This document shows, piece after piece, positions 1 to 64,000 of a stretch of DNA of 64,000 nucleotides (positions are counted from its first letter, which is position 1; the number at the start of each line of letters is the position of its first letter). The position numbers and the translations under genes were made by a program. The notes under the pieces were generated by a model, which ran no database searches, was not told the origin of the DNA, and saw nothing but the letters and a program-made list of their open reading frames with translations. This DNA comes from Chryseobacterium gleum (lineage in GTDB: Bacteria > Bacteroidota > Bacteroidia > Flavobacteriales > Schleiferiaceae), in contig CAMCXO010000009.1 in NCBI GenBank assembly GCA_945883565.1, positions 1 through 64,000 on the forward strand. The letters are read 5' to 3'.

Positions 1-578
1 CTTTCGCAGAGTCGATCCTCACCTTCGGGATTAATCCTTTGAGCGCCTCAATCGCCGGCGCGGGGCTAATTTAAATGTATTTGGTATAAGTGAATTATTC
101 TTTTGGCCTGCGGCTATTGAATTTCTTCTATTGGTTAATCTACAGGGCGCCTAAATTGGCGCAATCCGCGGGAAAAAGAAATCTCCCGCAGATCCCGCTG
201 ATGTTCCCTGATATGTTTTTTCTGCGTCCTTCTGCGCAATCCGCGGGAAAAAAGGAAATCTCCGGCAGGTGCCGCTGATTCGGCTGTTTACCAACCCGCC
301 ATGCTGAAAGGGCCGGGGGTTTGAATGGTATTTTCAGGGACAAGATTGTTACTGTATGAGATTTGCGCCAGGGATTGCAGCGTAAAGCCCGCAGCCGCCT
401 TGACCAAAGCCTTCTGAATTAATCATGCCCATCCTTAAATCCAGAAAATCATGGTTCAGACAATGGCGGTGAGGACTTGGAGCGGAAAGCCCGGCCCGCG
501 AGGGGTTTGAAGTGGTTTTTGGTTGCGAATGCATTTTATGCCCTTTGCGGGGGCGCCCAAAACGCCATTTTCGTTTCC
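1..578. repeat. Non-coding region with dispersed intergenic repeats
   Basis: No convincing complete gene. Two direct copies of a motif beginning CGCAATCCGCGGGAAAAA lie at about 159-202 and 236-280, each followed by a cTCCcGCaGaTcCCGCTGAT-like tail. They belong to the same sequence family (CCGCAGATTTCGC / CGCGGAT words) as the arrays at 45.4, 50.6 and 52.5 kb. A second repeat type, with the core AGCG(T/G)AAAGCCCG, occurs at about 373-390 and 478-495, with a word like CAGAAAATCATGGTTCAGAC between the copies. An open stretch at 3-74 ends in TAA and could be the tail of a gene cut by the window edge, but the opposite strand is equally protein-like there. Confidence 0.6.
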
Positions 579-1871
579 TTACTCTTTAGCGTTTTGAAAG
601 CCTCCAGATATTAACTGGGCAAGGCGCTGGCTCAAATTTTGACGGCTGTATTCCAAAGTTTTGGCTCTATCGCCCATTAAATTGGTTTGGGCTTGATGTC
701 GGTTTAAGAATTCCAGTATTCCTTCTGCGTCGTTATAATCGAAAAATGCGCCCGATTCGGTTTGCTGCACAATTTGGGCGGCATTGCAGTTTGGGGGGCC
801 TATGCCTAAAATGGGGCGGCCAGAACCAAGGTATTCGAAAAGTTTTCCGGGTATAATTCCGGTATTGGGCTTTTGGTCGGGAATAACCAACAAAAGGATA
901 TGGGCGGCGCACATGGCCCTGGTAATTTGGGCATGGGGCACATACCCTCTAAACTTATAAGCAATTTGGCTTCCAACTATGGCTTGCTCTTGATGTGCAT
1001 CGGCTTGGCCGTAAAGTTCGAAACACCAACCTTCGCCAACATTCTTAGTCTTTTTTAGGGCTTTTATCAAGCCGCTGAGCGGATAATCTTTGGTAATGGT
1101 TCCGGCATACACCAAGTGCATGCGCTGCACTTCGGGCATAGAAGCCGGATAATCGCCAGGATCATAACCATTTGGAAAGAAATGGAATTTTTTTGGCTGA
1201 TGAACTTTTTGAGCCAGTAATTGCGCCAGAAAAGGACTGCTGCACAAAACGGCGTCGGCATTTTTGAGCACCTTTTTTTCCATTCTACCATCTAGGTATT
1301 TGGCCAGCTTAGTGGGATAAAGGCTATTGTAATAGTATATATCGGTCCAGGGATCGCGAAAATCGGCTATCCACGGCAGATTTAAGGCTTTCTGCAATTT
1401 GAGTCCAACGAGGTGGGTGGAGTGTGGGGGGCCGGTGGTTATAACGGCGGCGAAGCTATGGTTTTGTGCGCAAGTCAAGGCTTGTTTGAATGCGTATGAG
1501 TTCCAGCCTTTACGGGCATCGGGCAGAAAGAAATTTCCGCGAACAAAGCGCGATAATTTTTGAACAAAGCTCGGGTTTTCGGCTTCGTTGGCAAAGCCCG
1601 AATAGGGCACTTGTTTTCGCTTGGTTAGCTTTAAGTAGGCTTCAAAAGGTTCGAAAGTTGGGGTGTGAAAAACGTCCTGTTCGGGCATGACATCCTGAAG
1701 CAGTCCCAAATCGCGCACCGGCCAGGTAGCTTGTTCGGGCAATACCGTAATGACCGTTGGCTGAACCCCGTATTGCGGGAGGTATTTACAAAGTTTTAGC
1801 CAGCGTTGCACACCCGGCCCACCGGCAGGAGGCCAATAATAGGTGAGTAGAAGTACCTTTATTTGGTGCAT
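579..1871 (-). CDS. Glycosyltransferase family 4 protein
   Basis: A 430-residue cytoplasmic or membrane-associated sugar transferase with two Rossmann-like halves (GT-B fold), likely using a nucleotide sugar to extend a surface glycan. The N-terminus (residues 5-25) has the YYWPPAGGPGVQR pattern common to this Bacteroidota GT4 group. An ADFRDPW motif near residue 165 and the C-terminal GKLFEYLGSGRPILGIG segment (about 345-362) match the donor-binding lobe of GT4 enzymes. The ATG at 1871 fits this family start. It stands alone, about 190 bases beyond the rpmA end. Acceptor and donor cannot be told from sequence. Confidence 0.85.
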   Translation of the reverse strand: MHQIKVLLLTYYWPPAGGPGVQRWLKLCKYLPQYGVQPTVITVLPEQATWPVRDLGLLQDVMPEQDVFHTPTFEPFEAYLKLTKRKQVPYSGFANEAENPSFVQKLSRFVRGNFFLPDARKGWNSYAFKQALTCAQNHSFAAVITTGPPHSTHLVGLKLQKALNLPWIADFRDPWTDIYYYNSLYPTKLAKYLDGRMEKKVLKNADAVLCSSPFLAQLLAQKVHQPKKFHFFPNGYDPGDYPASMPEVQRMHLVYAGTITKDYPLSGLIKALKKTKNVGEGWCFELYGQADAHQEQAIVGSQIAYKFRGYVPHAQITRAMCAAHILLLVIPDQKPNTGIIPGKLFEYLGSGRPILGIGPPNCNAAQIVQQTESGAFFDYNDAEGILEFLNRHQAQTNLMGDRAKTLEYSRQNLSQRLAQLISGGFQNAKE

Positions 1872-2005
1872 GCTTAAATGACCGGAGGTTTATTTGGAAC
1901 AAAGAATGCGGCAAATATGCCCCATTGCCCGCTTAGTTAGGGCAAGGTATACGATAATAAACGTATAAATGATTAAAAACCTATAATGTTTCGGAATGGG
2001 CAATA

Positions 2006-2038
2006 AAAAAAGCCACCGCTTGTGGGCAGTGGCTTTTT
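2006..2038 (-). terminator. Rho-independent terminator after rplU-rpmA
   Basis: Perfect 10-bp inverted repeat, AAAAAGCCAC at 2006-2015 against GTGGCTTTTT at 2029-2038, with a 13-nt loop. It lies 20 bases past the rpmA stop, and the minus-strand T run follows the stem, so it should end the ribosomal protein transcript. Confidence 0.85.
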
Positions 2039-2057
2039 ATAAAGGGAGAAATACTGT

Positions 2058-2315
2058 TTAAGCTTCGGTTACGATAGAGACGTAAGAGCGGTTGTCTTTT
2101 TTCTTGGTAAACACCACTTTGCCATCGATGAGTGCAAATAGCGTGTGGTCTTTTCCAATGCCTACGTTGTCGCCTGGATGGTGCTTGGTGCCTCTTTGGC
2201 GCACCAAGATGTTACCGGCTATGGCTTTTTGCCCGCCGAAAATTTTAACACCCAAACGTTTGCTTTCCGATTCGCGTCCGTTCTTAGAACTACCGACGCC
2301 TTTCTTGTGTGCCAT
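2058..2315 (-). CDS. rpmA: Large ribosomal subunit protein bL27
   Basis: An 85-residue ribosomal protein of the 50S subunit; in the family the N-terminal tail reaches towards the peptidyl transferase centre. It starts [16 protein letters not shown], the bL27 signature, and continues with [23 protein letters not shown] in two recognisable blocks. Length is standard. It begins with the AHKKG form and has no N-terminal extension of the Firmicutes type. It is the second gene after rplU, 30 bases downstream, and is followed by a strong terminator. Confidence 0.98.
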
Positions 2316-2345
2316 GTTTTATAAGGTTTATGAGTTAGACGGGAT

Positions 2346-2657
2346 TTAGAAGTTAAGATTGGTGATTTCGATTTGGCTAAGATATTGGCGGTGGCCGTTC
2401 ATCTTTTGGTAGCCTTTGCGTCGTTTTTTCTTGAAAACAAGAACTTTATCGCCTTTGCAGTGGCGAATCACTTTGGCGCTAACGCTTGCACCATCTACAG
2501 CCGGGGCGCCTACGGTTACGGCTCCGTCTTTTTCTACCAAAAGAACTTTATCGAAACGAATTTCGCTTCCTTCTTCGGCTTCAAGGCGGTGCACATAAAC
2601 CTTGCGGTCTTTTTGCACTTTAAATTGCTGCCCTGCTATTTCTACAATTGCGTACAT
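2346..2657 (-). CDS. rplU: Large ribosomal subunit protein bL21
   Basis: A 103-residue 50S ribosomal protein that binds 23S rRNA. The start chosen is the ATG at 2657, giving [15 protein letters not shown], the normal bL21 N-terminus. An in-frame start 11 codons upstream exists but would add a non-family extension that overlaps the promoter element. The C-terminal [14 protein letters not shown] block is the family RNA-binding segment. It forms the usual rplU-rpmA pair. Confidence 0.97.
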
Positions 2658-2677
2658 CAGGATTGAATTAAGGGCTG

Positions 2678-2704
2678 CAAATTTAGACAAATATCTTTTT
2701 CAAA
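2678..2704 (-). promoter_or_regulatory. Bacteroidota-type promoter of rplU-rpmA
   Basis: On the minus strand, TAAATTTG (2678-2685) fits the TAnnTTTG -7 element, with a TTTG at 2701-2704 as a possible -33 element. The 15-nt spacer is shorter than the usual 17-23. The implied leader is about 15-20 nt. Confidence 0.5.
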
Positions 2705-2710
2705 ATAAGC

Positions 2711-3511
2711 CTATTGCCAATCTATTTCAACAATTTTTCCTTCGTTGTTCCGAATATTCAATGCCCTTCCGCCTTCAAACAGCCAATATTGGCCTCTTAT
2801 GCCAATAAATCGGCCTTCTATGGGGGCATCGGGCTCTAACGAAAGGCTTTTGGTGTGCATAAATCCGGCGGGCATGGGATATTCAAAGCCAAAAACCTCC
2901 TGATGTTCTTTAGAAACATAGCCTTGCAAATCGTCGGGTATTAAAGCCGTAATGCGTTCTTTTTCGGCTTTTAAATCAACAGGGAAAAGCGAGCCGCTCA
3001 ACATTTTCTTCACATGGGTCTTATCTGAAATATGCTGTTTAAGCGCTACCTCTATGCAACCGGCCAAGTAGCGGTTAGGGGTTTGGGCTAAAACAATGGC
3101 TGCCGAAGCCCCTTGGTCCATCCAACGCGTAAACATTTGATTTAGACGGGTAACCCCTACTTTGAGCCCGCCACTATCGGCTAAGTACACAATGTGATCC
3201 TGAAGTTGATAGGCTTTTTCCCATTCTAAATCGCGTTCAGCCATACCTGTATGGGCTTTACTTAGTTCGGGCCTCATAATAAAATCGGCTGCTTCAGGCT
3301 TGCTATAGAAGCAATCGTAACAAAAATTCTGTCTAAACACACGATCAACGGTTTTGCCACAAAAACAGCTAATTGCACCGGTGTACGCCATCTTAACATT
3401 ACGGTTGAAAAGCGTATTTAAAAATACGGGGGTATTGTCTATTTCGAGCGCATAGCGCACCGGCTGCGAGTAAAGGGTGCGCATTTTTTTAAGTGGGCCA
3501 CAAAGCTTCAT
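2711..3511 (-). CDS. DUF2797 family protein
   Basis: A 266-residue cytoplasmic protein of unknown function. A cysteine cluster near residues 49-67 (CFCG...CYDC) looks like a zinc-binding knuckle. The central VYLADSGGLKVGVTR segment (about 107-121) resembles the GIY-YIG-like fold proposed for DUF2797. The family is widespread in bacteria and archaea without an assigned reaction. It is transcribed on the same strand as the downstream FkbM gene and ends about 50 bases before the rplU promoter region. I am fairly sure of the family but make no claim about function. Confidence 0.75.
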   Translation of the reverse strand: MKLCGPLKKMRTLYSQPVRYALEIDNTPVFLNTLFNRNVKMAYTGAISCFCGKTVDRVFRQNFCYDCFYSKPEAADFIMRPELSKAHTGMAERDLEWEKAYQLQDHIVYLADSGGLKVGVTRLNQMFTRWMDQGASAAIVLAQTPNRYLAGCIEVALKQHISDKTHVKKMLSGSLFPVDLKAEKERITALIPDDLQGYVSKEHQEVFGFEYPMPAGFMHTKSLSLEPDAPIEGRFIGIRGQYWLFEGGRALNIRNNEGKIVEIDWQ

Positions 3512-3554
3512 GCCAAAGGTTTGGAGGCCAAGTTAACACAATTGGCTTATGGGT

Positions 3555-4292
3555 TTAGGCCGATATTTGAGCCGAAACGTAAACTGGGTTTACAAACCTT
3601 AGGCGTTTCTTACCACTCCATTCAAGACGTTGATCGTAGAGACCAAAAGGCATAAAGCCATAAGGTTTTAAGAACTCCATGAAGGCCTCGAGAGGAACAT
3701 GGCGATCGTTAAGGGGGTTCATGCCTGCTTCTACTTGTAAGAACTTAATGCGTCCCGCCTGCAGACTTTTACTGGCTCCTTTTAACACCTCAAGATCGTA
3801 ACCTTCGGTGTCTATTTTTAGTAAGTCTATGCTGTTTATTCCGAGTTTTTCTACGGTCAGGTCAATAGTGCTCAGAGTAATGGTTTCTTCACGCTCTATC
3901 ATGTCTTTGTCTGATTCATGAAACTGAAGCGATGACATGGTATCGTCGGTAAGAACAAAAATCTTAGCTGTGCCAGCCTCCCCTGCCAACGCAAAAGCAT
4001 GGGCTTCAATGTTTTTAATTCCCTTAGTATTGGCCAATAGCTTTTTATAGGTGGCTGAAACCGGTTCGAAAGAATGTATTTGGGCATTTGGAAACCAGCT
4101 GTTAAGCTTTAATGCGGTTTGTCCGCTGTTTGCTCCTACATCAAATATTACCTTGGGATGATAGGCCTCATCGAGCTTTTTTAAATCTAAGCACAAATCA
4201 AGACCTTGTGGAACATGCGTATACAAGGCTTTGGGCAAAAGGTTTTGCAAAAAGAAGTAGGCGCCTTTTTTAATTATTTTTCGCACAGACAT
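3555..4292 (-). CDS. FkbM family SAM-dependent methyltransferase
   Basis: A 245-residue methyltransferase. Residues 48-60 (VIFDVGANSGQTA) are the SAM-binding motif I of the FkbM family. LKIDTEGYDLEVLKGA near residues 158-173 is the second FkbM hallmark. Members usually O-methylate sugars or glycolipids. The gene lies between a terminator (after ppa) and the DUF2797 gene. The glycosyltransferase about 1.7 kb downstream suggests, but does not prove, a role in surface glycan methylation. Confidence 0.85.
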   Translation of the reverse strand: MSVRKIIKKGAYFFLQNLLPKALYTHVPQGLDLCLDLKKLDEAYHPKVIFDVGANSGQTALKLNSWFPNAQIHSFEPVSATYKKLLANTKGIKNIEAHAFALAGEAGTAKIFVLTDDTMSSLQFHESDKDMIEREETITLSTIDLTVEKLGINSIDLLKIDTEGYDLEVLKGASKSLQAGRIKFLQVEAGMNPLNDRHVPLEAFMEFLKPYGFMPFGLYDQRLEWSGKKRLRFVNPVYVSAQISA

Positions 4293-4350
4293 TTGAAAAT
4301 TTAAGGGAACAGTGCAAAGATAATCAGTTTGCTAGTGAAATTTGTTAAAG

Positions 4351-4380
4351 AAAAAAGCGGGCGCTTTTTTTGGCCCGCTT
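4351..4380 (-). terminator. Terminator downstream of ppa
   Basis: Stem AAGCGGGC (4355-4362) pairs with GCCCGCTT (4373-4380). The minus-strand read-out ends in a T-rich run. It lies 25 bases past the ppa stop and separates fumC-ppa from the FkbM gene. Confidence 0.75.
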
Positions 4381-4404
4381 CTTCCATACCAAAAATAAAG
4401 CACT

Positions 4405-4950
4405 TTAAGCGCTCGGGAATGTTTGCTTATAAAGTTCTATGCTGTCGGCTACAATTTCATAGGCCTTCTGCCTTCCCTGAAAGTCCTCTACTCTAACTTC
4501 TTTGTTTTCCAATGCCTTATAGTCTTCAAAAAAGCGTTTCATCTCTTTCATGGTATGTGGTGCCAAGTCAAAAATGTTGTGAATGTGGCTATGGGCCATA
4601 TCGTTTTGGGCCACAGCAATAATTTTATCGTCGGCTTCACCTTGGTCAATCATGCGCATTACCCCAATTACCCTTGCCTCAATCATACACAAAGGCGGTA
4701 ATTCAACAGAAGTGATAACCAAAATATCGAGCGGGTCTTTGTCTTCGCAATAGGTTTGCGGAATAAACCCATAATTGGCCGGATAATGCACGGCAGAATA
4801 AAGAACCCTGTCCAGCCGTATCATGCCAGTGTCTTTGTCGAGTTCAAATTTCCCTTTGCTGCCTTTAGAAATCTCAATGATGGCGGTAACTACTTGAGGC
4901 GCTTCGGCACCGGGATTAACTTCATGCCATGGATGTGCAAATGCGGCCAT
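4405..4950 (-). CDS. ppa: Inorganic pyrophosphatase (family I)
   Basis: A 181-residue cytoplasmic hydrolase that splits pyrophosphate to two phosphates and pulls biosynthetic reactions forward. It shows the family I signature [10 protein letters not shown] (about 78-87), with the three metal-binding aspartates, and the second acidic cluster [12 protein letters not shown] (about 111-122). [13 protein letters not shown] is the usual substrate loop. Length is normal for bacterial family I enzymes. It is 45 bases downstream of fumC on the same strand, so the two may be co-transcribed. Confidence 0.95.
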
Positions 4951-4995
4951 TTTATTGTTGCTTTTTAGGTGAATAATAATTTTTAGCTGTTTTTA

Positions 4996-6390
4996 TCAAT
5001 GATTGCCCGTCATAAGTTCGGGTCTTACCCATTGGTCGTATTGTTCGTTGGTTAGCAAACCCAATTCTAAAGCGGCTTCTCGCAGCGTTTTATGTTCTTT
5101 ATGGGCTTTTTTCGCAATTCGGGCTGCGTTATCGTAACCAATGTGCGGGTTTAAAGCGGTTACCAGCATTAAGCTGTTTTCGAGATGTCGCGCGATGATG
5201 GGCTCGTTGGCTTCTATGCCAACCGCACAATTATCGTTAAATGAAACGCAAGCATCGCCAATTAATCGTGCCGAATGCAGGACATTGGCCGCAATCATGG
5301 GCTTAAATACGTTCAATTGGAAATGGCCCTGACTTCCGCCAAAGCTAACTGCTACATCGTTGCCTATAACTTGTGCCGCCACCATGGTAAGAGCTTCTGG
5401 TTGGGTTGGATTTACTTTGCCTGGCATAATAGATGAGCCTGGCTCATTGTCGGGAATAATGATTTCGCCAATTCCACAACGTGGCCCTGAACTAAGCAAA
5501 CGGATGTCGTTGCCAATTTTCATAAGCGAAACGGCCACGCGTTTCAAAGCCCCACTTAGTTCAACCATGGCATCGTGGGCGGCCAATGCTTCAAATTTGT
5601 TTGGGGCACTTACAAACGGGAGTCCGCTAAGCAAGGCAATGTTTTCGGCCACTTTGGTGGCATAGCCTTTTGGGGTGTTGAGTCCGGTACCCACAGCGGT
5701 TCCACCCAAAGCCAATTCGGCTACCATTTCCAAGGCCGAGCGAAGCGCCCTCATGCCATTGTCGACCTGCTGAACATAGGCCGAAAACTCTTGCCCAAGG
5801 GTTAATGGCGTGGCATCCATTAAATGGGTGCGTCCGGTTTTAACAATGGTATTAAACATCAATGATTTTTGATGGAGGGTATCGCGAAGCTTTTGCAAGC
5901 CCGGCAGAGTTGTAGTGGCCAACATTCTATAGGCCGCAATGTGCATGGCCGTAGGAAAAGTATCGTTGCTGCTTTGCGATTTGTTTACATCGTCGTTTGG
6001 GTGAAGGACCTTTTTTTCATCGAGCAAATTTCCTCCCTGAAGCACATGGGCCCGATTGGCAATAACCTCGTTTACATTCATGTTGCTTTGGGTGCCTGAG
6101 CCGGTTTGCCAAATAACCAAAGGAAACTCGTCGTTAAGCTGTCCAGTCAGAATTTCGTCGCAAACCCGGGCAATTAAGTCAGATTTTGCAGCGTCTAAAA
6201 CCCCTAATTGGTGATTCGTTACTGCGGCAGCCTTTTTTAAAATGGCAAAGGCATGAATTATTTCGCGTGGCATACTGCCCTCAGAACCAATTTTAAAGTT
6301 GTTTCGGCTGCGCTCTGTTTGTGCCCCCCAGTAGCGATGGGCAGGAACTTTAACCTCGCCCATAGTGTCTTTTTCTATGCGGTAATCCAT
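4996..6390 (-). CDS. fumC: Class II fumarate hydratase
   Basis: A 464-residue, iron-independent TCA-cycle enzyme that interconverts fumarate and L-malate; the family forms tetramers. The [15 protein letters not shown] signature sits at about residues 318-332, with the catalytic serine loop. [16 protein letters not shown] (about 94-109) and [17 protein letters not shown] (about 183-199) are the other conserved blocks of the fumarase/aspartase superfamily. Histidine in [11 protein letters not shown] favours fumarase over aspartase. The start [16 protein letters not shown] is typical. Confidence 0.96.
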
Positions 6391-6409
6391 GATATTAAAA
6401 TTGAGTGTT

Positions 6410-6439
6410 CAAAGGTAAGTAGGCAATTAAGGGTGCAAA
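6410..6439 (-). promoter_or_regulatory. Promoter of fumC
   Basis: Minus strand TTTG (6436-6439), 18-nt spacer, TACCTTTG (6410-6417): a near-ideal Bacteroidota sigma-A promoter. The -7 box ends 20 bases before the fumC ATG. Confidence 0.8.
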
Positions 6440-6451
6440 GCGATTTTGTTT

Positions 6452-6459
6452 TACTTTTG
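6452..6459 (+). promoter_or_regulatory. Possible -7 element for the 56-residue ORF
   Basis: TACTTTTG fits TAnnTTTG, 17 bases before the ATG at 6477. No clear -33 box at the expected spacing. It lies divergent to, and just outside, the fumC promoter. Confidence 0.4.
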
Positions 6460-6476
6460 GCACAAACCTAACAAGC

Positions 6477-6647
6477 ATGTTTGTTCAGCTTCTCGGATTC
6501 TTCGTATTCCTCTTTATTTTCTTGATGGGCTTCTCTATGTTGATTTTTCTGGCCTTGTTTGTAGGCTATTGGATTACCATCAACATGCTCGAAAAAATAA
6601 ACCCAAATTTGGCTTATAAAATCATTGGGCATAAAGAAACCCATTGA
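6477..6647 (+). CDS. Small membrane protein
   Basis: A 56-residue ORF starting at ATG 6477 and ending at TGA 6645-6647. Residues 2-36 are almost entirely hydrophobic (FVQLLGFFVFLFIFLMGF and on) and should make one long or two short membrane helices. The tail (NMLEKINPNLAYKIIGHKETH, in two parts) is polar. A TACTTTTG promoter-like box lies just upstream and a weak terminator-like hairpin downstream, which supports it as a real gene. No family recognised and no function assigned. Confidence 0.6.
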   Translation: MFVQLLGFFVFLFIFLMGFSMLIFLALFVGYWITINMLEKINPNLAYKIIGHKETH

Positions 6648-6670
6648 TATTATTGTCTAAAACCATTTTC

Positions 6671-6711
6671 AAACCCTGCAGCTTCAGAAGCCCGCGGGGT
6701 TTTCGATTTTT
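6671..6711 (+). terminator. Weak terminator-like hairpin
   Basis: AAACCCTGC (6671-6679) can pair with GCGGGGTTT (6694-6702), with one internal mismatch, followed by a T-rich run. It would end the transcript of the small membrane protein. Confidence 0.4.
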
Positions 6712-6776
6712 GCTAAACACCCCTTCAAAACCATTATTTCCAAGCTTGTCGAAGCCCACTTTCCTCCAAAATACCT

Positions 6777-7598
6777 ATGCAAAACGATAAATTAAAAGCC
6801 TATTTAGCGCTTGCATCTGCCGCTGCAGCCGGTGGGTTAAATGCGCAGGTGCAGTACACAGACTTTGAGCCGGATTTGTTTTTACAAGGGCATAAACAGT
6901 TTTTAAAGGTAGATATTGACGGCGATGGCACAGACGATTTCGTATTTGTGGCCGAAGACACGTTGGTAACGGCAGTAAACGGAGGATATGCCGTGGCAAG
7001 ATTGCGTGCCGGTGGGTATTACAACATCAACAACCGGGTTTTGGGCGATGCTCCGAATAATTATGGCTATGCCAGCCAACTTGAGTTTGGCGACCCCATT
7101 GGCCCCGATGCAAATTTCGTAAATGCAGGCAGCATGGCGCTGGTGGTAGACGGCACTAGCCCTTTTAACGAACCTTGGAACGGAGGCGCATTCGATGGAT
7201 TTTTGGGCTTTTATTTCACCAAAAACGATACTGCCCGCCATTATGGATGGATGCGAATTGATGTTTCGGCGGATGGCAAAAGTTTAAGAGTAAAAGACGC
7301 AGCATACAGTACCATACCTGACACCGCCATATCAGCCGGTTTGAACCAACTTCAAACCGATGAAAACATATTACTAGACTTAGTGCAAGTAAAAGGCAAT
7401 CAACTTCAACTTAATGCCTATAAAGATTGGGCGGGTGCCGAGGTCTATTTATTTGATCTTTCGGGGAAATTGATATTCAAAGAGGTCTTTCTTGGCGAAG
7501 CCGTGGTTTGGCCTTTGCCCGAGGCATTAGGGCATGGCCTTTTGCAAATTCGCCAAAAAAACGGAAGGGCATTAAGTACACGTGTCTGGATACCTTAA
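6777..7598 (+). CDS. Secreted protein with C-terminal sorting-like domain
   Basis: A 273-residue exported protein of unknown function. The N-terminus (residues 1-24, ending GGLNAQ) looks like a signal peptide, though its hydrophobic core is short and alanine-rich. DIDGDGTDDFVFV near residues 46-58 is an FG-GAP/VCBS-type acidic calcium-loop motif. The last 75 residues (AEVYLFDLSGKLIFKE ... GLLQIRQKNGRALSTRVWIP) follow the pattern of a type IX secretion C-terminal sorting domain: beta-rich, a glycine before the last strand, a basic end. It is likely released or anchored at the cell surface. Related proteins are common in gliding and non-gliding Bacteroidota. Confidence 0.7.
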   Translation: MQNDKLKAYLALASAAAAGGLNAQVQYTDFEPDLFLQGHKQFLKVDIDGDGTDDFVFVAEDTLVTAVNGGYAVARLRAGGYYNINNRVLGDAPNNYGYASQLEFGDPIGPDANFVNAGSMALVVDGTSPFNEPWNGGAFDGFLGFYFTKNDTARHYGWMRIDVSADGKSLRVKDAAYSTIPDTAISAGLNQLQTDENILLDLVQVKGNQLQLNAYKDWAGAEVYLFDLSGKLIFKEVFLGEAVVWPLPEALGHGLLQIRQKNGRALSTRVWIP

Positions 7599-7649
7599 AA
7601 ACAAAGAACAGCTAACTGGCTTTTCCTTAAGGCAGTCTACCTTCGCCTT

Positions 7650-8852
7650 ATGAAGCCGCAGCCCTTGTTGGTTATTTTCATAACCATATTTATAGACCTA
7701 CTGGGTTTCGGCATCATCATTCCTATTTTACCTATTCACGCCATGGAATTGGGCGCCCCCTCATGGGTTATAGGATTGGTAGCCGCCTCTTTTTCTGCCA
7801 TGCAATTTGCTTTTGGCCCGTTTTGGGGTAATTTGAGCGACCGTTTGGGGAGAAGGCCTATTTTAATGGCGAGTATGTTGCTGATGGGGCTGTCTTACAT
7901 TTTATTCGCTTTTTCGGCCAAGTCTTTGGCCATTTTGTTTTTATCGAGACTTTTGGCCGGAGTGGCAGCGGCCAATATTTCGGCTGCACAGGCCTTTATT
8001 TCCGACATCACCCCACCCGAAAAACGCGCTAAAAATTTCGGGATTATTGGAGCTGCCTTTGGCTTGGGCTTCATTTTTGGCCCTCCATTAGGTGGTTTTT
8101 TAAAAGCCGATTATGGCTTGCATGCAGTGGGCTATGTGGCGGCCGGAATTAGCTTTTTAAACTTGTTGATGGCGGTATTTTGGTTACCCGAAACCTTAAA
8201 AGAACCCAATAAGGAAGCCCCACTTTGGGTAAATCCGTTGCAAAAACTGGGCGACGCAGCCATGCGCGATGGCATCGGACGTTTTATGCTGCTAACCTTT
8301 GTATTTGTAGTGGCTTTCAGCATGATGCAGGTAACAGCTGCTTTGTTTTGGGTTGAAGAATTTGGTTTAAGCGAAAAGCATGTGGGATACATGTTTTTAT
8401 ATATTGGTGTTATGGCGGCGGTTATACAAGGCGGATTAATTGGCAAATTTAATTTGTGGTTTGGCGAGCAAAAGCTCCTCATTACCGGGGCGGTTTTTAT
8501 GATGTTCGGACTCACATTAATGCCATTTGCACCTAAAAGCCATTTTTATTTTTGGGAATTCAGCTGTTTGGGCATCATCAGTTTTGGAAATGCTTTCTTA
8601 ACCCCAACCATTTCCAGCCTACTTTCGAGAATAAGTGGTGTAAAAGAACAAGGCTTAATTATGGGAGCTTCGGCTTCATTTGGTTCATTGGGTCGGGTTT
8701 TTGGCCCTTTATTGGGCGGCTGGCTGTATGGCTTTAGCTTTAAAGGCCCTTATCTGGTGGCAGGACTGTTAATGGGTTTTTGTACCTTTTTGAGCGTAAA
8801 AATTGTACAAAATCTTAAAGTCAGAGTTCATAACCAGAGCTTAAATACTTAA
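7650..8852 (+). CDS. MFS transporter, TetA/TCR-like
   Basis: A 400-residue inner-membrane permease with about 12 predicted helices, of the major facilitator superfamily. The loop 2-3 signature [14 protein letters not shown] (about 67-80) is the MFS motif A, and [10 protein letters not shown] near residue 20 is typical of the TetA-like drug:H+ antiporter branch. It probably exports a small molecule by proton antiport. The substrate is not visible; calling it tetracycline resistance would be over-reading. It is followed by murB on the same strand, 47 bases later. Confidence 0.85.
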
Positions 8853-8899
8853 GGCCTCGGCAATAAACAGCTTCGACATCTTCAACTTAAAGTGTTCTT

Positions 8900-9910
8900 A
8901 TGCTCGAAAACATATCGCTTAAATCGCGCAACACCTTTGGCATAGACGCCAAGGCAGAAAAATTGTTCATTTTAAAGAACGAGTCAGACTTGCCTGCTTT
9001 AAGAAATGAATTCGGTGAAAAAAGACCCTTTGTTTTAGGCGGAGGAAGCAATATTCTGTTTACCCGCGATGTGCAGGAACCCATATTGGCTATAGAAACT
9101 CAAGGCATTCGAACCATAGACCAAGGTGAAACCGTAGAGGTTTGGTCGCAAGCAGGCGAAAACTGGCACCAATTTGTGCGGTTTTGTGTAGAACGAGATT
9201 GGGGAGGTCTTGAAAACCTTTCTCTTATTCCCGGACAAGTAGGCACTGCCCCCGTTCAAAATATTGGCGCATATGGTGTTGAACTCAAAGATGTTTGCAT
9301 TGGGTTAAGGGCTTTCCATTGGATGAGCGGCAGCTGGCATACTTTTAATGCAGAACAATGTAATTTTGGTTATAGACATAGCATGTTTAAAGCGGAAGCC
9401 AAAGACCAATACATTATAACCGAAGTTGGTTTTCGCTTACAAAAACACCATCATCAGTTGCATACAGAATACGGAGATATTGAGCAGGAGCTTGAAAAAC
9501 TCGGAAAAACGAATTTCGGCATACAAGACATTTCGGAGGCTGTTATAAGCATTAGGCAAGGCAAATTGCCAGACCCCGAAGTATTGGGCAATGCAGGCAG
9601 TTTCTTCAAAAATCCTTTGGTTGATTTAGACCATGCCCAAACCCTGCAAAAGTTGTATTTCAATTTGCGCACGTTTCCACAAATTGACAATCCGGAAAAG
9701 GTAAAGCTCCCGGCAGCTTGGTTAATAGAACAAGCCGGATGGAAAGGCTACCGACGCGGTAATTGTGGGGTTCACGTAAAACAGGCTTTGGTTTTGGTTA
9801 ATTATGGAAATGCCAAAGGCGCCGACATGTTAAAACTGGCAAAAGACATTCAGTACGATGTTTTCCAGAAGTTTGGCGTTCAACTTGAAATGGAGGTTAA
9901 TGTTTATTAA
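8900..9910 (+). CDS. murB: UDP-N-acetylmuramate dehydrogenase
   Basis: A 336-residue flavoenzyme that reduces UDP-GlcNAc-enolpyruvate to UDP-MurNAc with NADPH in peptidoglycan precursor synthesis. The FAD-binding core has GGGSNILF (about 48-55) and LIPGQVGTAPVQNIGAYG (about 112-129). FGYRHSMFK (about 157-165) and the active-site segment GNAGSFFKNP (about 230-239) carry the catalytic serine. LPAAWLIEQAGWKGYRRG near 273-290 is the usual C-terminal block. Length and the tyrosine-containing loop fit type I MurB. Confidence 0.95.
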   Translation: MLENISLKSRNTFGIDAKAEKLFILKNESDLPALRNEFGEKRPFVLGGGSNILFTRDVQEPILAIETQGIRTIDQGETVEVWSQAGENWHQFVRFCVERDWGGLENLSLIPGQVGTAPVQNIGAYGVELKDVCIGLRAFHWMSGSWHTFNAEQCNFGYRHSMFKAEAKDQYIITEVGFRLQKHHHQLHTEYGDIEQELEKLGKTNFGIQDISEAVISIRQGKLPDPEVLGNAGSFFKNPLVDLDHAQTLQKLYFNLRTFPQIDNPEKVKLPAAWLIEQAGWKGYRRGNCGVHVKQALVLVNYGNAKGADMLKLAKDIQYDVFQKFGVQLEMEVNVY

Positions 9911-10036
9911 CAGCATTCCCTGACATCTGTTTTGCAGTTTTAAATCAAAGGTTGAACACATAGTATACAGTATTCGTCAACTCAGGAATGGGCAAGGAGG
10001 TAAGATTTGGCGTACACTTGTCAATATCATTGAGCC

Positions 10037-10732
10037 ATGTCTAGTTCAAGCATCCCTATCCGAATGTTGGCAGAAGCCGACAGACCCAGAGAAAAACTCA
10101 TGTTGAAAGGACGTTCGGCGCTTAGCGATGCCGAGCTTATTGCCATTTTATTGCAAACCGGCACGCGTAACCGGTCGGCATTGGACATTGCCCACGACAT
10201 TTTGCGGGCGTGCGATGATGATTTAACAGCCTTGGGGCGTTTAGATTTGAATGCACTGGAGAAGTTTGACGGAATTGGATCGGCAAAAGCCGTAACCCTT
10301 ATCAGTGCCCTTGAATTGGGTTTGCGTAGGGCCCATTGGGAAGGCCGAAACAAAAAAAAGGTTCAAGGCAGCAAAGAAGCTTTTGATGCTTTATATCCCG
10401 ATTTCGCCGACTTAGATCATGAGCAATTTTGGGTTCTTTATTTAGGCAATTCGGGCCGCATTTTAGGAAAGAAGTGCATTTCTAAAGGAGGCATTACGGG
10501 CACTGTGGCCGATGTGCGTATAATTATGAGGTATGCCCTCGAATTTCGAGCCACCGGCATTATCCTCGCTCATAATCACCCTTCGGGCACCTTAAAAGCA
10601 TCGGAAGCTGACATTCGTTTAACCAAGCGCATACGTGAATCGTCTAAAATTATGGATGTTAATCTGCTCGACCACTTGGTAATTGGCGACAGGGCTTACC
10701 TTAGTTTTGCCGACGATGGTTTGTTGGAATAG
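10037..10732 (+). CDS. radC: RadC family JAB/MPN domain protein
   Basis: A 231-residue protein. The N-terminal helix-hairpin-helix region includes GIGSAKAVTLISALELG (about 76-92). The C-terminal JAMM/MPN domain has the zinc-site signature HNHPSG followed by a spaced aspartate (HNHPSGTLKASEAD, about 176-189). It is annotated historically as a DNA repair protein, but later genetics in E. coli did not support a direct repair role, so the function is open. It ends 15 bases before the epimerase gene and may lead that operon. Confidence 0.92.
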   Translation: MSSSSIPIRMLAEADRPREKLMLKGRSALSDAELIAILLQTGTRNRSALDIAHDILRACDDDLTALGRLDLNALEKFDGIGSAKAVTLISALELGLRRAHWEGRNKKKVQGSKEAFDALYPDFADLDHEQFWVLYLGNSGRILGKKCISKGGITGTVADVRIIMRYALEFRATGIILAHNHPSGTLKASEADIRLTKRIRESSKIMDVNLLDHLVIGDRAYLSFADDGLLE

Positions 10733-10747
10733 AGTGCAATAAAAGGC

Positions 10748-11836
10748 ATGTTAAAAATCGCTCAATTGGTAGGCGCAAGGCCTCAGTTTATAAAATGTGC
10801 ACCGGTTCAAAAAGAACTCGACCGTTTGGGCGTAGGACATTTCCTCATTCACAGCGGACAACATTATGATGAGGCCATGTCGGAGGCCTTTTTTAAAGAA
10901 TTAAACATAGCCCCACCCAAGCACCAACTTAACTGGCCACTTCAATCAACGGAAGCCATTGAAATAGTTTCTCGGGCCATTGCAGATGTGTTGGAGCGCG
11001 AAAAACCTAATGTTTTAATAGTGTATGGTGACACCAATACCACGCTGGCAGGGGCTTTAGCGGCTGAAAAAACAGGGACACCTCTGGCACATATAGAAGC
11101 TGGTTTGCGCTCTTTTAATCGGGCCATGCCCGAAGAATACAACCGCGTAAAAACGGATGCCTTAAGCAAATGGCTTTTCTGTCCCAATGAAGAATCGGTA
11201 GAAAACCTCTCAAAAGAAGGCATTTTCACTACCCATGGCCGATGGGTAGAATGCACGGGCGATGTAATGCTCGACAACCTTTTACATTTGCTAAATAACC
11301 GGACAACGTCCCATTTAGGCCAGTGGCAGAATACACCTTTTGCTTTGCTGACCTTGCATCGCAACTTCAATGTAGATCATACAGTGCGTTTAAAAAGCTT
11401 GATTAATAATGTTCTGAAATTGGCCGAATTACAGAACACCTCGGTTTTATGGATTTTGCATCCTCGAGTTCAAAAATCACTGCAAACAGATAGTGAGTTG
11501 ATTCAAATTAGCCGGCATCCTTTGCTGCATTTAGAAGAGCCTATGTCATACACCTCTACCATACACCACACAATAAAGGCAGAATGGGTGATGACTGACA
11601 GCGGTGGCTTGCAAAAAGAAGCAGGCTATTTAGGTAAACGCGTGTTGATTTTACGGGCCGAAACCGAATGGATGGAATGGGTTGACAGGAGCCAGGCATT
11701 TTTGGTTGATGACGATTTAAACAAGATGGTATTGGCTTTGTCGGTCCCAATTACCGAGAAAAAAGACTTGAATGCTTCCTTTAAAAGCGCTTCGGCAAGC
11801 ATTGTAAAAACCTTAATAAACACCCTAAAGCCATGA
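10748..11836 (+). CDS. wecB: UDP-N-acetylglucosamine 2-epimerase (non-hydrolysing type)
   Basis: A 362-residue GT-B fold enzyme that converts UDP-GlcNAc to UDP-ManNAc, a precursor for surface polysaccharides. Motifs: GARPQFIKCAPV (about 8-19), HSGQHYDEAMS (about 35-45), VYGDTNTTLAGALAA (about 91-105), HIEAGLRSFNRAMPEEYNR (about 112-130), and HRNFNVD near 202 where the family has HRxEN. The last difference (Phe in place of Glu) is a deviation worth noting. It is the first of seven plus-strand genes that overlap end to start, and its TGA overlaps the next ATG by 4 nt. Confidence 0.85.
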   Translation: MLKIAQLVGARPQFIKCAPVQKELDRLGVGHFLIHSGQHYDEAMSEAFFKELNIAPPKHQLNWPLQSTEAIEIVSRAIADVLEREKPNVLIVYGDTNTTLAGALAAEKTGTPLAHIEAGLRSFNRAMPEEYNRVKTDALSKWLFCPNEESVENLSKEGIFTTHGRWVECTGDVMLDNLLHLLNNRTTSHLGQWQNTPFALLTLHRNFNVDHTVRLKSLINNVLKLAELQNTSVLWILHPRVQKSLQTDSELIQISRHPLLHLEEPMSYTSTIHHTIKAEWVMTDSGGLQKEAGYLGKRVLILRAETEWMEWVDRSQAFLVDDDLNKMVLALSVPITEKKDLNASFKSASASIVKTLINTLKP

Positions 11837-12996
11837 TGGCGTCAGCTTGGCGCTACTCGCAGAATTTTGGCCATTTGGCTTTCCATTCCACCGGACGAAA
11901 ACTGCTGTGGTGGCAGCTTTCGAAAAAGATAGAACCGACTTATTCGACTACTGATCTGGCGGCAAAAGCAGCCATGACCTGGCTTTTTCGCGCTCAGGAT
12001 GTTCAAAACGATTCTGGATTTGGAACCTTTTACCTGAAAAAGGGGTGGACTTCTTCCTACCCCGAAACATCAGGTTATATTATTCCCATTTTGCTTCTTG
12101 CTGCCCGGGTTTATCAATGGCCTGAAGCCAGAAATAGAGCGCTCGATTGTGCCAATTGGCTGTTAAGCATTCAGCACCCAAATGGGGGTTGGGCCGGTGG
12201 TTATGTTCATCAAAATCGTCCACCTATAGTTTTTAATACCGCACAGGTAATTCGCGGATTATTGGCGGCCTACCAGGAAACTAAACATATTAAGTATTTA
12301 GATGCTGCCACCCGAGCCGGGCAATGGTTGTGTACTATTCAAAATGCTTTGGGTTATTGGCAAAATCATGTTTACCTCAACCAAATTCGGGTGTATGATA
12401 CGTATGTGGCTGCTCCTCTGGCCGCTCTATATCTAGTTACACAAAATGAGGTCTTTAAACAAGCAGTTGAACGTCAATGTGATTGGGCCATTCAACAAAA
12501 ACAAATGCCCAACGCTTGGTTTCGAGATGCCGACAATACTGTAAAGAACAACCACAAACCCATTACCCATACACTGGCTTATACCCTAGATGGTTTAATA
12601 GAATGCGGTCTTTTATTTAATCGAAACGATTGGGTAGAAGCGGGAGCCCAAACAGCTAAAAAATTGGCCGAACTGGCTCTGAGTCATCAAGGTTTAATGG
12701 GGCGTTACAACAGCAAATGGGAAGGCAGCGAGGCTTTTCTACAAACCGGTGCTGCCCAATTATGCATCGCATGGCAAAGGCTCGAAAACCCTAATCAACC
12801 AATATGGCTGGAAGCACGTTTAAAAGTGATGGGTCAATTAAGAGCCAATCAGATACCTTCTTGGGCCGGACGAAACTTGGCAGGTGGATTGTTTGGATCT
12901 TCGCCTTTTTGGGGAAGGTACGAAGCTTTCGGAATTCCAAATTGGGGGGTTAAATATTATTTAGAAGCTTTGCTATGGCCATACGCGACCAAATAA
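11833..12996 (+). CDS. Alpha/alpha-toroid protein of a glycan cluster, function unknown
   Basis: A 387-residue soluble protein without a visible signal peptide. It has repeated helix pairs with GGWAGGY- and tryptophan-rich turns: NWLLSIQHPNGGWAGGY (about 112-128), QWLCTIQNALGYW (about 165-177), and similar blocks later. This pattern fits the (alpha/alpha)6 barrel shared by terpenoid-cyclase-like and six-hairpin glycosidase-like folds. Similar proteins sit in polysaccharide loci with epimerases and deacetylases. It could be a glycan-processing enzyme, but no catalytic motif is clear and I assign no reaction. It overlaps wecB by 4 nt and the next gene by 22 nt. Confidence 0.7.
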   Translation: MMASAWRYSQNFGHLAFHSTGRKLLWWQLSKKIEPTYSTTDLAAKAAMTWLFRAQDVQNDSGFGTFYLKKGWTSSYPETSGYIIPILLLAARVYQWPEARNRALDCANWLLSIQHPNGGWAGGYVHQNRPPIVFNTAQVIRGLLAAYQETKHIKYLDAATRAGQWLCTIQNALGYWQNHVYLNQIRVYDTYVAAPLAALYLVTQNEVFKQAVERQCDWAIQQKQMPNAWFRDADNTVKNNHKPITHTLAYTLDGLIECGLLFNRNDWVEAGAQTAKKLAELALSHQGLMGRYNSKWEGSEAFLQTGAAQLCIAWQRLENPNQPIWLEARLKVMGQLRANQIPSWAGRNLAGGLFGSSPFWGRYEAFGIPNWGVKYYLEALLWPYATK

Positions 12997-13871
12997 GGGC
13001 TCTAATTCCGGGTTTTTTACTAAAGGGCTTTAGGTTCTACAAAAAGCAAAAGCGTAACCGTGAATTGCATGCCATGGCTACTGCAGGAAAATCTTTGCAA
13101 AAGAGTGATTTGGTTATTCAGCTTAAGGACATGGGCATTTGCCCCAATGACGCCTTAATGGTTCACTGTAGAATGAGCAGTATAGGCCATTTGGCTCAAG
13201 GAGCACAAACATTGTTAGAAGCCCTTCAGGAAGCGGTGGGCCCCAGTGGTCATCTTCTGATGCCCTCATCTCCTGTTGCGGAATTGCAATATCAATACGC
13301 CTTAAAACAACCGTTGTTTGATGTACGCCAAACACCGTCGGCCATGGGGGCATTGAGCGAACTTTTCAGACAACAACCTAATACCTTAAGAAGTTGGCAC
13401 CCGACTGAGCCGGTTTGCGCGTCGGGCCCTCTTGCAAACTGGTTAATAACCGGCCACTTTAAAGCCCTTACCCCTTACAATGCCCAATCTCCTTACGCCA
13501 GATTGTATGAGCTGGATGGAAAAATTTTATACATTGGGTTAACTCTAATAAATGCGGGCACCCATTTACATACTTTAGAAGATGCTGTAGATTTCCCATA
13601 TCCGGTTTACCATTCAGAAATTTTCACTTTTAAAATAAAAGATCCACATGGCCATGTTCATGAAGTAAAAACCAGAGTGCACAACCCCGAATGGAGCGTG
13701 AAAAGAAGATGTGATGAATTAATACCTGGCTACGAACAAGGAGGAGTACTTAAACGCATCCAACTTGGCCAAGCCAATTGTTTACTTTTACAGGCCAAGC
13801 CATTTTTTGAAAAAATGCAAAGTGATTTCGAAAAATCGGGCATCACCATGTACCATCCATATGGAATCTGA
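12975..13871 (+). CDS. AAC(3)-family N-acetyltransferase
   Basis: A 298-residue acyltransferase related to aminoglycoside 3-N-acetyltransferases. The family blocks are visible: VHCRMSSIG (about 56-64, HSSxxxxG-like), GGxTPSAMGALSEL-like FDVRQTPSAMGALSELF (about 115-131), RSWHPTEPVCASGPLA (about 139-154) with the active-site histidine, and THLHTLED (about 196-203). In glycan clusters members of this family acetylate amino sugars, which fits the neighbours better than drug resistance. It overlaps the toroid gene by 22 nt and the SDR gene by 11 nt. Confidence 0.8.
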   Translation: MAIRDQIRALIPGFLLKGFRFYKKQKRNRELHAMATAGKSLQKSDLVIQLKDMGICPNDALMVHCRMSSIGHLAQGAQTLLEALQEAVGPSGHLLMPSSPVAELQYQYALKQPLFDVRQTPSAMGALSELFRQQPNTLRSWHPTEPVCASGPLANWLITGHFKALTPYNAQSPYARLYELDGKILYIGLTLINAGTHLHTLEDAVDFPYPVYHSEIFTFKIKDPHGHVHEVKTRVHNPEWSVKRRCDELIPGYEQGGVLKRIQLGQANCLLLQAKPFFEKMQSDFEKSGITMYHPYGI

Positions 13872-14619
13872 AAAATCAAACGCCGGACATAGAACTATGC
13901 TTATTACAGGGGCCTCAGGGGGCTTGGGGCGGGCTTTGGTTAGGCATTTTGCAGATAAAAATATGCAATTGGTTTTACACTACCACCAAAGCAAAGTGGC
14001 GCTTGAAGACCTTGTGAACCAATTGAAATGGTTTATGGAGCCCATATTGGTTCAGGCCGATTTGCGCTCTGAAGAAGCCATAGTAAATATGTGCGGTAGG
14101 GCCCAAAAAGAAACAGGACACGTTGACATTTTAATTAACAATGCAGGAATAAGTGGATCGGGCTTAACCTGGAAAGAAACACTAGATAATTGGAATCACA
14201 TTATTCAAATCAACTTAAGTGCGCCTTTTTTGGTAATGAAACATTTAATACCGGGTATGCGTTACAGAAACTGGGGCCGAATTGTAAATGTTACATCTAT
14301 AGTGGCTCAAATAGGAGTAGCCGGGGCTTCGGCTTATGCAGCTTCTAAAAGTGGACTTTTTGGACTTACCGCTTCGGCAGCTAAAGAGCTCTCGACAAAA
14401 GGCATTACCGTTAACAGCATTGCTTTGGGCTATATGGACGAGGGTATGATTCATACTTTAAATCCTACGGCGATTGATGAGCTTAAGCAGAGAATTCCCC
14501 TTCGGACTCTTGGTAAACCAAACCAATACGCTGCTTTAGTCGACTATCTCATTTCAGAAGAAGCTGCCTATATGACCGGGCAAACCCTTAACCTGAACGG
14601 CGGTTTGTATGCCCACTAA
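13861..14619 (+). CDS. Short-chain dehydrogenase/reductase, FabG-like
   Basis: A 252-residue NAD(P)-dependent oxidoreductase. TGASGGLGRAL near residues 16-26 is the cofactor-binding TGxxxGxG motif, NNAG near 89-92 the structural motif, and Ser...YAASK (about 149-163, with AYAASKSGL) the catalytic Ser-Tyr-Lys set. The start at ATG 13861 overlaps the previous stop by 11 nt; an upstream open frame would run far into the previous gene and is not needed. It probably reduces or oxidises a sugar or acyl intermediate of the glycan operon. FabG activity cannot be excluded. Confidence 0.85.
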   Translation: MESEKSNAGHRTMLITGASGGLGRALVRHFADKNMQLVLHYHQSKVALEDLVNQLKWFMEPILVQADLRSEEAIVNMCGRAQKETGHVDILINNAGISGSGLTWKETLDNWNHIIQINLSAPFLVMKHLIPGMRYRNWGRIVNVTSIVAQIGVAGASAYAASKSGLFGLTASAAKELSTKGITVNSIALGYMDEGMIHTLNPTAIDELKQRIPLRTLGKPNQYAALVDYLISEEAAYMTGQTLNLNGGLYAH

Positions 14620-15928
14620 AATTGCCGTTGTTGTAGAAAAACCCAGCAATCGTTTACAATATGTTCTGGATTTTGTGCTGAAAAATGTCTGTGGCTTAGA
14701 ATGGAAATGGTACGTCCAAAGCGGCTCTGAAATTCCCGATCCAAGTGAACCAATTTTGATTTATGGCCAATTTTCGGACACAGATTTTTCCATCCCTTCG
14801 GCCGGTTTGCTTTATAAAACTGGTGTAAAAGACCTTGATTTGTGGCCCGGTAAATGGGGGGATTTGCCTTGCTTGTTTTGTTCCGACAGCCCGCATTATC
14901 ACCTAAACTTCGACTTGTTCTCGGCTGTGTTTTATTGCATTAGCCGTTATGAAGAGTACTTGCCCTTCGAAGCTGACGAACATGGCCGTTTTCCACATAC
15001 CCAATCAGTGGCCTTTAAGCTTGATTTTTTAAAACGCCCATTGGTTAACGAATGGATTTATGCCTGGTTGAAGTCGTTTTCACAATTTTATGGCCATCGA
15101 ATTGAAATACCCAAGCCCAAAACAAAGTATTTAATGAGTATTGATGTGGACAACTCATTTGCATTTGAAGGCAAAGGTATTTTTCGCAATGTTTTCGGGC
15201 TATTGAACGATGTAAGAGCACTTAGATTTGAGGCAGTTAATATGAGATTGGCATTTTGGAAACAACGTACGCCTGACCCTTTTAACAACTATGAATTTCA
15301 ATTAAATGCCTGCAAAGAACATGGAGTAGACCTTTTATACTTTTTACTCTTCTCAGAGTTTGATACTTATGACCGCAATTTAACTTACTACAACAACCGC
15401 AACCGACAACTGGCGCGCTATTTAGCCGATGAAGCCCAGCTTGGTGCCCACCCCTCTTATAGATCAAATCAGGAATTCCAAATATTACATTCCGAAATCA
15501 AAGCTTTAAATGAACTTACCCACCTCAAAGTAGAACACAGTCGACAACATTATTTAAAATTGAAGTTTCCCGAGACCTATGAGAATTTAATGAAACTGGA
15601 AGTGGGTCACGATTATAGTATGGGCTATTCACGCGAAACTGGTTGGAGGGCCAGCACATCCTCGTCTTTTAACTTTTATCATTTAGGTCTCGAGAAAACC
15701 ATGCCCCTACAAGTTCACCCCTTTCCTTTTATGGACTCGGTGTATTTCGATCAAAAAAAATGGAGTGCCAAAGAAGCCCACTCAGAAATTTTCTACTTCT
15801 TACAACAAGTTAAAGAATTTGGCGGAAGTTTTATTCCGGTTTTCCATAACCGAACGTTTAGCGAGATGATTCATGAATGGAAAGGATGGAGATCACTGTA
15901 TATCGACCTACTTAAAGCCATGAAATGA
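14609..15928 (+). CDS. DUF7033 / NodB-like polysaccharide deacetylase family protein
   Basis: A 439-residue protein. The N-terminal 150 residues are a DUF7033-like domain (SRYEEYLPFEADEHGRFP at about 113-130 is typical). A divergent NodB-type deacetylase barrel follows: MSIDVDNSF (about 173-181) with the paired aspartates, GAHPSYRSN (about 276-284), EHSRQHYLK (about 309-317), GWRAS (about 347-351) and VHPFPFMD near 369-376. These are the motif 1-5 positions of metal-dependent polysaccharide deacetylases. It would de-N-acetylate a glycan or glycolipid. No signal peptide is visible. It overlaps the SDR gene by 11 nt and the next gene by 4 nt. Confidence 0.75.
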   Translation: MPTKIAVVVEKPSNRLQYVLDFVLKNVCGLEWKWYVQSGSEIPDPSEPILIYGQFSDTDFSIPSAGLLYKTGVKDLDLWPGKWGDLPCLFCSDSPHYHLNFDLFSAVFYCISRYEEYLPFEADEHGRFPHTQSVAFKLDFLKRPLVNEWIYAWLKSFSQFYGHRIEIPKPKTKYLMSIDVDNSFAFEGKGIFRNVFGLLNDVRALRFEAVNMRLAFWKQRTPDPFNNYEFQLNACKEHGVDLLYFLLFSEFDTYDRNLTYYNNRNRQLARYLADEAQLGAHPSYRSNQEFQILHSEIKALNELTHLKVEHSRQHYLKLKFPETYENLMKLEVGHDYSMGYSRETGWRASTSSSFNFYHLGLEKTMPLQVHPFPFMDSVYFDQKKWSAKEAHSEIFYFLQQVKEFGGSFIPVFHNRTFSEMIHEWKGWRSLYIDLLKAMK

Positions 15929-16842
15929 TACGTTTGATAGATAAAAATGAAATAGATGTTTTTAAGTGGGATAATTGTGTAGAATCGGATAGGATAAGCC
16001 TGCCATATGCCTTGCATTGGTATTTGGATTTATGCGCCAACGATTGGGAAGCCTTGGTATATAATGATTATCAAAATGTAATGCCACTACCATTTAATAA
16101 AAAATATGGCATTTCATATATATACAGACCTTATGGGACCCAGCAATTGGGCATTTTTGGAAAAGAAAAATCACCGGAGTTAACCAAATACTTTCTTCAG
16201 CATATCCCTAAAAAATATAAATGGGTAGACTATTTTTTCAATGAAGATACCATAGAGGTTGATTATCCAAACTGTAAATGGGAGCCACAGATTAATCAAA
16301 TATTGGATTTGCGCAACAGCTATCAAAGTATTTATGAAAACTACAGCACCCAAACCATTAAAAACTTAAACAAAGCTAAAAAAGCGAACTTCAGGATATT
16401 CGAAAACGACAGCCCAGATGTTCTAATCCGAATGTTTCAAAACAATAAGGGAAAAGAAATTTCAAGTTTGGATGAATCGAAATACAGTAAAATGAGACAA
16501 ATCATGTATGCCTTTTTACATAAAAGAAAGGGATTTATTTGGACTGTATATGACGATAGAAATACGGCCTGTTCGGGCATTTTTATCATGCAATTTAAAA
16601 ATCGGCTTATACTCATGTTTACAGCTGCAGACGATTATGGCAAACAACATGGAGGGATGAGCTTTCTTCTGAACGAACTTTTTATACAGTTTAGCGAAAA
16701 ACATTGGATTTTTGATTTTGAAGGTTCCAATTTGGAAGGATTGGCTCGCTTTAATTCGGGCTTTGGTGCTGAAAAACGAATCTATTACCGAGTGGTACGA
16801 GATACATTGCCGTGGATAGTTTCTTCAATATTGAATAGATGA
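15925..16842 (+). CDS. FemAB/GNAT-like (BioF2-type) acyltransferase
   Basis: A 305-residue protein with two GNAT-like halves of the FemAB/BioF2 type. The C-terminal half holds FIWTVYDDRNTACSGIF (about 199-215) and FDFEGSNLEGLARFNSGFGAEKRIYY near 269-294 (given in parts: FDFEGSN, ARFNSGFG), a hallmark of these acetyltransferase-like proteins. In Bacteroidota such genes often follow DUF7033 deacetylase genes, as here. It would attach an acyl or aminoacyl group to the glycan product; the donor is unknown. It is more AT-rich than the genes upstream. It overlaps its neighbours by 4 nt on each side. Confidence 0.7.
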   Translation: MIRLIDKNEIDVFKWDNCVESDRISLPYALHWYLDLCANDWEALVYNDYQNVMPLPFNKKYGISYIYRPYGTQQLGIFGKEKSPELTKYFLQHIPKKYKWVDYFFNEDTIEVDYPNCKWEPQINQILDLRNSYQSIYENYSTQTIKNLNKAKKANFRIFENDSPDVLIRMFQNNKGKEISSLDESKYSKMRQIMYAFLHKRKGFIWTVYDDRNTACSGIFIMQFKNRLILMFTAADDYGKQHGGMSFLLNELFIQFSEKHWIFDFEGSNLEGLARFNSGFGAEKRIYYRVVRDTLPWIVSSILNR

Positions 16843-17537
16843 AAAATCGGATAGAACACCTCTTTTTCGACCTAGATCATACGCTTTGGGATTTTGAAAC
16901 CAATTCGAGAATAACCTTACTCGAGCTCTTCACTGAAACAGGTTTAGAGCATAAAGGGTTGGATTTCGAGCTTTTTTACAGCGCTTATAAAGCCATTAAT
17001 GAAGAACTCTGGAGTGAATACAGACAGAAGAAAATTGATAAATCGACTTTAAGGGCCCGAAGATTTGCGGAGGCTTTGTTGAGTGTGAGAGTGAATTCAT
17101 CTGAAATCGCTGAACATTTTGAAACAGAATATGTGGCGCGTTCTCCCCACAAAACCGCTTTAATGCCCAATGTAATGGAAACTCTACATTCTCTAAAGCC
17201 GTATTTTCATATTCACATCATAACCAATGGTTTTAGTGAAGTGCAAGATGTTAAAATAGAGAAGTCGGGACTTAAACCCTACATAACACATCGAATTACT
17301 TCTGATCTAGTTGGCGTTCATAAACCCGACCCTGAGATTTTTAGGCAAGCCCTTTTTTTAACCGGAGCCAAACAACGGAATTCGGTTATGATTGGCGATC
17401 ACCTCGAAGCCGATGTTTTAGGGGCCATGCATGCCGGTTTGGAAGCGGTGTATTTCAATCCTGACTTAAAGCCTCATAATCAAAAAATAAAGTATGAAAT
17501 TGCCAAGATGAGTCAGCTTTTGGATATTTTATTGTGA
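16839..17537 (+). CDS. yjjG: HAD-family phosphatase, YjjG-like
   Basis: A 232-residue haloacid dehalogenase phosphatase. FFDLDHTLWDFETNS (residues 9-23) holds motif I with the nucleophilic Asp and matches the YjjG non-canonical pyrimidine nucleotidase group. ITNGFSEVQ (about 128-136) is motif II, HKPDPEIF (about 163-170) motif III, and GDHLEADVLGA (about 185-195) motif IV. YjjG enzymes remove phosphate from UMP, dUMP and dTMP. In this operon a sugar-phosphate substrate is also possible. It is the last of the overlapping seven-gene string. Confidence 0.8.
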   Translation: MKNRIEHLFFDLDHTLWDFETNSRITLLELFTETGLEHKGLDFELFYSAYKAINEELWSEYRQKKIDKSTLRARRFAEALLSVRVNSSEIAEHFETEYVARSPHKTALMPNVMETLHSLKPYFHIHIITNGFSEVQDVKIEKSGLKPYITHRITSDLVGVHKPDPEIFRQALFLTGAKQRNSVMIGDHLEADVLGAMHAGLEAVYFNPDLKPHNQKIKYEIAKMSQLLDILL

Positions 17538-17550
17538 AGCCAATCCTGAA

Positions 17551-18369
17551 TTATTCCTTTATCAATTCGAAAAAAATGGCATTACACGGTTCTTTTTTTG
17601 AATTCATATCGATCAGTTTTAACAGGCTAATGATTGGCAACGAGATGATAATGCTAATACCCCAAAAAGGCTTTAAAAGCACATGACCAAATTGTAAGTT
17701 GAGAAAAAGTGTAGAGTAAAATTCATGCGCCCAGATGCCAAAGTATCCAATGTGTTTTTCTTCTGTTAGAACTTTTAATTTACTTTCTTTAAAAAGCCTA
17801 TTTAACAAATCGGAATTGTAAACCCTTTGTCGATTTTGTGATAGTTCGTAATGGGGCCAATTTTCACGGGCTCTTTTATAAAATCCCCATTTTATAATAT
17901 CATTTACGGGCGAATACACAAAGATACATCCTTTATTTTGGAGGTTGTCAGCTAGATGGTTCAGTGCATTTTGATCGTTATGGATGTATTGCAGAACGCC
18001 AATGCAGTATATAAAATTGGCTTTAAAAGGAAGGCGCATTTCTAAATTTCCCTCCACGAGTTTCAAATTTCGAATTTTATAATGTTTTTTTAAGGCTTCA
18101 AGCATTTCTATGTTTGAAGGCAATAGATCAATACCAATAAAATGAAGATTTGGATACTTTTTAGCTAAACGAATCAAATGATGTCCTTCACCAGCTCCTG
18201 CATCACAAATGGTGGCACCACTAGGCAGACATCGTAAGGCTTTATGCAATTTGGGCCAGAGAATCCAATTGCGTTGAAAAACCAAATCATTCCACCAATA
18301 AAATAGATAGATGAAATAGGGGTTATTTAATAGCCACTTAGGAAACTGATGATAAGATGTTTTGGGCAT
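17551..18369 (-). CDS. Class I SAM-dependent methyltransferase
   Basis: A 272-residue methyltransferase. ICDAGAGEGHHLIRLA near residues 54-69 is the SAM-binding motif I, FIGIDLLPSN (about 76-85) the acidic motif II, and FIYCIGVLQYIHN (about 113-125) motif IV. The C-terminal 60 residues are hydrophobic (HVLLKPFWGISIIISLPIIS in part), suggesting membrane association. The gene converges with the HAD gene, 13 bases apart, so it is outside the upstream operon. The methyl acceptor is unknown. Confidence 0.8.
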   Translation of the reverse strand: MPKTSYHQFPKWLLNNPYFIYLFYWWNDLVFQRNWILWPKLHKALRCLPSGATICDAGAGEGHHLIRLAKKYPNLHFIGIDLLPSNIEMLEALKKHYKIRNLKLVEGNLEMRLPFKANFIYCIGVLQYIHNDQNALNHLADNLQNKGCIFVYSPVNDIIKWGFYKRARENWPHYELSQNRQRVYNSDLLNRLFKESKLKVLTEEKHIGYFGIWAHEFYSTLFLNLQFGHVLLKPFWGISIIISLPIISLLKLIDMNSKKEPCNAIFFELIKE

Positions 18370-18451
18370 AGCCTAGCAAAAAAGTGGCTTTACAATATTG
18401 GGAACAAGGGCCTTCAAAGATTTTAAACCCATTTTGACCTAGAAATCAACA

Positions 18452-18492
18452 TAAAAAAGAAGCCCAGAACCCGGAATTGGGTTGAGGGCTTC
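18452..18492 (-). terminator. Terminator of tRNA-Leu
   Basis: GAAGCCC (18459-18465) pairs with GGGCTTC (18486-18492), with an inner AACCC/GGGTT pairing, and the minus strand continues into a run of six T. It lies 2 bases past the tRNA 3' end. Confidence 0.8.
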
Positions 18493-18494
18493 AG

Positions 18495-18576
<82 letters not shown>

Positions 18577-18586
18577 AAAAGGGCTG

Positions 18587-18617
18587 CAAATGTAGAACAT
18601 TCTGCATTCCATACAAG
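18587..18617 (-). promoter_or_regulatory. Promoter of tRNA-Leu
   Basis: Minus strand CTTG (18614-18617), 19-nt spacer, TACATTTG (18587-18594): matches the Bacteroidota consensus with ideal spacing, 10 bases before the mature tRNA. Confidence 0.8.
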
Positions 18618-18654
18618 TTTATTCAATCAAAACCTAAAGGCGCCAATGCATTTG

Positions 18655-18662
18655 TACCTTTG
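18655..18662 (+). promoter_or_regulatory. -7 element for the flavin reductase operon
   Basis: TACCTTTG fits TAnnTTTG and ends 24 bases before the ATG at 18687. No TTTG at the expected -33 distance. Confidence 0.5.
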
Positions 18663-18686
18663 AGCGTCTAAAATTACCCCGTTTTC

Positions 18687-19601
18687 ATGCTCAGCATCAC
18701 CCCTTCGGAATGGGAAATACCGGCTTTTCATCAAATGCTACTAGGCGCTGTAGGTCCTCGGCCTATTGCTTTTGCAAGTACTGTTGATGAAATCGGCAAT
18801 CCTAATTTGGCGCCATTTAGTTTTTTCAATGTTTTTAGTGCCAATCCTCCAATACTTATATTTTCTCCGGCCAGAAGGGTGAGAGGAAATACCACCAAGC
18901 ACACCTTAGAGAATGTTTTAAAAACTAGGGAAGTCGTGATTAATGTGGTGAATTATGATATTGTAGAGCAAATGTCGTTATCGAGCACGGAGTACCCAGA
19001 GGGCGTGAACGAATTCATCAAATCGGGTTTAACCCCTTTAAAATCAGAAGTGGTTAAGCCATTTCGGGTAGCCGAATCCCCGGTTCACTTCGAATGCAAA
19101 GTGAATGAAGTGGTAGCTTTAGGAAGTTCGGGAGGCGCCGGTAATTTGGTTATTTGTGAAATTCTGAAAATGCACATCAACGAAGGCATTCTAGACGAAA
19201 ATGGAAAAATAAATCCCTATAAAATTGATTTGGTTGCCCGAATGGGGGGCGATTGGTATTGCAGGGCTCAGGGCGATGCCTTGTTTGAAGTTGAAAAACC
19301 CGCACGTAAATTAGGCATAGGCGTAGACGCTTTGCCAAAATCCATTCGCGAAAGTTATTTGCTTTCAGGAAATGATTTAGGCAAACTTGGAAATGTCGAA
19401 AATTTGCCCAGTAGTAATGAAATCGAAGCGTTTGCAAAAGACAATCAAGCCATTCAGGATGTTTTAAACACTTCAGCCAACGGCCTTGAAGCCCGAGAGC
19501 ATTTGCATATTTTGGCTAAATCATTGTTAGCTGAAAATCGGGTTCACGAAGCTTGGTTAACTTTGCTGTGTGATGGGTTGAACAGAAATAAATCTCATTG
19601 A
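18687..19601 (+). CDS. Flavin reductase family protein
   Basis: A 304-residue FMN-binding split-barrel protein. GPRPIAFASTVDEIGNPNLA near residues 23-42, FFNVFSANPPILIFSP (about 47-62) and VINVVNYDIV (about 87-96) are family blocks. The barrel ends near residue 205; the remaining 100 residues are helical and less conserved. Such proteins are common single genes in Bacteroidota; partner and substrate are unknown. Its TGA overlaps the ATG of the DUF3127 gene by one base. Confidence 0.85.
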   Translation: MLSITPSEWEIPAFHQMLLGAVGPRPIAFASTVDEIGNPNLAPFSFFNVFSANPPILIFSPARRVRGNTTKHTLENVLKTREVVINVVNYDIVEQMSLSSTEYPEGVNEFIKSGLTPLKSEVVKPFRVAESPVHFECKVNEVVALGSSGGAGNLVICEILKMHINEGILDENGKINPYKIDLVARMGGDWYCRAQGDALFEVEKPARKLGIGVDALPKSIRESYLLSGNDLGKLGNVENLPSSNEIEAFAKDNQAIQDVLNTSANGLEAREHLHILAKSLLAENRVHEAWLTLLCDGLNRNKSH

Positions 19602-19975
19602 TGGAAATTAACGGAAGAATTAAAATGTTGGGCGAAGCCAAACAGGTGAGCCCTAGTTTTCGCAAGCGCGAATTGGTTGTTACAACCGAAGAACAATACC
19701 CTCAGCATATTATGGTGGAATTTGTTCAGGATAAAACCGATTTGCTAAACGGCTATGGCGAAGGTGATTTGGTAAAGGTCTCAATAAATCTACGCGGCCG
19801 TGAGTGGACTTCTCCACAAGGAGAAGTGAAGTATTTTAATACCATTCAAGGCTGGCGCATCGAAAGAGTTGGCGCTTCGCAAAGCCAAAGTGCCTCAACG
19901 CCTTCGGCTTCATCGATGCCTTCAATGCCTTCGATGCCTCCTGCTGCTGACGATTTTGATGATTTGCCCTTTTAG
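19601..19975 (+). CDS. DUF3127 domain protein
   Basis: A 124-residue protein with an OB-fold-like DUF3127 domain at residues 1-88 (MEINGRIKMLGEAKQV at the start, and VKVSINLRGREW at about 65-76), then a low-complexity Ser/Pro/Met linker and an acidic tail DDFDDLPF. The acidic DDxPF-type tail resembles the C-terminal tip of single-stranded DNA-binding proteins, so a nucleic-acid role is possible (inference). Start chosen at the ATG at 19601 rather than the TTG one codon earlier. Confidence 0.85.
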   Translation: MEINGRIKMLGEAKQVSPSFRKRELVVTTEEQYPQHIMVEFVQDKTDLLNGYGEGDLVKVSINLRGREWTSPQGEVKYFNTIQGWRIERVGASQSQSASTPSASSMPSMPSMPPAADDFDDLPF

Positions 19976-19985
19976 ATTATAGAAT

Positions 19986-20681
19986 CTGCCTGCACTTCTC
20001 CAAAAAGCAATAGTTTTTCCGCCCCCATCTTTTGCAGATGAGGATGGCCTTTTGGCCGTTGGAGGTGATTTAAGTGCAGAAAGGCTCTTAGAGGCTTATA
20101 AACAGGGGATCTTTCCATGGTATTCTGAGGAAAGCCCGATTTTATGGTGGAACCCAAACCCCAGAATGGTCTTGTTTCCTAGAAAACTCAAGATTTCGAA
20201 GAGTTTAAAACAAGAAATAAAAAGAAACCGTTTTGTTGTAGCACTCAATAAGAACTTTGTTGAGGTTCTCCATTGTTGCGCAAATACACCAAGGTTAGGG
20301 CAAAATGGAACTTGGTTGCTTCCTGAAATGCAGAACGCCTATTTTTCTCTTCATCAATTAGGCTTCGCCCACAGTGTTGAAGTGTATCTCGAGTCGAAAC
20401 TGGTGGGTGGCCTATATGGAATAGCGATGGGGGAAATGTTTTTTGGCGAATCGATGTTTAGCTTATTACCAAATACCAGTAAACTGGCTTTAAATTATTT
20501 ATGCCACATTATGCCTGAAACGGGTATTATAGATTGTCAGGTTTACACTGAACACTTAGAGCGAATGGGCGCCGTGGAAGTGCCACGAGACTGGTTTCTA
20601 ACCCAAGTCAACCATTTAAGATCACTTTCCGGAGATTGGCTTGGACCGCATTTAAATGAAAGTTTAAATAGGATTCTTTAA
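19986..20681 (+). CDS. aat: Leucyl/phenylalanyl-tRNA--protein transferase, probable CTG start
   Basis: A 231-residue enzyme that adds Leu or Phe to N-terminal Arg or Lys of proteins, marking them for ClpS-ClpAP degradation. Conserved blocks are FPPPSFADEDGLLAVGGDLS (about 11-30), GIFPWYSEESPILWWNPNPR (about 40-59) and SVEVYLESKLVGGLYGIAMG (about 124-143). The frame is open from the stop at 19980-19982 and has no ATG, GTG or TTG before TTG 20052. That TTG would cut off the conserved N-terminus. CTG at 19986 gives (M)PALLQKAIVFPPP, the family start. It converges with purE, overlapping by 18 nt. Confidence 0.85.
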   Translation: MPALLQKAIVFPPPSFADEDGLLAVGGDLSAERLLEAYKQGIFPWYSEESPILWWNPNPRMVLFPRKLKISKSLKQEIKRNRFVVALNKNFVEVLHCCANTPRLGQNGTWLLPEMQNAYFSLHQLGFAHSVEVYLESKLVGGLYGIAMGEMFFGESMFSLLPNTSKLALNYLCHIMPETGIIDCQVYTEHLERMGAVEVPRDWFLTQVNHLRSLSGDWLGPHLNESLNRIL

Positions 20682-21146
20682 AACCTTGTTGGCCAATTCT
20701 AGCTTATAGAGATTTAGTTTTTCTGCCAAATCCATTTGGCTTGTTGCTAAAATTTGTGCTGCCAAAATTCCGGCATTCAAAGCGCCATTTAGCGCCACTG
20801 TTGCCACCGGAACGCCCCCTGGCATTTGCAAAATACTGAGTATCGAGTCCCAACCGTCTATAGAATTTCGTGATTTAATGGGAACACCAATTACAGGTAA
20901 ACTACAAAGTGATGCCACCATTCCAGGTAAATGGGCCGCTCCTCCGGCACCTGCTATTATTGCTTTCAGTCCACGTTCCCGAGCAGATTGCGCGTAATCG
21001 ACCATCAAATTAGGCGTTCTATGGGCCGAAACCACTTTAAGTTCAAAGGGAATTTCAAGCTTGTTTAAAAAGTCGGCAGCTTCTTGCATAATGGCCAAAT
21101 CAGATTGGCTCCCCATTATGATTCCAACTAGAGGCTTTGGGTTCAT
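20664..21146 (-). CDS. purE: 5-(carboxyamino)imidazole ribonucleotide mutase
   Basis: A 160-residue class I PurE that converts N5-CAIR to CAIR in purine synthesis. GIIMGSQSDLAIMQEA (about 8-23) and VVSAHRTPNLMVDYA (about 38-52) hold the active-site Ser, Asp and His. AGAGGAAHLPGMVASLCSLP is the substrate-binding glycine-rich block (about 66-85). Length is standard. It overlaps purK by 4 nt (ATGA), so the two are translationally coupled. Confidence 0.96.
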   Translation of the reverse strand: MNPKPLVGIIMGSQSDLAIMQEAADFLNKLEIPFELKVVSAHRTPNLMVDYAQSARERGLKAIIAGAGGAAHLPGMVASLCSLPVIGVPIKSRNSIDGWDSILSILQMPGGVPVATVALNGALNAGILAAQILATSQMDLAEKLNLYKLELANKVLKNPI

Positions 21147-22306
21147 TTCGATTTAATTTTAACCAATTTTCGCACTTTATCGGCCTTCTTTTCAGCTGTT
21201 TTGAGGTTGGCTGCCACCACATTTACATGACCCATTTTTCTAAAAGGCCTTGTTTCTTTTTTGCCATATAAGTGCAAATGGGTTCCGGATATTTTTAAAG
21301 CCTCAGCTGCCCCGTCATAAAAAACCTGTCCTGAATACTCGGATTCTCCGGTTAAATTCACCATAATTCCTGCGCTGTGCAGCTTGGTGCTGCCGAGGGG
21401 TAAGCCGCAAATTGCTCGCAAATGTTGTTCAAATTGAGAGGTTTGCGACACATCACTAAAAATATGTCCACTGTTGTGTGGACGAGGGGCACATTCGTTT
21501 ACTAAAACAGTTCCAGCTTTTGTTAAAAAGAACTCAACGGCCAGAAGCCCTTTATGGTCAAGTGCCTCCATAAGCTGCATACAAATTTTCTCGGCCTGTT
21601 TTGCCAAATTGGCTTCCATTTGGAACGGCACAAACACATCCTCGACTTGATTGGCTTCAGGATGAAAGGCCATACCCACCAAGGGGAAACACTTCATTTT
21701 ACCTTTTGGAGATCTGGCTCCAATGCAAGCAAATTCCATTTTAAAGTCTACCAAATCTTCACTTATACAAGCTTGTTCAGGCAGTTCTTCCAAATCGTGT
21801 AATGTGCGGCAAATGCGAACACCACGTCCATCATAACCACCTTTGCACAGTTTCCAAACAAATGGAAAACGCTGTTTGCCGTTTTCCAAAGCAAGTTTCA
21901 ATTCCGTGATGTTTTTCCAAAGAGCGAAATTGGCGGTTGGCAAATGATGTTGGGTATAAAAAGCTTTTTGGGCACCTTTATCTTGAATAAGGGCGATGGC
22001 CTCGGGTTCAGGAAATACTTTAACGCCCTGTTTTTTTAGTTCGAGCAAGGCCTCCGTATTCACAGCTTCTATTTCGATGGACAAAACCTCCAGACTTTTT
22101 CCAAAATTCACCACGTCTTCAAAGCTTTGTAAGCTTCCTTTGGTAAAATAGGGCGTTAAGTCGGCACAGGCACAATCTTCGGAGGGGTCCATAACGGCCA
22201 CGCTTATGTCCATTTTAATGGCCTCTTCCAGCAGCATTTTTCCTAACTGCCCACCACCCAAAATGCCCAATTTGGCCCGTGAAGAAAACCACTCGTCTTT
22301 ATTCAT
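21143..22306 (-). CDS. purK: N5-carboxyaminoimidazole ribonucleotide synthase
   Basis: A 387-residue ATP-grasp enzyme that carboxylates AIR with bicarbonate and ATP to N5-CAIR, handing it to PurE. The N-terminal LGILGGGQLGKMLLEEA (about 12-28) is the PurK signature. LCKGGYDGRGVRI (about 152-164) is the ATP-binding loop, and NECAPRPHNSGHI (about 271-283) the metal-binding segment. The start at ATG 22306 gives MNKDEWFSSRAK; a longer in-frame ORF reads back into the SprT gene and is not family-like. Confidence 0.95.
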   Translation of the reverse strand: MNKDEWFSSRAKLGILGGGQLGKMLLEEAIKMDISVAVMDPSEDCACADLTPYFTKGSLQSFEDVVNFGKSLEVLSIEIEAVNTEALLELKKQGVKVFPEPEAIALIQDKGAQKAFYTQHHLPTANFALWKNITELKLALENGKQRFPFVWKLCKGGYDGRGVRICRTLHDLEELPEQACISEDLVDFKMEFACIGARSPKGKMKCFPLVGMAFHPEANQVEDVFVPFQMEANLAKQAEKICMQLMEALDHKGLLAVEFFLTKAGTVLVNECAPRPHNSGHIFSDVSQTSQFEQHLRAICGLPLGSTKLHSAGIMVNLTGESEYSGQVFYDGAAEALKISGTHLHLYGKKETRPFRKMGHVNVVAANLKTAEKKADKVRKLVKIKSK

Positions 22307-22307
22307 T

Positions 22308-22922
22308 TTAAGCAGGAATAGATTCTTGGAAAGCCAGAACTTTGGCCAAATTAAACACTTTAAACTTTCGGCCATCGGGCCAACGGGCACATAAACTGCG
22401 TTTTTTGCCCTGTTTTTCCATAACAAATTTAAATCCGTTTTCTAGTTCAAAAAGCCAGCCTACTTTCATATCGCCCACCAAACTACCGGACTTCTGATCG
22501 AGTTCCAGCAATACCTTAAACAAAGCAGCATCAGCAGAAGCCGAAGCCTTTGGATTTTGCATATGTGGAATAAGAATTTTCAAAACCTGAGGTTGGAAAT
22601 ACTGCTCATTCAAAAAAGGGGAACACACATCTTGAAAGCATTTTTTCCATTCATTGCCATGGGGTTCAACCCTATTTTTATACATAATATGCACCTTTAA
22701 ATGGGCGTATTCGTGCAATAAGGTTAACAAGAAGGCTTGAGGTGGCAGGGTTCCATTTACGCTAAGCCTATGGCGTTCGCCGGCTTTTGAAGGTGGTCTG
22801 TAATCGCCCCATTTGGTATGCCGATTTTGGGCAACGGTGAAGTGTACAGGTTGTTCCTGAAGCAATTCTATCACTTTGGGTAAAGCCGCTTCGGGTAAAA
22901 AAGGTTGTAGAGGATGATTCAC
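22308..22922 (-). CDS. SprT-like domain protein
   Basis: A 204-residue protein. LLTLLHEYAHLKVH near residues 65-78 is an HExxH zinc-metalloprotease motif as in SprT/Spartan-like domains, with a third ligand probably in the NEWKKCFQ region (about 90-97). The C-terminal half (residues 140-195) would be the zinc-ribbon-like part but lacks obvious cysteine pairs. SprT-like proteins act on DNA-protein crosslinks in eukaryotes; the bacterial role is unclear. It ends one base before the purK start and probably heads this three-gene run. Confidence 0.75.
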   Translation of the reverse strand: MNHPLQPFLPEAALPKVIELLQEQPVHFTVAQNRHTKWGDYRPPSKAGERHRLSVNGTLPPQAFLLTLLHEYAHLKVHIMYKNRVEPHGNEWKKCFQDVCSPFLNEQYFQPQVLKILIPHMQNPKASASADAALFKVLLELDQKSGSLVGDMKVGWLFELENGFKFVMEKQGKKRSLCARWPDGRKFKVFNLAKVLAFQESIPA

Positions 22923-23073
22923 ACTAAAAATTTGGACAATCGCACGGCCTTATTATGCCACATGAATGAAGTATCATGAAGAGCAAAAATAGTTTCAGCC
23001 CAAAGTATATAAATGATTTTCTTTTAAAACTCCAATTCATTGTGCGGCCAAAATAGCGGTATTTTCGCATGCC

Positions 23074-23817
23074 ATGCAGAGACTTTTCGAAAATTTAGGG
23101 GCCTACATTCTTCTAATGGGCAAAGTATTCAGTAAGCCCGAACGTTGGCGAGAATATTGGAAGGCTTTGGCCAAAGAAATAGACTATTTGGGCTACGACA
23201 GTGTGGCCATTGTGAGCATCATTTCGCTTTTTGTAGGAGCGGTGGTAACCATACAAACCGCTTTTAATTTAGACGATCCTTTAATCCCAAGTTATTACAT
23301 CGCCATTGCCACTCGTGAGTCTATAATTCTTGAATTTTCGCCTACCATGGTAAGCTTGATTTTGGCCGGTAAAGTGGGCTCAAATATTGCTTCCACCTTA
23401 GGTACCATGCGGGTTTCTGAGCAAATCGATGCCCTTGAAGTTATGGGTGTAAACAGTGCAGCCTATTTAATAGGCCCCAAAGTGGTGGCGGGCGTTATAT
23501 ACAACCCCATTCTTATCATAATAAGCATGTTTTTAGGGGTTTTTGGAGGCTATTTGGCGGGCAATTTAACCGGGGTTATCACCACAACCGATTTTGTGCT
23601 CGGATTGCAAACAGAGTTCAAGACATTTTATATAGCTTATGCTCTTATTAAAACGGCTGTTTTTGCCTTCTTAATTGCCTCCATATCGGCATATTTTGGT
23701 TATACAGTAAAGGGCGGAGCGGTAGAGGTAGGAAATGCCAGCACCAATGCGGTAGTTAGCAGCAGTGTAGCGGTTATTGTAAGCAACTATATTTTAACCC
23801 AAATCCTATTGGCATAA
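23074..23817 (+). CDS. mlaE: MlaE-family ABC transporter permease
   Basis: A 247-residue inner-membrane permease of the Mla lipid transport system. It has about five to six hydrophobic segments. LILAGKVGSNIASTLGTMRV (about 96-115) and EQIDALEVMGVNS (about 117-129) are the MlaE signatures. With MlaF it moves phospholipids between inner and outer membranes. MlaF follows 2 bases later; MlaD is not in the window. Confidence 0.92.
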   Translation: MQRLFENLGAYILLMGKVFSKPERWREYWKALAKEIDYLGYDSVAIVSIISLFVGAVVTIQTAFNLDDPLIPSYYIAIATRESIILEFSPTMVSLILAGKVGSNIASTLGTMRVSEQIDALEVMGVNSAAYLIGPKVVAGVIYNPILIIISMFLGVFGGYLAGNLTGVITTTDFVLGLQTEFKTFYIAYALIKTAVFAFLIASISAYFGYTVKGGAVEVGNASTNAVVSSSVAVIVSNYILTQILLA

Positions 23818-23819
23818 GC

Positions 23820-24581
23820 ATGATAGAAGTTAGGGATTTGCGTAAATCTTTCGGTCAAAATGAAGTTTTAAAAGGAATCGATGCCTCTTTTAAACCGGGT
23901 CAGGCCAATTTGATTATAGGTCAAAGTGGTTCGGGGAAAACCGTGTTTTTGAAATGCTTATTGGGCCTTTTCGAAGCCGATTCCGGTAAAATATTGTATG
24001 ACGATCGCAATGTTACAGAAATGAACATCAAAGAGAAACGCCAAATCCGTCAGGAACTCGGAATGGTGTTTCAGGGAGGTGCATTGTTTGATTCTTTAAC
24101 GGTGGAAGAAAATATTCGTTTTCCGTTGAATATGTTTAGCGATATGTCGGAAAGTGAAAAGTCTGATAGGGTAAATTTTTGTTTAAAGCGTGTTAGGCTA
24201 GAAGATGCCAATAAAAAGTTCCCGTCCGAAATTTCGGGAGGGATGCAAAAGCGCGTGGCCATTGCCAGGGCCATTGTATTAAATCCGAAGTATCTTTTTT
24301 GCGACGAGCCCAATTCTGGTTTAGACCCAAGAACTGCTGTTGTTATTGACAATTTAATTAAAGAAATTGCCGAAGAATATCAAATTACCACTGTTATAAA
24401 TACCCACGATATGAACTCTGTGCTGGAAATTGGCGATCATATTGTGTTTTTGAAAAATGGTCTAAAAGCTTGGGAGGGTAATAAGGAGGATATTATTGAA
24501 ACCGAGAATGAGGACATTGTAAACTTCGTTTACACCTCAGAATTGTTTAAAACCATTAGAAGGGCGAACCGAAAGGTTTAA
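23820..24581 (+). CDS. mlaF: MlaF-family ABC transporter ATP-binding protein
   Basis: A 253-residue ATPase. GQSGSGKTVFLK near residues 38-49 is Walker A, SGGMQKRVAIARAI (about 139-152) the ABC signature, YLFCDEPNSGLDP (about 158-170) Walker B, and the switch histidine is in INTHDMNS. VFQGGALFDSLTVEENI (about 83-99) is typical of MlaF-like subunits. It powers lipid transport by MlaE. The stop overlaps the convergent DUF4837 gene by 4 nt. Confidence 0.93.
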   Translation: MIEVRDLRKSFGQNEVLKGIDASFKPGQANLIIGQSGSGKTVFLKCLLGLFEADSGKILYDDRNVTEMNIKEKRQIRQELGMVFQGGALFDSLTVEENIRFPLNMFSDMSESEKSDRVNFCLKRVRLEDANKKFPSEISGGMQKRVAIARAIVLNPKYLFCDEPNSGLDPRTAVVIDNLIKEIAEEYQITTVINTHDMNSVLEIGDHIVFLKNGLKAWEGNKEDIIETENEDIVNFVYTSELFKTIRRANRKV

Positions 24582-25567
24582 GGTGCTCGTTTTAATTTTA
24601 AAGAATGCATATAGGCCTCTAGCTCGAAAATCAAGTTTCGTTTGCGCATTTCGGGAGCAAAAACAAAGCCTTCTATAACCAAAATTTTGCCCTTTGCTTC
24701 ATCAAAAAGCGAATAAGACACGAATGGACCGCCCATTTTATCGCCATGCACCTCCCATAAACCACGGGCTTCTAGAGCATAGAGTCCTGATATTTCTGTT
24801 GGGGTGATAACGGGTGGAAATTCCTTAACGGTGGTCATGTACGTTCCCTTAAATTCTCCAGGTATATAAAGTTTACAAATGCTGTCGCGTGCTCTAATGA
24901 TATCGCCCCCTAAAACCTGAGAGTCTGATAAAAGTGGACGTTCATATACTATAAAACCCTGATCGCTTTTACGGTTGCGACTCCAATACACTGAAACATG
25001 TTCAAGGTTTGTGGAAAGTTGGAATGAAGCAGGAAGTTGCCATTCGAAACCCCATTTCTTTTGAAGTTTTCCAGCATCGGTCTTTTGTTTAGCCAGTTTA
25101 CTAACAATCAACTCTGACTCAAAACGCTTAAGGGCCACTAAATCGACTTTTAGCTTATGTTCAATGGTGGTCATGAGCTCGCCAGGTGTACGGCCTTTGT
25201 ATGAAAGTACTCTTTGCGGTCTGGCCCAGATATTTTTAACTGTTTGGGCATCTACAACAGTGTCTAGCTCTACCACCATAACCAAATGGCTCCGTTTGAG
25301 TAAGGATTCGAAATTCTGTGGTTCTACTTGAACCACTTTAAATGCTGGTTCGGGTTGTGGCAAGCCCAGTACTGGCCTTTGGAGTTCTGATAAAAGCATT
25401 TGACCCACAGGGCCTTCATACAAGTCCTCATGAATAACGAGCAGAATCTCTAAAGGGTTTCCTGTACTTTTTGGCAAAAAAATGGCGTCATTGCTTTTAC
25501 TAGAATCTCGGCATGATGAAAACCAAAGCAGACATAAGACCGATAAAATCTGAAGCCTTTTTGCCAT
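24578..25567 (-). CDS. DUF4837 family lipoprotein
   Basis: A 329-residue protein. Residues 1-19 (ending LLWFSSC) form a lipoprotein signal with the cysteine at 19, so it is probably anchored in the inner or outer membrane. DUF4837 is a Bacteroidota-restricted family without known function. It overlaps the end of the upstream lytic transglycosylase by one base (TAATG), which suggests coupling and a role at the cell envelope. No catalytic motif seen. Confidence 0.8.
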   Translation of the reverse strand: MAKRLQILSVLCLLWFSSCRDSSKSNDAIFLPKSTGNPLEILLVIHEDLYEGPVGQMLLSELQRPVLGLPQPEPAFKVVQVEPQNFESLLKRSHLVMVVELDTVVDAQTVKNIWARPQRVLSYKGRTPGELMTTIEHKLKVDLVALKRFESELIVSKLAKQKTDAGKLQKKWGFEWQLPASFQLSTNLEHVSVYWSRNRKSDQGFIVYERPLLSDSQVLGGDIIRARDSICKLYIPGEFKGTYMTTVKEFPPVITPTEISGLYALEARGLWEVHGDKMGGPFVSYSLFDEAKGKILVIEGFVFAPEMRKRNLIFELEAYMHSLKLKRAP

Positions 25568-27042
25568 TAGCCTTTAGTGTGGATTTTAATTTTCTGGCCC
25601 ACTTTTATGTTGTTGGCTCGGGCAATATTGTTCCACTCTTTGATATCGTTGGCACTCACCCCTGGATACTGTCGTGCGATGCCATAAAGGGTGTCGCCAG
25701 GCTGAACTTTGTAATAGACCACTTCCGAATTAATGGACTTGGAAGGTTCTTTGGGCATTTCTGAGGATTTACCACCTGAAACCTGATTAACGACTAGCCT
25801 TTGACCGGTGTGAATGGTGCTGGATGATAAATTGTTCCAAGCTTTCAAATCGCTAATACCTACCCCATATCGCTCTGCAATCCTACCTAAATTTTCGCCT
25901 CGCTTCACTTTATGCACCACACTTTCTACTTCTACAGGTTCTGCGATGGCTTGTTCGCTTTTTATTTCATTTGCCAAAACGGCCAACTCATAAATAGAAT
26001 CGCGATGGCTTTCGAATAATCCGATTTTGCGTAGAGGGATATTTATAGCCGTGGGGTAAATCGGGTCTACCGGAATAAAATCTGACTTGTAACGCGGATT
26101 GATATGATGCAGCCAAAGAGGGTCTTCACCCAGTAAAGTAGCCAATTCACTAAAGCGCATAGGCGATTTTAGATGAACGGTATCTATTTGACGAGGATGA
26201 ATGCTGGGCGGTAAAGCGTGAATTCGGTGCTTGCCGGCATAATTCATGGCATAATTGGCCGCAATAAAAGCGGGGACATAACCACGCGTTTCTTTTGGTA
26301 AATGGGGGCTGATTTTCCAAAAGTCGCGTTCTCCTCCCGAGCGGCGAATAGCCTTCATAACATTGCCGGGACCTGAGTTATATGCTGCAAGAGCCAAATT
26401 CCAATCGCCAAACATGCGGTATAAATCTTTTAGGAATCTGCAAGCCGCTTCAGAAGCCAAATAAGGATCCTGACGGTCGTCGATATAACTGTTGCTGTTT
26501 AAGCCATAAAGTTTTCCGGTAGAATGCATAAACTGCCAAATGCCACGGGCTTTGGCACTTGATACCGCTAATGGATTAAGAGCGGATTCTATAACCGCCA
26601 AGTGTTTCAACTCATTGGGAAGTCCATGACGCTCTAAAGCGGCTTCGAATATGGGGTAATAATAAATTGATTCTCCGAGCATTCGAGCTACTTGTTTGCG
26701 TTTGCTGCGCACATACATTTCGATGTAACGCTCAACTGTTGGATTAAAATCCAAAGACAGAGGCGTATAAGCATCTAAGCGTTGAAGACGTTTACGCAAA
26801 ACCTCTTGACTGGGCATTTCAACAGTACTGTCCCAATTTTCTTGCCAACGGGATTCGTCTTCTAAATGTCGTCCATAACCCGACCAATGGGCCAAGAGGC
26901 TATCCATATGGGCCAAAGCGACATCGTCGGCTAACTTTCTGAAAAGAGGGGGGAGCGAAGGGGTATTGAGGCTATCTGGAGTTTGAGCAAAGCCCACAAA
27001 GGGCAAAATGGCAAGCCAAATGGCCATCAAACGTTTCGGCAT
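25567..27042 (-). CDS. MltD-like lytic transglycosylase with LysM repeats
   Basis: A 491-residue exported murein hydrolase. Residues 1-19 are a signal peptide (ending GFAQ). The Slt domain at about 124-250 holds HLAVIESALNPLAVSSAKARG (in part) with the catalytic glutamate in IESALNP, GIWQFMHSTGKLYG, and LALAAYNSGPGNV. Two LysM domains follow: VKRGENLGRIAERYGV (about 379-394) and VQPGDTLYGIARQYPG (about 446-461), binding peptidoglycan. It cleaves glycan strands to 1,6-anhydroMurNAc ends. Domain order matches MltD. Confidence 0.92.
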   Translation of the reverse strand: MPKRLMAIWLAILPFVGFAQTPDSLNTPSLPPLFRKLADDVALAHMDSLLAHWSGYGRHLEDESRWQENWDSTVEMPSQEVLRKRLQRLDAYTPLSLDFNPTVERYIEMYVRSKRKQVARMLGESIYYYPIFEAALERHGLPNELKHLAVIESALNPLAVSSAKARGIWQFMHSTGKLYGLNSNSYIDDRQDPYLASEAACRFLKDLYRMFGDWNLALAAYNSGPGNVMKAIRRSGGERDFWKISPHLPKETRGYVPAFIAANYAMNYAGKHRIHALPPSIHPRQIDTVHLKSPMRFSELATLLGEDPLWLHHINPRYKSDFIPVDPIYPTAINIPLRKIGLFESHRDSIYELAVLANEIKSEQAIAEPVEVESVVHKVKRGENLGRIAERYGVGISDLKAWNNLSSSTIHTGQRLVVNQVSGGKSSEMPKEPSKSINSEVVYYKVQPGDTLYGIARQYPGVSANDIKEWNNIARANNIKVGQKIKIHTKG

Positions 27043-27106
27043 AGGAAGGAGAATTCTAAAGCGTGCAAAATAGGTAAATTACCTAGATAACGCCAAATCT
27101 CATCTT

Positions 27107-28564
27107 CTATTTTTTAATGTTGAAAATGTTAAGAACCTCTTGGCTAAAGGCCAATAGTTCACCTTCTTCAAAGCTCCTTGCCATAATTTGGGTGCCAAGG
27201 GGAAGATTTTGGGGGCCAAGGGCGGTAGGAATACTTATGGCAGGCAGACCGGTAATGTTGGCTAAAACAGTATAAATATCTTCTAAGTACATAACCGTGG
27301 GGTCTGCATCTTTTCTTCCTAATTCAAAGGCTTCATGAGGAGCGGTTGGACCGATAATAAAATCGAACCGGCCTAAAATGCTTTGAACCTGTTCAAGAAT
27401 TAATCGCCTGGCTTTTTGGGCTTTGGCATAATAAGCGTCGTAAAAACCAGAGCTTAAAACAAAGGTACCCAACAGTATTCTTCTTTGAACTTCTTTTCCA
27501 AATCCTAAAGTTCTTGACCACTTGTGAATGTTTTCGAGTGAGTCGGCATTAGGGGCTCTAAATCCATAATGTACGCCATCGAATCGAGCTAAATTAGAAG
27601 AGGCCTCGGCGGTGGTTAGCAAATAGTACACAGGGACCACATATTCGAGCAATTCAAAATCCACTTCTTCAATGTGATGACCTTCATTTTTAAGCGCTTC
27701 TAATACCTCATACAAATGCGATTTAGAATACGGGTCGAGACCGGGCAATTGCACGAACGACTTCGGCAGTGCAATTTTGTATTTTTTGGACTTGTTTTTT
27801 AGGCTTTTGGAATAAGCCGGAACAGCTTGAGTTGATGCAGTTGAATCAAATTCATCAGGACCGGCCATGATTTCGAGCAATAAGGCAATGTCTTCAATAG
27901 AATTGGAGAACGGACCAATTTGATCGAAACTGCTGGCATAGGCAATTAAACCATGCCTGCTTATTCTGCCATATGTAGGCTTTAGCCCAATGAGGCCTGT
28001 AAAAGCGGCTGGTTGACGAATAGATCCACCGGTATCGCTTCCTAAACTGGCATGACATAAACCGGCTGCCAAAGCCGCAGCAGAAGCTCCTGAACTGCCG
28101 CCAGGCACGCAATTTTCGTTTAGAGGATTAAGCGTAGGGCCATAAGCAGAGTTTTCATTTGAAGAGCCCATTGCAAATTCATCACAATTTAGGCGGCCAA
28201 TAATAATGGCATCTTCATCTAAAAGCCGTTGAACGGCTGTGGCGGTGAAAAGCGACTCGAAATGCTCAAGAATTTTAGAACCTGCAGATACCCTATGCCC
28301 ACGCAGGCACATATTGTCTTTTATGCCAATAATCATTCCGGCCAATTGACCGGCATTTCCATTTTTCAATTTTTGAGCGATCGAATCCGCTTGAATCCGG
28401 GCTTCTTCTTCGAAGACCTCCAAATAGGCGTTTAAGTGGGACTTTTCGTGGATAAGTTGAATAATTCTTTCAACCTCTGCCTGTAGCTGCACCTCACCCG
28501 AAATTAAGGCTTCACGGTATGGAGCAAAACGGTTAAAAAGACCAGCGTAAATTTTCGGATTCAA
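27107..28564 (-). CDS. gatA: Glutamyl-tRNA(Gln)/aspartyl-tRNA(Asn) amidotransferase subunit A
   Basis: A 485-residue amidase subunit of GatCAB, which converts misacylated Glu-tRNA(Gln) to Gln-tRNA(Gln). The amidase signature region is present: GIIGIKDNM (about 79-87) with the catalytic lysine, VPGGSSGASAAALAAGLC (about 149-166) with the cis-serine, and GSDTGGSIRQPAAF (about 170-183) with the serine nucleophile. gatB and gatC are not nearby. Its start overlaps tatA by 4 nt. Confidence 0.94.
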   Translation of the reverse strand: MNPKIYAGLFNRFAPYREALISGEVQLQAEVERIIQLIHEKSHLNAYLEVFEEEARIQADSIAQKLKNGNAGQLAGMIIGIKDNMCLRGHRVSAGSKILEHFESLFTATAVQRLLDEDAIIIGRLNCDEFAMGSSNENSAYGPTLNPLNENCVPGGSSGASAAALAAGLCHASLGSDTGGSIRQPAAFTGLIGLKPTYGRISRHGLIAYASSFDQIGPFSNSIEDIALLLEIMAGPDEFDSTASTQAVPAYSKSLKNKSKKYKIALPKSFVQLPGLDPYSKSHLYEVLEALKNEGHHIEEVDFELLEYVVPVYYLLTTAEASSNLARFDGVHYGFRAPNADSLENIHKWSRTLGFGKEVQRRILLGTFVLSSGFYDAYYAKAQKARRLILEQVQSILGRFDFIIGPTAPHEAFELGRKDADPTVMYLEDIYTVLANITGLPAISIPTALGPQNLPLGTQIMARSFEEGELLAFSQEVLNIFNIKK

Positions 28565-28752
28565 GACTTTAATTCTTTATCGCCGCTTTCTTTATCTTCT
28601 TCCTTAACCGCTTTTTTGAATTCTTTGATGCCTCCGCCCAAACCACGCATGAGTTCGGGAATCTTTCTTCCGCCGAAGAATAACAAAAGAACCACCACAA
28701 TTATGATGACTTGGTTAGGGCCGATGACCCCGAGGAGTATGGAAAGATTCAT
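28561..28752 (-). CDS. tatA: Twin-arginine translocase subunit TatA
   Basis: A 63-residue protein. The membrane helix (about residues 7-24, PNQVIIIVVVLLLFFGG) is followed by the conserved GGRKIPELMRGLGGGI hinge and amphipathic helix, then a charged tail KEEDKESGDKELKS. It forms the pore-like part of the Tat pathway for folded proteins. Start chosen at ATG 28752 (MNLSILLG), because a longer frame adds a non-family extension. It is coupled to gatA by a 4-nt overlap. A Tat-type substrate appears in this window (ActB). Confidence 0.92.
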   Translation of the reverse strand: MNLSILLGVIGPNQVIIIVVVLLLFFGGRKIPELMRGLGGGIKEFKKAVKEEDKESGDKELKS

Positions 28753-28800
28753 GTGGGTATAATTCGCCTGCGAAGTTAATGATTGGCCGTATGCCAATCA

Positions 28801-28947
28801 CTATTTGTAATGATCAGGATTTTGTTTGCGGTGTTCTTTGTGGGCTTCGTCAATTTTCTTGTACGGATCTTCGCCGGCCGGCTTCGATTTGCAAGCACTG
28901 CCCAAGACAAGCAAGGCAGAAATTAGAAGAAGAAAGGTTTTTTTCAT
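28801..28947 (-). CDS. Small lipoprotein
   Basis: A 48-residue ORF, ATG at 28947 to TAG at 28801. MKKTFLLLISALLVLGSAC is a clear lipoprotein signal with lipobox LGSAC and the acylated cysteine at residue 19. The mature part is only 29 highly charged residues (KSKPAGEDPYKKIDEAHKEH and a short tail). No family recognised. It lies upstream of tatA with 48 bases between them and diverges from the bacilliredoxin gene. Confidence 0.7.
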   Translation of the reverse strand: MKKTFLLLISALLVLGSACKSKPAGEDPYKKIDEAHKEHRKQNPDHYK

Positions 28948-28979
28948 GAGCGATTATAGGTTTAAGATTATGTAAACAC

Positions 28980-29013
28980 AAAGGCTTTGAACAATTTCGG
29001 GGCCAAAGCCTTT
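28980..29013 (+). other. Perfect 10-bp hairpin in divergent intergenic region
   Basis: AAAGGCTTTG (28980-28989) pairs exactly with CAAAGCCTTT (29004-29013), 14-nt loop, followed by TTATCTTTG. It looks like a terminator, but lies between two divergent genes and directly abuts the bacilliredoxin -7 box. It may be a protein-binding palindrome or a leftover terminator. Confidence 0.5.
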
Positions 29014-29021
29014 TATCTTTG
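29014..29021 (+). promoter_or_regulatory. -7 element of the bacilliredoxin gene
   Basis: TATCTTTG fits TAnnTTTG and ends 17 bases before the ATG at 29039. A TTTG at 28986-28989 lies 24 bases upstream, slightly far for a -33 box, and is inside the hairpin. Confidence 0.6.
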
Positions 29022-29038
29022 TCAAAAATCAATAAAAA

Positions 29039-29455
29039 ATGTATCCCGAAGACTTAATTCTTCCAATGCGCCAAGAACTGGTTCAGGTCGGTTTTTCAGA
29101 AGCGCGAACAGCGGGCGAAGTATTGAAATATGTAGAGGGCCATGAGGGTACAACGTTGGTGGTAATCAATTCAGTTTGCGGCTGTGCAGCAGCCAATGCC
29201 CGCCCAGCGGTTCGGATGGCTTTACAGAATGCCGCCAAAAAGCCCGGGCATCTGGTTACTGCCTTTGCCGGGAACGATGTTGACGCGGTTCAAAAAGCTC
29301 GCGAACTAATGGCCCCATTCCCGCCTTCTTCGCCTTCTATGGCTTTGTTTAAAAATGGTGAGTTGGTTCATATGATAGAGCGGCACCATATAGAAGGGCG
29401 TCCGGCTCAAATGATTGCCGAAAATTTGGCACAAGCTTTCGAAGAATTTTGCTAA
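29039..29455 (+). CDS. BrxA/BrxB-family bacilliredoxin
   Basis: A 138-residue thioredoxin-fold protein. [20 protein letters not shown] near residues 41-60 has the CGC active site of the BrxA/BrxB (YphP/YqiW) family. In Bacillus these remove bacillithiol from oxidised proteins. Bacteroidota that carry the family may use bacillithiol or another thiol. N-terminus [16 protein letters not shown] is characteristic. It converges with trhO, stops overlapping by 4 nt. Confidence 0.92.
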
Positions 29456-30456
29456 TCAGAACAGGCTGGCGAGCGGTGAAAAATATGCCGCTTTCCGGCT
29501 TTGGCTTTAATTGGCTCTCCATTTTCACAGGACTCTGAGCAGCAGCCTTTGTGCTTTTGGCTGCAAGATTCGCATTGTATAAAAAGTAAATTGCATTTAA
29601 CGTTAGCGCAGTTGGTATGTCTGTCGCTGGGTTCTTGGCATTGGTGACAGCGCGAGATGACGTCGTTCGAGATGCGCTCACCAAGCCGGTCATCAAAAAC
29701 AAAGTTTTTTCCTTTGAACAGGTTTGGCAGGTTTTTCTCTTTTATTTGCCTAACGTAGTCGATAATGCCACCATGCAATTGATTCACATCTTTAAAGCCG
29801 TGGTGTTTTAGAAAGGCACTTGTTTTTTCGCAGCGAATCCCACCGGTACAGTAAAGCAAAATTTTTTCATTTTTCTTTTCTTCTAACATTTGAAGAACTT
29901 CTGGCAACTCGTCTCTAAAAGTATCGGCTTGAGGAAGCAAAGCGCCTTCAAAATGTCCCACTTCACTTTCGTAAAAATTACGCATATCGACCACAGTGGC
30001 TTTTCCGCTCAAAATGGCATCATTCCATTGGTCGGCTGTTAAATGTTGCCCCACATTGGTTACATCGTAATCTTCTTCTTTCAAGCCATCTGCAACAATT
30101 TTATTGCGCACTTTAACTGTTAGTTTTAAAAAACTTTTGCCATCGTCTTCAACGGCATATTTAAATGGAATATTGGCAAAAGCTTCTATTTGGAACAATT
30201 CGCTTTCAAACTGCTCCCAATTGTGTTCGGGCACATTCATTTGGGCGTTAATGCCTTCTCGGGCTATATAAATTCGGCCCAAGCAATTAAGGTTGCTCCA
30301 CATTCTAAAGAGCCTGTTTCTTAGCTCATAGGGATTTTCGAGTATGACATATTTATAAAAGGATATGGTTTTACGCTTAAATGTTTCTGCTTCCAATCGT
30401 TTCAACAAATCGCTTCGACCATATTTGTTGGATGGGTAGGATATTGGCTTTTCCAT
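29452..30456 (-). CDS. trhO: tRNA uridine 5-oxyacetic-acid pathway hydroxylase TrhO (rhodanese family)
   Basis: A 334-residue protein that in other bacteria hydroxylates U34 of tRNAs to 5-hydroxyuridine, using oxygen. It has an N-terminal acylphosphatase-like domain ([18 protein letters not shown]-like start, [10 protein letters not shown] near 67-76), then a rhodanese domain with [15 protein letters not shown] (about 155-169) and the active-site loop [14 protein letters not shown] (about 201-214). A cysteine-rich C-terminus ([19 protein letters not shown], then C..C..C) probably binds zinc. ATG at 30456 chosen over a GTG five codons earlier, because a promoter box overlaps that stretch. Confidence 0.88.
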
Positions 30457-30460
30457 GGTA

Positions 30461-30468
30461 CAAAAATA
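30461..30468 (-). promoter_or_regulatory. -7 element of trhO, very close to its start
   Basis: Minus strand TATTTTTG fits TAnnTTTG. It ends 4 bases before the ATG at 30456, so transcription would begin at or next to the start codon, implying a leaderless mRNA. Confidence 0.5.
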
Positions 30469-30507
30469 CACTTCGCTTCTGCCCTATAATTGATAAAGGT
30501 CAGCCTA

Positions 30508-30515
30508 TATATTTG
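30508..30515 (+). promoter_or_regulatory. -7 element of the threonine dehydrogenase gene
   Basis: TATATTTG fits TAnnTTTG, 22 bases before the ATG at 30538. A TTG at 30490-30492 is 15 bases upstream, a short spacer. Confidence 0.5.
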
Positions 30516-30537
30516 CACACAAACCCCCATTTTTAAA

Positions 30538-31473
30538 ATGTCAAATCGGATCCTAATTTTAGGTGCTTTAGGCCAAATTGGCTCGGAGCTCACCGACGCA
30601 TTGCGCCAGAAATACGGCATTGAAGCCGTGATAGCATCGGATGTTAAGGATAATTCAGGGACTTCAGGCCCCTATGTGAAATTAGATGCTACGAATTACC
30701 ACGATGTGGAGAAGGTGGTAGATGAATGGGGGATAAGTGAGGTTTATAATTTGGTGGCTATGCTTTCGGCTACAGCCGAACAAATGCCTATGAAAGGATG
30801 GAACCTGAATATGGACAGCCTATTTGTGACATTAGAATTAGCAAAAGCCAAAAAGATTAAGCGATTATTTTGGCCCAGCTCCATTGCCGCATTTGGCCCT
30901 AATTCACCTAAAGCGCCATGCATTCAATCTACCGTTATGGACCCTTCAACGGTTTATGGCATTTCTAAACTGAGCGGCGAACTTTGGTGCCAGTATTATT
31001 TCGAAAAATACGGGGTAGATGTGCGCTCTGTTCGTTATCCCGGTTTAATTAGTTATAAAACTTTGCCAGGAGGTGGGACCACTGATTATGCGGTGGATAT
31101 ATTTTTTAAGGCCGTACGAGACAAAAAGTATACCTCCTACATTGCTCAAAACACGCGCTTGCCCATGATGTATATGGACGATGCCATAGAGGCCACCATC
31201 AAACTGATGGAAGCGCCTTCTGAAGAGGTGAAAATCAGAACTTCGTACAATTTGGCGGCTTTTAGTTTTACCCCTCAAGAATTGGGCGTCCTCATCAAAA
31301 AGTACGTACCGGATTTTGAACTTGACTATTCAGTTGATTATCGAGACGGCATTGCACAAGGCTGGCCCCAAGTAATGGATGATATGGAAGCCCGAACTGA
31401 TTGGGGATACATGCCAAAATTTTCTTTGGAAAGTATGGTAGCAAAAATGCTTAATGAAGTGGCTCGGTTATAG
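30538..31473 (+). CDS. NAD-dependent epimerase/dehydratase family, short-chain L-threonine 3-dehydrogenase-like
   Basis: A 311-residue extended SDR. ILILGALGQIGSELTDAL near residues 5-22 is the NAD-binding glycine motif, YNLVAMLSATAEQMP the substrate-side segment, and Ser...YGISK (about 118-144) the catalytic Tyr-Lys. YPGLISYKTLPGGGTTDYAV (about 168-187) matches the SDR-type threonine dehydrogenase of Bacteroidota, which oxidises L-threonine to 2-amino-3-ketobutyrate. Start at ATG 30538 gives the family N-terminus; an upstream in-frame start reads through the promoter. Confidence 0.8.
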   Translation: MSNRILILGALGQIGSELTDALRQKYGIEAVIASDVKDNSGTSGPYVKLDATNYHDVEKVVDEWGISEVYNLVAMLSATAEQMPMKGWNLNMDSLFVTLELAKAKKIKRLFWPSSIAAFGPNSPKAPCIQSTVMDPSTVYGISKLSGELWCQYYFEKYGVDVRSVRYPGLISYKTLPGGGTTDYAVDIFFKAVRDKKYTSYIAQNTRLPMMYMDDAIEATIKLMEAPSEEVKIRTSYNLAAFSFTPQELGVLIKKYVPDFELDYSVDYRDGIAQGWPQVMDDMEARTDWGYMPKFSLESMVAKMLNEVARL

Positions 31474-31887
31474 TTAACACGGAACAACTTTGTGTTTTTG
31501 ATTGTCTCCCAATATTTTTGCAACCCTTTCTAAAAGATCGTGGGTGTGATAAGGCTTGGTAATAAAGTCGTTGGCTCCAATTTCGAAGGCTTTTTTGATG
31601 GCATTTTCTGAGTGCAAGCTGCTGCAAATGATAATGGCCACAGAATTTTTCGACTTGCGAATTGAATTTAATAGTTCAAGGCCGCTAATGAAGGGCATAA
31701 TTATATCTGAAATAACAAGGTCGAACTCTTTGTGTTGAAGCAGCAACAATGCTTGCCTGCCATCTTCCACAGCTGTTACCTCATAGCCATTGTTGGTTAG
31801 TTGAAGCTCCATCAGCTTGCGCATCGTTGGATCGTCTTCGGCTATTAATATTTTATTTTTGGAATAGGCTTCCAAATTCTCGGTCAT
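31474..31887 (-). CDS. Single-domain response regulator
   Basis: A 137-residue CheY-like receiver domain with no output domain. KILIAEDDPTMRKLMELQL (about 12-30) has the acidic pair, VISDIIMPFISG (about 57-68) the phospho-acceptor Asp, CSS the switch Ser/Thr position, and FITKPYH (about 111-117) the conserved lysine. It probably acts through protein contacts in a phosphorelay. No histidine kinase is adjacent. It converges with the dehydrogenase gene, directly abutting it. Confidence 0.9.
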   Translation of the reverse strand: MTENLEAYSKNKILIAEDDPTMRKLMELQLTNNGYEVTAVEDGRQALLLLQHKEFDLVISDIIMPFISGLELLNSIRKSKNSVAIIICSSLHSENAIKKAFEIGANDFITKPYHTHDLLERVAKILGDNQKHKVVPC

Positions 31888-32036
31888 AAATAATATTATA
31901 CAAAATCAATTCCAAATTATTGTTTTGAAACTCCGCCTAATTTAAACATCACTTTATGAACAGAATACAATTTGAAGTGATTTTATTGTTGCCAATGTGT
32001 TTCCCAAAAGTAAAGAAAATCTTCCCACTTCGAGAT

Positions 32037-33197
32037 TCAATTTTCCTGCATGGTAATGTTTTCAACTATTCTTAACCCATACCCTTCAATACCAACTCTT
32101 TTAATTGGATTATTGGTTAGCAAGCGAATGTGTTTAACGCCAAGGTGGTGCAAAATTTGAGCGCCCACACCAAAATCACGTGCATCTTGTCTAAAACTCA
32201 CCGACTTGGGGTTTTCAACACCTGAATTCTGTTGATTTTTAAAACGTTTAAGTAAGTGGAGAAGTTTCTCGCCAGAGTGCTCTTGATTCATATATACGAC
32301 TACCCCTTTTCCGGCATCTGCTACTTTTTGCATCGCTTTTTCTAAAGAACGGAAAGTTGAAGTGGTAAGCATGTGAAAGATATCACCTTGAGTGCCCACC
32401 GAATGCATTCGAACCAAAACAGCTTCATCGGGCGACCATTGCCCCAAGCTGAGCGCAATATGCAATTGTTGGTTGGTGGTTTGTTCGAAGGCATTTAGAA
32501 CAAATTGGCCATATTTGGTCGGTAAATCGAATGTTTCGACCAGTTTAATTAGCGATTCGTTTCTCATTCGGTAGGCTACCAAATCTTCAATAGAAATGAG
32601 TTTTAAATTATGCTTTGCGGCTATTTCAAATAGTTCGGGTAATCGCGCCATGGTGCCATCGGGGTTCATGATTTCAACAATAACCCCGGCGGGTTGCATA
32701 CCAGCCAAACGGGCTAAGTCTATAGCAGCCTCGGTATGCCCCGTTCGTCTTAAAACACCACCTTGCCTTGCCCTAAGTGGAAATATATGCCCGGGCCGAG
32801 CCAAATCATCGGGCTTGGTAGATGGATTGGTTAAAGCCAATATCGTTTTGGCCCTGTCTGATGCACTAATTCCGGTGGTTACCCCCGAGCCTATTAAATC
32901 GACCGATACGGTAAAGGCCGTTTGATGCAGTTCGGTGTTGCGCTGTACCATTGGCCAAAGCTCTAATTCGTCGCAACGCTTATCGGGCAATGGAACGCAA
33001 ATAAGTCCCCGCCCCTCTGTAGCCATGAAGTTAATAATTTGTGGAGTGATGCATTCGGCAGCCGCTACAAAGTCGCCTTCGTTTTCACGGTTTTCGTCAT
33101 CAACTACAATCACCAATTTACCAGCTTTGATGTCTTCCAAAGCTTCTTCTATGGTATTCAATTTTCTAGGGGTTTCTATTGGTGGGTTCCCAAACAT
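32037..33197 (-). CDS. ribB: 3,4-dihydroxy-2-butanone-4-phosphate synthase with degenerate GTP cyclohydrolase II domain
   Basis: A 386-residue RibBA-type fusion for riboflavin synthesis. Residues 10-205 are a complete RibB domain: [16 protein letters not shown] (about 32-47), [23 protein letters not shown] in two blocks ([23 protein letters not shown]) and the C-terminal [10 protein letters not shown]. It makes the four-carbon unit from ribulose 5-phosphate. Residues 210-386 align with RibA but the zinc cysteines are gone ([20 protein letters not shown] instead of the Cys-containing consensus). GTP cyclohydrolase activity is therefore doubtful. The start used is ATG 33197; 33218 is possible. 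Confidence 0.88.
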
Positions 33198-34314
33198 GTT
33201 GTTGACGGTTATTGACATATAACATAAAGCCATGAAGCATGGCAAGGTTCATTTTATAGAAATGGCGCAGGCCTTTAAAAGGTTTAAAACGTGCCAGAGG
33301 GCTTTCGGCTAAAATCCAGAAAACCAAACTTAAGCTTATAAACCAACGGTGGAAATCCATTCCATACCAAGCCGGCCACACACTAAAAAGCAAGGCAAAT
33401 AGAAACAACTGTGGGCTAATCCACCGAAACACCTTGTGAGATAAAAACGCGAATCCCAACGGCCAGAACGGTTTGAATACCCGTGGGAGAAATCGCTTCA
33501 AATTTTGGAGATTGCCTTGAGAAATGCGTTTTTTTCGTTCGTACTGTTGTTCAGAAGAACTGCTAAGCGCTTCCATGCACTGGGCATGTTCTGCCCAAAG
33601 CACATGGCCTCCATTTAATAATACACTCATATTAAGAAAGAAATCGTCTACCAAAGTGCCTTCTGGAATAGGTACCCAGCTCGATTTCCGTATTAAAAAA
33701 CACCCCCCTTCAACCCCCATCACCAAATTCCATAAGCGGCTTTCAGCTTTCTTGATTTTATTCTCAAGGTTTAAATAGGCATTTTCTTCTGAGGCGATTC
33801 CGCCTTCAAATTTATTTGAGGCATTTACCTGAGCTGCTACCATTTGCACATTTGGCGCCGAATGAAGGGTTGTAAGCAGTGCCTCTAAAGTATTGGGCTG
33901 CCATATAACATTGGCATCTGTACAAACCAAAAAATCGCATTGGGTTTCTATTACCAAAGCATTAAGCACCCCCGACTTTCCTAATCGGTTTTCAAAATGC
34001 TTGAATTGAAGCGAAGGAAACTCTGACGAGAGGCGCTGTAGAATTTCAACGGTATTATCGGTACTGGCATCTGAACCCACCCAAACTTCGGTTGGCGACA
34101 TGCTGGAGTTTTCGAAAATGCTTCGAATTTTCGTTTCGATAACCATAGCTTCATTACGTGCAGCCATGATGATGGCCGTTTTAAAAGGGCCGGAAGGCGG
34201 CGTTTGGAGAGAAAACTTTCCAGGCCTTCTTAACCATAAGTACGTTGGATAAACAATGTAGGTGTGAAAAATGGGCAATAAAAAAAGAATGGCCAAATAA
34301 GCAGAAAGCAGCAT
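33166..34314 (-). CDS. Glycosyltransferase family 2 protein
   Basis: A 382-residue membrane glycosyltransferase. The N-terminal helix (residues 1-22) is followed by the GT-A domain: [18 protein letters not shown] (about 48-65), [10 protein letters not shown] (about 79-88), [13 protein letters not shown] (about 125-137, DxD-like), and a QXXRW-like region [10 protein letters not shown] (about 259-268). Two or three C-terminal membrane helices (about 290-375). It is typical of cell-surface polysaccharide GT2 enzymes. It overlaps the upstream GT4 gene by one base and the ribB start region. Confidence 0.85.
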
Positions 34315-35498
34315 TATAGAGTCTTCATAAATTCAATCAAGCGTTTGGCTATATCGTCCATATTAAAATAGGTTTCCGCTAATGTTCTCGCCGCGTGCCC
34401 CATAGACTGCCTGAGTGATTTAGAGTGGTGGAGTTCAATCATAGCAGCGGCAAAATCTTCGGCTTTGTTGTGAATAAAGAAATGTACGCCGGGTTGTCCT
34501 TGAATGCCTTCGGCCCCAATGGGCGTGGTTACAATGGATTTTGCCATAGCCATGGCTTCCACAATTTTAATTCTAAGACCACTACCAGAGCGCAAAGGAA
34601 CAACGAGAATGCTGTGTTTTTCGAAAAACGACTCGGCTGTTGTTTGGTCGGGATGGATGTGAACACCTTTTATACGGCGGAAAGAATCGGGGGCCTGCCT
34701 GCCCAAAATATGCAACTGAGCTGAAGGTATTTTGCGAAGGACAAGTGGCCAAACCTGTTGAAGAAACCAGTTCATGCCCTGCAAATTGGGCTGCCAATCG
34801 AAAGAGCCAACAAAAAAGAAATCTACCGGATTAGAATGGTCTTCTATTTTGCGGCTTTTTAGATTGATGCCGCAGTAAGCATAGTGCATGGGTTTATGCA
34901 CCCCACGGCTTTTAAGTAAGGCTTGATCGGTAGGTGTTATGGGCACCACTGCGTTGAATTCGTTGAGCACCTTTAGCTCAAATTGCTTCAAGCGCTTGGC
35001 TTGAAGTTTTATATAAGCTGCCTTCAGGCCATTTGTTTCGTACATGGCCGTGCGTTCCCAAATGAGGTGCTCGACATTGTGAGCCCGGTTTACTATCTTA
35101 CCGCTGTGGTGTTTGCGAATAAGGGGTAAATAAATAGCCAGACTAAGCCCCTCTACCTGAACCCAATCAAAGTTTTCTTTGGAGAGTAAACCTTCGACTG
35201 CTGCCGAAAACGCCTCCGATTGAAAACGGCTTATGATGTATGAGTCTTGGCTGAATAGGTTTTTGATAGCGCCAAAAGGCGTGGGCCTGTTGTCTACATC
35301 TACCATAATGATTTCTATGGCATGGCTTAAATCGTTTGGAACATCGTAAAGCGATTTTGGGTGCTTAGGGGTGTTCATGGCTAAAATTTTAACCTGAATG
35401 CCCTCGTTTACGAGTCCTCTTATCATGGCGTCTATGGCCATGCTGCTGCCATCGTTTGGTGGAAATGGCGACTTATTGGTTAGAAATGCTACCTTCAT
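34314..35498 (-). CDS. Glycosyltransferase family 4 protein
   Basis: A 394-residue GT-B enzyme. KVAFLTNKSPFPPNDGSSMA near the N-terminus (residues 2-21) is the usual GT4 start with a proline-rich turn. FFVGSFDWQPNLQGMNWF (about 223-240) and KIVEAMAMAKSIVTTPIGAEGI in two halves (about 310-331) are the donor-site motifs. Start ATG 35498 chosen; the frame extends upstream into lptG. It forms a translationally coupled pair with the following GT2 gene, perhaps for one surface glycan. Confidence 0.85.
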   Translation of the reverse strand: MKVAFLTNKSPFPPNDGSSMAIDAMIRGLVNEGIQVKILAMNTPKHPKSLYDVPNDLSHAIEIIMVDVDNRPTPFGAIKNLFSQDSYIISRFQSEAFSAAVEGLLSKENFDWVQVEGLSLAIYLPLIRKHHSGKIVNRAHNVEHLIWERTAMYETNGLKAAYIKLQAKRLKQFELKVLNEFNAVVPITPTDQALLKSRGVHKPMHYAYCGINLKSRKIEDHSNPVDFFFVGSFDWQPNLQGMNWFLQQVWPLVLRKIPSAQLHILGRQAPDSFRRIKGVHIHPDQTTAESFFEKHSILVVPLRSGSGLRIKIVEAMAMAKSIVTTPIGAEGIQGQPGVHFFIHNKAEDFAAAMIELHHSKSLRQSMGHAARTLAETYFNMDDIAKRLIEFMKTL

Positions 35499-36930
35499 GG
35501 GTATTTTTAGCCCTAATGCGGTTAAGCCGGGTTCGTAAGTTCTCAAAGGGCCGAAGATAGACCTCCAAATTGAAAAGAGCAGAATCTGTTGCAGATTTAT
35601 AAGTTAGAAATATTCCAACTGGCAATAGAATTAAACTAGAAAGCCACATGGCTTTAGCCGGATGCCAAACCAATTCTCTGCCTAGCTTCTCCATAGAGAA
35701 TGACATGGTGTGGAAGATAATAAAAATGATTACTGAAATAACCACAGGCAAACCCATACCGCCTTTTCGAATAATGGCACCCAAGGGCACCCCAATGAAA
35801 AACAAAACCATAACCGCAAACGCCAAAGAAAACTTTTTGTGCCATTCGAGATTATAACGTGCCAACACCTTTTTGCGCCATAAATGCTCGGCACCAACTT
35901 GGTTTAGGTAGGTTTTTTGTGCCCTTGCCATGCGCAAGGCATTGTCAACGGCTCTTCGCTTATTGGCCATGCCGAGTCTGTCGAGAGGCGTAATAAACAA
36001 AGCTTCTTCCATTACACTGTTGGAAATAATTTGGTTGAATCGGTAACGTGATGCAAAGGCCTTGGCCATGGCGTCTTCTCGCTTTTCAAGACTTTGGCTT
36101 AAAGAGTCGTTGGCTTCTTCCAATTGCTTTACGTTAAGCATTTGAAAACTTTTCTGGCGTTCTTCGCGAAGGTTGCCGGTTTGAAAGGCGCTCAAATCAA
36201 ATTTTATTTCAGCAAATTCAAATTGGGTTTTAATAAATGGGTGTTTAATCTGGTCTTTTCGTTTTGCTGGAATAACTTCTTCATAGGAGTGGCCGTTGTT
36301 AAGCTGCAGCACCAAATACCGTTGGTCTTGTGTGGTAAACATTCTTCCACCTTCGGCTACTACCACTTTGCTGTTACCCGTTCTGGAACTGTGTTGGTAT
36401 ATGTAAACATTTTTCAATAAATCATTTTCTTCTCCATACTTCTCGCCAATTTTAATGCTATAGCCCTCTATGCCCCCATAAAAAACCCCCTCTTTGATGT
36501 TTAAAGCCGGTTTTTTGGCCGTTATGTTTCTAAGAAGAGATTCGCCTTTTAAGTTGGCCACGGGTAAAACATAATTGGAGAACAAAAAGGCCAAAACACA
36601 TAGAAAAACCATAAAGGTGGTAAGAGGCGCCATAATGCGAAAAAGCGAAATGCCGGCCGATTTCATGGCTGCCAATTCGTTGTACTCTCCCAAGTTTCCA
36701 AAAGTCATGATACTCGATAAAAGAACTGAAATGGGCAAAGCCAATGGAACCACTCCGGCAGAGGTGTAAAACAACAGTTCCAAAATGTAATACCATTCGA
36801 CACCCTTTCCTACCAAGTCATCGATATACTTCCACAAAAATTGCATCAATAAAAAAAACACCATCACCACGAAGGTGGCGATAAAGGGACCCAGAAACGA
36901 TCGAAGTATGTAGTAGTTTAAAACCCTCAC
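35473..36930 (-). CDS. lptG: LptF/LptG-family permease
   Basis: A 485-residue inner-membrane subunit of the lipopolysaccharide exporter. The N-terminal membrane block (LNYYILRSFLGPFIATFVVM, about 4-23, and two more helices) with PLALPISVLLSSIMTFGNL (about 57-75) matches YjgP/YjgQ. A periplasmic beta-jellyroll at about 125-360 and three C-terminal helices follow. Length is longer than E. coli LptG because of the periplasmic insert, as in other Bacteroidota. It overlaps lolA by 4 nt. Confidence 0.85.
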   Translation of the reverse strand: MRVLNYYILRSFLGPFIATFVVMVFFLLMQFLWKYIDDLVGKGVEWYYILELLFYTSAGVVPLALPISVLLSSIMTFGNLGEYNELAAMKSAGISLFRIMAPLTTFMVFLCVLAFLFSNYVLPVANLKGESLLRNITAKKPALNIKEGVFYGGIEGYSIKIGEKYGEENDLLKNVYIYQHSSRTGNSKVVVAEGGRMFTTQDQRYLVLQLNNGHSYEEVIPAKRKDQIKHPFIKTQFEFAEIKFDLSAFQTGNLREERQKSFQMLNVKQLEEANDSLSQSLEKREDAMAKAFASRYRFNQIISNSVMEEALFITPLDRLGMANKRRAVDNALRMARAQKTYLNQVGAEHLWRKKVLARYNLEWHKKFSLAFAVMVLFFIGVPLGAIIRKGGMGLPVVISVIIFIIFHTMSFSMEKLGRELVWHPAKAMWLSSLILLPVGIFLTYKSATDSALFNLEVYLRPFENLRTRLNRIRAKNTHEGSISNQ

Positions 36931-37577
36931 TTAGGAATGTAATAACCAGGATACTTTTTGGGGTCGAATTGGAATAGGTTAGAAGGAAGATTTTGGTTGG
37001 ATTTAAAAGACGTTACCACAAATTTGGTTATGGTTCCATCTCTTCCCTTTTGTTCGTAAGAATGCAGGTGCTTAGTTGTTTTGACTATACCTAATTGAAT
37101 GTATTCTAGATCTTCAGAGGCATTAGGTTTTAAAATGATATAAACAATGGCCAGGCCATTCAGTTTTTCTTCGCCTCCTAGTTTATAGCTGAAGCCTTTT
37201 TTATAAAGCTCGAGAATATTGGCCGGGTTTAATGCATTGCCATTGGGTTTATTAGGATCTATTGGGTCTTTTTGCACTTCTTCATCTTCATGCAAAATGG
37301 TGTAGAGCCTTTTGCCATCGCTAATTTGTTCCATGCCCATAAATTTGAGCTTATATGCTTGCCCCTTTAGCATTAAATCGCCGCTTTCATTTTTTTTAAT
37401 GGCCGGTTTCACCCGGTCGTTAATAAAACTATAGTTAAAGAGTATAGAAACATCTTTATAGCTTTTCATTTGAGCGGAAGCATCGTCGAGCCATTTTTTG
37501 GCTTGCTGGGCAGTAGACTGAGCTGCAAGGTATTGCCCCAAAAAGATGATGCTTATAAAGAAAAGTATTTTCTTCAT
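36927..37577 (-). CDS. lolA: LolA-like outer membrane lipoprotein carrier
   Basis: A 216-residue periplasmic protein. Signal peptide at residues 1-19 (MKKILFFISIIFLGQYLAAQ, cleaved after AA or Q). The remaining chain is a LolA-type half-barrel: DVSILFNYSFIND, GQAYKLKFMGMEQISDGKRLY-like region (about 73-92), and GTITKFVVTSFKSNQNLPSNLF (in part). It would carry lipoproteins from LolCDE to the outer membrane. It sits between ftsK (6 bases away) and lptG, the usual Bacteroidota order. Confidence 0.85.
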   Translation of the reverse strand: MKKILFFISIIFLGQYLAAQSTAQQAKKWLDDASAQMKSYKDVSILFNYSFINDRVKPAIKKNESGDLMLKGQAYKLKFMGMEQISDGKRLYTILHEDEEVQKDPIDPNKPNGNALNPANILELYKKGFSYKLGGEEKLNGLAIVYIILKPNASEDLEYIQLGIVKTTKHLHSYEQKGRDGTITKFVVTSFKSNQNLPSNLFQFDPKKYPGYYIPK

Positions 37578-37583
37578 GTTGTT

Positions 37584-40076
37584 TTATTTATTCCGATTCA
37601 AAATTTGTTCCAACGATGATTCGTCGGTAATGAGCACCTGTCTGGCTTTGCTGCCTTCGAAAGGCCCAATAATGCCGGCTGCCTCCAGTTGATCAACAAT
37701 TCGTCCTGCACGGTTGTAACCCAATTTTAGTTTTCTTTGAAGCAAAGATGCCGAACCTTGTTGGTGGATAACGACCATACGGGCGGCTTCTTCAAACATG
37801 CTGTCGCGATCGGCTAGATTGATTTCCATTAATTCTCCCCCATCTTCTCCTACAAATTCGGGCAGTTGATAGGGCATTGGGTATCCTCTTTGGTCGCCGA
37901 TAAATTCCACAAGTTTTTCAATTTCGGGGGTATCCACAAAAGCGCACTGAAGTCGAACAGGTTCGTTGCCGAGAGAAATAAGCATATCGCCTTTTCCAAT
38001 TAGTCGTTCGGCGCCACCATTGTCTAAAATGGTTCTGGAGTCGATTTTTGACGAAACCCTAAACGCCAATCGCGCCGGGAAGTTGGCTTTAATAATACCG
38101 GTGATTACGTTTACCGAAGGCCTTTGGGTAGCAATTATAAGGTGAATGCCTATGGCTCTTGCCAATTGGGCCAAACGGGCAATGGGGGTTTCTACTTCTT
38201 TGCCGGCCGTCATTATTAAATCGGCAAACTCGTCGATAACCAACACAATATAAGGCAAATGTCTATGGCCCTCTTCGGGGTTTAATCGGCGGTTTATAAA
38301 TTTGGTATTGTACTCTTTAATGTTGCGCACCATAGCATTTTTAAGCAATTCGTAGCGCTGATCCATTTCTATACACAACGAATTTAAGGTGTATATCACC
38401 TTTTTGGTATCGGTAATAATGGGCTCTTCATTATTGGGTAAGGTAGCCAAATAGTGTCTGGAAATGGCGTTGAACAAGGTGAGTTCTACTTTTTTTGGAT
38501 CGACCAAAACGAATTTAATTTCTGAAGGGTGTTTTTTATAAAGTAAAGAAGTAAGTATAACATTCAATCCCACTGATTTACCCTGGCCGGTGGCTCCGGC
38601 CATAAGCAAGTGTGGCATTTTTGCTAAATCTGTAATAAAGGTTTCGTTGTTAATAGTTTTGCCCAAAACCAAGGGCAATTCCATATCGGCCTTTTGAAAC
38701 TTTTCGCTGCTTAAAACGCTGCGCATAGCCACCATACTGGGTTTGGCATTAGGGACTTCTATGCCTATGGTTCCTTTTCCCGGGATGGGGGCAATTATTC
38801 GAATGCCTTCAGCGCTCAGGCTCAAGGCAATATCGTCTTCGAGATTTTTGATTTTAGAAATTCTAACGCCGGGTGCCGGTACTATTTCGTACAGGGTAAC
38901 TGTGGGTCCAATGGTGGCTTTTATTTTAGAAATCTCGATGTTGTAGGTACCCAGGGTGTGAACAATGCGGTTTTTATTGGCCTCCAGTTCGTTTTGGTCT
39001 ATAAGAATGTTGGAGTTGCCATAGTCTTTCATTAAGTCTAAGCCGGGCATTTTGAAAGTTCCTAAATCGAGCTTTGGGTCGTAGACGCCCAAATCGCGGA
39101 GCAGTTTTTCCAGTCTACTTTCTTCATGCTCTCTTTCGGAGGCCGGGGCCTGAACCACCAATTCCAAATCTTCAAAATCAGGGTCGTCAAGGTTTGAAGC
39201 TACCTTCACGTTTTCTTGGTCAGCCTTTATTGAAAAAGCCGGAATTTCTTGAGGATCGAAAGGCGAATCAAGGTCTTCTGATTCTTGGCCGATTTCAATA
39301 GAAAAGCTTTCGTCATTCGGGTTCGGCTTTATTTCTTTAGGCACTTTCACCTCAAATTCTGTCTGAAAGTCGGGTATAGCCTCTTCCTTTCGCTTTTCGG
39401 TTTTAACCTTTGGCTTCACTTCAACGACGGCTTTTTGCTGGCTGAGTTCGGTTTGAAGTTTGCGTTTTTCGAGATATGCCGCCAAGGATTTAGATACCAT
39501 AGCCGCGTTAATTTTGAAGGCAAAAGCTACAAAGCCAATAAGCATAAGCGCCAGAAGTAAACCCAAGCCCCAGCCTCCGATATGTAGTTTTAAGTTAGAA
39601 TAAAGGACCATACCTGCCCCCCCCGCTAAAACCGGAAAATGCCTACCCAACAGCCAGGCCATAAACAAACTTGTCCAACCTAAAAAATACAGACTTATTC
39701 GCAAATGCTTCCAATAGGTTCGGCGCATTTTTAAGGTTAACAAAAGGCCTGTTCTAAGAAAGATAAATGGAATAGCCAGAGCTCCCAATCCGAAATAGAG
39801 GTAAATAAGTTGGTGGGATAGGGCGGCCCCAAATTTCCCAAAAACATTTTTAACCGAATATTCAGGCGTATTTAAGAGGGTCCAAAACCCTTCATTTATT
39901 TCACTTTGGTCGGCCCTCCAGTGAAAAACAAACGAAATGAACGCCCCAAAAACAAAAAAAGCCAGAATTATAAACACCATACCCAAAACCCAAAACCCCA
40001 CCCGGTCTTCGAGTGCACTGCTCAACTCGGCTTTCAGTTTGTCGAAGGGCTTTTCTGTTTTCTTTTTGACTGGCAT
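37584..40076 (-). CDS. ftsK: DNA translocase FtsK
   Basis: An 830-residue septal DNA pump that coordinates chromosome segregation with division. About four membrane helices lie at residues 30-200. A charged linker (210-330) precedes the motor: KMPGLDLMKDYGN (about 343-355), Walker A GATGQGKSVGLN (about 493-504), and Walker B YIVLVIDEFADLIM (about 612-625). The C-terminal gamma domain (about 765-825, LLQRKLKLGYNRAGRIVDQL) binds KOPS-like sites. It has an ordinary shortened linker compared with E. coli. Confidence 0.96.
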   Translation of the reverse strand: MPVKKKTEKPFDKLKAELSSALEDRVGFWVLGMVFIILAFFVFGAFISFVFHWRADQSEINEGFWTLLNTPEYSVKNVFGKFGAALSHQLIYLYFGLGALAIPFIFLRTGLLLTLKMRRTYWKHLRISLYFLGWTSLFMAWLLGRHFPVLAGGAGMVLYSNLKLHIGGWGLGLLLALMLIGFVAFAFKINAAMVSKSLAAYLEKRKLQTELSQQKAVVEVKPKVKTEKRKEEAIPDFQTEFEVKVPKEIKPNPNDESFSIEIGQESEDLDSPFDPQEIPAFSIKADQENVKVASNLDDPDFEDLELVVQAPASEREHEESRLEKLLRDLGVYDPKLDLGTFKMPGLDLMKDYGNSNILIDQNELEANKNRIVHTLGTYNIEISKIKATIGPTVTLYEIVPAPGVRISKIKNLEDDIALSLSAEGIRIIAPIPGKGTIGIEVPNAKPSMVAMRSVLSSEKFQKADMELPLVLGKTINNETFITDLAKMPHLLMAGATGQGKSVGLNVILTSLLYKKHPSEIKFVLVDPKKVELTLFNAISRHYLATLPNNEEPIITDTKKVIYTLNSLCIEMDQRYELLKNAMVRNIKEYNTKFINRRLNPEEGHRHLPYIVLVIDEFADLIMTAGKEVETPIARLAQLARAIGIHLIIATQRPSVNVITGIIKANFPARLAFRVSSKIDSRTILDNGGAERLIGKGDMLISLGNEPVRLQCAFVDTPEIEKLVEFIGDQRGYPMPYQLPEFVGEDGGELMEINLADRDSMFEEAARMVVIHQQGSASLLQRKLKLGYNRAGRIVDQLEAAGIIGPFEGSKARQVLITDESSLEQILNRNK

Positions 40077-40095
40077 ACTTGCAATAGGTAGGGCA

Positions 40096-40103
40096 CAAAA
40101 GTA
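40096..40103 (-). promoter_or_regulatory. -7 element of the ftsK operon
   Basis: Minus strand TACTTTTG fits TAnnTTTG, 19 bases before the ftsK ATG. The upstream -33 region coincides with the terminator hairpin of the previous gene. Confidence 0.5.
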
Positions 40104-40106
40104 GAA

Positions 40107-40131
40107 AACGCCCGAGGGTGTTTCGGGCGTT
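40107..40131 (-). terminator. Terminator-like hairpin between SRPBCC gene and ftsK
   Basis: AACGCCCGA (40107-40115) pairs with TCGGGCGTT (40123-40131), 7-nt loop, then TTTC on the minus strand. It lies 26 bases past the SRPBCC gene stop. Confidence 0.65.
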
Positions 40132-40156
40132 CTGGATTTGGGTTATCAACCGTTTG

Positions 40157-41170
40157 TTAGCGAATGGGATAGTATATTATGGTAATCCAATTGTCTGAAT
40201 TGCTCTCTACGGTAGGGTCTACAGGGTAAGATTCCCAAACAGGACCGGCTATTTCCAAGTTGTTTTCTTTTAAATAATCTGCAATGGCATAGTGGGCCAT
40301 ATCAGAGTTCTGATATGGACCTCTGTAAACGGCTTTCACCATTTTACCCGATGCTCTATTGCCTTTTTGAATGGGCGCTTTGGCCACCAAATTGGCTGCT
40401 GAAGCCATGGCTATATGAAAACTAGAGCTTCTGGTAGAATCGTTCCAATCGGTAATTAGCTGGAAAGGTGCTTCGCTTATGTTTTCCTTTCCGATAAATT
40501 GCTCAATTTGTTCATAGTTGCGGGCGAAAAAGGCATCCTTTAAGGTGTCGACTAAAACATTTTGATAGGCTATGAAATAATAATCGGCAGCCGGCATTTC
40601 TACCACATCAATGCTTTGGACTTCGCCGGTAAAAGCTTCTTTTTTCTGCGATTCTATTACAGCTTTCAGGGCAATTAAGCCCGAGTCTAACTGATTGCCA
40701 AAGGCGGCATCCATTCCGGAAGCCATAAAACGCATGAAAAACGGCATTTTGCCATAGTTCTCCCAAGAAACCTGCACTCCATTGGCAGTGGTTTCTAAAA
40801 TAAAATCGCTGTTCATTTCGCTTTCAAATGGCTTGAAAAAGCGAATCATGGCGCTTACCAACTTTCCGGGTTCGTAATTTAAAATTTCCACTCCGCCTTC
40901 TCCGGTTGCATCGCCTTTCCAATTATAAGTGGCGCCTTTGCCCTTACTTATTTCGCCATAGGTCATCACATTGGTTGAATCCATTCTATCCCAATATGAC
41001 CAGTTTTTCCATGTATTTAAATCGGATATATAGTCACCTACCATTTCAGGACTTGATTGTATCTCAATTTTTCTTACCACTTTGTACTCACCTGATAGAG
41101 TGGCTAGATAAATAAGGAAGATGGCAAAAATGCCCAGAAGGACTAATAAAATAATCCGAAGTGCTTTCAT
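40157..41170 (-). CDS. SRPBCC domain protein fused to GyrI-like effector-binding domain
   Basis: A 337-residue protein. An N-terminal membrane helix (residues 4-27) is followed by an SRPBCC (START-like) domain at about 30-175 with the family-typical VRKIEIQSSPEMVGDYISDL region and the strand GKGATYNWKGDATGEG. Residues 190-335 form a GyrI-like domain (APIQKGNRASGKMVKAVYRG in part), a small-molecule binding fold. Together this suggests a membrane-anchored ligand sensor or carrier. No regulatory DNA-binding domain is present. Ligand unknown. Confidence 0.75.
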   Translation of the reverse strand: MKALRIILLVLLGIFAIFLIYLATLSGEYKVVRKIEIQSSPEMVGDYISDLNTWKNWSYWDRMDSTNVMTYGEISKGKGATYNWKGDATGEGGVEILNYEPGKLVSAMIRFFKPFESEMNSDFILETTANGVQVSWENYGKMPFFMRFMASGMDAAFGNQLDSGLIALKAVIESQKKEAFTGEVQSIDVVEMPAADYYFIAYQNVLVDTLKDAFFARNYEQIEQFIGKENISEAPFQLITDWNDSTRSSSFHIAMASAANLVAKAPIQKGNRASGKMVKAVYRGPYQNSDMAHYAIADYLKENNLEIAGPVWESYPVDPTVESNSDNWITIIYYPIR

Positions 41171-41194
41171 GTGGTTTGGCTTTTAATTCGTGGT

Positions 41195-41225
41195 CGAAGG
41201 TATTAATATTCAATAAAATAACAAA
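41195..41225 (-). promoter_or_regulatory. Promoter of the SRPBCC/GyrI-like gene
   Basis: Minus strand TTTG (41222-41225), 19-nt spacer, TACCTTCG (41195-41202). It differs from the consensus -7 box by one base but has ideal spacing. Confidence 0.65.
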
Positions 41226-41304
41226 TTTTAGGTAAAAAATTTTCGAACAAAAACCTTGTGAAGTCAGTTTCTTTAAAATTGCCCTAAAACCACAGTGTTT
41301 TCTC

Positions 41305-41448
41305 ATGAAAAAAGCCCATTTACCTACTAAGGTTTGTCCGGTTTGCCAACGGCCTTTTGCCTGGCGTAAAAAATGGGAACGAAATTGGCATGAAGTGGTG
41401 TACTGCAGCGAGCGGTGCAGAATGCAGAAAAAATCGATTTCCAGGTGA
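41305..41448 (+). CDS. DUF2256 domain protein
   Basis: A 47-residue [23 protein letters not shown], then WRKKWERNW and VVYCSERC: two CxxC-like pairs (C11, C14 and C34, C38) should bind one zinc. The KxCxxCxRPFxWRKKW pattern defines DUF2256. The family is often found next to cryptochrome/photolyase genes, as here. The last codon and TGA overlap a GTG that starts the photolyase frame, so the pair is translationally coupled. Role unknown. Confidence 0.85.
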
Positions 41449-42677
41449 AAATTCTTGTTTGGTTTAGACGCGATTTGCGACTGCACGATCATGCTGCACT
41501 TTATTATGCCACCGAACAAGGCCATGAAATTGCCGGTTTTTGCTCATTGTATGAAAATGGCGATGATTTGTTTGAGGATGGCAGTTCGCGCTGGGGGTCA
41601 TTGAAGTTAAAGTTTTACTTAGAAAGTGTTTTAGATGTAGCCCATCAGTTTGAAGAACAGCATTGGCCATTCTATTATACCGACAAACCCGTGATGGAAG
41701 TATTGAACCAATTGCCTTTCGACGAAATTTGGTTCCACCGAACAGAGGGTTTCGAAGAAGAGCGGTTGGTGGCCCACTTGAAAAAAGTCTTTGTTTGCCG
41801 CGAATTTGAAACCCAAACCCTTATTAGCTGCGAAGATTTGCCTTTTGAGCTGACTAAAATTCCCTCGGTTTTTACCGAGTTTAGAAAGAAAGTAGAAAAG
41901 TATTCGGAAGTAAAACGGCCTCTAAAAAGACCTCATCCGGCTCAGGGCATTGCAAACTTTCCATCGGGCCTAGCTATACAAATTCCTGATGTCCCTCTTC
42001 ACCCGCAATCGGTTTATCCATTTAGCGGCGGTGAAAGGGCCGGTTTAGAACGGTTAAAGGATTGGATTTGGGAAACCCACAGCTTGCGCACTTACAAAGA
42101 CACCCGAAACGGGCTTTTGGGCCTTGATTATTCGTCTAAACTTTCGGCGTATTTGGCCTGGGGGTGTATTTCTCCAAGAATGGTTTACAGCGAAGTAAAA
42201 CGCTACGAAAGTGAGGTGGTGCAAAACAGTAGCACTTATTGGTTAATTTTTGAATTGTTGTGGCGGGATTTTTTCTTGTTTACTGCTAGAAAAGAGCAAG
42301 GGCGTTTTTTTAAAATGCCTTTAAAGGCGAATCCAAAAGCCCAAGCTTTTTTTGATGCCTGGAAACTCGGGAAAACAGGACAGGCTTTTGTAGACGCCAA
42401 TATGCGTGAGCTCTTACTAACAGGTTATATGAGCAATAGAGGCCGTCAAAATGTAGCGAGTTACTTGGTGCACAACCTTAAAGAGTCTTGGATATTAGGT
42501 GCGCGCTGGTTCGAACAGCAATTAATTGACTACGAGCCTTGTAATAATTATGGAAATTGGACTTATGTAGCCGGTGTGGGCCATGACCCTAGGGAGAACA
42601 GAGTGTTTAATCCAGTTTTGCAAGCTGAAAAATACGACCCAGACCAATTATATGTGCGCTTATGGCTTAAGCTATAA
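41445..42677 (+). CDS. CRY-DASH cryptochrome/photolyase family protein
   Basis: A 410-residue flavoprotein with [19 protein letters not shown] at the N-terminus (photolyase antenna domain) and the FAD-binding half at about 200-405: [20 protein letters not shown] (about 226-245), ELLWRDFF (about 263-270), and [22 protein letters not shown] in two blocks near the end, typical of CRY-DASH. Members repair pyrimidine dimers in single-stranded DNA or act as light sensors. GTG at 41445 overlaps the DUF2256 stop by 4 nt (GTGA) and gives the natural start; a longer GTG-started frame is less likely. Confidence 0.88.
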
Positions 42678-42684
42678 TTATACA

Positions 42685-43275
42685 CTAGTAAAAAGCCAGA
42701 AGCTCCTGCTGAAGGTTTTCGCTTTTGTTTCGGGCATACCATAAATGAAGGGCTTCTTTTAGCTCACTGCCCGGGGTATTGTTCTTTTTACCGTCTATAA
42801 ACAACTGCTGAGCCTCTAGTGGCCTTGGGCCCCAATGGCCCAGGGGCTCGAAAGTAAGGGCGTTTAATCGAATCAAAATAGGAATGCTGCGGCTTACCCC
42901 ATTGGTGAGATACGCATCCATAAGTTCTAGGTTTTCATCTCTAAAAACCAGGCGAAACTCCACTTTTCCATTAGAATTCTCGGCCAGCTTTTGCATTTGG
43001 GGAATGTTTTGAGCGGCATCTCCACACCAAGCTTCTGTAATGACCAACCATTTTTCTGGAGATTCCAAACCCTTTAACTTTTCCAGCAATTCAGGCATGG
43101 CCACGAAGGTTTTTTCGTGGCGCTTCATGCGTTGAACATTCATTTTGGTGTAATCCAGCATGCCGGGGCTGTGGTCGAGGCCAGATGTTTTGTTTTCGGC
43201 AAGCAAACTGTCTATCAAGTTTCTATAATCCTGGTAGCTTAGTCCTTTGTTCCAGTAAATACTGTGGTCTATCAT
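42685..43275 (-). CDS. Thioredoxin-family protein
   Basis: A 196-residue cytoplasmic protein without a signal peptide. WLVITEAWCGDAAQNIPQM near residues 76-94 is a thioredoxin-like strand with WCGDA in place of WCxxC, so only one cysteine remains. This form (thioredoxin-like, WCGDxxQ) is a common Bacteroidota and Firmicutes family. IPILIRLNALTFEPLGHWGP (about 130-149) is the cis-proline side. Likely not a classical disulfide reductase. It is 16 bases downstream of rocD. Confidence 0.8.
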   Translation of the reverse strand: MIDHSIYWNKGLSYQDYRNLIDSLLAENKTSGLDHSPGMLDYTKMNVQRMKRHEKTFVAMPELLEKLKGLESPEKWLVITEAWCGDAAQNIPQMQKLAENSNGKVEFRLVFRDENLELMDAYLTNGVSRSIPILIRLNALTFEPLGHWGPRPLEAQQLFIDGKKNNTPGSELKEALHLWYARNKSENLQQELLAFY

Positions 43276-43291
43276 GGTTTTGGGTTAAAAA

Positions 43292-44581
43292 TTACCAACC
43301 GTGGTTTTTGGCATATTCCAGAAAGGTAGATCTAATAATGTTTATGCAGTCTTCCATTTGCTTGTCGTTAATTACGAGAGGAGGTGCAAAACGGATGATG
43401 TTTCCATGTGTGGGTTTGGCCAACAAACCATTGTTTTTAAGTGCCATGCAAAGGTTCCATGCTGTGGGGCTTTCTTCTGTATCATTAATCACCACTGCGT
43501 TTAACAAACCTCGGCCCCTTACCAATCTTATTAGCTTGCATTCTGTTGCCAGCTGGCGCATGCCCAATCTAAAAACCTCGCCCATATGCCGAGCATTATG
43601 GGCTAAACCCTCGTCTTTTACCACTTCTAAAGCCTCTATAGCCACCCGGCTGGCCAGCGGGTTGCCTCCAAAAGTGCTTCCATGCTGACCGGGTTTAATT
43701 ACATACATAATGGCGTCGTCGGCCAAAACCGCCGAAACCGGGTACATTCCTCCCGATAATGCCTTGCCTAAAATTAAGATATCGGGGCGGATAAAGGTGT
43801 TTTCTTGTTGCTCGCAATGGCCCTCGCAGGTGCACGATCCGCAGACGGCCAACAAGCTCCCAGTTCTGGCTATGCCCGTTTGAATTTCGTCGGCCAAAAA
43901 CAGTACTCCTTTTGATTTGCACATTTTGGCGGCTTCTGAAAGGTAGTTGTCATCTGGCGTTACTACCCCTGCTTCGCCTTGAATGGGCTCGACTAAAAAA
44001 CCCGCCACATTGGCATCTTCTAGGGCCAAAGACAGGGCCTCTATATCGTTATAAGGTACTTCTATAAATCCTTCAGAAAAGGGGCCGAAGCCACCTTTAG
44101 ATTGTGGGTCGGACGAGAAAGATACAATGGTTGTGGTTCTTCCATGAAAGTTTTGGCTGCACACCACAATTTGCGCGCACCCTTCTTCTATGCCTTTTAC
44201 ATCATAAGCCCATTTGCGGCAAATTTTAATGGCGGTTTCAACGGCTTCGGCCCCTGTGTTCATGGGCAGAACCTTGTCGTACTTAAAATATTGGGTAATG
44301 TAGGCCGCAAAAGCCCCAAATACATCGTTGTAAAAAGCCCGGGAAGTGAGGGTTAAAGTAGCGGCCTGTTCTTGCAAAACTTTTACCAAACGAGGGTGGC
44401 AATGCCCTTGGTTAACGGCTGAATAAGCGCTTAAAAAATCGTAATAGCGCTTGCCTTCAGGGTCCCACATGTACATGCCTTCGCCCTTAGAAAGCACCAC
44501 CGGCAAGGGGTGGTAGTTATGGGCGCCATATTCGTTTTCGTCGTTTATGGCATCGAGGGTAGAGGCATTGCGCACTTTCAT
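43292..44581 (-). CDS. rocD: Ornithine aminotransferase
   Basis: A 429-residue PLP enzyme that transfers the delta-amino group of ornithine to 2-oxoglutarate, giving glutamate semialdehyde. [20 protein letters not shown] (about 109-128), [20 protein letters not shown] (about 193-212), [16 protein letters not shown] (about 225-240) and [16 protein letters not shown] (about 263-278) with the PLP lysine are class III aminotransferase blocks. A short cysteine-rich insertion, [10 protein letters not shown], sits at about 244-253. Start at ATG 44581, which gives [13 protein letters not shown]; the longer frame has no family match. Confidence 0.92.
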
Positions 44582-44636
44582 AATTTCAAGTTTTGTAAGA
44601 TGCTCAAATTTACGGCAGGCCTTATATTCGGGCATC

Positions 44637-45290
44637 ATGATTGGCGAAGTTGACGAGCTGTATAAACGCATTAAGCAAGGCGAATCTTTAACCCAAGACT
44701 TTAAGTTTGCCATTAACAGTGGGCGAAAGATTGCCATTACCTTATCGGCATTTGCCAATACCTTGGGTGGCTGTATTTTGGTGGGGGTGAAAGACAATGG
44801 GCGCATATCGGGCATTGAGCCCGAAGAAGAAATGCATATGCTGCAAGGTGCTGCTTCGTTGTATTGCCGACCTGCTTTGCAATTGCGTTTTAAAACTGTA
44901 GAAGTAGAAGAGCAGAAAACTGTGCTTATGTGTTTTGTAGAAAAGTGGGTGCACCGCCCAGTACAGGCCCAGTTAGAAGAAGGCTTGTGGAAAGCTTATT
45001 TGAGAATAGAAGATGAAAATGTACTGGCAAATGCTGTGCATCTGGCCTTGTGGAAGCGGGAAGATCTCAAGCAAAAGCTCAGGCCCGACTTTTTAGGGGA
45101 GGCTGAATTGGGTGTATTAAAAACAATGTCGAGCAAACCTGTTTGGGAGCTCAATGCTTTGGTTAAGGCTTCCAAGTTGCCTCGCCAAAAAGCCATTCAT
45201 TTGCTGGCCGATTTTTTATTTTGGGGCTTAATAGATATGCCGCGTATTAATCAAACGTTTGTGTTTAAACTAGCCAACTCCGACTTATAA
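44637..45290 (+). CDS. AlbA_2 (Schlafen-like) domain protein
   Basis: A 217-residue protein. [20 protein letters not shown] (about 20-39) and [20 protein letters not shown] (about 40-59) are the AlbA_2/divergent AAA-4 domain signature of putative DNA- or ATP-binding regulators. The C-terminal 70 residues look like a winged helix ([20 protein letters not shown] region). The ATG at 44637 lies 55 bases from the divergent rocD start, so a shared regulatory region is possible. Function unknown. Confidence 0.8.
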
Positions 45291-45361
45291 ATTTGTTTAC
45301 TGTTGATTGAAGCTTGTTTTTTTCTCTTTTATTTAATCGTGGTTTATAGGATTAAAGGGTA

Positions 45362-45915
45362 GTTTCCCGCAGATTTCGCAGATTTTCGCGGATGGTGGTT
45401 TCTGCGTGGGTTTGCGGGGCTTTTATTTCCCGCGGATTTCGGGGATTTTCGCGGATGGTGGTCTCTGCGTGGGTTTGCGGGGCTTTTATTTCCCGCAGAT
45501 TTCGGGGATTTTCGCGGATGGTGGTTTCTGCGTGGGCTTGCGGGGCTTTTATTTCCCGCAGATTTCGCAGATTTTCGCGGATGGTGGTCTCTGCGTGGGT
45601 TTGCGGGGCTTTTATTTCCCGCGGATTTCGGGGATTTTCGCGGATGGTGGTCTCTGCGTGGGTCTGGGGGCTTTTATTTCCCGCAGATTTCGCAGATTTC
45701 GCAGATTTTCGCGGATGGTGGTTTCTGCGTGGGTTTGCGGGGCTTTTATTTCCCGCGGATTTTGGGGATTGTTGTGGATGGTGGTCTCTGCGTGGGTTTG
45801 CGGGGCTTTATTTCCCGCGGATTTCGGGGATTTTCGCGGATGTTGGTTTGAGGCGGCTGTGGGCTTTTTGCTTTAATTGCTGGCGCGTGTTGTGGTTTGA
45901 GGGTGTTGATTGGGT
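45362..45915. repeat. 63-bp tandem repeat array with conserved tail
   Basis: Eight units of about 63 bp, each starting TTCCCGC(A/G)GATTTCG, containing TTTTCGCGGATGGTGGT and TCTGCGTGGGTTTGCGGGGC. Unit 5 is 62 bp, unit 6 is expanded to 72 by an extra ATTTCGCAG. Unit 8 runs into a unique tail ending TTGATTGGGT at 45915. The last 72 bases (45844-45915) recur exactly at 50652-50723. Because 63 is a multiple of three, stop-free frames of about 180 residues appear but show no protein-like features. Confidence 0.9.
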
Positions 45916-46428
45916 GATTCCTAAAGTTCTGGTCTCTAATTAATTCTTTCAATACCCGAACATAAGTTTGCCGCACATGCAATTGTGCATCTCGACTATC
46001 TCTTCATATTTCTTAATGATTTTGTTTTGCATTTTGCGGGCTGTTGGAAAGGTGATGTTTTTTTCCTGCACGGTAGTGCCAACGCTTACATGGTCATTAT
46101 CTTTATCCTTACCATTCACACGAATGCTCTCTTGTAAGATCAATTCCACGTCTTTTTCGCCAATGCTTTTTCTGAAGTGCGAAAGTTCTAAAGTTTCGCA
46201 AGGCTGGCCGCAGACAAAGCTTGTTTTTCCGCAGAAATATTGGCAGTAGATGTTATCTCTACATAGCTCTACCACGCTTTCGTCAGAGATGTTGCGAATG
46301 TGTTTTAGTGTCAATAGTCCAACCATCAAGTAAATAGACTTGGATGGACGACCATAATTTAGTCAATTCAGGTGACGGAAGGCATTATCAAACAGCCCCC
46401 AGTCTATCTGACTGGCCAAAATAAAAAC
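45905..46428 (-). pseudogene. Decayed IS5-type transposase remnant
   Basis: Minus-strand fragments of a transposase N-terminal half. LASQIDWGLFDNAFRHLN lies upstream of an in-frame TGA, then NYGRPSKSIYLMVGLLTLKH continues the same frame, followed by HFRKSIGEKDVELIL and VQEKNITFPTARKMQNK (known Bacteroidota IS5-like transposase words with the DxDTTVQEKNIT-type motif, here GTTVQEKN, so an expected Asp is lost). The frame then shifts by one and reads RQTYVRVLKELIRDQNFRNHP before homology ends at the 63-bp array. The C-terminal half with catalytic residues is absent. No inverted ends were identified. Confidence 0.8.
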
Positions 46429-46812
46429 TGAATGTTTTTGGTTTAGGGTACTCTCAAATTAAAAGAACAAACTAGCTTGATTCTGTGCTTTTTTACTTTG
46501 CTAACATTTGTCTGCTTTTGCAAGTTTTACTGGCTAAAGATAGCTAATCGTGCAGAAAAATCAGCAGAGAAAACAATTCATTATATTGATATTCAATACA
46601 TTAATGTTTCTTAAGGCTTGACTAGATAACTTATACGATTATAAGACACCTTTTATATGCACTTATTCCATTTAATTAATAGAAATGAAATTTAGGCCTT
46701 TTGACCCATACTTGATAAAGTATTACTTTGTAATAGTTATTTTCAGAATTCTTTGTTCCTTTAGCTCGAATAGTAACGATGCAAGCTTTATTTTAAAATT
46801 AAATAATGTTTT
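46429..46812. other. AT-rich intergenic stretch
   Basis: 384 bases with no gene. Marked AT enrichment compared with the rest of the window. No clear TAnnTTTG plus TTTG pair was found; TATTACTTTG near 46721 comes close to a -7 box. It probably contains the promoter of the DUF2339 gene. Confidence 0.5.
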
Positions 46813-49179
46813 ATGGCCGAGCCTAACTCTAATGTTAACCAGCTACTAAATAAATTGGAACTTCTGGCTGAAAAACAATTTGAGATTTCCAGAGAAATAA
46901 GCCAATTGCGAAAAGAAATTGATCAACTTAGAAAACCTCAAAAACAAAGCACTATTGAAAACGAGGGGATTATACTAAACAAAACCTTCAGCACTTCAGA
47001 GACCGAGTTTAAAAACGAGATAGACTTTAAACCAAATACTTCTAGCCAAACTGCCTCAAAAACGCCTGCCTCAGAGCAAAGCAACTTTGCATCGGGTAAA
47101 CAGCAAGTAGAAAAATCGGATTTAGAGAAATTCATTGGTGAGAACTTAATCAACAAATTAGGAATTGCGATTACCATTATTGGAGTGGCGATTGGCGCAA
47201 AATATTCGATTGATAACGAATTGATTAGCCCATTAACCAGAATCATTCTTGGTTATTTAGTTGGATTGGTGTTGTTGGGTTTTGGCTTTGGCTTCAAGAG
47301 TAAGTATCCCAGTTACAGTGCGGTATTGGTTAGTGGGGCCATGACCATAATGTATTTTATCACCTTTTTCGCCTATCAATTTTACCAATTGATTCCTTTA
47401 GGATTGTCTTTTTCTTTAATGACTTTGCTTACTGTTTTTACGGTTGTAGCGGCTTTGAATTATAACAGAGAATTTATTGCACAACTTGGTTTGGTAGGTG
47501 CCTATGCTGTTCCTTTTTTACTTGGCAATGGTTCGGGCGAGGCTCAAATACTTTTCGGATACATCATTGTTATCAACGTTGGTATTTTGGTTATTTCTTT
47601 TAAAAATAATTGGAAGCTTCTGAATTACATTTCGTTTGGTTTTACTTGGATCATATTTATATCGTGGTTTATTTCACGGTATAAAACTCCAGAAAGCGAT
47701 GAGCTGGCTTTCATTTTTGTTGCACTTTTCTTTACTAAGTTTTATTTTAATAGTTTAGCTCCAAAATTTATTAGAAAAGAAAACTTTGCCGTTGATGATA
47801 TTCTGCAGATATTACTTAATTCATTGCTTTTTTTTAGTATTGGTTATATTGTTCTTGGCAATAATACTATTGGCAAGCAGTTTTTAGGGATATTTACTTT
47901 GGCCAATTCCGTCATGCATTTTGTAGTTGGTCTTTTGGTTTACAGACAGAAACACCTAGATAGAAACATTTATTTTTTTATATCGAGCTTAGTGATTGTA
48001 TTTGTTACTATCGCGGTTCCAATTCAATTAAATGGAAATTGGGTTACTTTATTGTGGGTTGTTGAGGCTTCGTTTTTATTCTGGTTGGGAAGAACGAAGA
48101 ATGTTCCATTTTTTGAAAAGATTTCTCTTCCACTTATGCTTTTTGCCTTTGCGAGTCTATTCTATAAATATCTTTATGATTATTTCCCATACAGTTCATT
48201 ACCTTCCACAAATCGTCAACCAATCTTTTTAAATGAGAACTTTCTAACAGCTCTGATATTTATAGTTATATTTATTTTAGTTAATATTTTAAATAGCAAA
48301 AAGCATGCTGCTTCGACTCACTATAAATCAAGAACAGTATATAGAGTGATACAATTTATTATTCCCTCTATTCTAATAATTGTTGCTTATTGGGCTTTTA
48401 GAGTTGAAATTGAGGTTTATTGGGCCCAGTTGTATAATAGTTCAGAGATCAAGATTTTTGGAAATGATGATGAATACTTTTATCAAAGGAATTATGACCT
48501 TAAAGGTTTTCGTGTAATTTGGGTGCTTGGTTATACAATGTTCTTTTTCACTTTATTGTCTATTATTAATTTGAGAAAAATTAAGAGTTTACGATTAATG
48601 AGGGTGACCTCTTTTTTAATGGCAGTAACTTTGGTGGTATTTTTAGTTCAAGGTCTTTCAATTTTGGGCAGTTTACGAGAAAGTTATCTGGAGCAAACGC
48701 TTTCACAATACTTTGAAAGAGGGATTATTAATCTTTGGATAAGGTATATAGCATTCACATTATTAGCGGTAATGATTTATAGCTTTTATTTGAGTTTAAA
48801 GAAATGGATAGTAAGCAAAAGTGTTAAGGTGATATTTGAGTTGTTATTGTGCGCCATTGTTCTTTGGATTTTAAGCGATGAATTGATGAATTGGTTGAAT
48901 ATTATTGGGATAGAACAAGCGGGTAAATTGGGATTAAGTATTTTATGGGGAATCTATTCTTTATCTTTAATCATCTATGGAATTTGGAAGAAGAATAAGG
49001 CCGTTCGTATTGGCGCTTTTGTTTTGTTTGGCGTTACCTTGGTTAAGCTATTTGTTTACGACTTGATTCACCTAAATACCTTAGCAAGAACAGGAGTGTT
49101 TGTTGCATTAGGAGTCTTACTTTTGGTGATTTCCTTTTTGTACAATAAATATAAGTATCTAATGTCGAGCGATGATTAA
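46813..49179 (+). CDS. DUF2339 polytopic membrane protein
   Basis: A 788-residue integral membrane protein. The N-terminal 45 residues form a coiled coil (LLNKLELLAEKQFEISREIS and on), then a polar linker to about 112, followed by more than 20 predicted hydrophobic segments. KFIGENLINKLGIAITIIGV (about 113-132) is the typical DUF2339 entry to the membrane part. The family has no established activity. The downstream DUF3999 gene overlaps by 8 nt, and the pairing of these two families recurs in other bacteria. The gene is more AT-rich than the housekeeping regions. Confidence 0.85.
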   Translation: MAEPNSNVNQLLNKLELLAEKQFEISREISQLRKEIDQLRKPQKQSTIENEGIILNKTFSTSETEFKNEIDFKPNTSSQTASKTPASEQSNFASGKQQVEKSDLEKFIGENLINKLGIAITIIGVAIGAKYSIDNELISPLTRIILGYLVGLVLLGFGFGFKSKYPSYSAVLVSGAMTIMYFITFFAYQFYQLIPLGLSFSLMTLLTVFTVVAALNYNREFIAQLGLVGAYAVPFLLGNGSGEAQILFGYIIVINVGILVISFKNNWKLLNYISFGFTWIIFISWFISRYKTPESDELAFIFVALFFTKFYFNSLAPKFIRKENFAVDDILQILLNSLLFFSIGYIVLGNNTIGKQFLGIFTLANSVMHFVVGLLVYRQKHLDRNIYFFISSLVIVFVTIAVPIQLNGNWVTLLWVVEASFLFWLGRTKNVPFFEKISLPLMLFAFASLFYKYLYDYFPYSSLPSTNRQPIFLNENFLTALIFIVIFILVNILNSKKHAASTHYKSRTVYRVIQFIIPSILIIVAYWAFRVEIEVYWAQLYNSSEIKIFGNDDEYFYQRNYDLKGFRVIWVLGYTMFFFTLLSIINLRKIKSLRLMRVTSFLMAVTLVVFLVQGLSILGSLRESYLEQTLSQYFERGIINLWIRYIAFTLLAVMIYSFYLSLKKWIVSKSVKVIFELLLCAIVLWILSDELMNWLNIIGIEQAGKLGLSILWGIYSLSLIIYGIWKKNKAVRIGAFVLFGVTLVKLFVYDLIHLNTLARTGVFVALGVLLLVISFLYNKYKYLMSSDD

Positions 49180-50413
49180 CATGATTAGGTTATTGGGAGT
49201 TTTTTGTTTTCTTTTTAGTTTATTGGCTTTTGGGCAAATGAACGAGTATGGATTTAAGCGTGAATTAAAAGGTGTTTCTGATACGTGGCACAGTGTTGAA
49301 CTTCCGGATAGTATTTTTAGAAATGTTTCAGGAAGTCTTAGCGATATTCGAATATTAGGCATAACCCCCAATCATGATACAATAGAAGTACCATATGTGC
49401 TCCAGTTGTCGACTAATAAAGCCTTTCAGCGTCCCGTTGTATTTAGGTTTTTAAATTATTCATATAATCAGCTCGGCCATTTTTTCACTTTGGAAACTTC
49501 TACAAATGAGTTAATCAGTGAAATAGCTTTTGATTTCGAACAGAAAAATTATGATTGGAAAGTAAGGCTTGAAGGCAGTCAAGATCAAATTGATTGGTTT
49601 ACTATTCTCGACAATGAGCGAATTTTAAGCATACGTAACGAAGACGTAGACTTTCAGTTTAATGATTTAACGTTTTCAAGTTCAAATTATCGATATTATA
49701 GACTGCTGGTACAGAGCCGAGAAAGACCAAAATTGAAAAGCGCAAGCTTAAAAAGGACTCAAAGTCTAAATGCGAAACTAAAATCCTATAATGTTCAACA
49801 TTTGGAGATAATAGAGAATGCGCGTCTTAAACAAACTGAAGTTTACTTAGAGCTGCGAATGCCGGTTCCTTTGAGCTACGTGAATATTGAAGTTAAGGAC
49901 GATTTTGATTATTACCGTCCTATTGATATTAAGTATTTAAAAGACAGTGTTAAAAGCGATAAAGGTTGGGTTTTTAACTATTCTACTTTGACCACCGGAA
50001 TTCTGAATTCTTTTGAAAGTAAACCCTTTGAATTTGCCTCTACCACGGTGGAAAAACTTAAGATTACTATTTATAATCAAGACAATCAGCCTTTGTCTAT
50101 CGGTGGAATTGCATTATTGGGCGAGGTTCATATATTGAAAGCGAGATTTACAGAGGCAGCGACTTATTACTTGGTTTATGGAAGAGATGACGATGTACGC
50201 CCCTCGTATGATTTAAGCCATTTTGAGAGCAACATCCCGAATGCCACCACCAAGTTGGTGCTAGGGCCTGAAATGCTTATTAACGGGGAAGAAGTGTCAG
50301 TTAATGCTCCGCTTTTCAAGCACAAAATATGGCTTTGGCTTGTAATGGGTTTCATTGCTGTGGTGATGGTTTGGTCAACATTTAAGATGATAAAGAAAGC
50401 AAGTGTTGAATGA
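49172..50413 (+). CDS. DUF3999 family protein
   Basis: A 413-residue exported protein. Signal peptide at residues 1-21 (ends LLAFGQ). The bulk is beta-rich, with discoidin-like (galactose-binding) repeats: FFTLETSTNELISEIAFDFE and VRLEGSQDQIDWFTI (about 129-143). One C-terminal membrane helix (about 387-406, KIWLWLVMGFIAVVMVW). It probably faces the periplasm and is held by this helix, working with the DUF2339 protein. Function unknown. ATG 49172 used; ATG 49181 is possible. Confidence 0.8.
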   Translation: MINMIRLLGVFCFLFSLLAFGQMNEYGFKRELKGVSDTWHSVELPDSIFRNVSGSLSDIRILGITPNHDTIEVPYVLQLSTNKAFQRPVVFRFLNYSYNQLGHFFTLETSTNELISEIAFDFEQKNYDWKVRLEGSQDQIDWFTILDNERILSIRNEDVDFQFNDLTFSSSNYRYYRLLVQSRERPKLKSASLKRTQSLNAKLKSYNVQHLEIIENARLKQTEVYLELRMPVPLSYVNIEVKDDFDYYRPIDIKYLKDSVKSDKGWVFNYSTLTTGILNSFESKPFEFASTTVEKLKITIYNQDNQPLSIGGIALLGEVHILKARFTEAATYYLVYGRDDDVRPSYDLSHFESNIPNATTKLVLGPEMLINGEEVSVNAPLFKHKIWLWLVMGFIAVVMVWSTFKMIKKASVE

Positions 50414-50576
50414 ATTTGAAAGTCAGCATTTTAACTATGAAAGGATGGATTGCTTTTAAGATTAAAAACGCACTCTTAGTTTAATGGAAATAGGTTAAAG
50501 TGTCAGACTATCTTAGAAAACATAGGTTTTAGCTGCTCGCAAAAGTCGATATAATAGGGTTTTTAAAGGAAGGGAT

Positions 50577-50723
50577 TGTCGCGGATGGTGGTTTCTGCGT
50601 GGGTTTGCGGGGCTTTTATTTCCCGCAGATTTCGGGGATTGTTGTGGATGGTGGTTTGAGGCGGCTGTGGGCTTTTTGCTTTAATTGCTGGCGCGTGTTG
50701 TGGTTTGAGGGTGTTGATTGGGT
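50577..50723. repeat. Second copy of the 63-bp-type repeat and its tail
   Basis: One and a half units of the repeat (GCGGATGGTGGTTTCTGCGT onward, TTCCCGCAGATTTCGGGG) followed by the tail. Bases 50652-50723 are identical to 45844-45915. The tail ends exactly at the stop codon of the HxlR gene. Confidence 0.9.
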
Positions 50724-51169
50724 TATTTCATCCGAAACGGGGCCCATTTTTTGCGGTAGTTTTCAACCAAGGATTCGGCAAAAATGGCTTTGTTGTTGCG
50801 CATATTTTGTATGCCTTCGCCATTTGCCAGGGTAGGGTGCAACGTTCTTAAATGCCCATCGCTCCATAAAGCGAGCTCGATTAACATGGGTGCCAAGGCC
50901 AGGCTTTTATCGGTTAAGAGATAAAGGTTTGTTTTTTTATTATCGGGTCGTTGGGTTTTGTGTACCATTCCCATTTCTTCCAAAAACTTCAGCTTTACTG
51001 TTAGGATATTGGTGGCTATGGCTTCATCGCTGTCTGTAAAATCTTTAAATGTGACCTTGTCTTCAATAAGCATCTGCTTTACAATCACCAAGATCCACTT
51101 ATCGCCTAAAATGTCTAAAGCAGAAGTAAAAGGGCAGTTGCAGCGAAATTCATGATTGGTTGACGACAT
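50723..51169 (-). CDS. HxlR family transcriptional regulator
   Basis: A 148-residue winged-helix regulator. FRCNCPFTSALDILGDKWIL near residues 8-27 is the HxlR opening, with the conserved cysteine and DKW. FKDFTDSDEAIATNILTVKL (about 45-64) is the recognition region and YLLTDKSLALAPML (about 88-101) the wing and dimer part. Cys10 and Cys12 could sense oxidants or electrophiles, as in HypR-like members (inference). Start at ATG 51169; a longer frame crosses the operator sites. It is divergent from the SnoaL lipoprotein gene. Confidence 0.88.
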   Translation of the reverse strand: MSSTNHEFRCNCPFTSALDILGDKWILVIVKQMLIEDKVTFKDFTDSDEAIATNILTVKLKFLEEMGMVHKTQRPDNKKTNLYLLTDKSLALAPMLIELALWSDGHLRTLHPTLANGEGIQNMRNNKAIFAESLVENYRKKWAPFRMK

Positions 51170-51193
51170 TGCTTGGGGTAGGATTAAAAAAAC

Positions 51194-51271
51194 ACTTGCA
51201 AAACAAAAGTTTCCCTTCAAATTGCTTGCGTAACACAAGTAATTGAATACATTTGCTTGCGAAACAAAAGT
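51194..51271. promoter_or_regulatory. Three operator-like repeats between hxlR-type gene and SnoaL gene
   Basis: Three 17-bp sites, ACTTGCAAAACAAAAGT (51194-51210), GCTTGCGTAACACAAGT (51224-51240) and GCTTGCGAAACAAAAGT (51255-51271), start 30 and 31 bases apart, roughly three helical turns. Each is an imperfect palindrome (CTTG...CAAG or CTT...AAG). Sites 2 and 3 overlap the SnoaL promoter. They are the natural candidates for binding by the divergent HxlR regulator. Confidence 0.7.
51226..51255 (+). promoter_or_regulatory. Promoter of SnoaL lipoprotein gene
   Basis: TTG (51226-51228), 19-nt spacer, TACATTTG (51248-51255): consensus Bacteroidota promoter. The -33 box lies within operator-like site 2, and the -7 box touches site 3. 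Confidence 0.75.
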
Positions 51272-51284
51272 AAAAAAACATTCA

Positions 51285-52175
51285 ATGGTGCAACAAACTC
51301 TCTCTGTATTGCTTTTCACAGGCCTTCTCGCTTCCTGTGGCGGCAGTGAAACTAAAACAATAAGCGAGCTTAATCCAACTCAAACTTCAAACATGAGCAA
51401 GAAAGAAATTGTAGGCACTTTTTTGGGTGCGGTGGCCAAACAAGACGTTGAAACTATGCGCAAAATGGCAAATGCGGACTACATTCAGCACAATCCGTTC
51501 GTTCCAACAGGATTAGAGCCGTTTATAGGGTTATTGCCTGTTTTAAAAGAACATGGAACTTATGCCGAAAACGTGCGAATGTTTCAAGATGGTGACTTTG
51601 TGTTTATGCACAACATATGGAGAAACGCCAAACCTTTTGGGGCTGATGAAATGGTGGCTTTTGACATTATTCGTGTAGATGAAAACGGAAAAGTAGCCGA
51701 GCATTGGGATGCCATGACGGTTCTGGCAACCGAAACTGCCAGCGGAAGAACGCAAACCGACGGGCCCGTGACCGCAGAGGACCTAGATAAAACCGAAGTG
51801 AACAAAGCCTTGGCGGTGGCCCTGATTGAAGATGTGTTGATGGGCAAAAACCCTGGTAAAATCGCCGAGTACATCAGCACCGAACAATATAATCAACACA
51901 ATCCGGGTATAAAAGATGGGTTGGGTGGTATTGTGGAAGCGGTTGAATACCTTACTTCACAGAACAATATGTTTAAGTATACCAAAATCCACAAAGTATT
52001 GGGTGAAGGGAATTTCGTGCTGACGGTGAGCGAGGGTGAATGGAGTGGTAAAACGCAGGTGTTCTATGACTTGTTCCGAATGAAAGAGGGTAAAATTGTT
52101 GAGCACTGGGATGTGATCCAGCCGATTCCGACCGAAGGTTTGGCCAACACGAATGGAATGTTCGGAGGATTTTAA
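51285..52175 (+). CDS. Lipoprotein with two SnoaL-like domains
   Basis: A 296-residue exported protein. Residues 1-18 are a lipoprotein signal (LLFTGLLASC, cysteine at 18). Two tandem SnoaL-like (NTF2 fold) domains follow: ADYIQHNPFVPTGLEPF with VAEHWDAM (about 50-145), and EQYNQHNPGIKDGLGG with KIVEHWDVIQP (about 190-285). The QHNP...HWD pattern occurs in both, so the protein arose by internal duplication. Such domains bind or convert small molecules. Start at ATG 51285; an upstream frame overlaps the promoter. Control by the divergent HxlR protein is likely. Confidence 0.85.
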   Translation: MVQQTLSVLLFTGLLASCGGSETKTISELNPTQTSNMSKKEIVGTFLGAVAKQDVETMRKMANADYIQHNPFVPTGLEPFIGLLPVLKEHGTYAENVRMFQDGDFVFMHNIWRNAKPFGADEMVAFDIIRVDENGKVAEHWDAMTVLATETASGRTQTDGPVTAEDLDKTEVNKALAVALIEDVLMGKNPGKIAEYISTEQYNQHNPGIKDGLGGIVEAVEYLTSQNNMFKYTKIHKVLGEGNFVLTVSEGEWSGKTQVFYDLFRMKEGKIVEHWDVIQPIPTEGLANTNGMFGGF

Positions 52176-52201
52176 TTATCTGTTTAAAAAAAAGAGACTG
52201 C

Positions 52202-52366
52202 ATGTCGCCCAATACCATTTCAACTATCGCCTTTGTTTTGTGTATGATACCGGGTATTTTGCACTCGATAGAGGTGGCTTTTCCCATGCTAGCGCGATTA
52301 ATAGTGAACTATGTGCTTCCATTTTTTGAACCCGGATTGCCAAAGGGTGTATCAAATAACGGCTAA
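52202..52366 (+). CDS. Possible small membrane protein
   Basis: A 54-residue ORF (ATG 52202 to TAA 52364-52366). Residues 5-43 are hydrophobic with proline breaks (ISTIAFVLCMIPGIL, then LARLIVNYVLPFF), consistent with one or two membrane segments. No family recognised. It lies 26 bases after the SnoaL gene on the same strand. It might equally be chance coding in an intergenic region; competing minus-strand frames are present and look no better. Confidence 0.3.
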   Translation: MSPNTISTIAFVLCMIPGILHSIEVAFPMLARLIVNYVLPFFEPGLPKGVSNNG

Positions 52367-52706
52367 GGAACAAACTGGCATGCTGGATGCTGCTTTGAAT
52401 TATTTGGCATTCACGTACGCTCCGCTTTAAATTCAGATTTCTCAATTCAGCAAGAGAATAATCAAACATCTAAGTAATCTGCGGGGAGTTGTTTCCCGCA
52501 GATTTCGCTGATTTTCGCGGATGTTGATCTGCGTGGGTCTGCGTTATCAGCGGGCTATTATCTCCCGCGGATTTCGTCTCTGTTTAAATTGTCATTAAAA
52601 GTTTGATTAAGTTGGGCGACTTGAATAGTAACTTTGGTTTGGTAATTGGTCGGTATAACACAATTTACCGGCTTTGTTTTAATGCCGGATTGCGCATGGA
52701 AAAGTT
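52367..52706. repeat. Intergenic region with another dispersed repeat copy
   Basis: No gene. At about 52490-52585 lies a degenerate copy of the 63-bp repeat family: TTTCCCGCAGATTTCGCTGA, TTTTCGCGGATGTTGATCTG, and TCTCCCGCGGATTTCG. The rest shows no recognisable structure. Confidence 0.7.
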
Positions 52707-52733
52707 GTGAGCCAGCATAAAACTTGGATAGTT

Positions 52734-53280
52734 GGGGGAGTGTTAGATGCCGGAGCGGGAGTGTTTGACGCTGTTGCGGGAGTGTATGACGCTGTTGCGG
52801 GAGTGTATGACGCTGTTGCGGGAGTGTATGACGCTGTTGCGGGAGTGCATGACGTCGTTGCGGGAGAGTATGACGCTGTTGCGGGAGTGCATGACGCCGT
52901 TGCGGGAGTGCATGACGCCGTTGCGGGAGTGCATGACGCCGTTGCGGGAGAGTATGACGCCGTTGCGGGAGAGTATGACGCCGTTGCGGGAGAGTATGAC
53001 GCCGTTGCGGGAGAGTATGACGCTGTTGCGGGAATGTATGACGTCGGGGCGGGAATGTATGACGCTGTTGCGGGAGGGTATGACGCTGTTGCGGGAGAGT
53101 ATGACGCTGTTGCGGGAGAGTATGACGCTGTTGCGGGAGAGTATGACGTCGGGGCGGGAATGTATGACGTCGGGGCGGGAATGTATGACGTCGACGCGGG
53201 AATGTTTGATGCCGGCTCAGGAGTATAGGACGCCGGTGTGGGGATGTTTGACGTCGACGCGGGAATGTTTGATGCCGAAA
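52734..53280. repeat. 21-bp minisatellite, 23 regular units plus decayed ones
   Basis: Tandem 21-bp units of the type GCGGGAGTGTATGACGCTGTT. Variants swap GTGTAT, GTGCAT, GAGTAT, AATGTAT and GCTGTT, GCCGTT, GTCGGG. Units 1-23 run without slippage from 52734 to 53216; about three decayed units continue to 53280. Since 21 is a multiple of three, two plus-strand frames and several minus-strand frames stay open (for example AGVYDAV heptads). There is no sign of a structured protein. It sits between the SnoaL region and the 3' end of the large secreted protein gene. Confidence 0.9.
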
Positions 53281-53356
53281 GTGGAACGATGTAAGCTGGC
53301 CGTTGAAGGCTCGAAGTCGTTAGGGGTAAATGTTTGGTCCCGGTTTAGAACAATGA

Positions 53357-56125
53357 TTATTCCGTTACCAACAGCCGACCGATTTTCTTTTCGGCAGTGT
53401 TCGAAACTTCTAAGAAGTACAGACCGGGTTGTAAGAACCAATCTATGGCGATGTTGCCATTTTCTGCGGTGAATTGTCCGGTTTTTATTATTCGGCCCTG
53501 CAAATCGTAACAGCGGTAAGAAAGTGGCTTTGCGGTAATTTGGGGCCAAGAAATGTAAAATTGTCCGGTGTTTGGATTAGGGTAAATATTAAGGGTTGCA
53601 GCTGTTATGGGTTTGGGAAGAACCGGGCCTGACGACATATCGGGAATTCCGCCTAGAACGCCCTCAAAATATTCTAGTCCTCCGGCCAAATTGCCTACCA
53701 GCATATCGGGCAAAGTGTCGTGGTTTAAATAGGCCAATGCAGGGGCGGTTCTAACGCCTCTCATGGTACGGCTTTGGAGTTTATTGCCAGAGGGGCGTAT
53801 GCGAAATATAAGATTGGGACGAATAGGCGAGGCGGCTAATGCCGGGAGGTTGCATCCTATGGCAGTCATGGTGTTGTTGTTGTCAACATCGCCATAAAGG
53901 TTTGCTTTGAAGTTCAAAGTGGTTCCGGCTACGCTAATGTTTGGCGAAGGCAGGTTTCGGCTAAAGCAAATTTCGACCACAAGATTGCTTCGTCCGTCCC
54001 ATTCGAATGGTTGTGATAAACTGATGGTGTTGTTGCCTTGGGTAACCGAAAAAGGTGAAAAAGTTCTGTAAACTTCGGTTAGGTTGGATTGCCAATTGGT
54101 TAAGGAATCGACGGAGGTATGTGCAATGCTTATGTTTAGGTTGTAGATGGTGGGATTGTTGGAGCTGGTAATTTGAAAGCCGATACGGTCTATGAGACCT
54201 TTTACAAACCCTGAGGCTCTTAGTTCGTTGACAGTGATTAGGAATTGATTCCGGCCTACACGTTTTGAGGTTCCGAAAGGGCTTAGATTGTGGTTGGAAA
54301 TGTTTTCGTTGCCGGTGCCGATAGTTCCGATTATTTCGGATGGGTTGGATGCAATGTTTTGGAGGCTATCGAACTGAAGAATACCTTCGTCGTATGTGCC
54401 AACGAAGAGAATGGGACGGCCTTTGTATTCGAAAATGCTTGGCACACTGTAACCACTTAAGGAACCTGCAGTTTTGCTAAGGGTTGAAATGCCGCCAAAG
54501 AAATCGTTGGCCAGTTGGAAGTTTATTTGGCTGCCATTTGGAGGGTTTTGGGTAAAATAGCTCAATTTACCTGATTGGTTTCCAACTAAAATATCGAGCA
54601 AGCCATCTTGATTAAGATCGTATAGAAAGGGAGTGGCATATTGGCCTACATCTATTGCCGAAACCGAAGCTTGTTGAAGGCTAAGGTTGCCATTGGCGTT
54701 TTGAACGAAGTAATGCAGTTCGCCCTCTTCGGTACCAAGAAGCATATCGGCTAAACCATCGCCATTTAAATCGCCAAAAGACGGGTGGGCATTGCTGCCT
54801 AAAGAAAGGTTTGAAATGCCGGCAAAGTTATTGGTTTGGTACTCGAAAATGGCTTGGGTTGTGGTTCCTATGTTTTTAAAATGCCATAGTTCGGAGGTGT
54901 ATTGACCAGCGTTTACGAAGCGGCCTCGGGTTGACATAAACAAATCTGTTAGCCCATCGCCATCGAAATCGTAAAGAATGGGCAAAGCGGCTTCCCCGGT
55001 TTCTATCATGTTATTTTGCAGAAAGGCCTCGCTGTTTTTGCTAAAAATGGGTTGATTATCGGTGCCGTTGTTGGCATAAAACCAAACACTTTGAAAGTTT
55101 TCGGAAGCATCGGTAACGGTATTGGGGCTAACGAGGAGGTCGCGTTTGCCGTCGAAATTGGCATCTTCATAAAAGGAAGCCGGAAAAACATGTAGGTTAA
55201 CAGCTTGATTGTAGTTTGGGAACAAACTGTCTTGCGAAGACATGTGGGCAATGTCGAGGGTTCCATTATTGAAGACCGCTGTTAGATTGTTGAAAGCAAT
55301 ATCGCCAAGCAGTAGGTCTTTAAGGCCATTTCCGTTTAAGTCAAGAGCCAAAATGGTGCTGCCAGCGTGTAAGGTTTTATTGGGTTCGCTGTTTGGGTTT
55401 GTTGGGTTTTCTCGTTTGTTACCCGAGCAGGCATCGAGACTAACAGTATTGGAGGTAAAAGATTCAACAAAACCGCCAAAGCAGTCGGTACGAAGAAAGA
55501 ACTCGAGGCCACAGTTTTGGGTATTTTGGTGGTACTCGACTGCGGTTCCGAGTAAGGCGAAGGTTAAAATATCCACGGCCCCATCGTTATTCACATCAAT
55601 GATGGCTGGTATATCGGTTAAGAGATTGGAGATATTGGTGTTGTTTGGATTGGCAGGTGTGCCGTAATTGGAATTGAGGTGTTGTTGATTGCCCAAGGCC
55701 CATTGGAAATGCAAGCCGCCGGTTTGGCTCACGTTTTCGTAGACCCCTATACCCGTTAGAGTTTTGGTGAAGAGGTCTTTTTTTCCATCGCAGTTGTAGT
55801 CGACCAAAAGCATCCAGTGTTGAATTTTAGGGAAGGAATCTATCCAGGCCGGTTCAAAAACATAACGAGCCTGTCCGTTTAAGAGGCGGTTTTCGAAAGG
55901 AAGGATGCGGTCGCCCGAGCGGTCGAAGGCCACCAAATCGAGACGGTTATCGCCATTTAGGTCTATAGAGCTAAATTGCACGCTATTCATTCCGCCTGAG
56001 AAAGCATTGTGCAGGGTATCACCTTGGTAGAGGACTTTCAGCTTACTTTTTTGGGTAAAAAAGAGCGATTGTTGTGCATGTAGAAAGGAGGATAAAAAAC
56101 CCAGGACTAAAAGCCATTTTGGCAT
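53357..56125 (-). CDS. FG-GAP/VCBS repeat protein with type IX sorting domain
   Basis: A 922-residue secreted protein. Signal peptide at residues 1-18 (LLVLGFLSSFLHAQ). Many FG-GAP/VCBS motifs with DxNxDGxxD calcium loops: DLNGDNRLDLVAFD, DYNCDGKKDLFT, DVNNDGAVDILTF, DLNGNGLKDLLLGD, DFDGDGLTDLFM, DLNGDGLADMLLG and DLNQDGLLDILVG, forming a probable beta-propeller. The last 80 residues (LNIYPNPNTGQFYISWP ... DLQGRIIKTG ... GLYFLEVS) are a type A T9SS sorting domain. Likely surface-exposed and adhesive or binding. Start taken at ATG 56125. Confidence 0.9.
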   Translation of the reverse strand: MPKWLLVLGFLSSFLHAQQSLFFTQKSKLKVLYQGDTLHNAFSGGMNSVQFSSIDLNGDNRLDLVAFDRSGDRILPFENRLLNGQARYVFEPAWIDSFPKIQHWMLLVDYNCDGKKDLFTKTLTGIGVYENVSQTGGLHFQWALGNQQHLNSNYGTPANPNNTNISNLLTDIPAIIDVNNDGAVDILTFALLGTAVEYHQNTQNCGLEFFLRTDCFGGFVESFTSNTVSLDACSGNKRENPTNPNSEPNKTLHAGSTILALDLNGNGLKDLLLGDIAFNNLTAVFNNGTLDIAHMSSQDSLFPNYNQAVNLHVFPASFYEDANFDGKRDLLVSPNTVTDASENFQSVWFYANNGTDNQPIFSKNSEAFLQNNMIETGEAALPILYDFDGDGLTDLFMSTRGRFVNAGQYTSELWHFKNIGTTTQAIFEYQTNNFAGISNLSLGSNAHPSFGDLNGDGLADMLLGTEEGELHYFVQNANGNLSLQQASVSAIDVGQYATPFLYDLNQDGLLDILVGNQSGKLSYFTQNPPNGSQINFQLANDFFGGISTLSKTAGSLSGYSVPSIFEYKGRPILFVGTYDEGILQFDSLQNIASNPSEIIGTIGTGNENISNHNLSPFGTSKRVGRNQFLITVNELRASGFVKGLIDRIGFQITSSNNPTIYNLNISIAHTSVDSLTNWQSNLTEVYRTFSPFSVTQGNNTISLSQPFEWDGRSNLVVEICFSRNLPSPNISVAGTTLNFKANLYGDVDNNNTMTAIGCNLPALAASPIRPNLIFRIRPSGNKLQSRTMRGVRTAPALAYLNHDTLPDMLVGNLAGGLEYFEGVLGGIPDMSSGPVLPKPITAATLNIYPNPNTGQFYISWPQITAKPLSYRCYDLQGRIIKTGQFTAENGNIAIDWFLQPGLYFLEVSNTAEKKIGRLLVTE

Positions 56126-56288
56126 TTGGGAGAAATTTAGAAATTGGAAAAACATAAATGGGCTGTGAAAATAGCCAAGAATGATTAAGGAAGTGTGACC
56201 AACTTATCAAACGCTTGTTTTCAGCCATTTTGTTAAGATGGAAGTGAAGTAGGATGCCGAGCTGTTGGAATAGGTTGGTTATAATTTG

Positions 56289-56322
56289 TTTGTTCATAAC
56301 TGCTGTGTAAGGCGTATATTTG
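56289..56322 (+). promoter_or_regulatory. Promoter of rimP-nusA-infB
   Basis: TTTG (56289-56292), 22-nt spacer, TATATTTG (56315-56322): fits the Bacteroidota consensus. The implied leader is about 50 nt and contains the hairpin at 56341-56361. Confidence 0.75.
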
Positions 56323-56340
56323 CAGTCGTAAAGAATTGAG

Positions 56341-56369
56341 GAGGGGACCGAGCGTCCCCTCTTTCTTTG
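56341..56369 (+). promoter_or_regulatory. Leader hairpin upstream of rimP, possible attenuator
   Basis: GAGGGGAC (56341-56348) pairs perfectly with GTCCCCTC (56354-56361) around the 5-nt loop CGAGC, and is followed by TTTCTTTG. This is a terminator-like structure between the promoter and the rimP ATG (56377). It could regulate the NusA-encoding operon by attenuation. Confidence 0.6.
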
Positions 56370-56376
56370 AATATAC

Positions 56377-56841
56377 ATGGATCTGAACCAGCTGCGCGTG
56401 GTGGCCGAAGAGGCTGCCGCCAAACAAAATTTATTTTTAGTGGATATTACGGCCTCAGCCGATAAGCGCTTTTGTGTGTACGTAGATGGCGATACGCATG
56501 TTAATGTTGATCAGTTAACCGCTATAAATCGCGACATTGATGCGCAATTTGACCGGGAGGTAGAAGATTATGCTTTAGAGGTGAGTTCGCCCGGTATGGG
56601 CAGTGCCTTTAAGGTTTTTCGGCAATACCAGAAGCATGTGGGCAGGGAAATAAAAGTGAGGAAGCTGGATGGAAGCGAATTTCAAGGCATATTAAGTGAG
56701 TGCCAGGATGATTTTATTACGCTAACTTGGACGGAAAGGGTTCCGAAAGAAATTGGCAAGGGCAAAATGAGTGTACAAAAGCAATTGAACATTGCTTTTT
56801 CTGAAATAAAAGAAACCAAACGAATATATAACTTCGGCTAA
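56377..56841 (+). CDS. rimP: Ribosome maturation factor RimP
   Basis: A 154-residue protein for 30S subunit maturation. The N-terminal domain (about 1-75) has VDGDTHVNVDQLTAINRDID (about 37-56), matching the RimP D..V.ldDC..vSr pattern loosely, and YALEVSSPGMGSAF near 68-81 is the central RimP signature (LEVSSPGxxxxL). The C-terminal SH3-like barrel follows (LDGSEFQGILSECQDDFITL in part). It starts the rimP-nusA-infB operon; nusA begins 1 base after its stop. Confidence 0.92.
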   Translation: MDLNQLRVVAEEAAAKQNLFLVDITASADKRFCVYVDGDTHVNVDQLTAINRDIDAQFDREVEDYALEVSSPGMGSAFKVFRQYQKHVGREIKVRKLDGSEFQGILSECQDDFITLTWTERVPKEIGKGKMSVQKQLNIAFSEIKETKRIYNFG

Positions 56842-56842
56842 T

Positions 56843-58078
56843 ATGGAGAATCTGGCCATCATTGAGTCGTTTTCCGACTTCAAAGAAGAAAAGAATATTG
56901 ATCGCGTTGCCTTAATGGCCATTATTGAAGAGGCATTTCGAAATCAACTTAAAAAGAAATTTGGCTCTGACGAGAACTTCGATATCATTGTAAATCCTGA
57001 TAAAGGTGATTTGGAAATTTGGCGCAATAGAACGATTGTAGCTGATGGGGAGGTGGAAGATGAAAATCAGGAGATTGAGTATTCGGCTGCTTTGAAGATA
57101 GAGCCTGATTTTGAGATTGGAGAAGAGGTATCTGAAGAGGTTAAATTGGTGGATTTAGGCAGGCGTTTTGTGTTGGCTTTTAGGCAAAATTTATTGGCTA
57201 AAATTCAAGAGCACGACAATAATACCCTTTTTAAGCGCTACAAAGATTTAGAAGGAGAAATTGTTACAGGTGAGGTACATCATATTCGGCATAGAGAAGT
57301 AATTCTTTATGACGACGAGCAGAATGAGCTTATACTGCCCAAGGAGCAAATGATACCCCGCGATTTTTTTCACAAGGGAGATACCGTTCGGGCGGTGGTT
57401 AAAGAAGTGGATTTAAGAGGCACCAAGCCTGTGGTTATTTTATCGAGAACGGCGCCATCGTTTTTAGAGAAATTGTTTGAGCAAGAAATACCAGAAGTGT
57501 TTGATGGCTTAATTACCATTAGGAACGTGGTAAGGGTGCCGGGCGAAAAGGCGAAAGTAGCCGTAGAGTCGTATGATGATAGAATAGATCCGGTAGGGGC
57601 ATGTGTGGGTATGAAAGGTTCACGCATACACGGCATTGTTAGAGAGTTAAAGAATGAGAACATAGACGTTATAAATTACACTACCAATTTGCAGCTGTAT
57701 ATTCAAAGAGCATTAAGTCCGGCAAAGGTTACCAGTTTGAGTATAGATGAGAAGAGCAAGCGGGTGGAGGTGTTTTTAAAGCCCGATCAAGTATCGTTGG
57801 CGATAGGACGGGGGGGGCATAATATTAGATTGGCGGGTCAGCTAACTGGTTTTGAGATTGATGTATACCGCGATTCTGAAGAAGACGAAGACGTTGAATT
57901 GACCGAGTTCAGCGATGAAATAGAACCATGGATAATACAAGAGTTAAAGCAAATAGGTTGTGATACAGCGCGTAGTGTGCTTGAGCTTTCGGTTGAGGAA
58001 TTGGTGAGCAGAACAGACCTTGAGGAGGAAACTGTGCGTGAAATTATCCAGATTTTAAAAGAGGAATTAGAGGGTTAA
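56843..58078 (+). CDS. nusA: Transcription termination/antitermination protein NusA
   Basis: A 411-residue RNA polymerase partner that affects pausing, termination and antitermination. N-terminal domain (1-130), S1 domain with GEIVTGEVHHIRHREVILYD (about 134-153), then two KH domains containing VDPVGACVGMKGSRIHGIV-like RIDPVGACVGMKGSRI (about 248-263) and SLAIGRGGHNIRLAGQLTG (about 315-333). A short helical C-terminal region (about 350-410) with an acidic stretch. Architecture and length are normal for Bacteroidota. Confidence 0.96.
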   Translation: MENLAIIESFSDFKEEKNIDRVALMAIIEEAFRNQLKKKFGSDENFDIIVNPDKGDLEIWRNRTIVADGEVEDENQEIEYSAALKIEPDFEIGEEVSEEVKLVDLGRRFVLAFRQNLLAKIQEHDNNTLFKRYKDLEGEIVTGEVHHIRHREVILYDDEQNELILPKEQMIPRDFFHKGDTVRAVVKEVDLRGTKPVVILSRTAPSFLEKLFEQEIPEVFDGLITIRNVVRVPGEKAKVAVESYDDRIDPVGACVGMKGSRIHGIVRELKNENIDVINYTTNLQLYIQRALSPAKVTSLSIDEKSKRVEVFLKPDQVSLAIGRGGHNIRLAGQLTGFEIDVYRDSEEDEDVELTEFSDEIEPWIIQELKQIGCDTARSVLELSVEELVSRTDLEEETVREIIQILKEELEG

Positions 58079-58126
58079 TAGGGCAAAACGGCATAAGTTA
58101 GTTAGTAAGAAAATTTGAAAGAATAC

Positions 58127-61100
58127 ATGAGTGCACCTCAACGTCTGAATAAGGTATTAAGAGAGCTAAACATCTCCATGGAAAGGGCGGTAAACCATCT
58201 CAAATCGAAAGGAATTGAGATACAGGCCAGCCCTAACACCAAAATAGATGAAGAGGAGTATAATATTTTGGTAGCGGCATTTCAAACCGACATGACGAAG
58301 AAGTTGAAGTCGGAAGAAGTTAGCCAGAAACAGAAACAAGAGAAGGAGGCCATGCGTGCCGAGATAGAGGCAAAGCATGAAAAAACGGATGCTGCCAGGC
58401 AGAAGGATTTGGTTATAAAAGGACGGGTTAAGCTTGCCGGAATAAAAGAAGTTGGAAAAATAGATTTAAACCCTGTTGCCCCTTCTAAACCCGCTTTGGA
58501 AGTTGTACCTGAGAAAGCTGCTGAGCCCATTACTTTAGAGAAGAAGATTCAAGAGGTTGAGGCTCCTGTTGCAGAAGTTATTCAGGAGGTGGACGTGATT
58601 GCCGTAAAAACGTTGGAAATAGAAGCAGAGAAGCCTGAAACTTGGAAGAAAGAAGAGGAAGTAAAAACCGAAACCAATGTTCCGGAACCCATTGTTCAGG
58701 AGGTTGAGGTTAAGAATGAAGAAAAGCAAGAAGAGCTAAAAGCCGTTGAAACGGTAGAGCAGCCTCCTGTTAAGGAAGTGGCTTTAGAAGTTAAAGTTCC
58801 ACAAGAACCTGTTTCGACTTTCGAGAAAGCTCCTATGCCAGAGCAAGAGGTTAAGGAATTAGAAACTCCGGAGGCCAAAACAGAAATGCCGGAAGAAATA
58901 TTGGCACAGCCTGTGCAAGAAATTAAACTGGAAGCGCCGGTTGCCGAAAGTCAGGTTACACAGACCCCTGCGGCCGAAGCCCCTGTGGCCGAAACCCCAG
59001 CAGCAGAAGGCGTACAGAGCGATAGAATAGAAACCAAGTACGAGAAATTAACAGGGCCGGTATTTACGGGCGCCAAAATTGATTTGAGCAAGTTTGAGCG
59101 CCCGAAGAAAAAGGTGGCCTCATCTACAGGCGATACCAAAGACAAAAAGCCACAGCAGGCCGGTACGCCGAATGCTGCTTCTAACAATCAGGAAAAGAAA
59201 AAGCGCAAAAGAATTGCACAGCCCGGCACCACCACGGGCCAGCAGAAACCAAATACTCCGGGTAACCAGAACGCGAATAACAAAAAAGGTCCGAACAAGC
59301 CTCAAGCGCCTGCTCCGAAACAAGAATTGACAGACGAGCAGATTCAAAAGCAGATTAAAGAGACGCTTGAGAAGCTAACCGGAGGCGGGAAGAAGAGTAA
59401 GGGTTCGAAATTGCGTCGTGCCAAGCGTGAAGAAAGGCGCGAAATGGAGGCCAAGAATGAAGCTAATCGGATTGAAGAAGGACGCGTTTTAAAAGTAACT
59501 GAGTTTGTTACTGTAAATGAATTGGCCACCATGATGAGCGTGGCTAGCACGGAAATTATTTCGGCTTGTATGTCTCTGGGTATAATGGTAACCATGAATC
59601 AGCGATTGGACGCTGAAACCCTTACCATAGTGGCAGAGGAATTTGGATTTCAAACCAGTTTTGTGGATGCCGATGTACAAGAGGCATTTGAGCAAGAGGT
59701 TGACAAAGATGAAGATTTAAAACCAAGGGCACCAATAGTAACAGTGATGGGCCACGTTGACCATGGTAAAACATCGCTTCTTGACTACATCCGTAAAACC
59801 AATGTTATAGCAGGCGAATCGGGCGGGATTACCCAACACATTGGGGCCTATTCGGTTCAAATAGCGAACGGACAGCACATTTCATTTTTAGATACACCGG
59901 GTCACGAAGCCTTCACGGCTATGAGAGCGAGAGGAGCTCAGGTAACCGACGTAGTAATTGTGGTGGTGGCCGCCGACGATGATGTAATGCCACAAACCAA
60001 AGAGGCCATAGCCCACGCTCAAGCGGCTAATGTTCCTTTTGTGATTGCGATAAATAAAGTGGATAAACCCACGGCCAATGCTGAAAAGATAAGGGAAAAG
60101 TTGAGCATGATAAATGTGTTGGTTGAAGATTGGGGGGGTAAAATACAGTGTCAGGAAGTTTCGGCTAAGAGCGGGTTGGGTATAGAAGAGCTGTTGGATA
60201 AAGTTTTGCTTGAAGCGGAAGTATTGGAACTAAGGGCGAACCCGAATCGAATGGCTATTGGCACCATAATCGAGGCCTCTTTGGACAAAGGACGGGGTTA
60301 TATGAGCACCATTTTGGTACAGAATGGAACACTTAAAGTGGGTGATTATGTTTTGGCTGGACCTTATTCCGGTAAAGTTCGGGCGCTTTTAGATGAGCGC
60401 GGCAATAAAATAAAAGAAGCAGGCCCAGCCATGCCGGCCAGTATGCTTGGTTTGGATGGTGCACCCCAAGCAGGTGACCGATTTGTGGTAATGGCCGATG
60501 AGAGGGAAGCCAAGCAAATAGCCACTAGGAGGCAACAGCTTCAAAGGGAGCAAAGTGTTCGTACATCTAAGAGCTTAACGCTTGAAGAAATTGGCCGCCG
60601 TTTGGCCTTGGGAGACTTTAAAGAGTTAAATATTGTGCTTAAGGGCGACGTTGACGGTTCGATTGAAGCCCTTTCGGATTCGCTTGAAAAGCTTACCACT
60701 GAGCAAATACAGGTTAGAATTATACACAAAGCCGTAGGGCAGATTTCTGAGAGTGATGTTCTTTTGGCTGCTGCTTCGGGTGCCATAGTAGTTGGTTTCC
60801 AAGTGCGGCCTTCATCGAATGCCCGGAAGCTGGCTGAGAAAGAGGAGGTGGATATTCGCTTATACAGCATTATTTACGACGCCATAAACGAAGTAAGAGA
60901 TGCGATGGAAGGCATGTTGGCGCCAGAGATTAAAGAAGAGATAACTTGCAACGTAGAGGTTCGTGATGTCTTCAAGATTTCGAAAGTTGGCACCGTAGCC
61001 GGATGTATGGTTTTGGATGGAACTGTAACGCGGAATACCCGAGTGCGTTTGGTACGCAATGGAGTGGTGGTATATACCGGAGAATTGGGTTCTTTAAAGC

Positions 61101-61231
61101 GCTTTAAAGACGATGTTAAAGAGGTTTCAAGAGGCTTTGAATGCGGGTTGAATATTCATAATTTCAACGACATCAAAGTAGGCGATATTATTGAAGGGTT
61201 TAAAGAAGTACAGGTTAAGAAGACCTTGTAG
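58127..61231 (+). CDS. infB: Translation initiation factor IF-2
   Basis: A 1034-residue GTPase that brings initiator tRNA to the ribosome. An N-terminal IF2_N helix bundle ([20 protein letters not shown] region, 5-55), then a long Glu/Pro/Val-rich variable linker (about 60-390), a basic zone, a second IF2_N-like domain ([12 protein letters not shown], about 460-515), and the G domain: GHVDHGKT at about 541-548, DTPGHEA at about 589-595, NKVD at about 642-645. Domains II to IV complete the C-terminus. Start at ATG 58127; a TTG four codons upstream is less likely. Confidence 0.97.
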
Positions 61232-61238
61232 TTATCCT

Positions 61239-61637
61239 TTAACGGTTAAAGTGAACGATAAAAGCACCCGGAAATTGCTCTCTTATTTTAGACAGATAAT
61301 GGTCGGCCTCTATTTTGGTTTTATAATCACCGGTTTGGAGCCTGTATTCAGGAAACTGATAAATAGTTCGGAGATTCTGATCGGGAAATTGCTCCAAAAA
61401 CTTGACTTTAATTTTATCGGCTTCGGCCTTAGTGCCATTGAAAATTTGAATTACAAAAGCCCTTTTGATGGGTTGTATTCGACTGTAGGCTTCAAAGGCA
61501 ATCATTATATTGGTTACCACCGGCTCTTCACGAACAAAGCTGCTGTTGGTGGGGGAAGATTGGGCAAATGCTTCGTTGCTGATTGTCAGTAGGAATAAAC
61601 AAACACTACAAAAAAAGGAAGCGTATTTTGTAAACAT
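61239..61637 (-). CDS. SPOR-domain-like exported protein
   Basis: A 132-residue protein. Signal peptide at residues 1-25 (FFCSVCLFLLTISNEAFAQ). Residues 55-130 resemble a SPOR domain: FVIQIFNGTKAEADKIKVKF, then YQFPEYRLQTGDYKTKIEAD, and HYLSKIREQFPGAFIV. SPOR domains bind denuded peptidoglycan glycan strands at the septum. It converges with infB (7 bases apart). The same neighbour is often found between infB and the complex III genes in related bacteria. Confidence 0.8.
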   Translation of the reverse strand: MFTKYASFFCSVCLFLLTISNEAFAQSSPTNSSFVREEPVVTNIMIAFEAYSRIQPIKRAFVIQIFNGTKAEADKIKVKFLEQFPDQNLRTIYQFPEYRLQTGDYKTKIEADHYLSKIREQFPGAFIVHFNR

Positions 61638-61641
61638 TTTG

Positions 61642-61649
61642 CAAAGTTA
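61642..61649 (-). promoter_or_regulatory. -7 element of the SPOR gene
   Basis: Minus strand TAACTTTG fits TAnnTTTG and lies 5 bases before the ATG at 61637. No -33 box at the usual distance. Confidence 0.45.
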
Positions 61650-61794
61650 TTGTTGATTGAAGTAAGCGCGTTAACAAGGCATTATTTAGAATGATTATAA
61701 ATTATCGCACTATGCAATGCCTAAAATGCGCCATACCGTTTAAGCATTAAATTTGCCCACCTCTCGAAATAAAGTGAAAACAGCGAACATCTTG

Positions 61795-63081
61795 ATGAGA
61801 ACTAGAACTTCATCCCGCTTGCATTTATTGTACACATGGCTATTGGTCTGTGTACTTCCCCTTGCTTCAATGGCTTACGACATTGAAGGCGATGCAGCCA
61901 ATGGCAAAGCACTATGGAATGCAAATTGCGCCAGCTGTCACAAATTGGACAAAAAATTAGTTGGTCCGGCTTTAGGGGAAGTTACAGAACGCCGTAGTTT
62001 GGAGTGGTTAATTTCCTGGACGCGCGACAATGCAGCATTTAGGGCGAGTGGTGATAAAGATGCTATAGCCATTTTTAATGAGTATAACGGCATGGTGATG
62101 CCTGCTTTTGCGCAATTGAGTGAGCAGGATGTTAAAGACATCATGTTGTATACCAAGGAGGGCAATAAGCCGGTCGCAGCAGGGCCGACCCCTGATGGAG
62201 GAACAACAGCTGTTCCCGTAGAACCTGAGAAGGACAAGAATGCCGGATTTGTGGTTATGGTGTCGCTTGCGGTATTTCTAGCGCTTTTAATTCTATTGCT
62301 GGTTAAGGTTAAAAACACCCTAAAAGTTATAAAAGGAGAGGAGCCTACCTCATTGGCACAGGACACATCGTTTTGGACCAAAGCGATTGTATCTAGTCGT
62401 CCATTTATAATAATCGCCATTTTGTTTGTGAGTGTTTTTCTTTTAAAAGAAACCTACTATGCTTTGATGTCAGTTGGGGTGTCAGAAGGTTATCAGCCAG
62501 AACAGCCAATTGCTTTTTCTCATAAGATTCACGCAGGAGACAATAAAGTAGATTGCAATTATTGCCATTCGAGTGCAAGGGTTAGTAAGCATTCAGGTAT
62601 TCCAAGTGCGAATGTTTGTATGAATTGCCATATGGCGATAGATGGAAGTGAGATCGTGGATGAAAAAGGACAGTTAAAGTATAATGGCGAGAAATCGCCC
62701 GAGATCGCCAAGATTTACGCGGCTGTAGGTTGGGATTCTGATGAGAGCAAGTATATTGAGAATTATGAGCAAAAGCCGATTAAATGGATTCGGATTCATA
62801 ATTTACCTGATTTGGCTTATTTTAACCATGCGCAGCACGTAACTGCGGGTCAAATTGAGTGCCAGACTTGTCACGGTCCAATTGAAGAGATGGAAGAAGT
62901 TTACCAACATTCGCCATTAACGATGGGTTGGTGTATCAATTGTCATCGTGAGACTGAAGTTCAAAGTGAAACCAATGGTTATTATGCGGAACTTCACGAT
63001 AAGTTGAAAGAAAAGCATGCCGGAGCGCCCATTACCGTTGAGAAGATTGGCGGATTGGAGTGTGGGAAATGTCACTATTAA
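61795..63081 (+). CDS. actA: Alternative complex III multiheme cytochrome subunit
   Basis: A 428-residue membrane-anchored cytochrome c. A signal peptide (about 1-27, ends ASMA) precedes a monoheme cytochrome domain with CASCH at residue 45. One or two membrane helices (about 155-175 and 200-220) follow, then five more heme motifs: CNYCH (254), CMNCH (275), CQTCH (356), CINCH (380) and CGKCH (423). The five C-terminal hemes are the ActA pentaheme module of the quinol-oxidising alternative complex III. The start ATG 61795 follows TTG and GTG alternatives at 61753 and 61774. actB follows 32 bases later. Confidence 0.88.
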   Translation: MRTRTSSRLHLLYTWLLVCVLPLASMAYDIEGDAANGKALWNANCASCHKLDKKLVGPALGEVTERRSLEWLISWTRDNAAFRASGDKDAIAIFNEYNGMVMPAFAQLSEQDVKDIMLYTKEGNKPVAAGPTPDGGTTAVPVEPEKDKNAGFVVMVSLAVFLALLILLLVKVKNTLKVIKGEEPTSLAQDTSFWTKAIVSSRPFIIIAILFVSVFLLKETYYALMSVGVSEGYQPEQPIAFSHKIHAGDNKVDCNYCHSSARVSKHSGIPSANVCMNCHMAIDGSEIVDEKGQLKYNGEKSPEIAKIYAAVGWDSDESKYIENYEQKPIKWIRIHNLPDLAYFNHAQHVTAGQIECQTCHGPIEEMEEVYQHSPLTMGWCINCHRETEVQSETNGYYAELHDKLKEKHAGAPITVEKIGGLECGKCHY

Positions 63082-63113
63082 TATTATAACCGACTCAACA
63101 CCTTTAAGCTGAT

Positions 63114-64000
63114 ATGGCCGAAGTGAAGAAATATTGGAAAGGATTGGAGGAGCTGAATCCTCAAAACGAGTTGATGCCAAAACTCCGCCAGAATGAGTTC
63201 GTTGAAGAAATACCCGTGAGTGATTTCCTCGGGCAGGGCGAAATGTTGGCTGGTGCTCAAACTTCGAGAAGGGATTTCTTGAAGTATTTGGGTTTCTCAA
63301 CCGCTGCTGCGGCACTGGCTGCGTGCGAAGCGCCGGTGGTAGAATCAATTCCTTATGTGGTGAAACCAGACACTTTAGTGCCGGGTATCCCCTCTTACTA
63401 CGCTACTTCGTTTTTTGATGGGCATGATTTCGCCAGTGTTTTGGTGAAAGCGCGAGAAGGACGACCCATTAAGATTGAGCCGAATACCTCTGCAAGTTTT
63501 AATGGATTTGCGAATGCAAGGGTACAGTCATCTGTATTGTCACTTTACGATAACAATCGATTAAAAGAACCGAAGAGTCTTGAAAAAGGCATATCTTGGG
63601 AAGAAGCAGACAAAGTACTTGCTTCGAAAATGGCTTTGGCTAAATTTCCAGTGCTTTTAACGCATACAGTGATTAGCCCTAGTTATTTGAAGTTGATAAC
63701 TGATTTGCAGGCAAAATTCCCGACACTGAAGCATGTTGCCTACGATGCTGCTTCCAATTCCGGCATGTTAGATGCTTGGCAGGAAGCCAGTGGTTTGAGG
63801 GCTTTCCCAGTTTACAATTTGCAGAATGCCAGTGTTATTGTTGGAATTGGTGCGGATTTTTTAGGTGACTACATTGGCCAAAGTATGGGAAGCGATTATG
63901 CCAAGCGCAGAGAGCCTGGAAAGGCAATGTCGAGGCATATTCAGTTTGAGTCAAATATGAGTTTGACGGGATCTAATGCCGACAAGCGTTATAGGATAAA
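63114..64000 (+). CDS. actB: Alternative complex III iron-sulfur/molybdopterin-like subunit, partial
   Basis: The first 295 codons of an ActB-type protein; the rest is beyond the window. TSRRDFLKYLGF near residues 50-61 is a Tat-type signal motif (SRRDFLK) followed by a hydrophobic stretch and AAC, placed well inside the chain after about 48 residues, as in ACIII ActB proteins. The chain then resembles the molybdopterin oxidoreductase fold without its active-site cofactor. No iron-sulfur cysteines are reached yet. It works with actA in quinol oxidation. Confidence 0.85.
   Translation, partial: MAEVKKYWKGLEELNPQNELMPKLRQNEFVEEIPVSDFLGQGEMLAGAQTSRRDFLKYLGFSTAAAALAACEAPVVESIPYVVKPDTLVPGIPSYYATSFFDGHDFASVLVKAREGRPIKIEPNTSASFNGFANARVQSSVLSLYDNNRLKEPKSLEKGISWEEADKVLASKMALAKFPVLLTHTVISPSYLKLITDLQAKFPTLKHVAYDAASNSGMLDAWQEASGLRAFPVYNLQNASVIVGIGADFLGDYIGQSMGSDYAKRREPGKAMSRHIQFESNMSLTGSNADKRYRI

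Follow-up and report, generated by a model that had tools for sequence, protein, structure and literature searches.

Which product does a seven-gene operon in this Schleiferiaceae genome (Bacteroidota) make? In the window, by which we mean the whole 64,000-nucleotide stretch of DNA analyzed, seven open reading frames occupy positions 10748–17537 of the plus strand (Table 1), each starting with ATG and free of internal stops. The SDR frame had been listed mechanically from an upstream TTG (13765), and its start at ATG 13861 gives an 11-nt overlap. All frames were recovered, and every junction overlaps (4, 22, 11, 11, 4, and 4 nt), as the initial annotation had reported. Our analysis also supports that annotation's picture of co-translated genes that deacylate and acylate an amino sugar, and it was correct in seeing no glycosyltransferase, flippase, or polymerase. 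Sortase, LPS, and type IX secretion system (T9SS) genes were not found inside the operon either. We do not count the upstream radC among the pathway genes.

Table 1. The operon, its upstream neighbor, and a candidate cargo protein in the window
Feature	Positions	Strand	Basis
radC, conserved upstream neighbor	10037–10732	+	PF04002, synteny; 15 nt before EPI
EPI, non-hydrolyzing UDP-sugar 2-epimerase, WecB/WbpI type	10748–11836	+	TIGR00236, PDB matches
TOR, (alpha/alpha)6 toroid	11833–12996	+	AlphaFold model, fold matches, invariant residues
AAC, AAC(3)-type N-acyltransferase	12975–13871	+	PF02522
SDR, FabG-like reductase, from ATG 13861	13861–14619	+	PF13561, TIGR01830
DEAC, DUF7033, VimE-like deacetylase	14609–15928	+	PF23019, NF053580, BLASTP to VimE
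FEM, VimA-like aminoacyltransferase, Fem fold	15925–16842	+	BLASTP to VimA-position protein, fold
HAD, YjjG-type nucleotidase, co-translated	16839–17537	+	TIGR02254, position kept in relatives
T9SS cargo protein, type A sorting tail, possible target of the product	53357–56155	-	PF18962 Por_Secre_tail; TIGR04183 40 bits

The initial annotation held that the product could not be named, which proved too pessimistic, since the operon encodes homologs of VimE and VimA and the genome contains a matching sortase and cargo. DEAC scored 100.7 bits against DUF7033 (PF23019) and 128.6 bits against the VimE equivalog model NF053580, far below the cut-off of 440, indicating a homolog and not an equivalog. 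It aligned with VimE over 382 aa (BLASTP, E-value 1e-25), and the candidate catalytic residues D179, D181, H281, H314, and H413 are invariant in both proteins. Judged by these alignments, DEAC is a distant homolog of VimE. FEM aligned over 309 aa (BLASTP, E-value 2e-13) with a protein in the VimA position, which adjoins a genuine VimE and sits behind recA. No family scored over its cut-off for FEM, no NCBIfam model matched at E-values up to 0.1, including that for PEP-CTERM FemAB proteins (TIGR03019), and a PDB search by sequence found nothing. Its AlphaFold model (pLDDT 93.9) was nearest to aminoacyl-tRNA-dependent transferases, with Z-scores of 21–23 to FemA, FemX, and Sbb17 over 263–292 residues. 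By alignment and modeled structure, FEM is a homolog of VimA with a Fem fold, and its use of aminoacyl-tRNA is predicted.

In published work, VimE and VimA produce the “linking sugar,” a 2-N-aminoacyl sugar that the T9SS sortase PorU joins to cargo; VimA decides which amino acid is attached, both proteins are required for cargo modification, and whether they depend on the Wbp pathway was not settled there (PMC7468200). The acylation assigned to the operon at the outset is partly to be read as aminoacylation. In the part of the literature available to us, VimA was not described with aminoacyl-tRNA, which the locus suggests as the VimA donor.

The order radC-[EPI-TOR-AAC-SDR]-DEAC-FEM-HAD, or subsets of it, recurs in genomes of the same family at roughly 30–60% protein identity, and across 75 named TOR loci; this recurrence is beyond chance. 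The neighborhood check proposed for the toroid and DUF7033 genes thus found them linked in relatives, not scattered. Of the 48 family genomes, 47 have FEM, usually next to DEAC, and DEAC is present in 68 of 79 relatives. DEAC–FEM is the conserved part of the locus, and EPI, TOR, AAC, and SDR form a variable cassette. A recurrent neighbor of 1130–1190 aa in relatives was considered as PorU and rejected, having no BLASTP match to the genome’s own PorU; its N-terminus resembles that of a B12-dependent mutase. The portions of the literature at our disposal held no description of this kind of locus.

The window’s genome encodes PorU (1302 bits) and 88 proteins with TIGR04183 tails, 86 of them over the cut-off. 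A PorU match was present in all 36 genomes with FEM at 100 bits or more, versus 292 of 395 Bacteroidota genomes overall (Fisher p = 1.4e-5; the test ignores phylogeny, the 100-bit FEM threshold was chosen after the scores had been seen, and only two PorU candidates were scored per genome). Three of the 36 PorU matches were weak (G085, G165, and G199). Six Flavobacteriaceae genomes had DEAC without a PorU match, and all six were without FEM.

These six genomes would fit a sugar that bears an amino acid but belongs to an ordinary O-antigen, a capsule, or an exopolysaccharide and plays no part in protein anchoring, with shared chemistry alone behind the VimE/VimA homology. Ordinary O-antigens also have N-alanyl sugars (PMC11969387), bacteria without T9SS can have VimA and VimE homologs together with Wbp genes (PMC7468200), and a distant TOR–AAC pair (L151) lies in a contig with apparent glycosyltransferase genes. 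Against this, nearly every genome of the family has DEAC and FEM, almost always in one copy, which is not the pattern typical of strain-variable O-antigen genes; the window’s operon lacks a glycosyltransferase; and FEM at 100 bits or more was never found without PorU among the 395 genomes. We regard such a polysaccharide as the product with some reserve, as a rather unlikely case.

The pairing of a FemAB-type protein with a polysaccharide deacetylase also recalls exosortase A/PEP-CTERM loci, and the FemAB–deacetylase–exosortase pattern is known (PMC7468200). Accordingly, an exosortase, XrtF, could take the place of PorU as the enzyme that uses the sugar as acceptor, much as in XrtA/PEP-CTERM systems: in relatives such as L044, radC–DEAC–FEM is preceded at a distance of a few kb by XrtF and the XrtF-associated protein TIGR04127, and the window’s genome has XrtF (131 bits). 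However, this XrtF is on another contig than the operon, no NCBIfam FemAB model matched FEM, and XrtF was unmatched in 17 of the 36 FEM-positive genomes, about half, compared with PorU matches in all of them. This weakens XrtF as the sole partner and makes the exosortase reading improbable.

Among the cassette genes, EPI scored 229 bits against TIGR00236 (over the cut-off), 217 bits against PDB 4neq, approximately 205 bits against UDP-2,3-diacetamido-glucuronate 2-epimerases, and 92 bits against the E. coli enzyme 1f6d. Among relatives, EPI was loosely associated with WbpB, as judged by eye, an association to which we give no weight. TOR matched no Pfam family over the cut-off (GH88 PF07470, 21.2 bits vs. 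26.6), and a PDB sequence search gave weak cyclase-like matches only. The AlphaFold model of TOR (pLDDT 95) bears out the toroid call; it resembles AGE 2-epimerases and GH88 alike (Z-scores of approximately 31–32), and 27 residues are invariant across 32 sequences. TOR is thus AGE- or GH88-like by fold, not by sequence family membership. AAC scored 171.6 bits against Antibiotic_NAT (PF02522) and stayed below all resistance cut-offs (NF033082, 109.9 bits vs. 270); on these scores below the NCBIfam AAC(3) cut-offs, we reject an aminoglycoside resistance gene.

Two assignments of the initial annotation held only in part. SDR had been assigned to amino-sugar oxidation; it scored 173 bits against PF13561 and 217 bits against TIGR01830, the latter below the cut-off; it is FabG-like and may serve the acyl group instead of the sugar. 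HAD belongs to the family assigned and is kept at the same place in relatives, but it scored over the cut-off for the nucleotidase YjjG (TIGR02254, 190 bits) and so need not act on a sugar, making its role as a pathway phosphatase doubtful.

In a second architecture, the AAC(3)-like gene stands beside an amino-acid-adenylating ligase (TIGR01733, 309 bits; DltA, 283 bits) and a carrier protein (PF00550), which replace SDR; SDR and the ligase/carrier were never found together in the 75 TOR loci. As in DltA/DltC activation, loading of an acyl or aminoacyl group is the probable task of this ligase and carrier, but the neighboring transferase is AAC(3)-like and the window’s operon has neither gene. 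The locus points to two interchangeable acyl-supply modules plus a toroid enzyme. Ligase and carrier genes would also suit a small aminoacylated metabolite or lipid, such as a streptothricin-like compound, in place of a surface glycan, as would the top fold match of FEM, a tRNA-dependent peptide synthase acting on an aminosugar antibiotic. Core, export, and self-resistance genes for such a metabolite are absent from the operon, and this, with the near-universal occurrence in the family and the VimE and VimA homology, leaves the idea very little probability.

By similarity, WbpA-, WbpB-, WbpD-, and WbpE-like genes are present in the same genome, on contigs C6 and C1. A WbpB-like gene was found in 35 of 79 relatives (vs. 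68 of 79 for DEAC) and was missing from 44, including the cassette-bearing G001, G003, G009, G021, and G042, so that the Wbp enzymes do not accompany the Vim pair throughout the relatives. As relatives often lack WbpB, the classical Wbp backbone is no strict requirement and the substrate need not be a Wbp product; strict dependence on the Wbp pathway is unsupported.

With the Wbp/Vim pathway of Porphyromonas gingivalis and Tannerella forsythia (PMC7468200), the locus shares an adjoining VimE-type deacetylase and VimA-type transferase, and its genome likewise encodes a PorU-containing T9SS along with numerous type A cargo proteins; as in T. forsythia, Wbp-like genes and a 2-epimerase are also present. 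It differs in its low identity (24%, with DEAC below the VimE equivalog cut-off), its linkage to radC and not recA, the frequent lack of WbpB in relatives, and the additional TOR, AAC, and SDR genes (elsewhere, ligase and carrier). The match to a described polysaccharide pathway is therefore partial only, and the lack of any counterpart of the cassette in the described Vim/Wbp pathway speaks against the proposal made below. Prevotella intermedia likewise joins T9SS cargo via an amino acid N-linked to a sugar, an N-alanyl-deoxyhexose, which shows that linking sugars vary; unlike the window’s genome, it has no VimA, VimE, WbpB, or WbpD (PMC11969387).

On balance, and with moderate confidence, we favor a variant form of the Vim route to linking sugars, with the operon supplying the modification steps. 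This reading builds on the observed homologies (DEAC to VimE, FEM to VimA), on folds and motifs, the conserved gene linkage, the co-occurrence with PorU, and the presence of sortase and cargo. The Wbp-like genes of the genome, the closeness of EPI to UDP-2,3-diacetamido-glucuronate 2-epimerases, and the second architecture also speak for it; the low score of DEAC against the VimE model, the six genomes with DEAC but no PorU match, the frequent lack of WbpB, and the lack of sortase, LPS, and T9SS genes inside the operon speak against it. EPI would invert C2 of the sugar (gluco to manno), TOR might make a further change to it, AAC might add a second acyl group, and SDR might reduce the acyl group on its carrier. 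DEAC would take the N-acetyl group off the amino sugar, probably UDP-linked, and FEM would then attach an amino acid to the exposed amine, with aminoacyl-tRNA as the probable donor. Enzymes encoded elsewhere would build the sugar into LPS, and the attached amino acid would presumably offer its free alpha-amine to PorU as the acceptor for the trimmed C-terminus of the cargo.

A broader and more speculative extension, which we consider less likely than not, is that a large part of Bacteroidota makes T9SS linking sugars by an undescribed Wbp-independent route, in which a new nucleotide-sugar enzyme, the toroid, would act with an AAC(3)-type transferase to add a carrier-bound acyl group (SDR-reduced or ligase-loaded) before a VimE/VimA-type pair adds a tRNA-derived amino acid. 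The published descriptions of the T9SS cargo-anchoring sugar that we found cover three oral species only. The probable product of the operon is an unusual sugar carrying an amino acid, by which secreted proteins are held at the surface in some Bacteroidota. With this locus, DUF7033 and a family-wide operon acquire a function that can be tested in environmental Bacteroidota.

The seven plus-strand reading frames claimed in the initial annotation are all in place, start with ATG and are free of internal stops, and the junction overlaps reported for them were borne out (4, 22, 11, 11, 4 and 4 nt). The first gene, EPI, follows the end of radC after a gap of 15 nt. Overlap per se is not unusual in the window (18 of the 40 junctions between same-strand ORFs, as listed mechanically); what distinguishes the operon is its six uninterrupted overlaps. 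The operon lies in a 2.86-Mb draft genome of 64 contigs (completeness 99%), and named records related to the window are Flavobacteriales of the Schleiferiaceae/Cryomorphaceae type. The SAM-dependent methyltransferase gene after the operon was not seen at that place in the relatives examined.

The fifth and sixth genes, DEAC (DUF7033) and FEM, are homologs of VimE and VimA, as judged from the VimE model, pairwise identities, invariant Asp and His residues and a profile match. DEAC scored 128.6 bits, a weak match, against the VimE model (cut-off, 440) and was 24% identical over 382 aa to a genuine VimE (675.8 bits) from another genome; D179, D181, H281, H314 and H413 were invariant in an 11-sequence alignment including this VimE. 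The gene order in that genome is recA-like, FemAB-type, PIG-L deacetylase, vimE and glycosyltransferase-like, which agrees with where vimA lies in P. gingivalis. The FemAB-type product was the top match there for the FEM-family profile (112 bits) and aligned with FEM at 24% identity over 309 aa (E = 2e-13). The FEM model (pLDDT 93.9) was nearest to the aminoacyl-tRNA-dependent transferases Sbb17, Sba18, FemA and FemX (Z 21–23), whereas acetyl-CoA-type GNAT proteins gave Z <15; FEM thus shares its fold with enzymes whose amino acids come from tRNA.

The proposal for P. gingivalis and T. forsythia is that VimE strips the C2 acetyl from a di-N-acetyl uronic acid made by the Wbp enzymes and that VimA installs serine or glycine instead; swapping vimA swapped the amino acid too. 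This linking sugar is what PorU attaches cargo to, and the authors left it unsettled whether VimA and VimE depend on the Wbp pathway (PMC7468200). Linking sugars vary, since that of P. intermedia is an N-alanyl deoxyhexose and Vim genes are absent (PMC11969387). The T9SS sortase PorU is present in the window's genome, as are 88 C-terminal sorting domains of type A, 86 of which score above cut-off. It also has clustered Wbp-like genes and, outside the cluster, a WbpE-like aminotransferase with WbpE 3nu7 among its best structures (312 bits). The closest solved structures for the WbpB- and WbpD-like proteins were 3q2i (deposited as a dehydrogenase) and 3mqg (deposited as an LPS acetyltransferase), both being enzymes of the Wbp pathway.

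Of 79 relatives, 68 had DEAC, and 47 of the 48 same-family genomes had FEM; the two were almost always adjacent, and EPI, TOR, AAC and SDR formed a variable insert between radC and DEAC. FEM reached at least 100 bits, a threshold chosen once scores were known, in 36 of 395 Bacteroidota genomes, and all 36 had a PorU match (3 weak; two candidates per genome scored), compared with 292 of all 395 (Fisher p = 1.4e-5, phylogeny-uncorrected). XrtF-like exosortase, considered as an alternative partner, occurred in only 19 of the 36. In several same-family genomes, XrtF, the membrane protein TIGR04127 that accompanies it, or both are encoded upstream of radC-DEAC-FEM at a distance of a few kb. Six DEAC-positive Flavobacteriaceae-type genomes (G203, G207, G255, G271, G306 and G376) had no match to PorU, XrtF or FEM; locus L203 reads radC-DEAC-HAD, without FEM. 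A WbpB-like gene was absent from 44 of the 79 relatives (some being incomplete drafts), including G001 and G003, which have EPI and TOR, and G009, G021 and G042, which have TOR and AAC. Therefore, the operon cannot simply be equated with the P. gingivalis pathway, and in many species the substrate may be plain UDP-HexNAc.

EPI exceeded the WecB family cut-off, and its scores to its closest solved structures, 4neq (UDP-GlcNAc 2-epimerase) followed by UDP-2,3-diacetamido-glucuronate 2-epimerases, were more than twice that to the E. coli enzyme (1f6d). AAC is a PF02522 protein far below each resistance cut-off, SDR is FabG-like without reaching an equivalog cut-off, and HAD exceeded the YjjG nucleotidase cut-off. 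TOR matched no sequence family above cut-off; AlphaFold models it (pLDDT 95) as an (alpha/alpha)6 barrel, equally near AGE sugar 2-epimerases and GH88 glucuronyl hydrolases (Z about 31–32, 9–15% identity). Among 32 TOR sequences, mostly from Bacteroidota with four on contigs bearing labels of other phyla, 27 residues were invariant, including E78, H246, Y250, N370, W371 and K374, which suggests an active site. In three loci on contigs labelled Pseudomonadota or Gemmatimonadetes, TOR adjoins an AAC(3)-like gene, with neither DEAC nor FEM nearby. Records L132 and L131, titled Candidatus Competibacteraceae and Chryseobacterium gleum, hold EPI-TOR loci typical of other Flavobacteriales and may be mis-binned or mislabelled contigs.

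A ligase resembling amino-acid adenylation domains (in L092, TIGR01733 at 309 bits) occurred in 28 of 75 TOR loci; behind it there often came a carrier protein (PF00550), a GNAT, a distant AAC(3)-like homolog (PF02522), DEAC and FEM. SDR followed AAC in 18 of the 75, and ligase and SDR occurred together in none (Fisher p = 5.4e-5, phylogeny-uncorrected). On these grounds, we read AAC as a putative transferase drawing its group from a carrier; that group would be ligase-loaded in one lineage and SDR-reduced in the other. In some Bacteroidales loci, paired DEAC paralogues look as if they removed two different acyl groups.

Coordinates of features in the window and in the loci compared (L)
Sequence	Positions	Feature	Remark
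Window	10748–17537	Seven-gene operon	Plus strand
Window	17551–18369	SAM-dependent methyltransferase gene	Opposite strand, convergent, 13 nt past operon
Window	33166–35546	GT2-like and GT4-like glycosyltransferase genes	Other strand, ~16 kb from operon, adjoining riboflavin gene
Window	46813–50413	DUF2339 and DUF3999 protein genes	Overlapping pair
Window	53357–56155	T9SS cargo, type A sorting domain	One of the 88
L060	7008–13285	WbpA-, WbpB- and WbpD-like genes	Window's own genome; adjoining PseB-type genes; further genes resembling pseudaminic acid biosynthesis
L094	4966–6258 and 10636–11931	Two DEAC paralogues	Either side of TOR and ligase genes; likewise L083, L096, L102, L150
L151	2877–4942	TOR adjoining AAC(3)-like gene	
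L153	8901–11092	TOR adjoining AAC(3)-like gene	
L154		TOR adjoining AAC(3)-like gene	
L044	1250–2282	XrtF and TIGR04127	Identified in L044
L043, L045–L047, L050, L052, L058, L071, L072		XrtF or TIGR04127, at least one	By cluster membership

The homologies, folds, linkage and co-occurrence observed here point to an operon that is homologous to the Vim genes and probably acts like the Vim step of a linking-sugar pathway. We infer that an amino acid from a tRNA donor would be placed on a sugar, that EPI, TOR, AAC and SDR would serve the same pathway, and that PorU would use the product. Compared with the P. gingivalis Wbp/Vim pathway, DEAC fails the VimE equivalog test and a Wbp partner is not obligatory; we call the operon a variant of the Vim linking-sugar step and not the described pathway itself.
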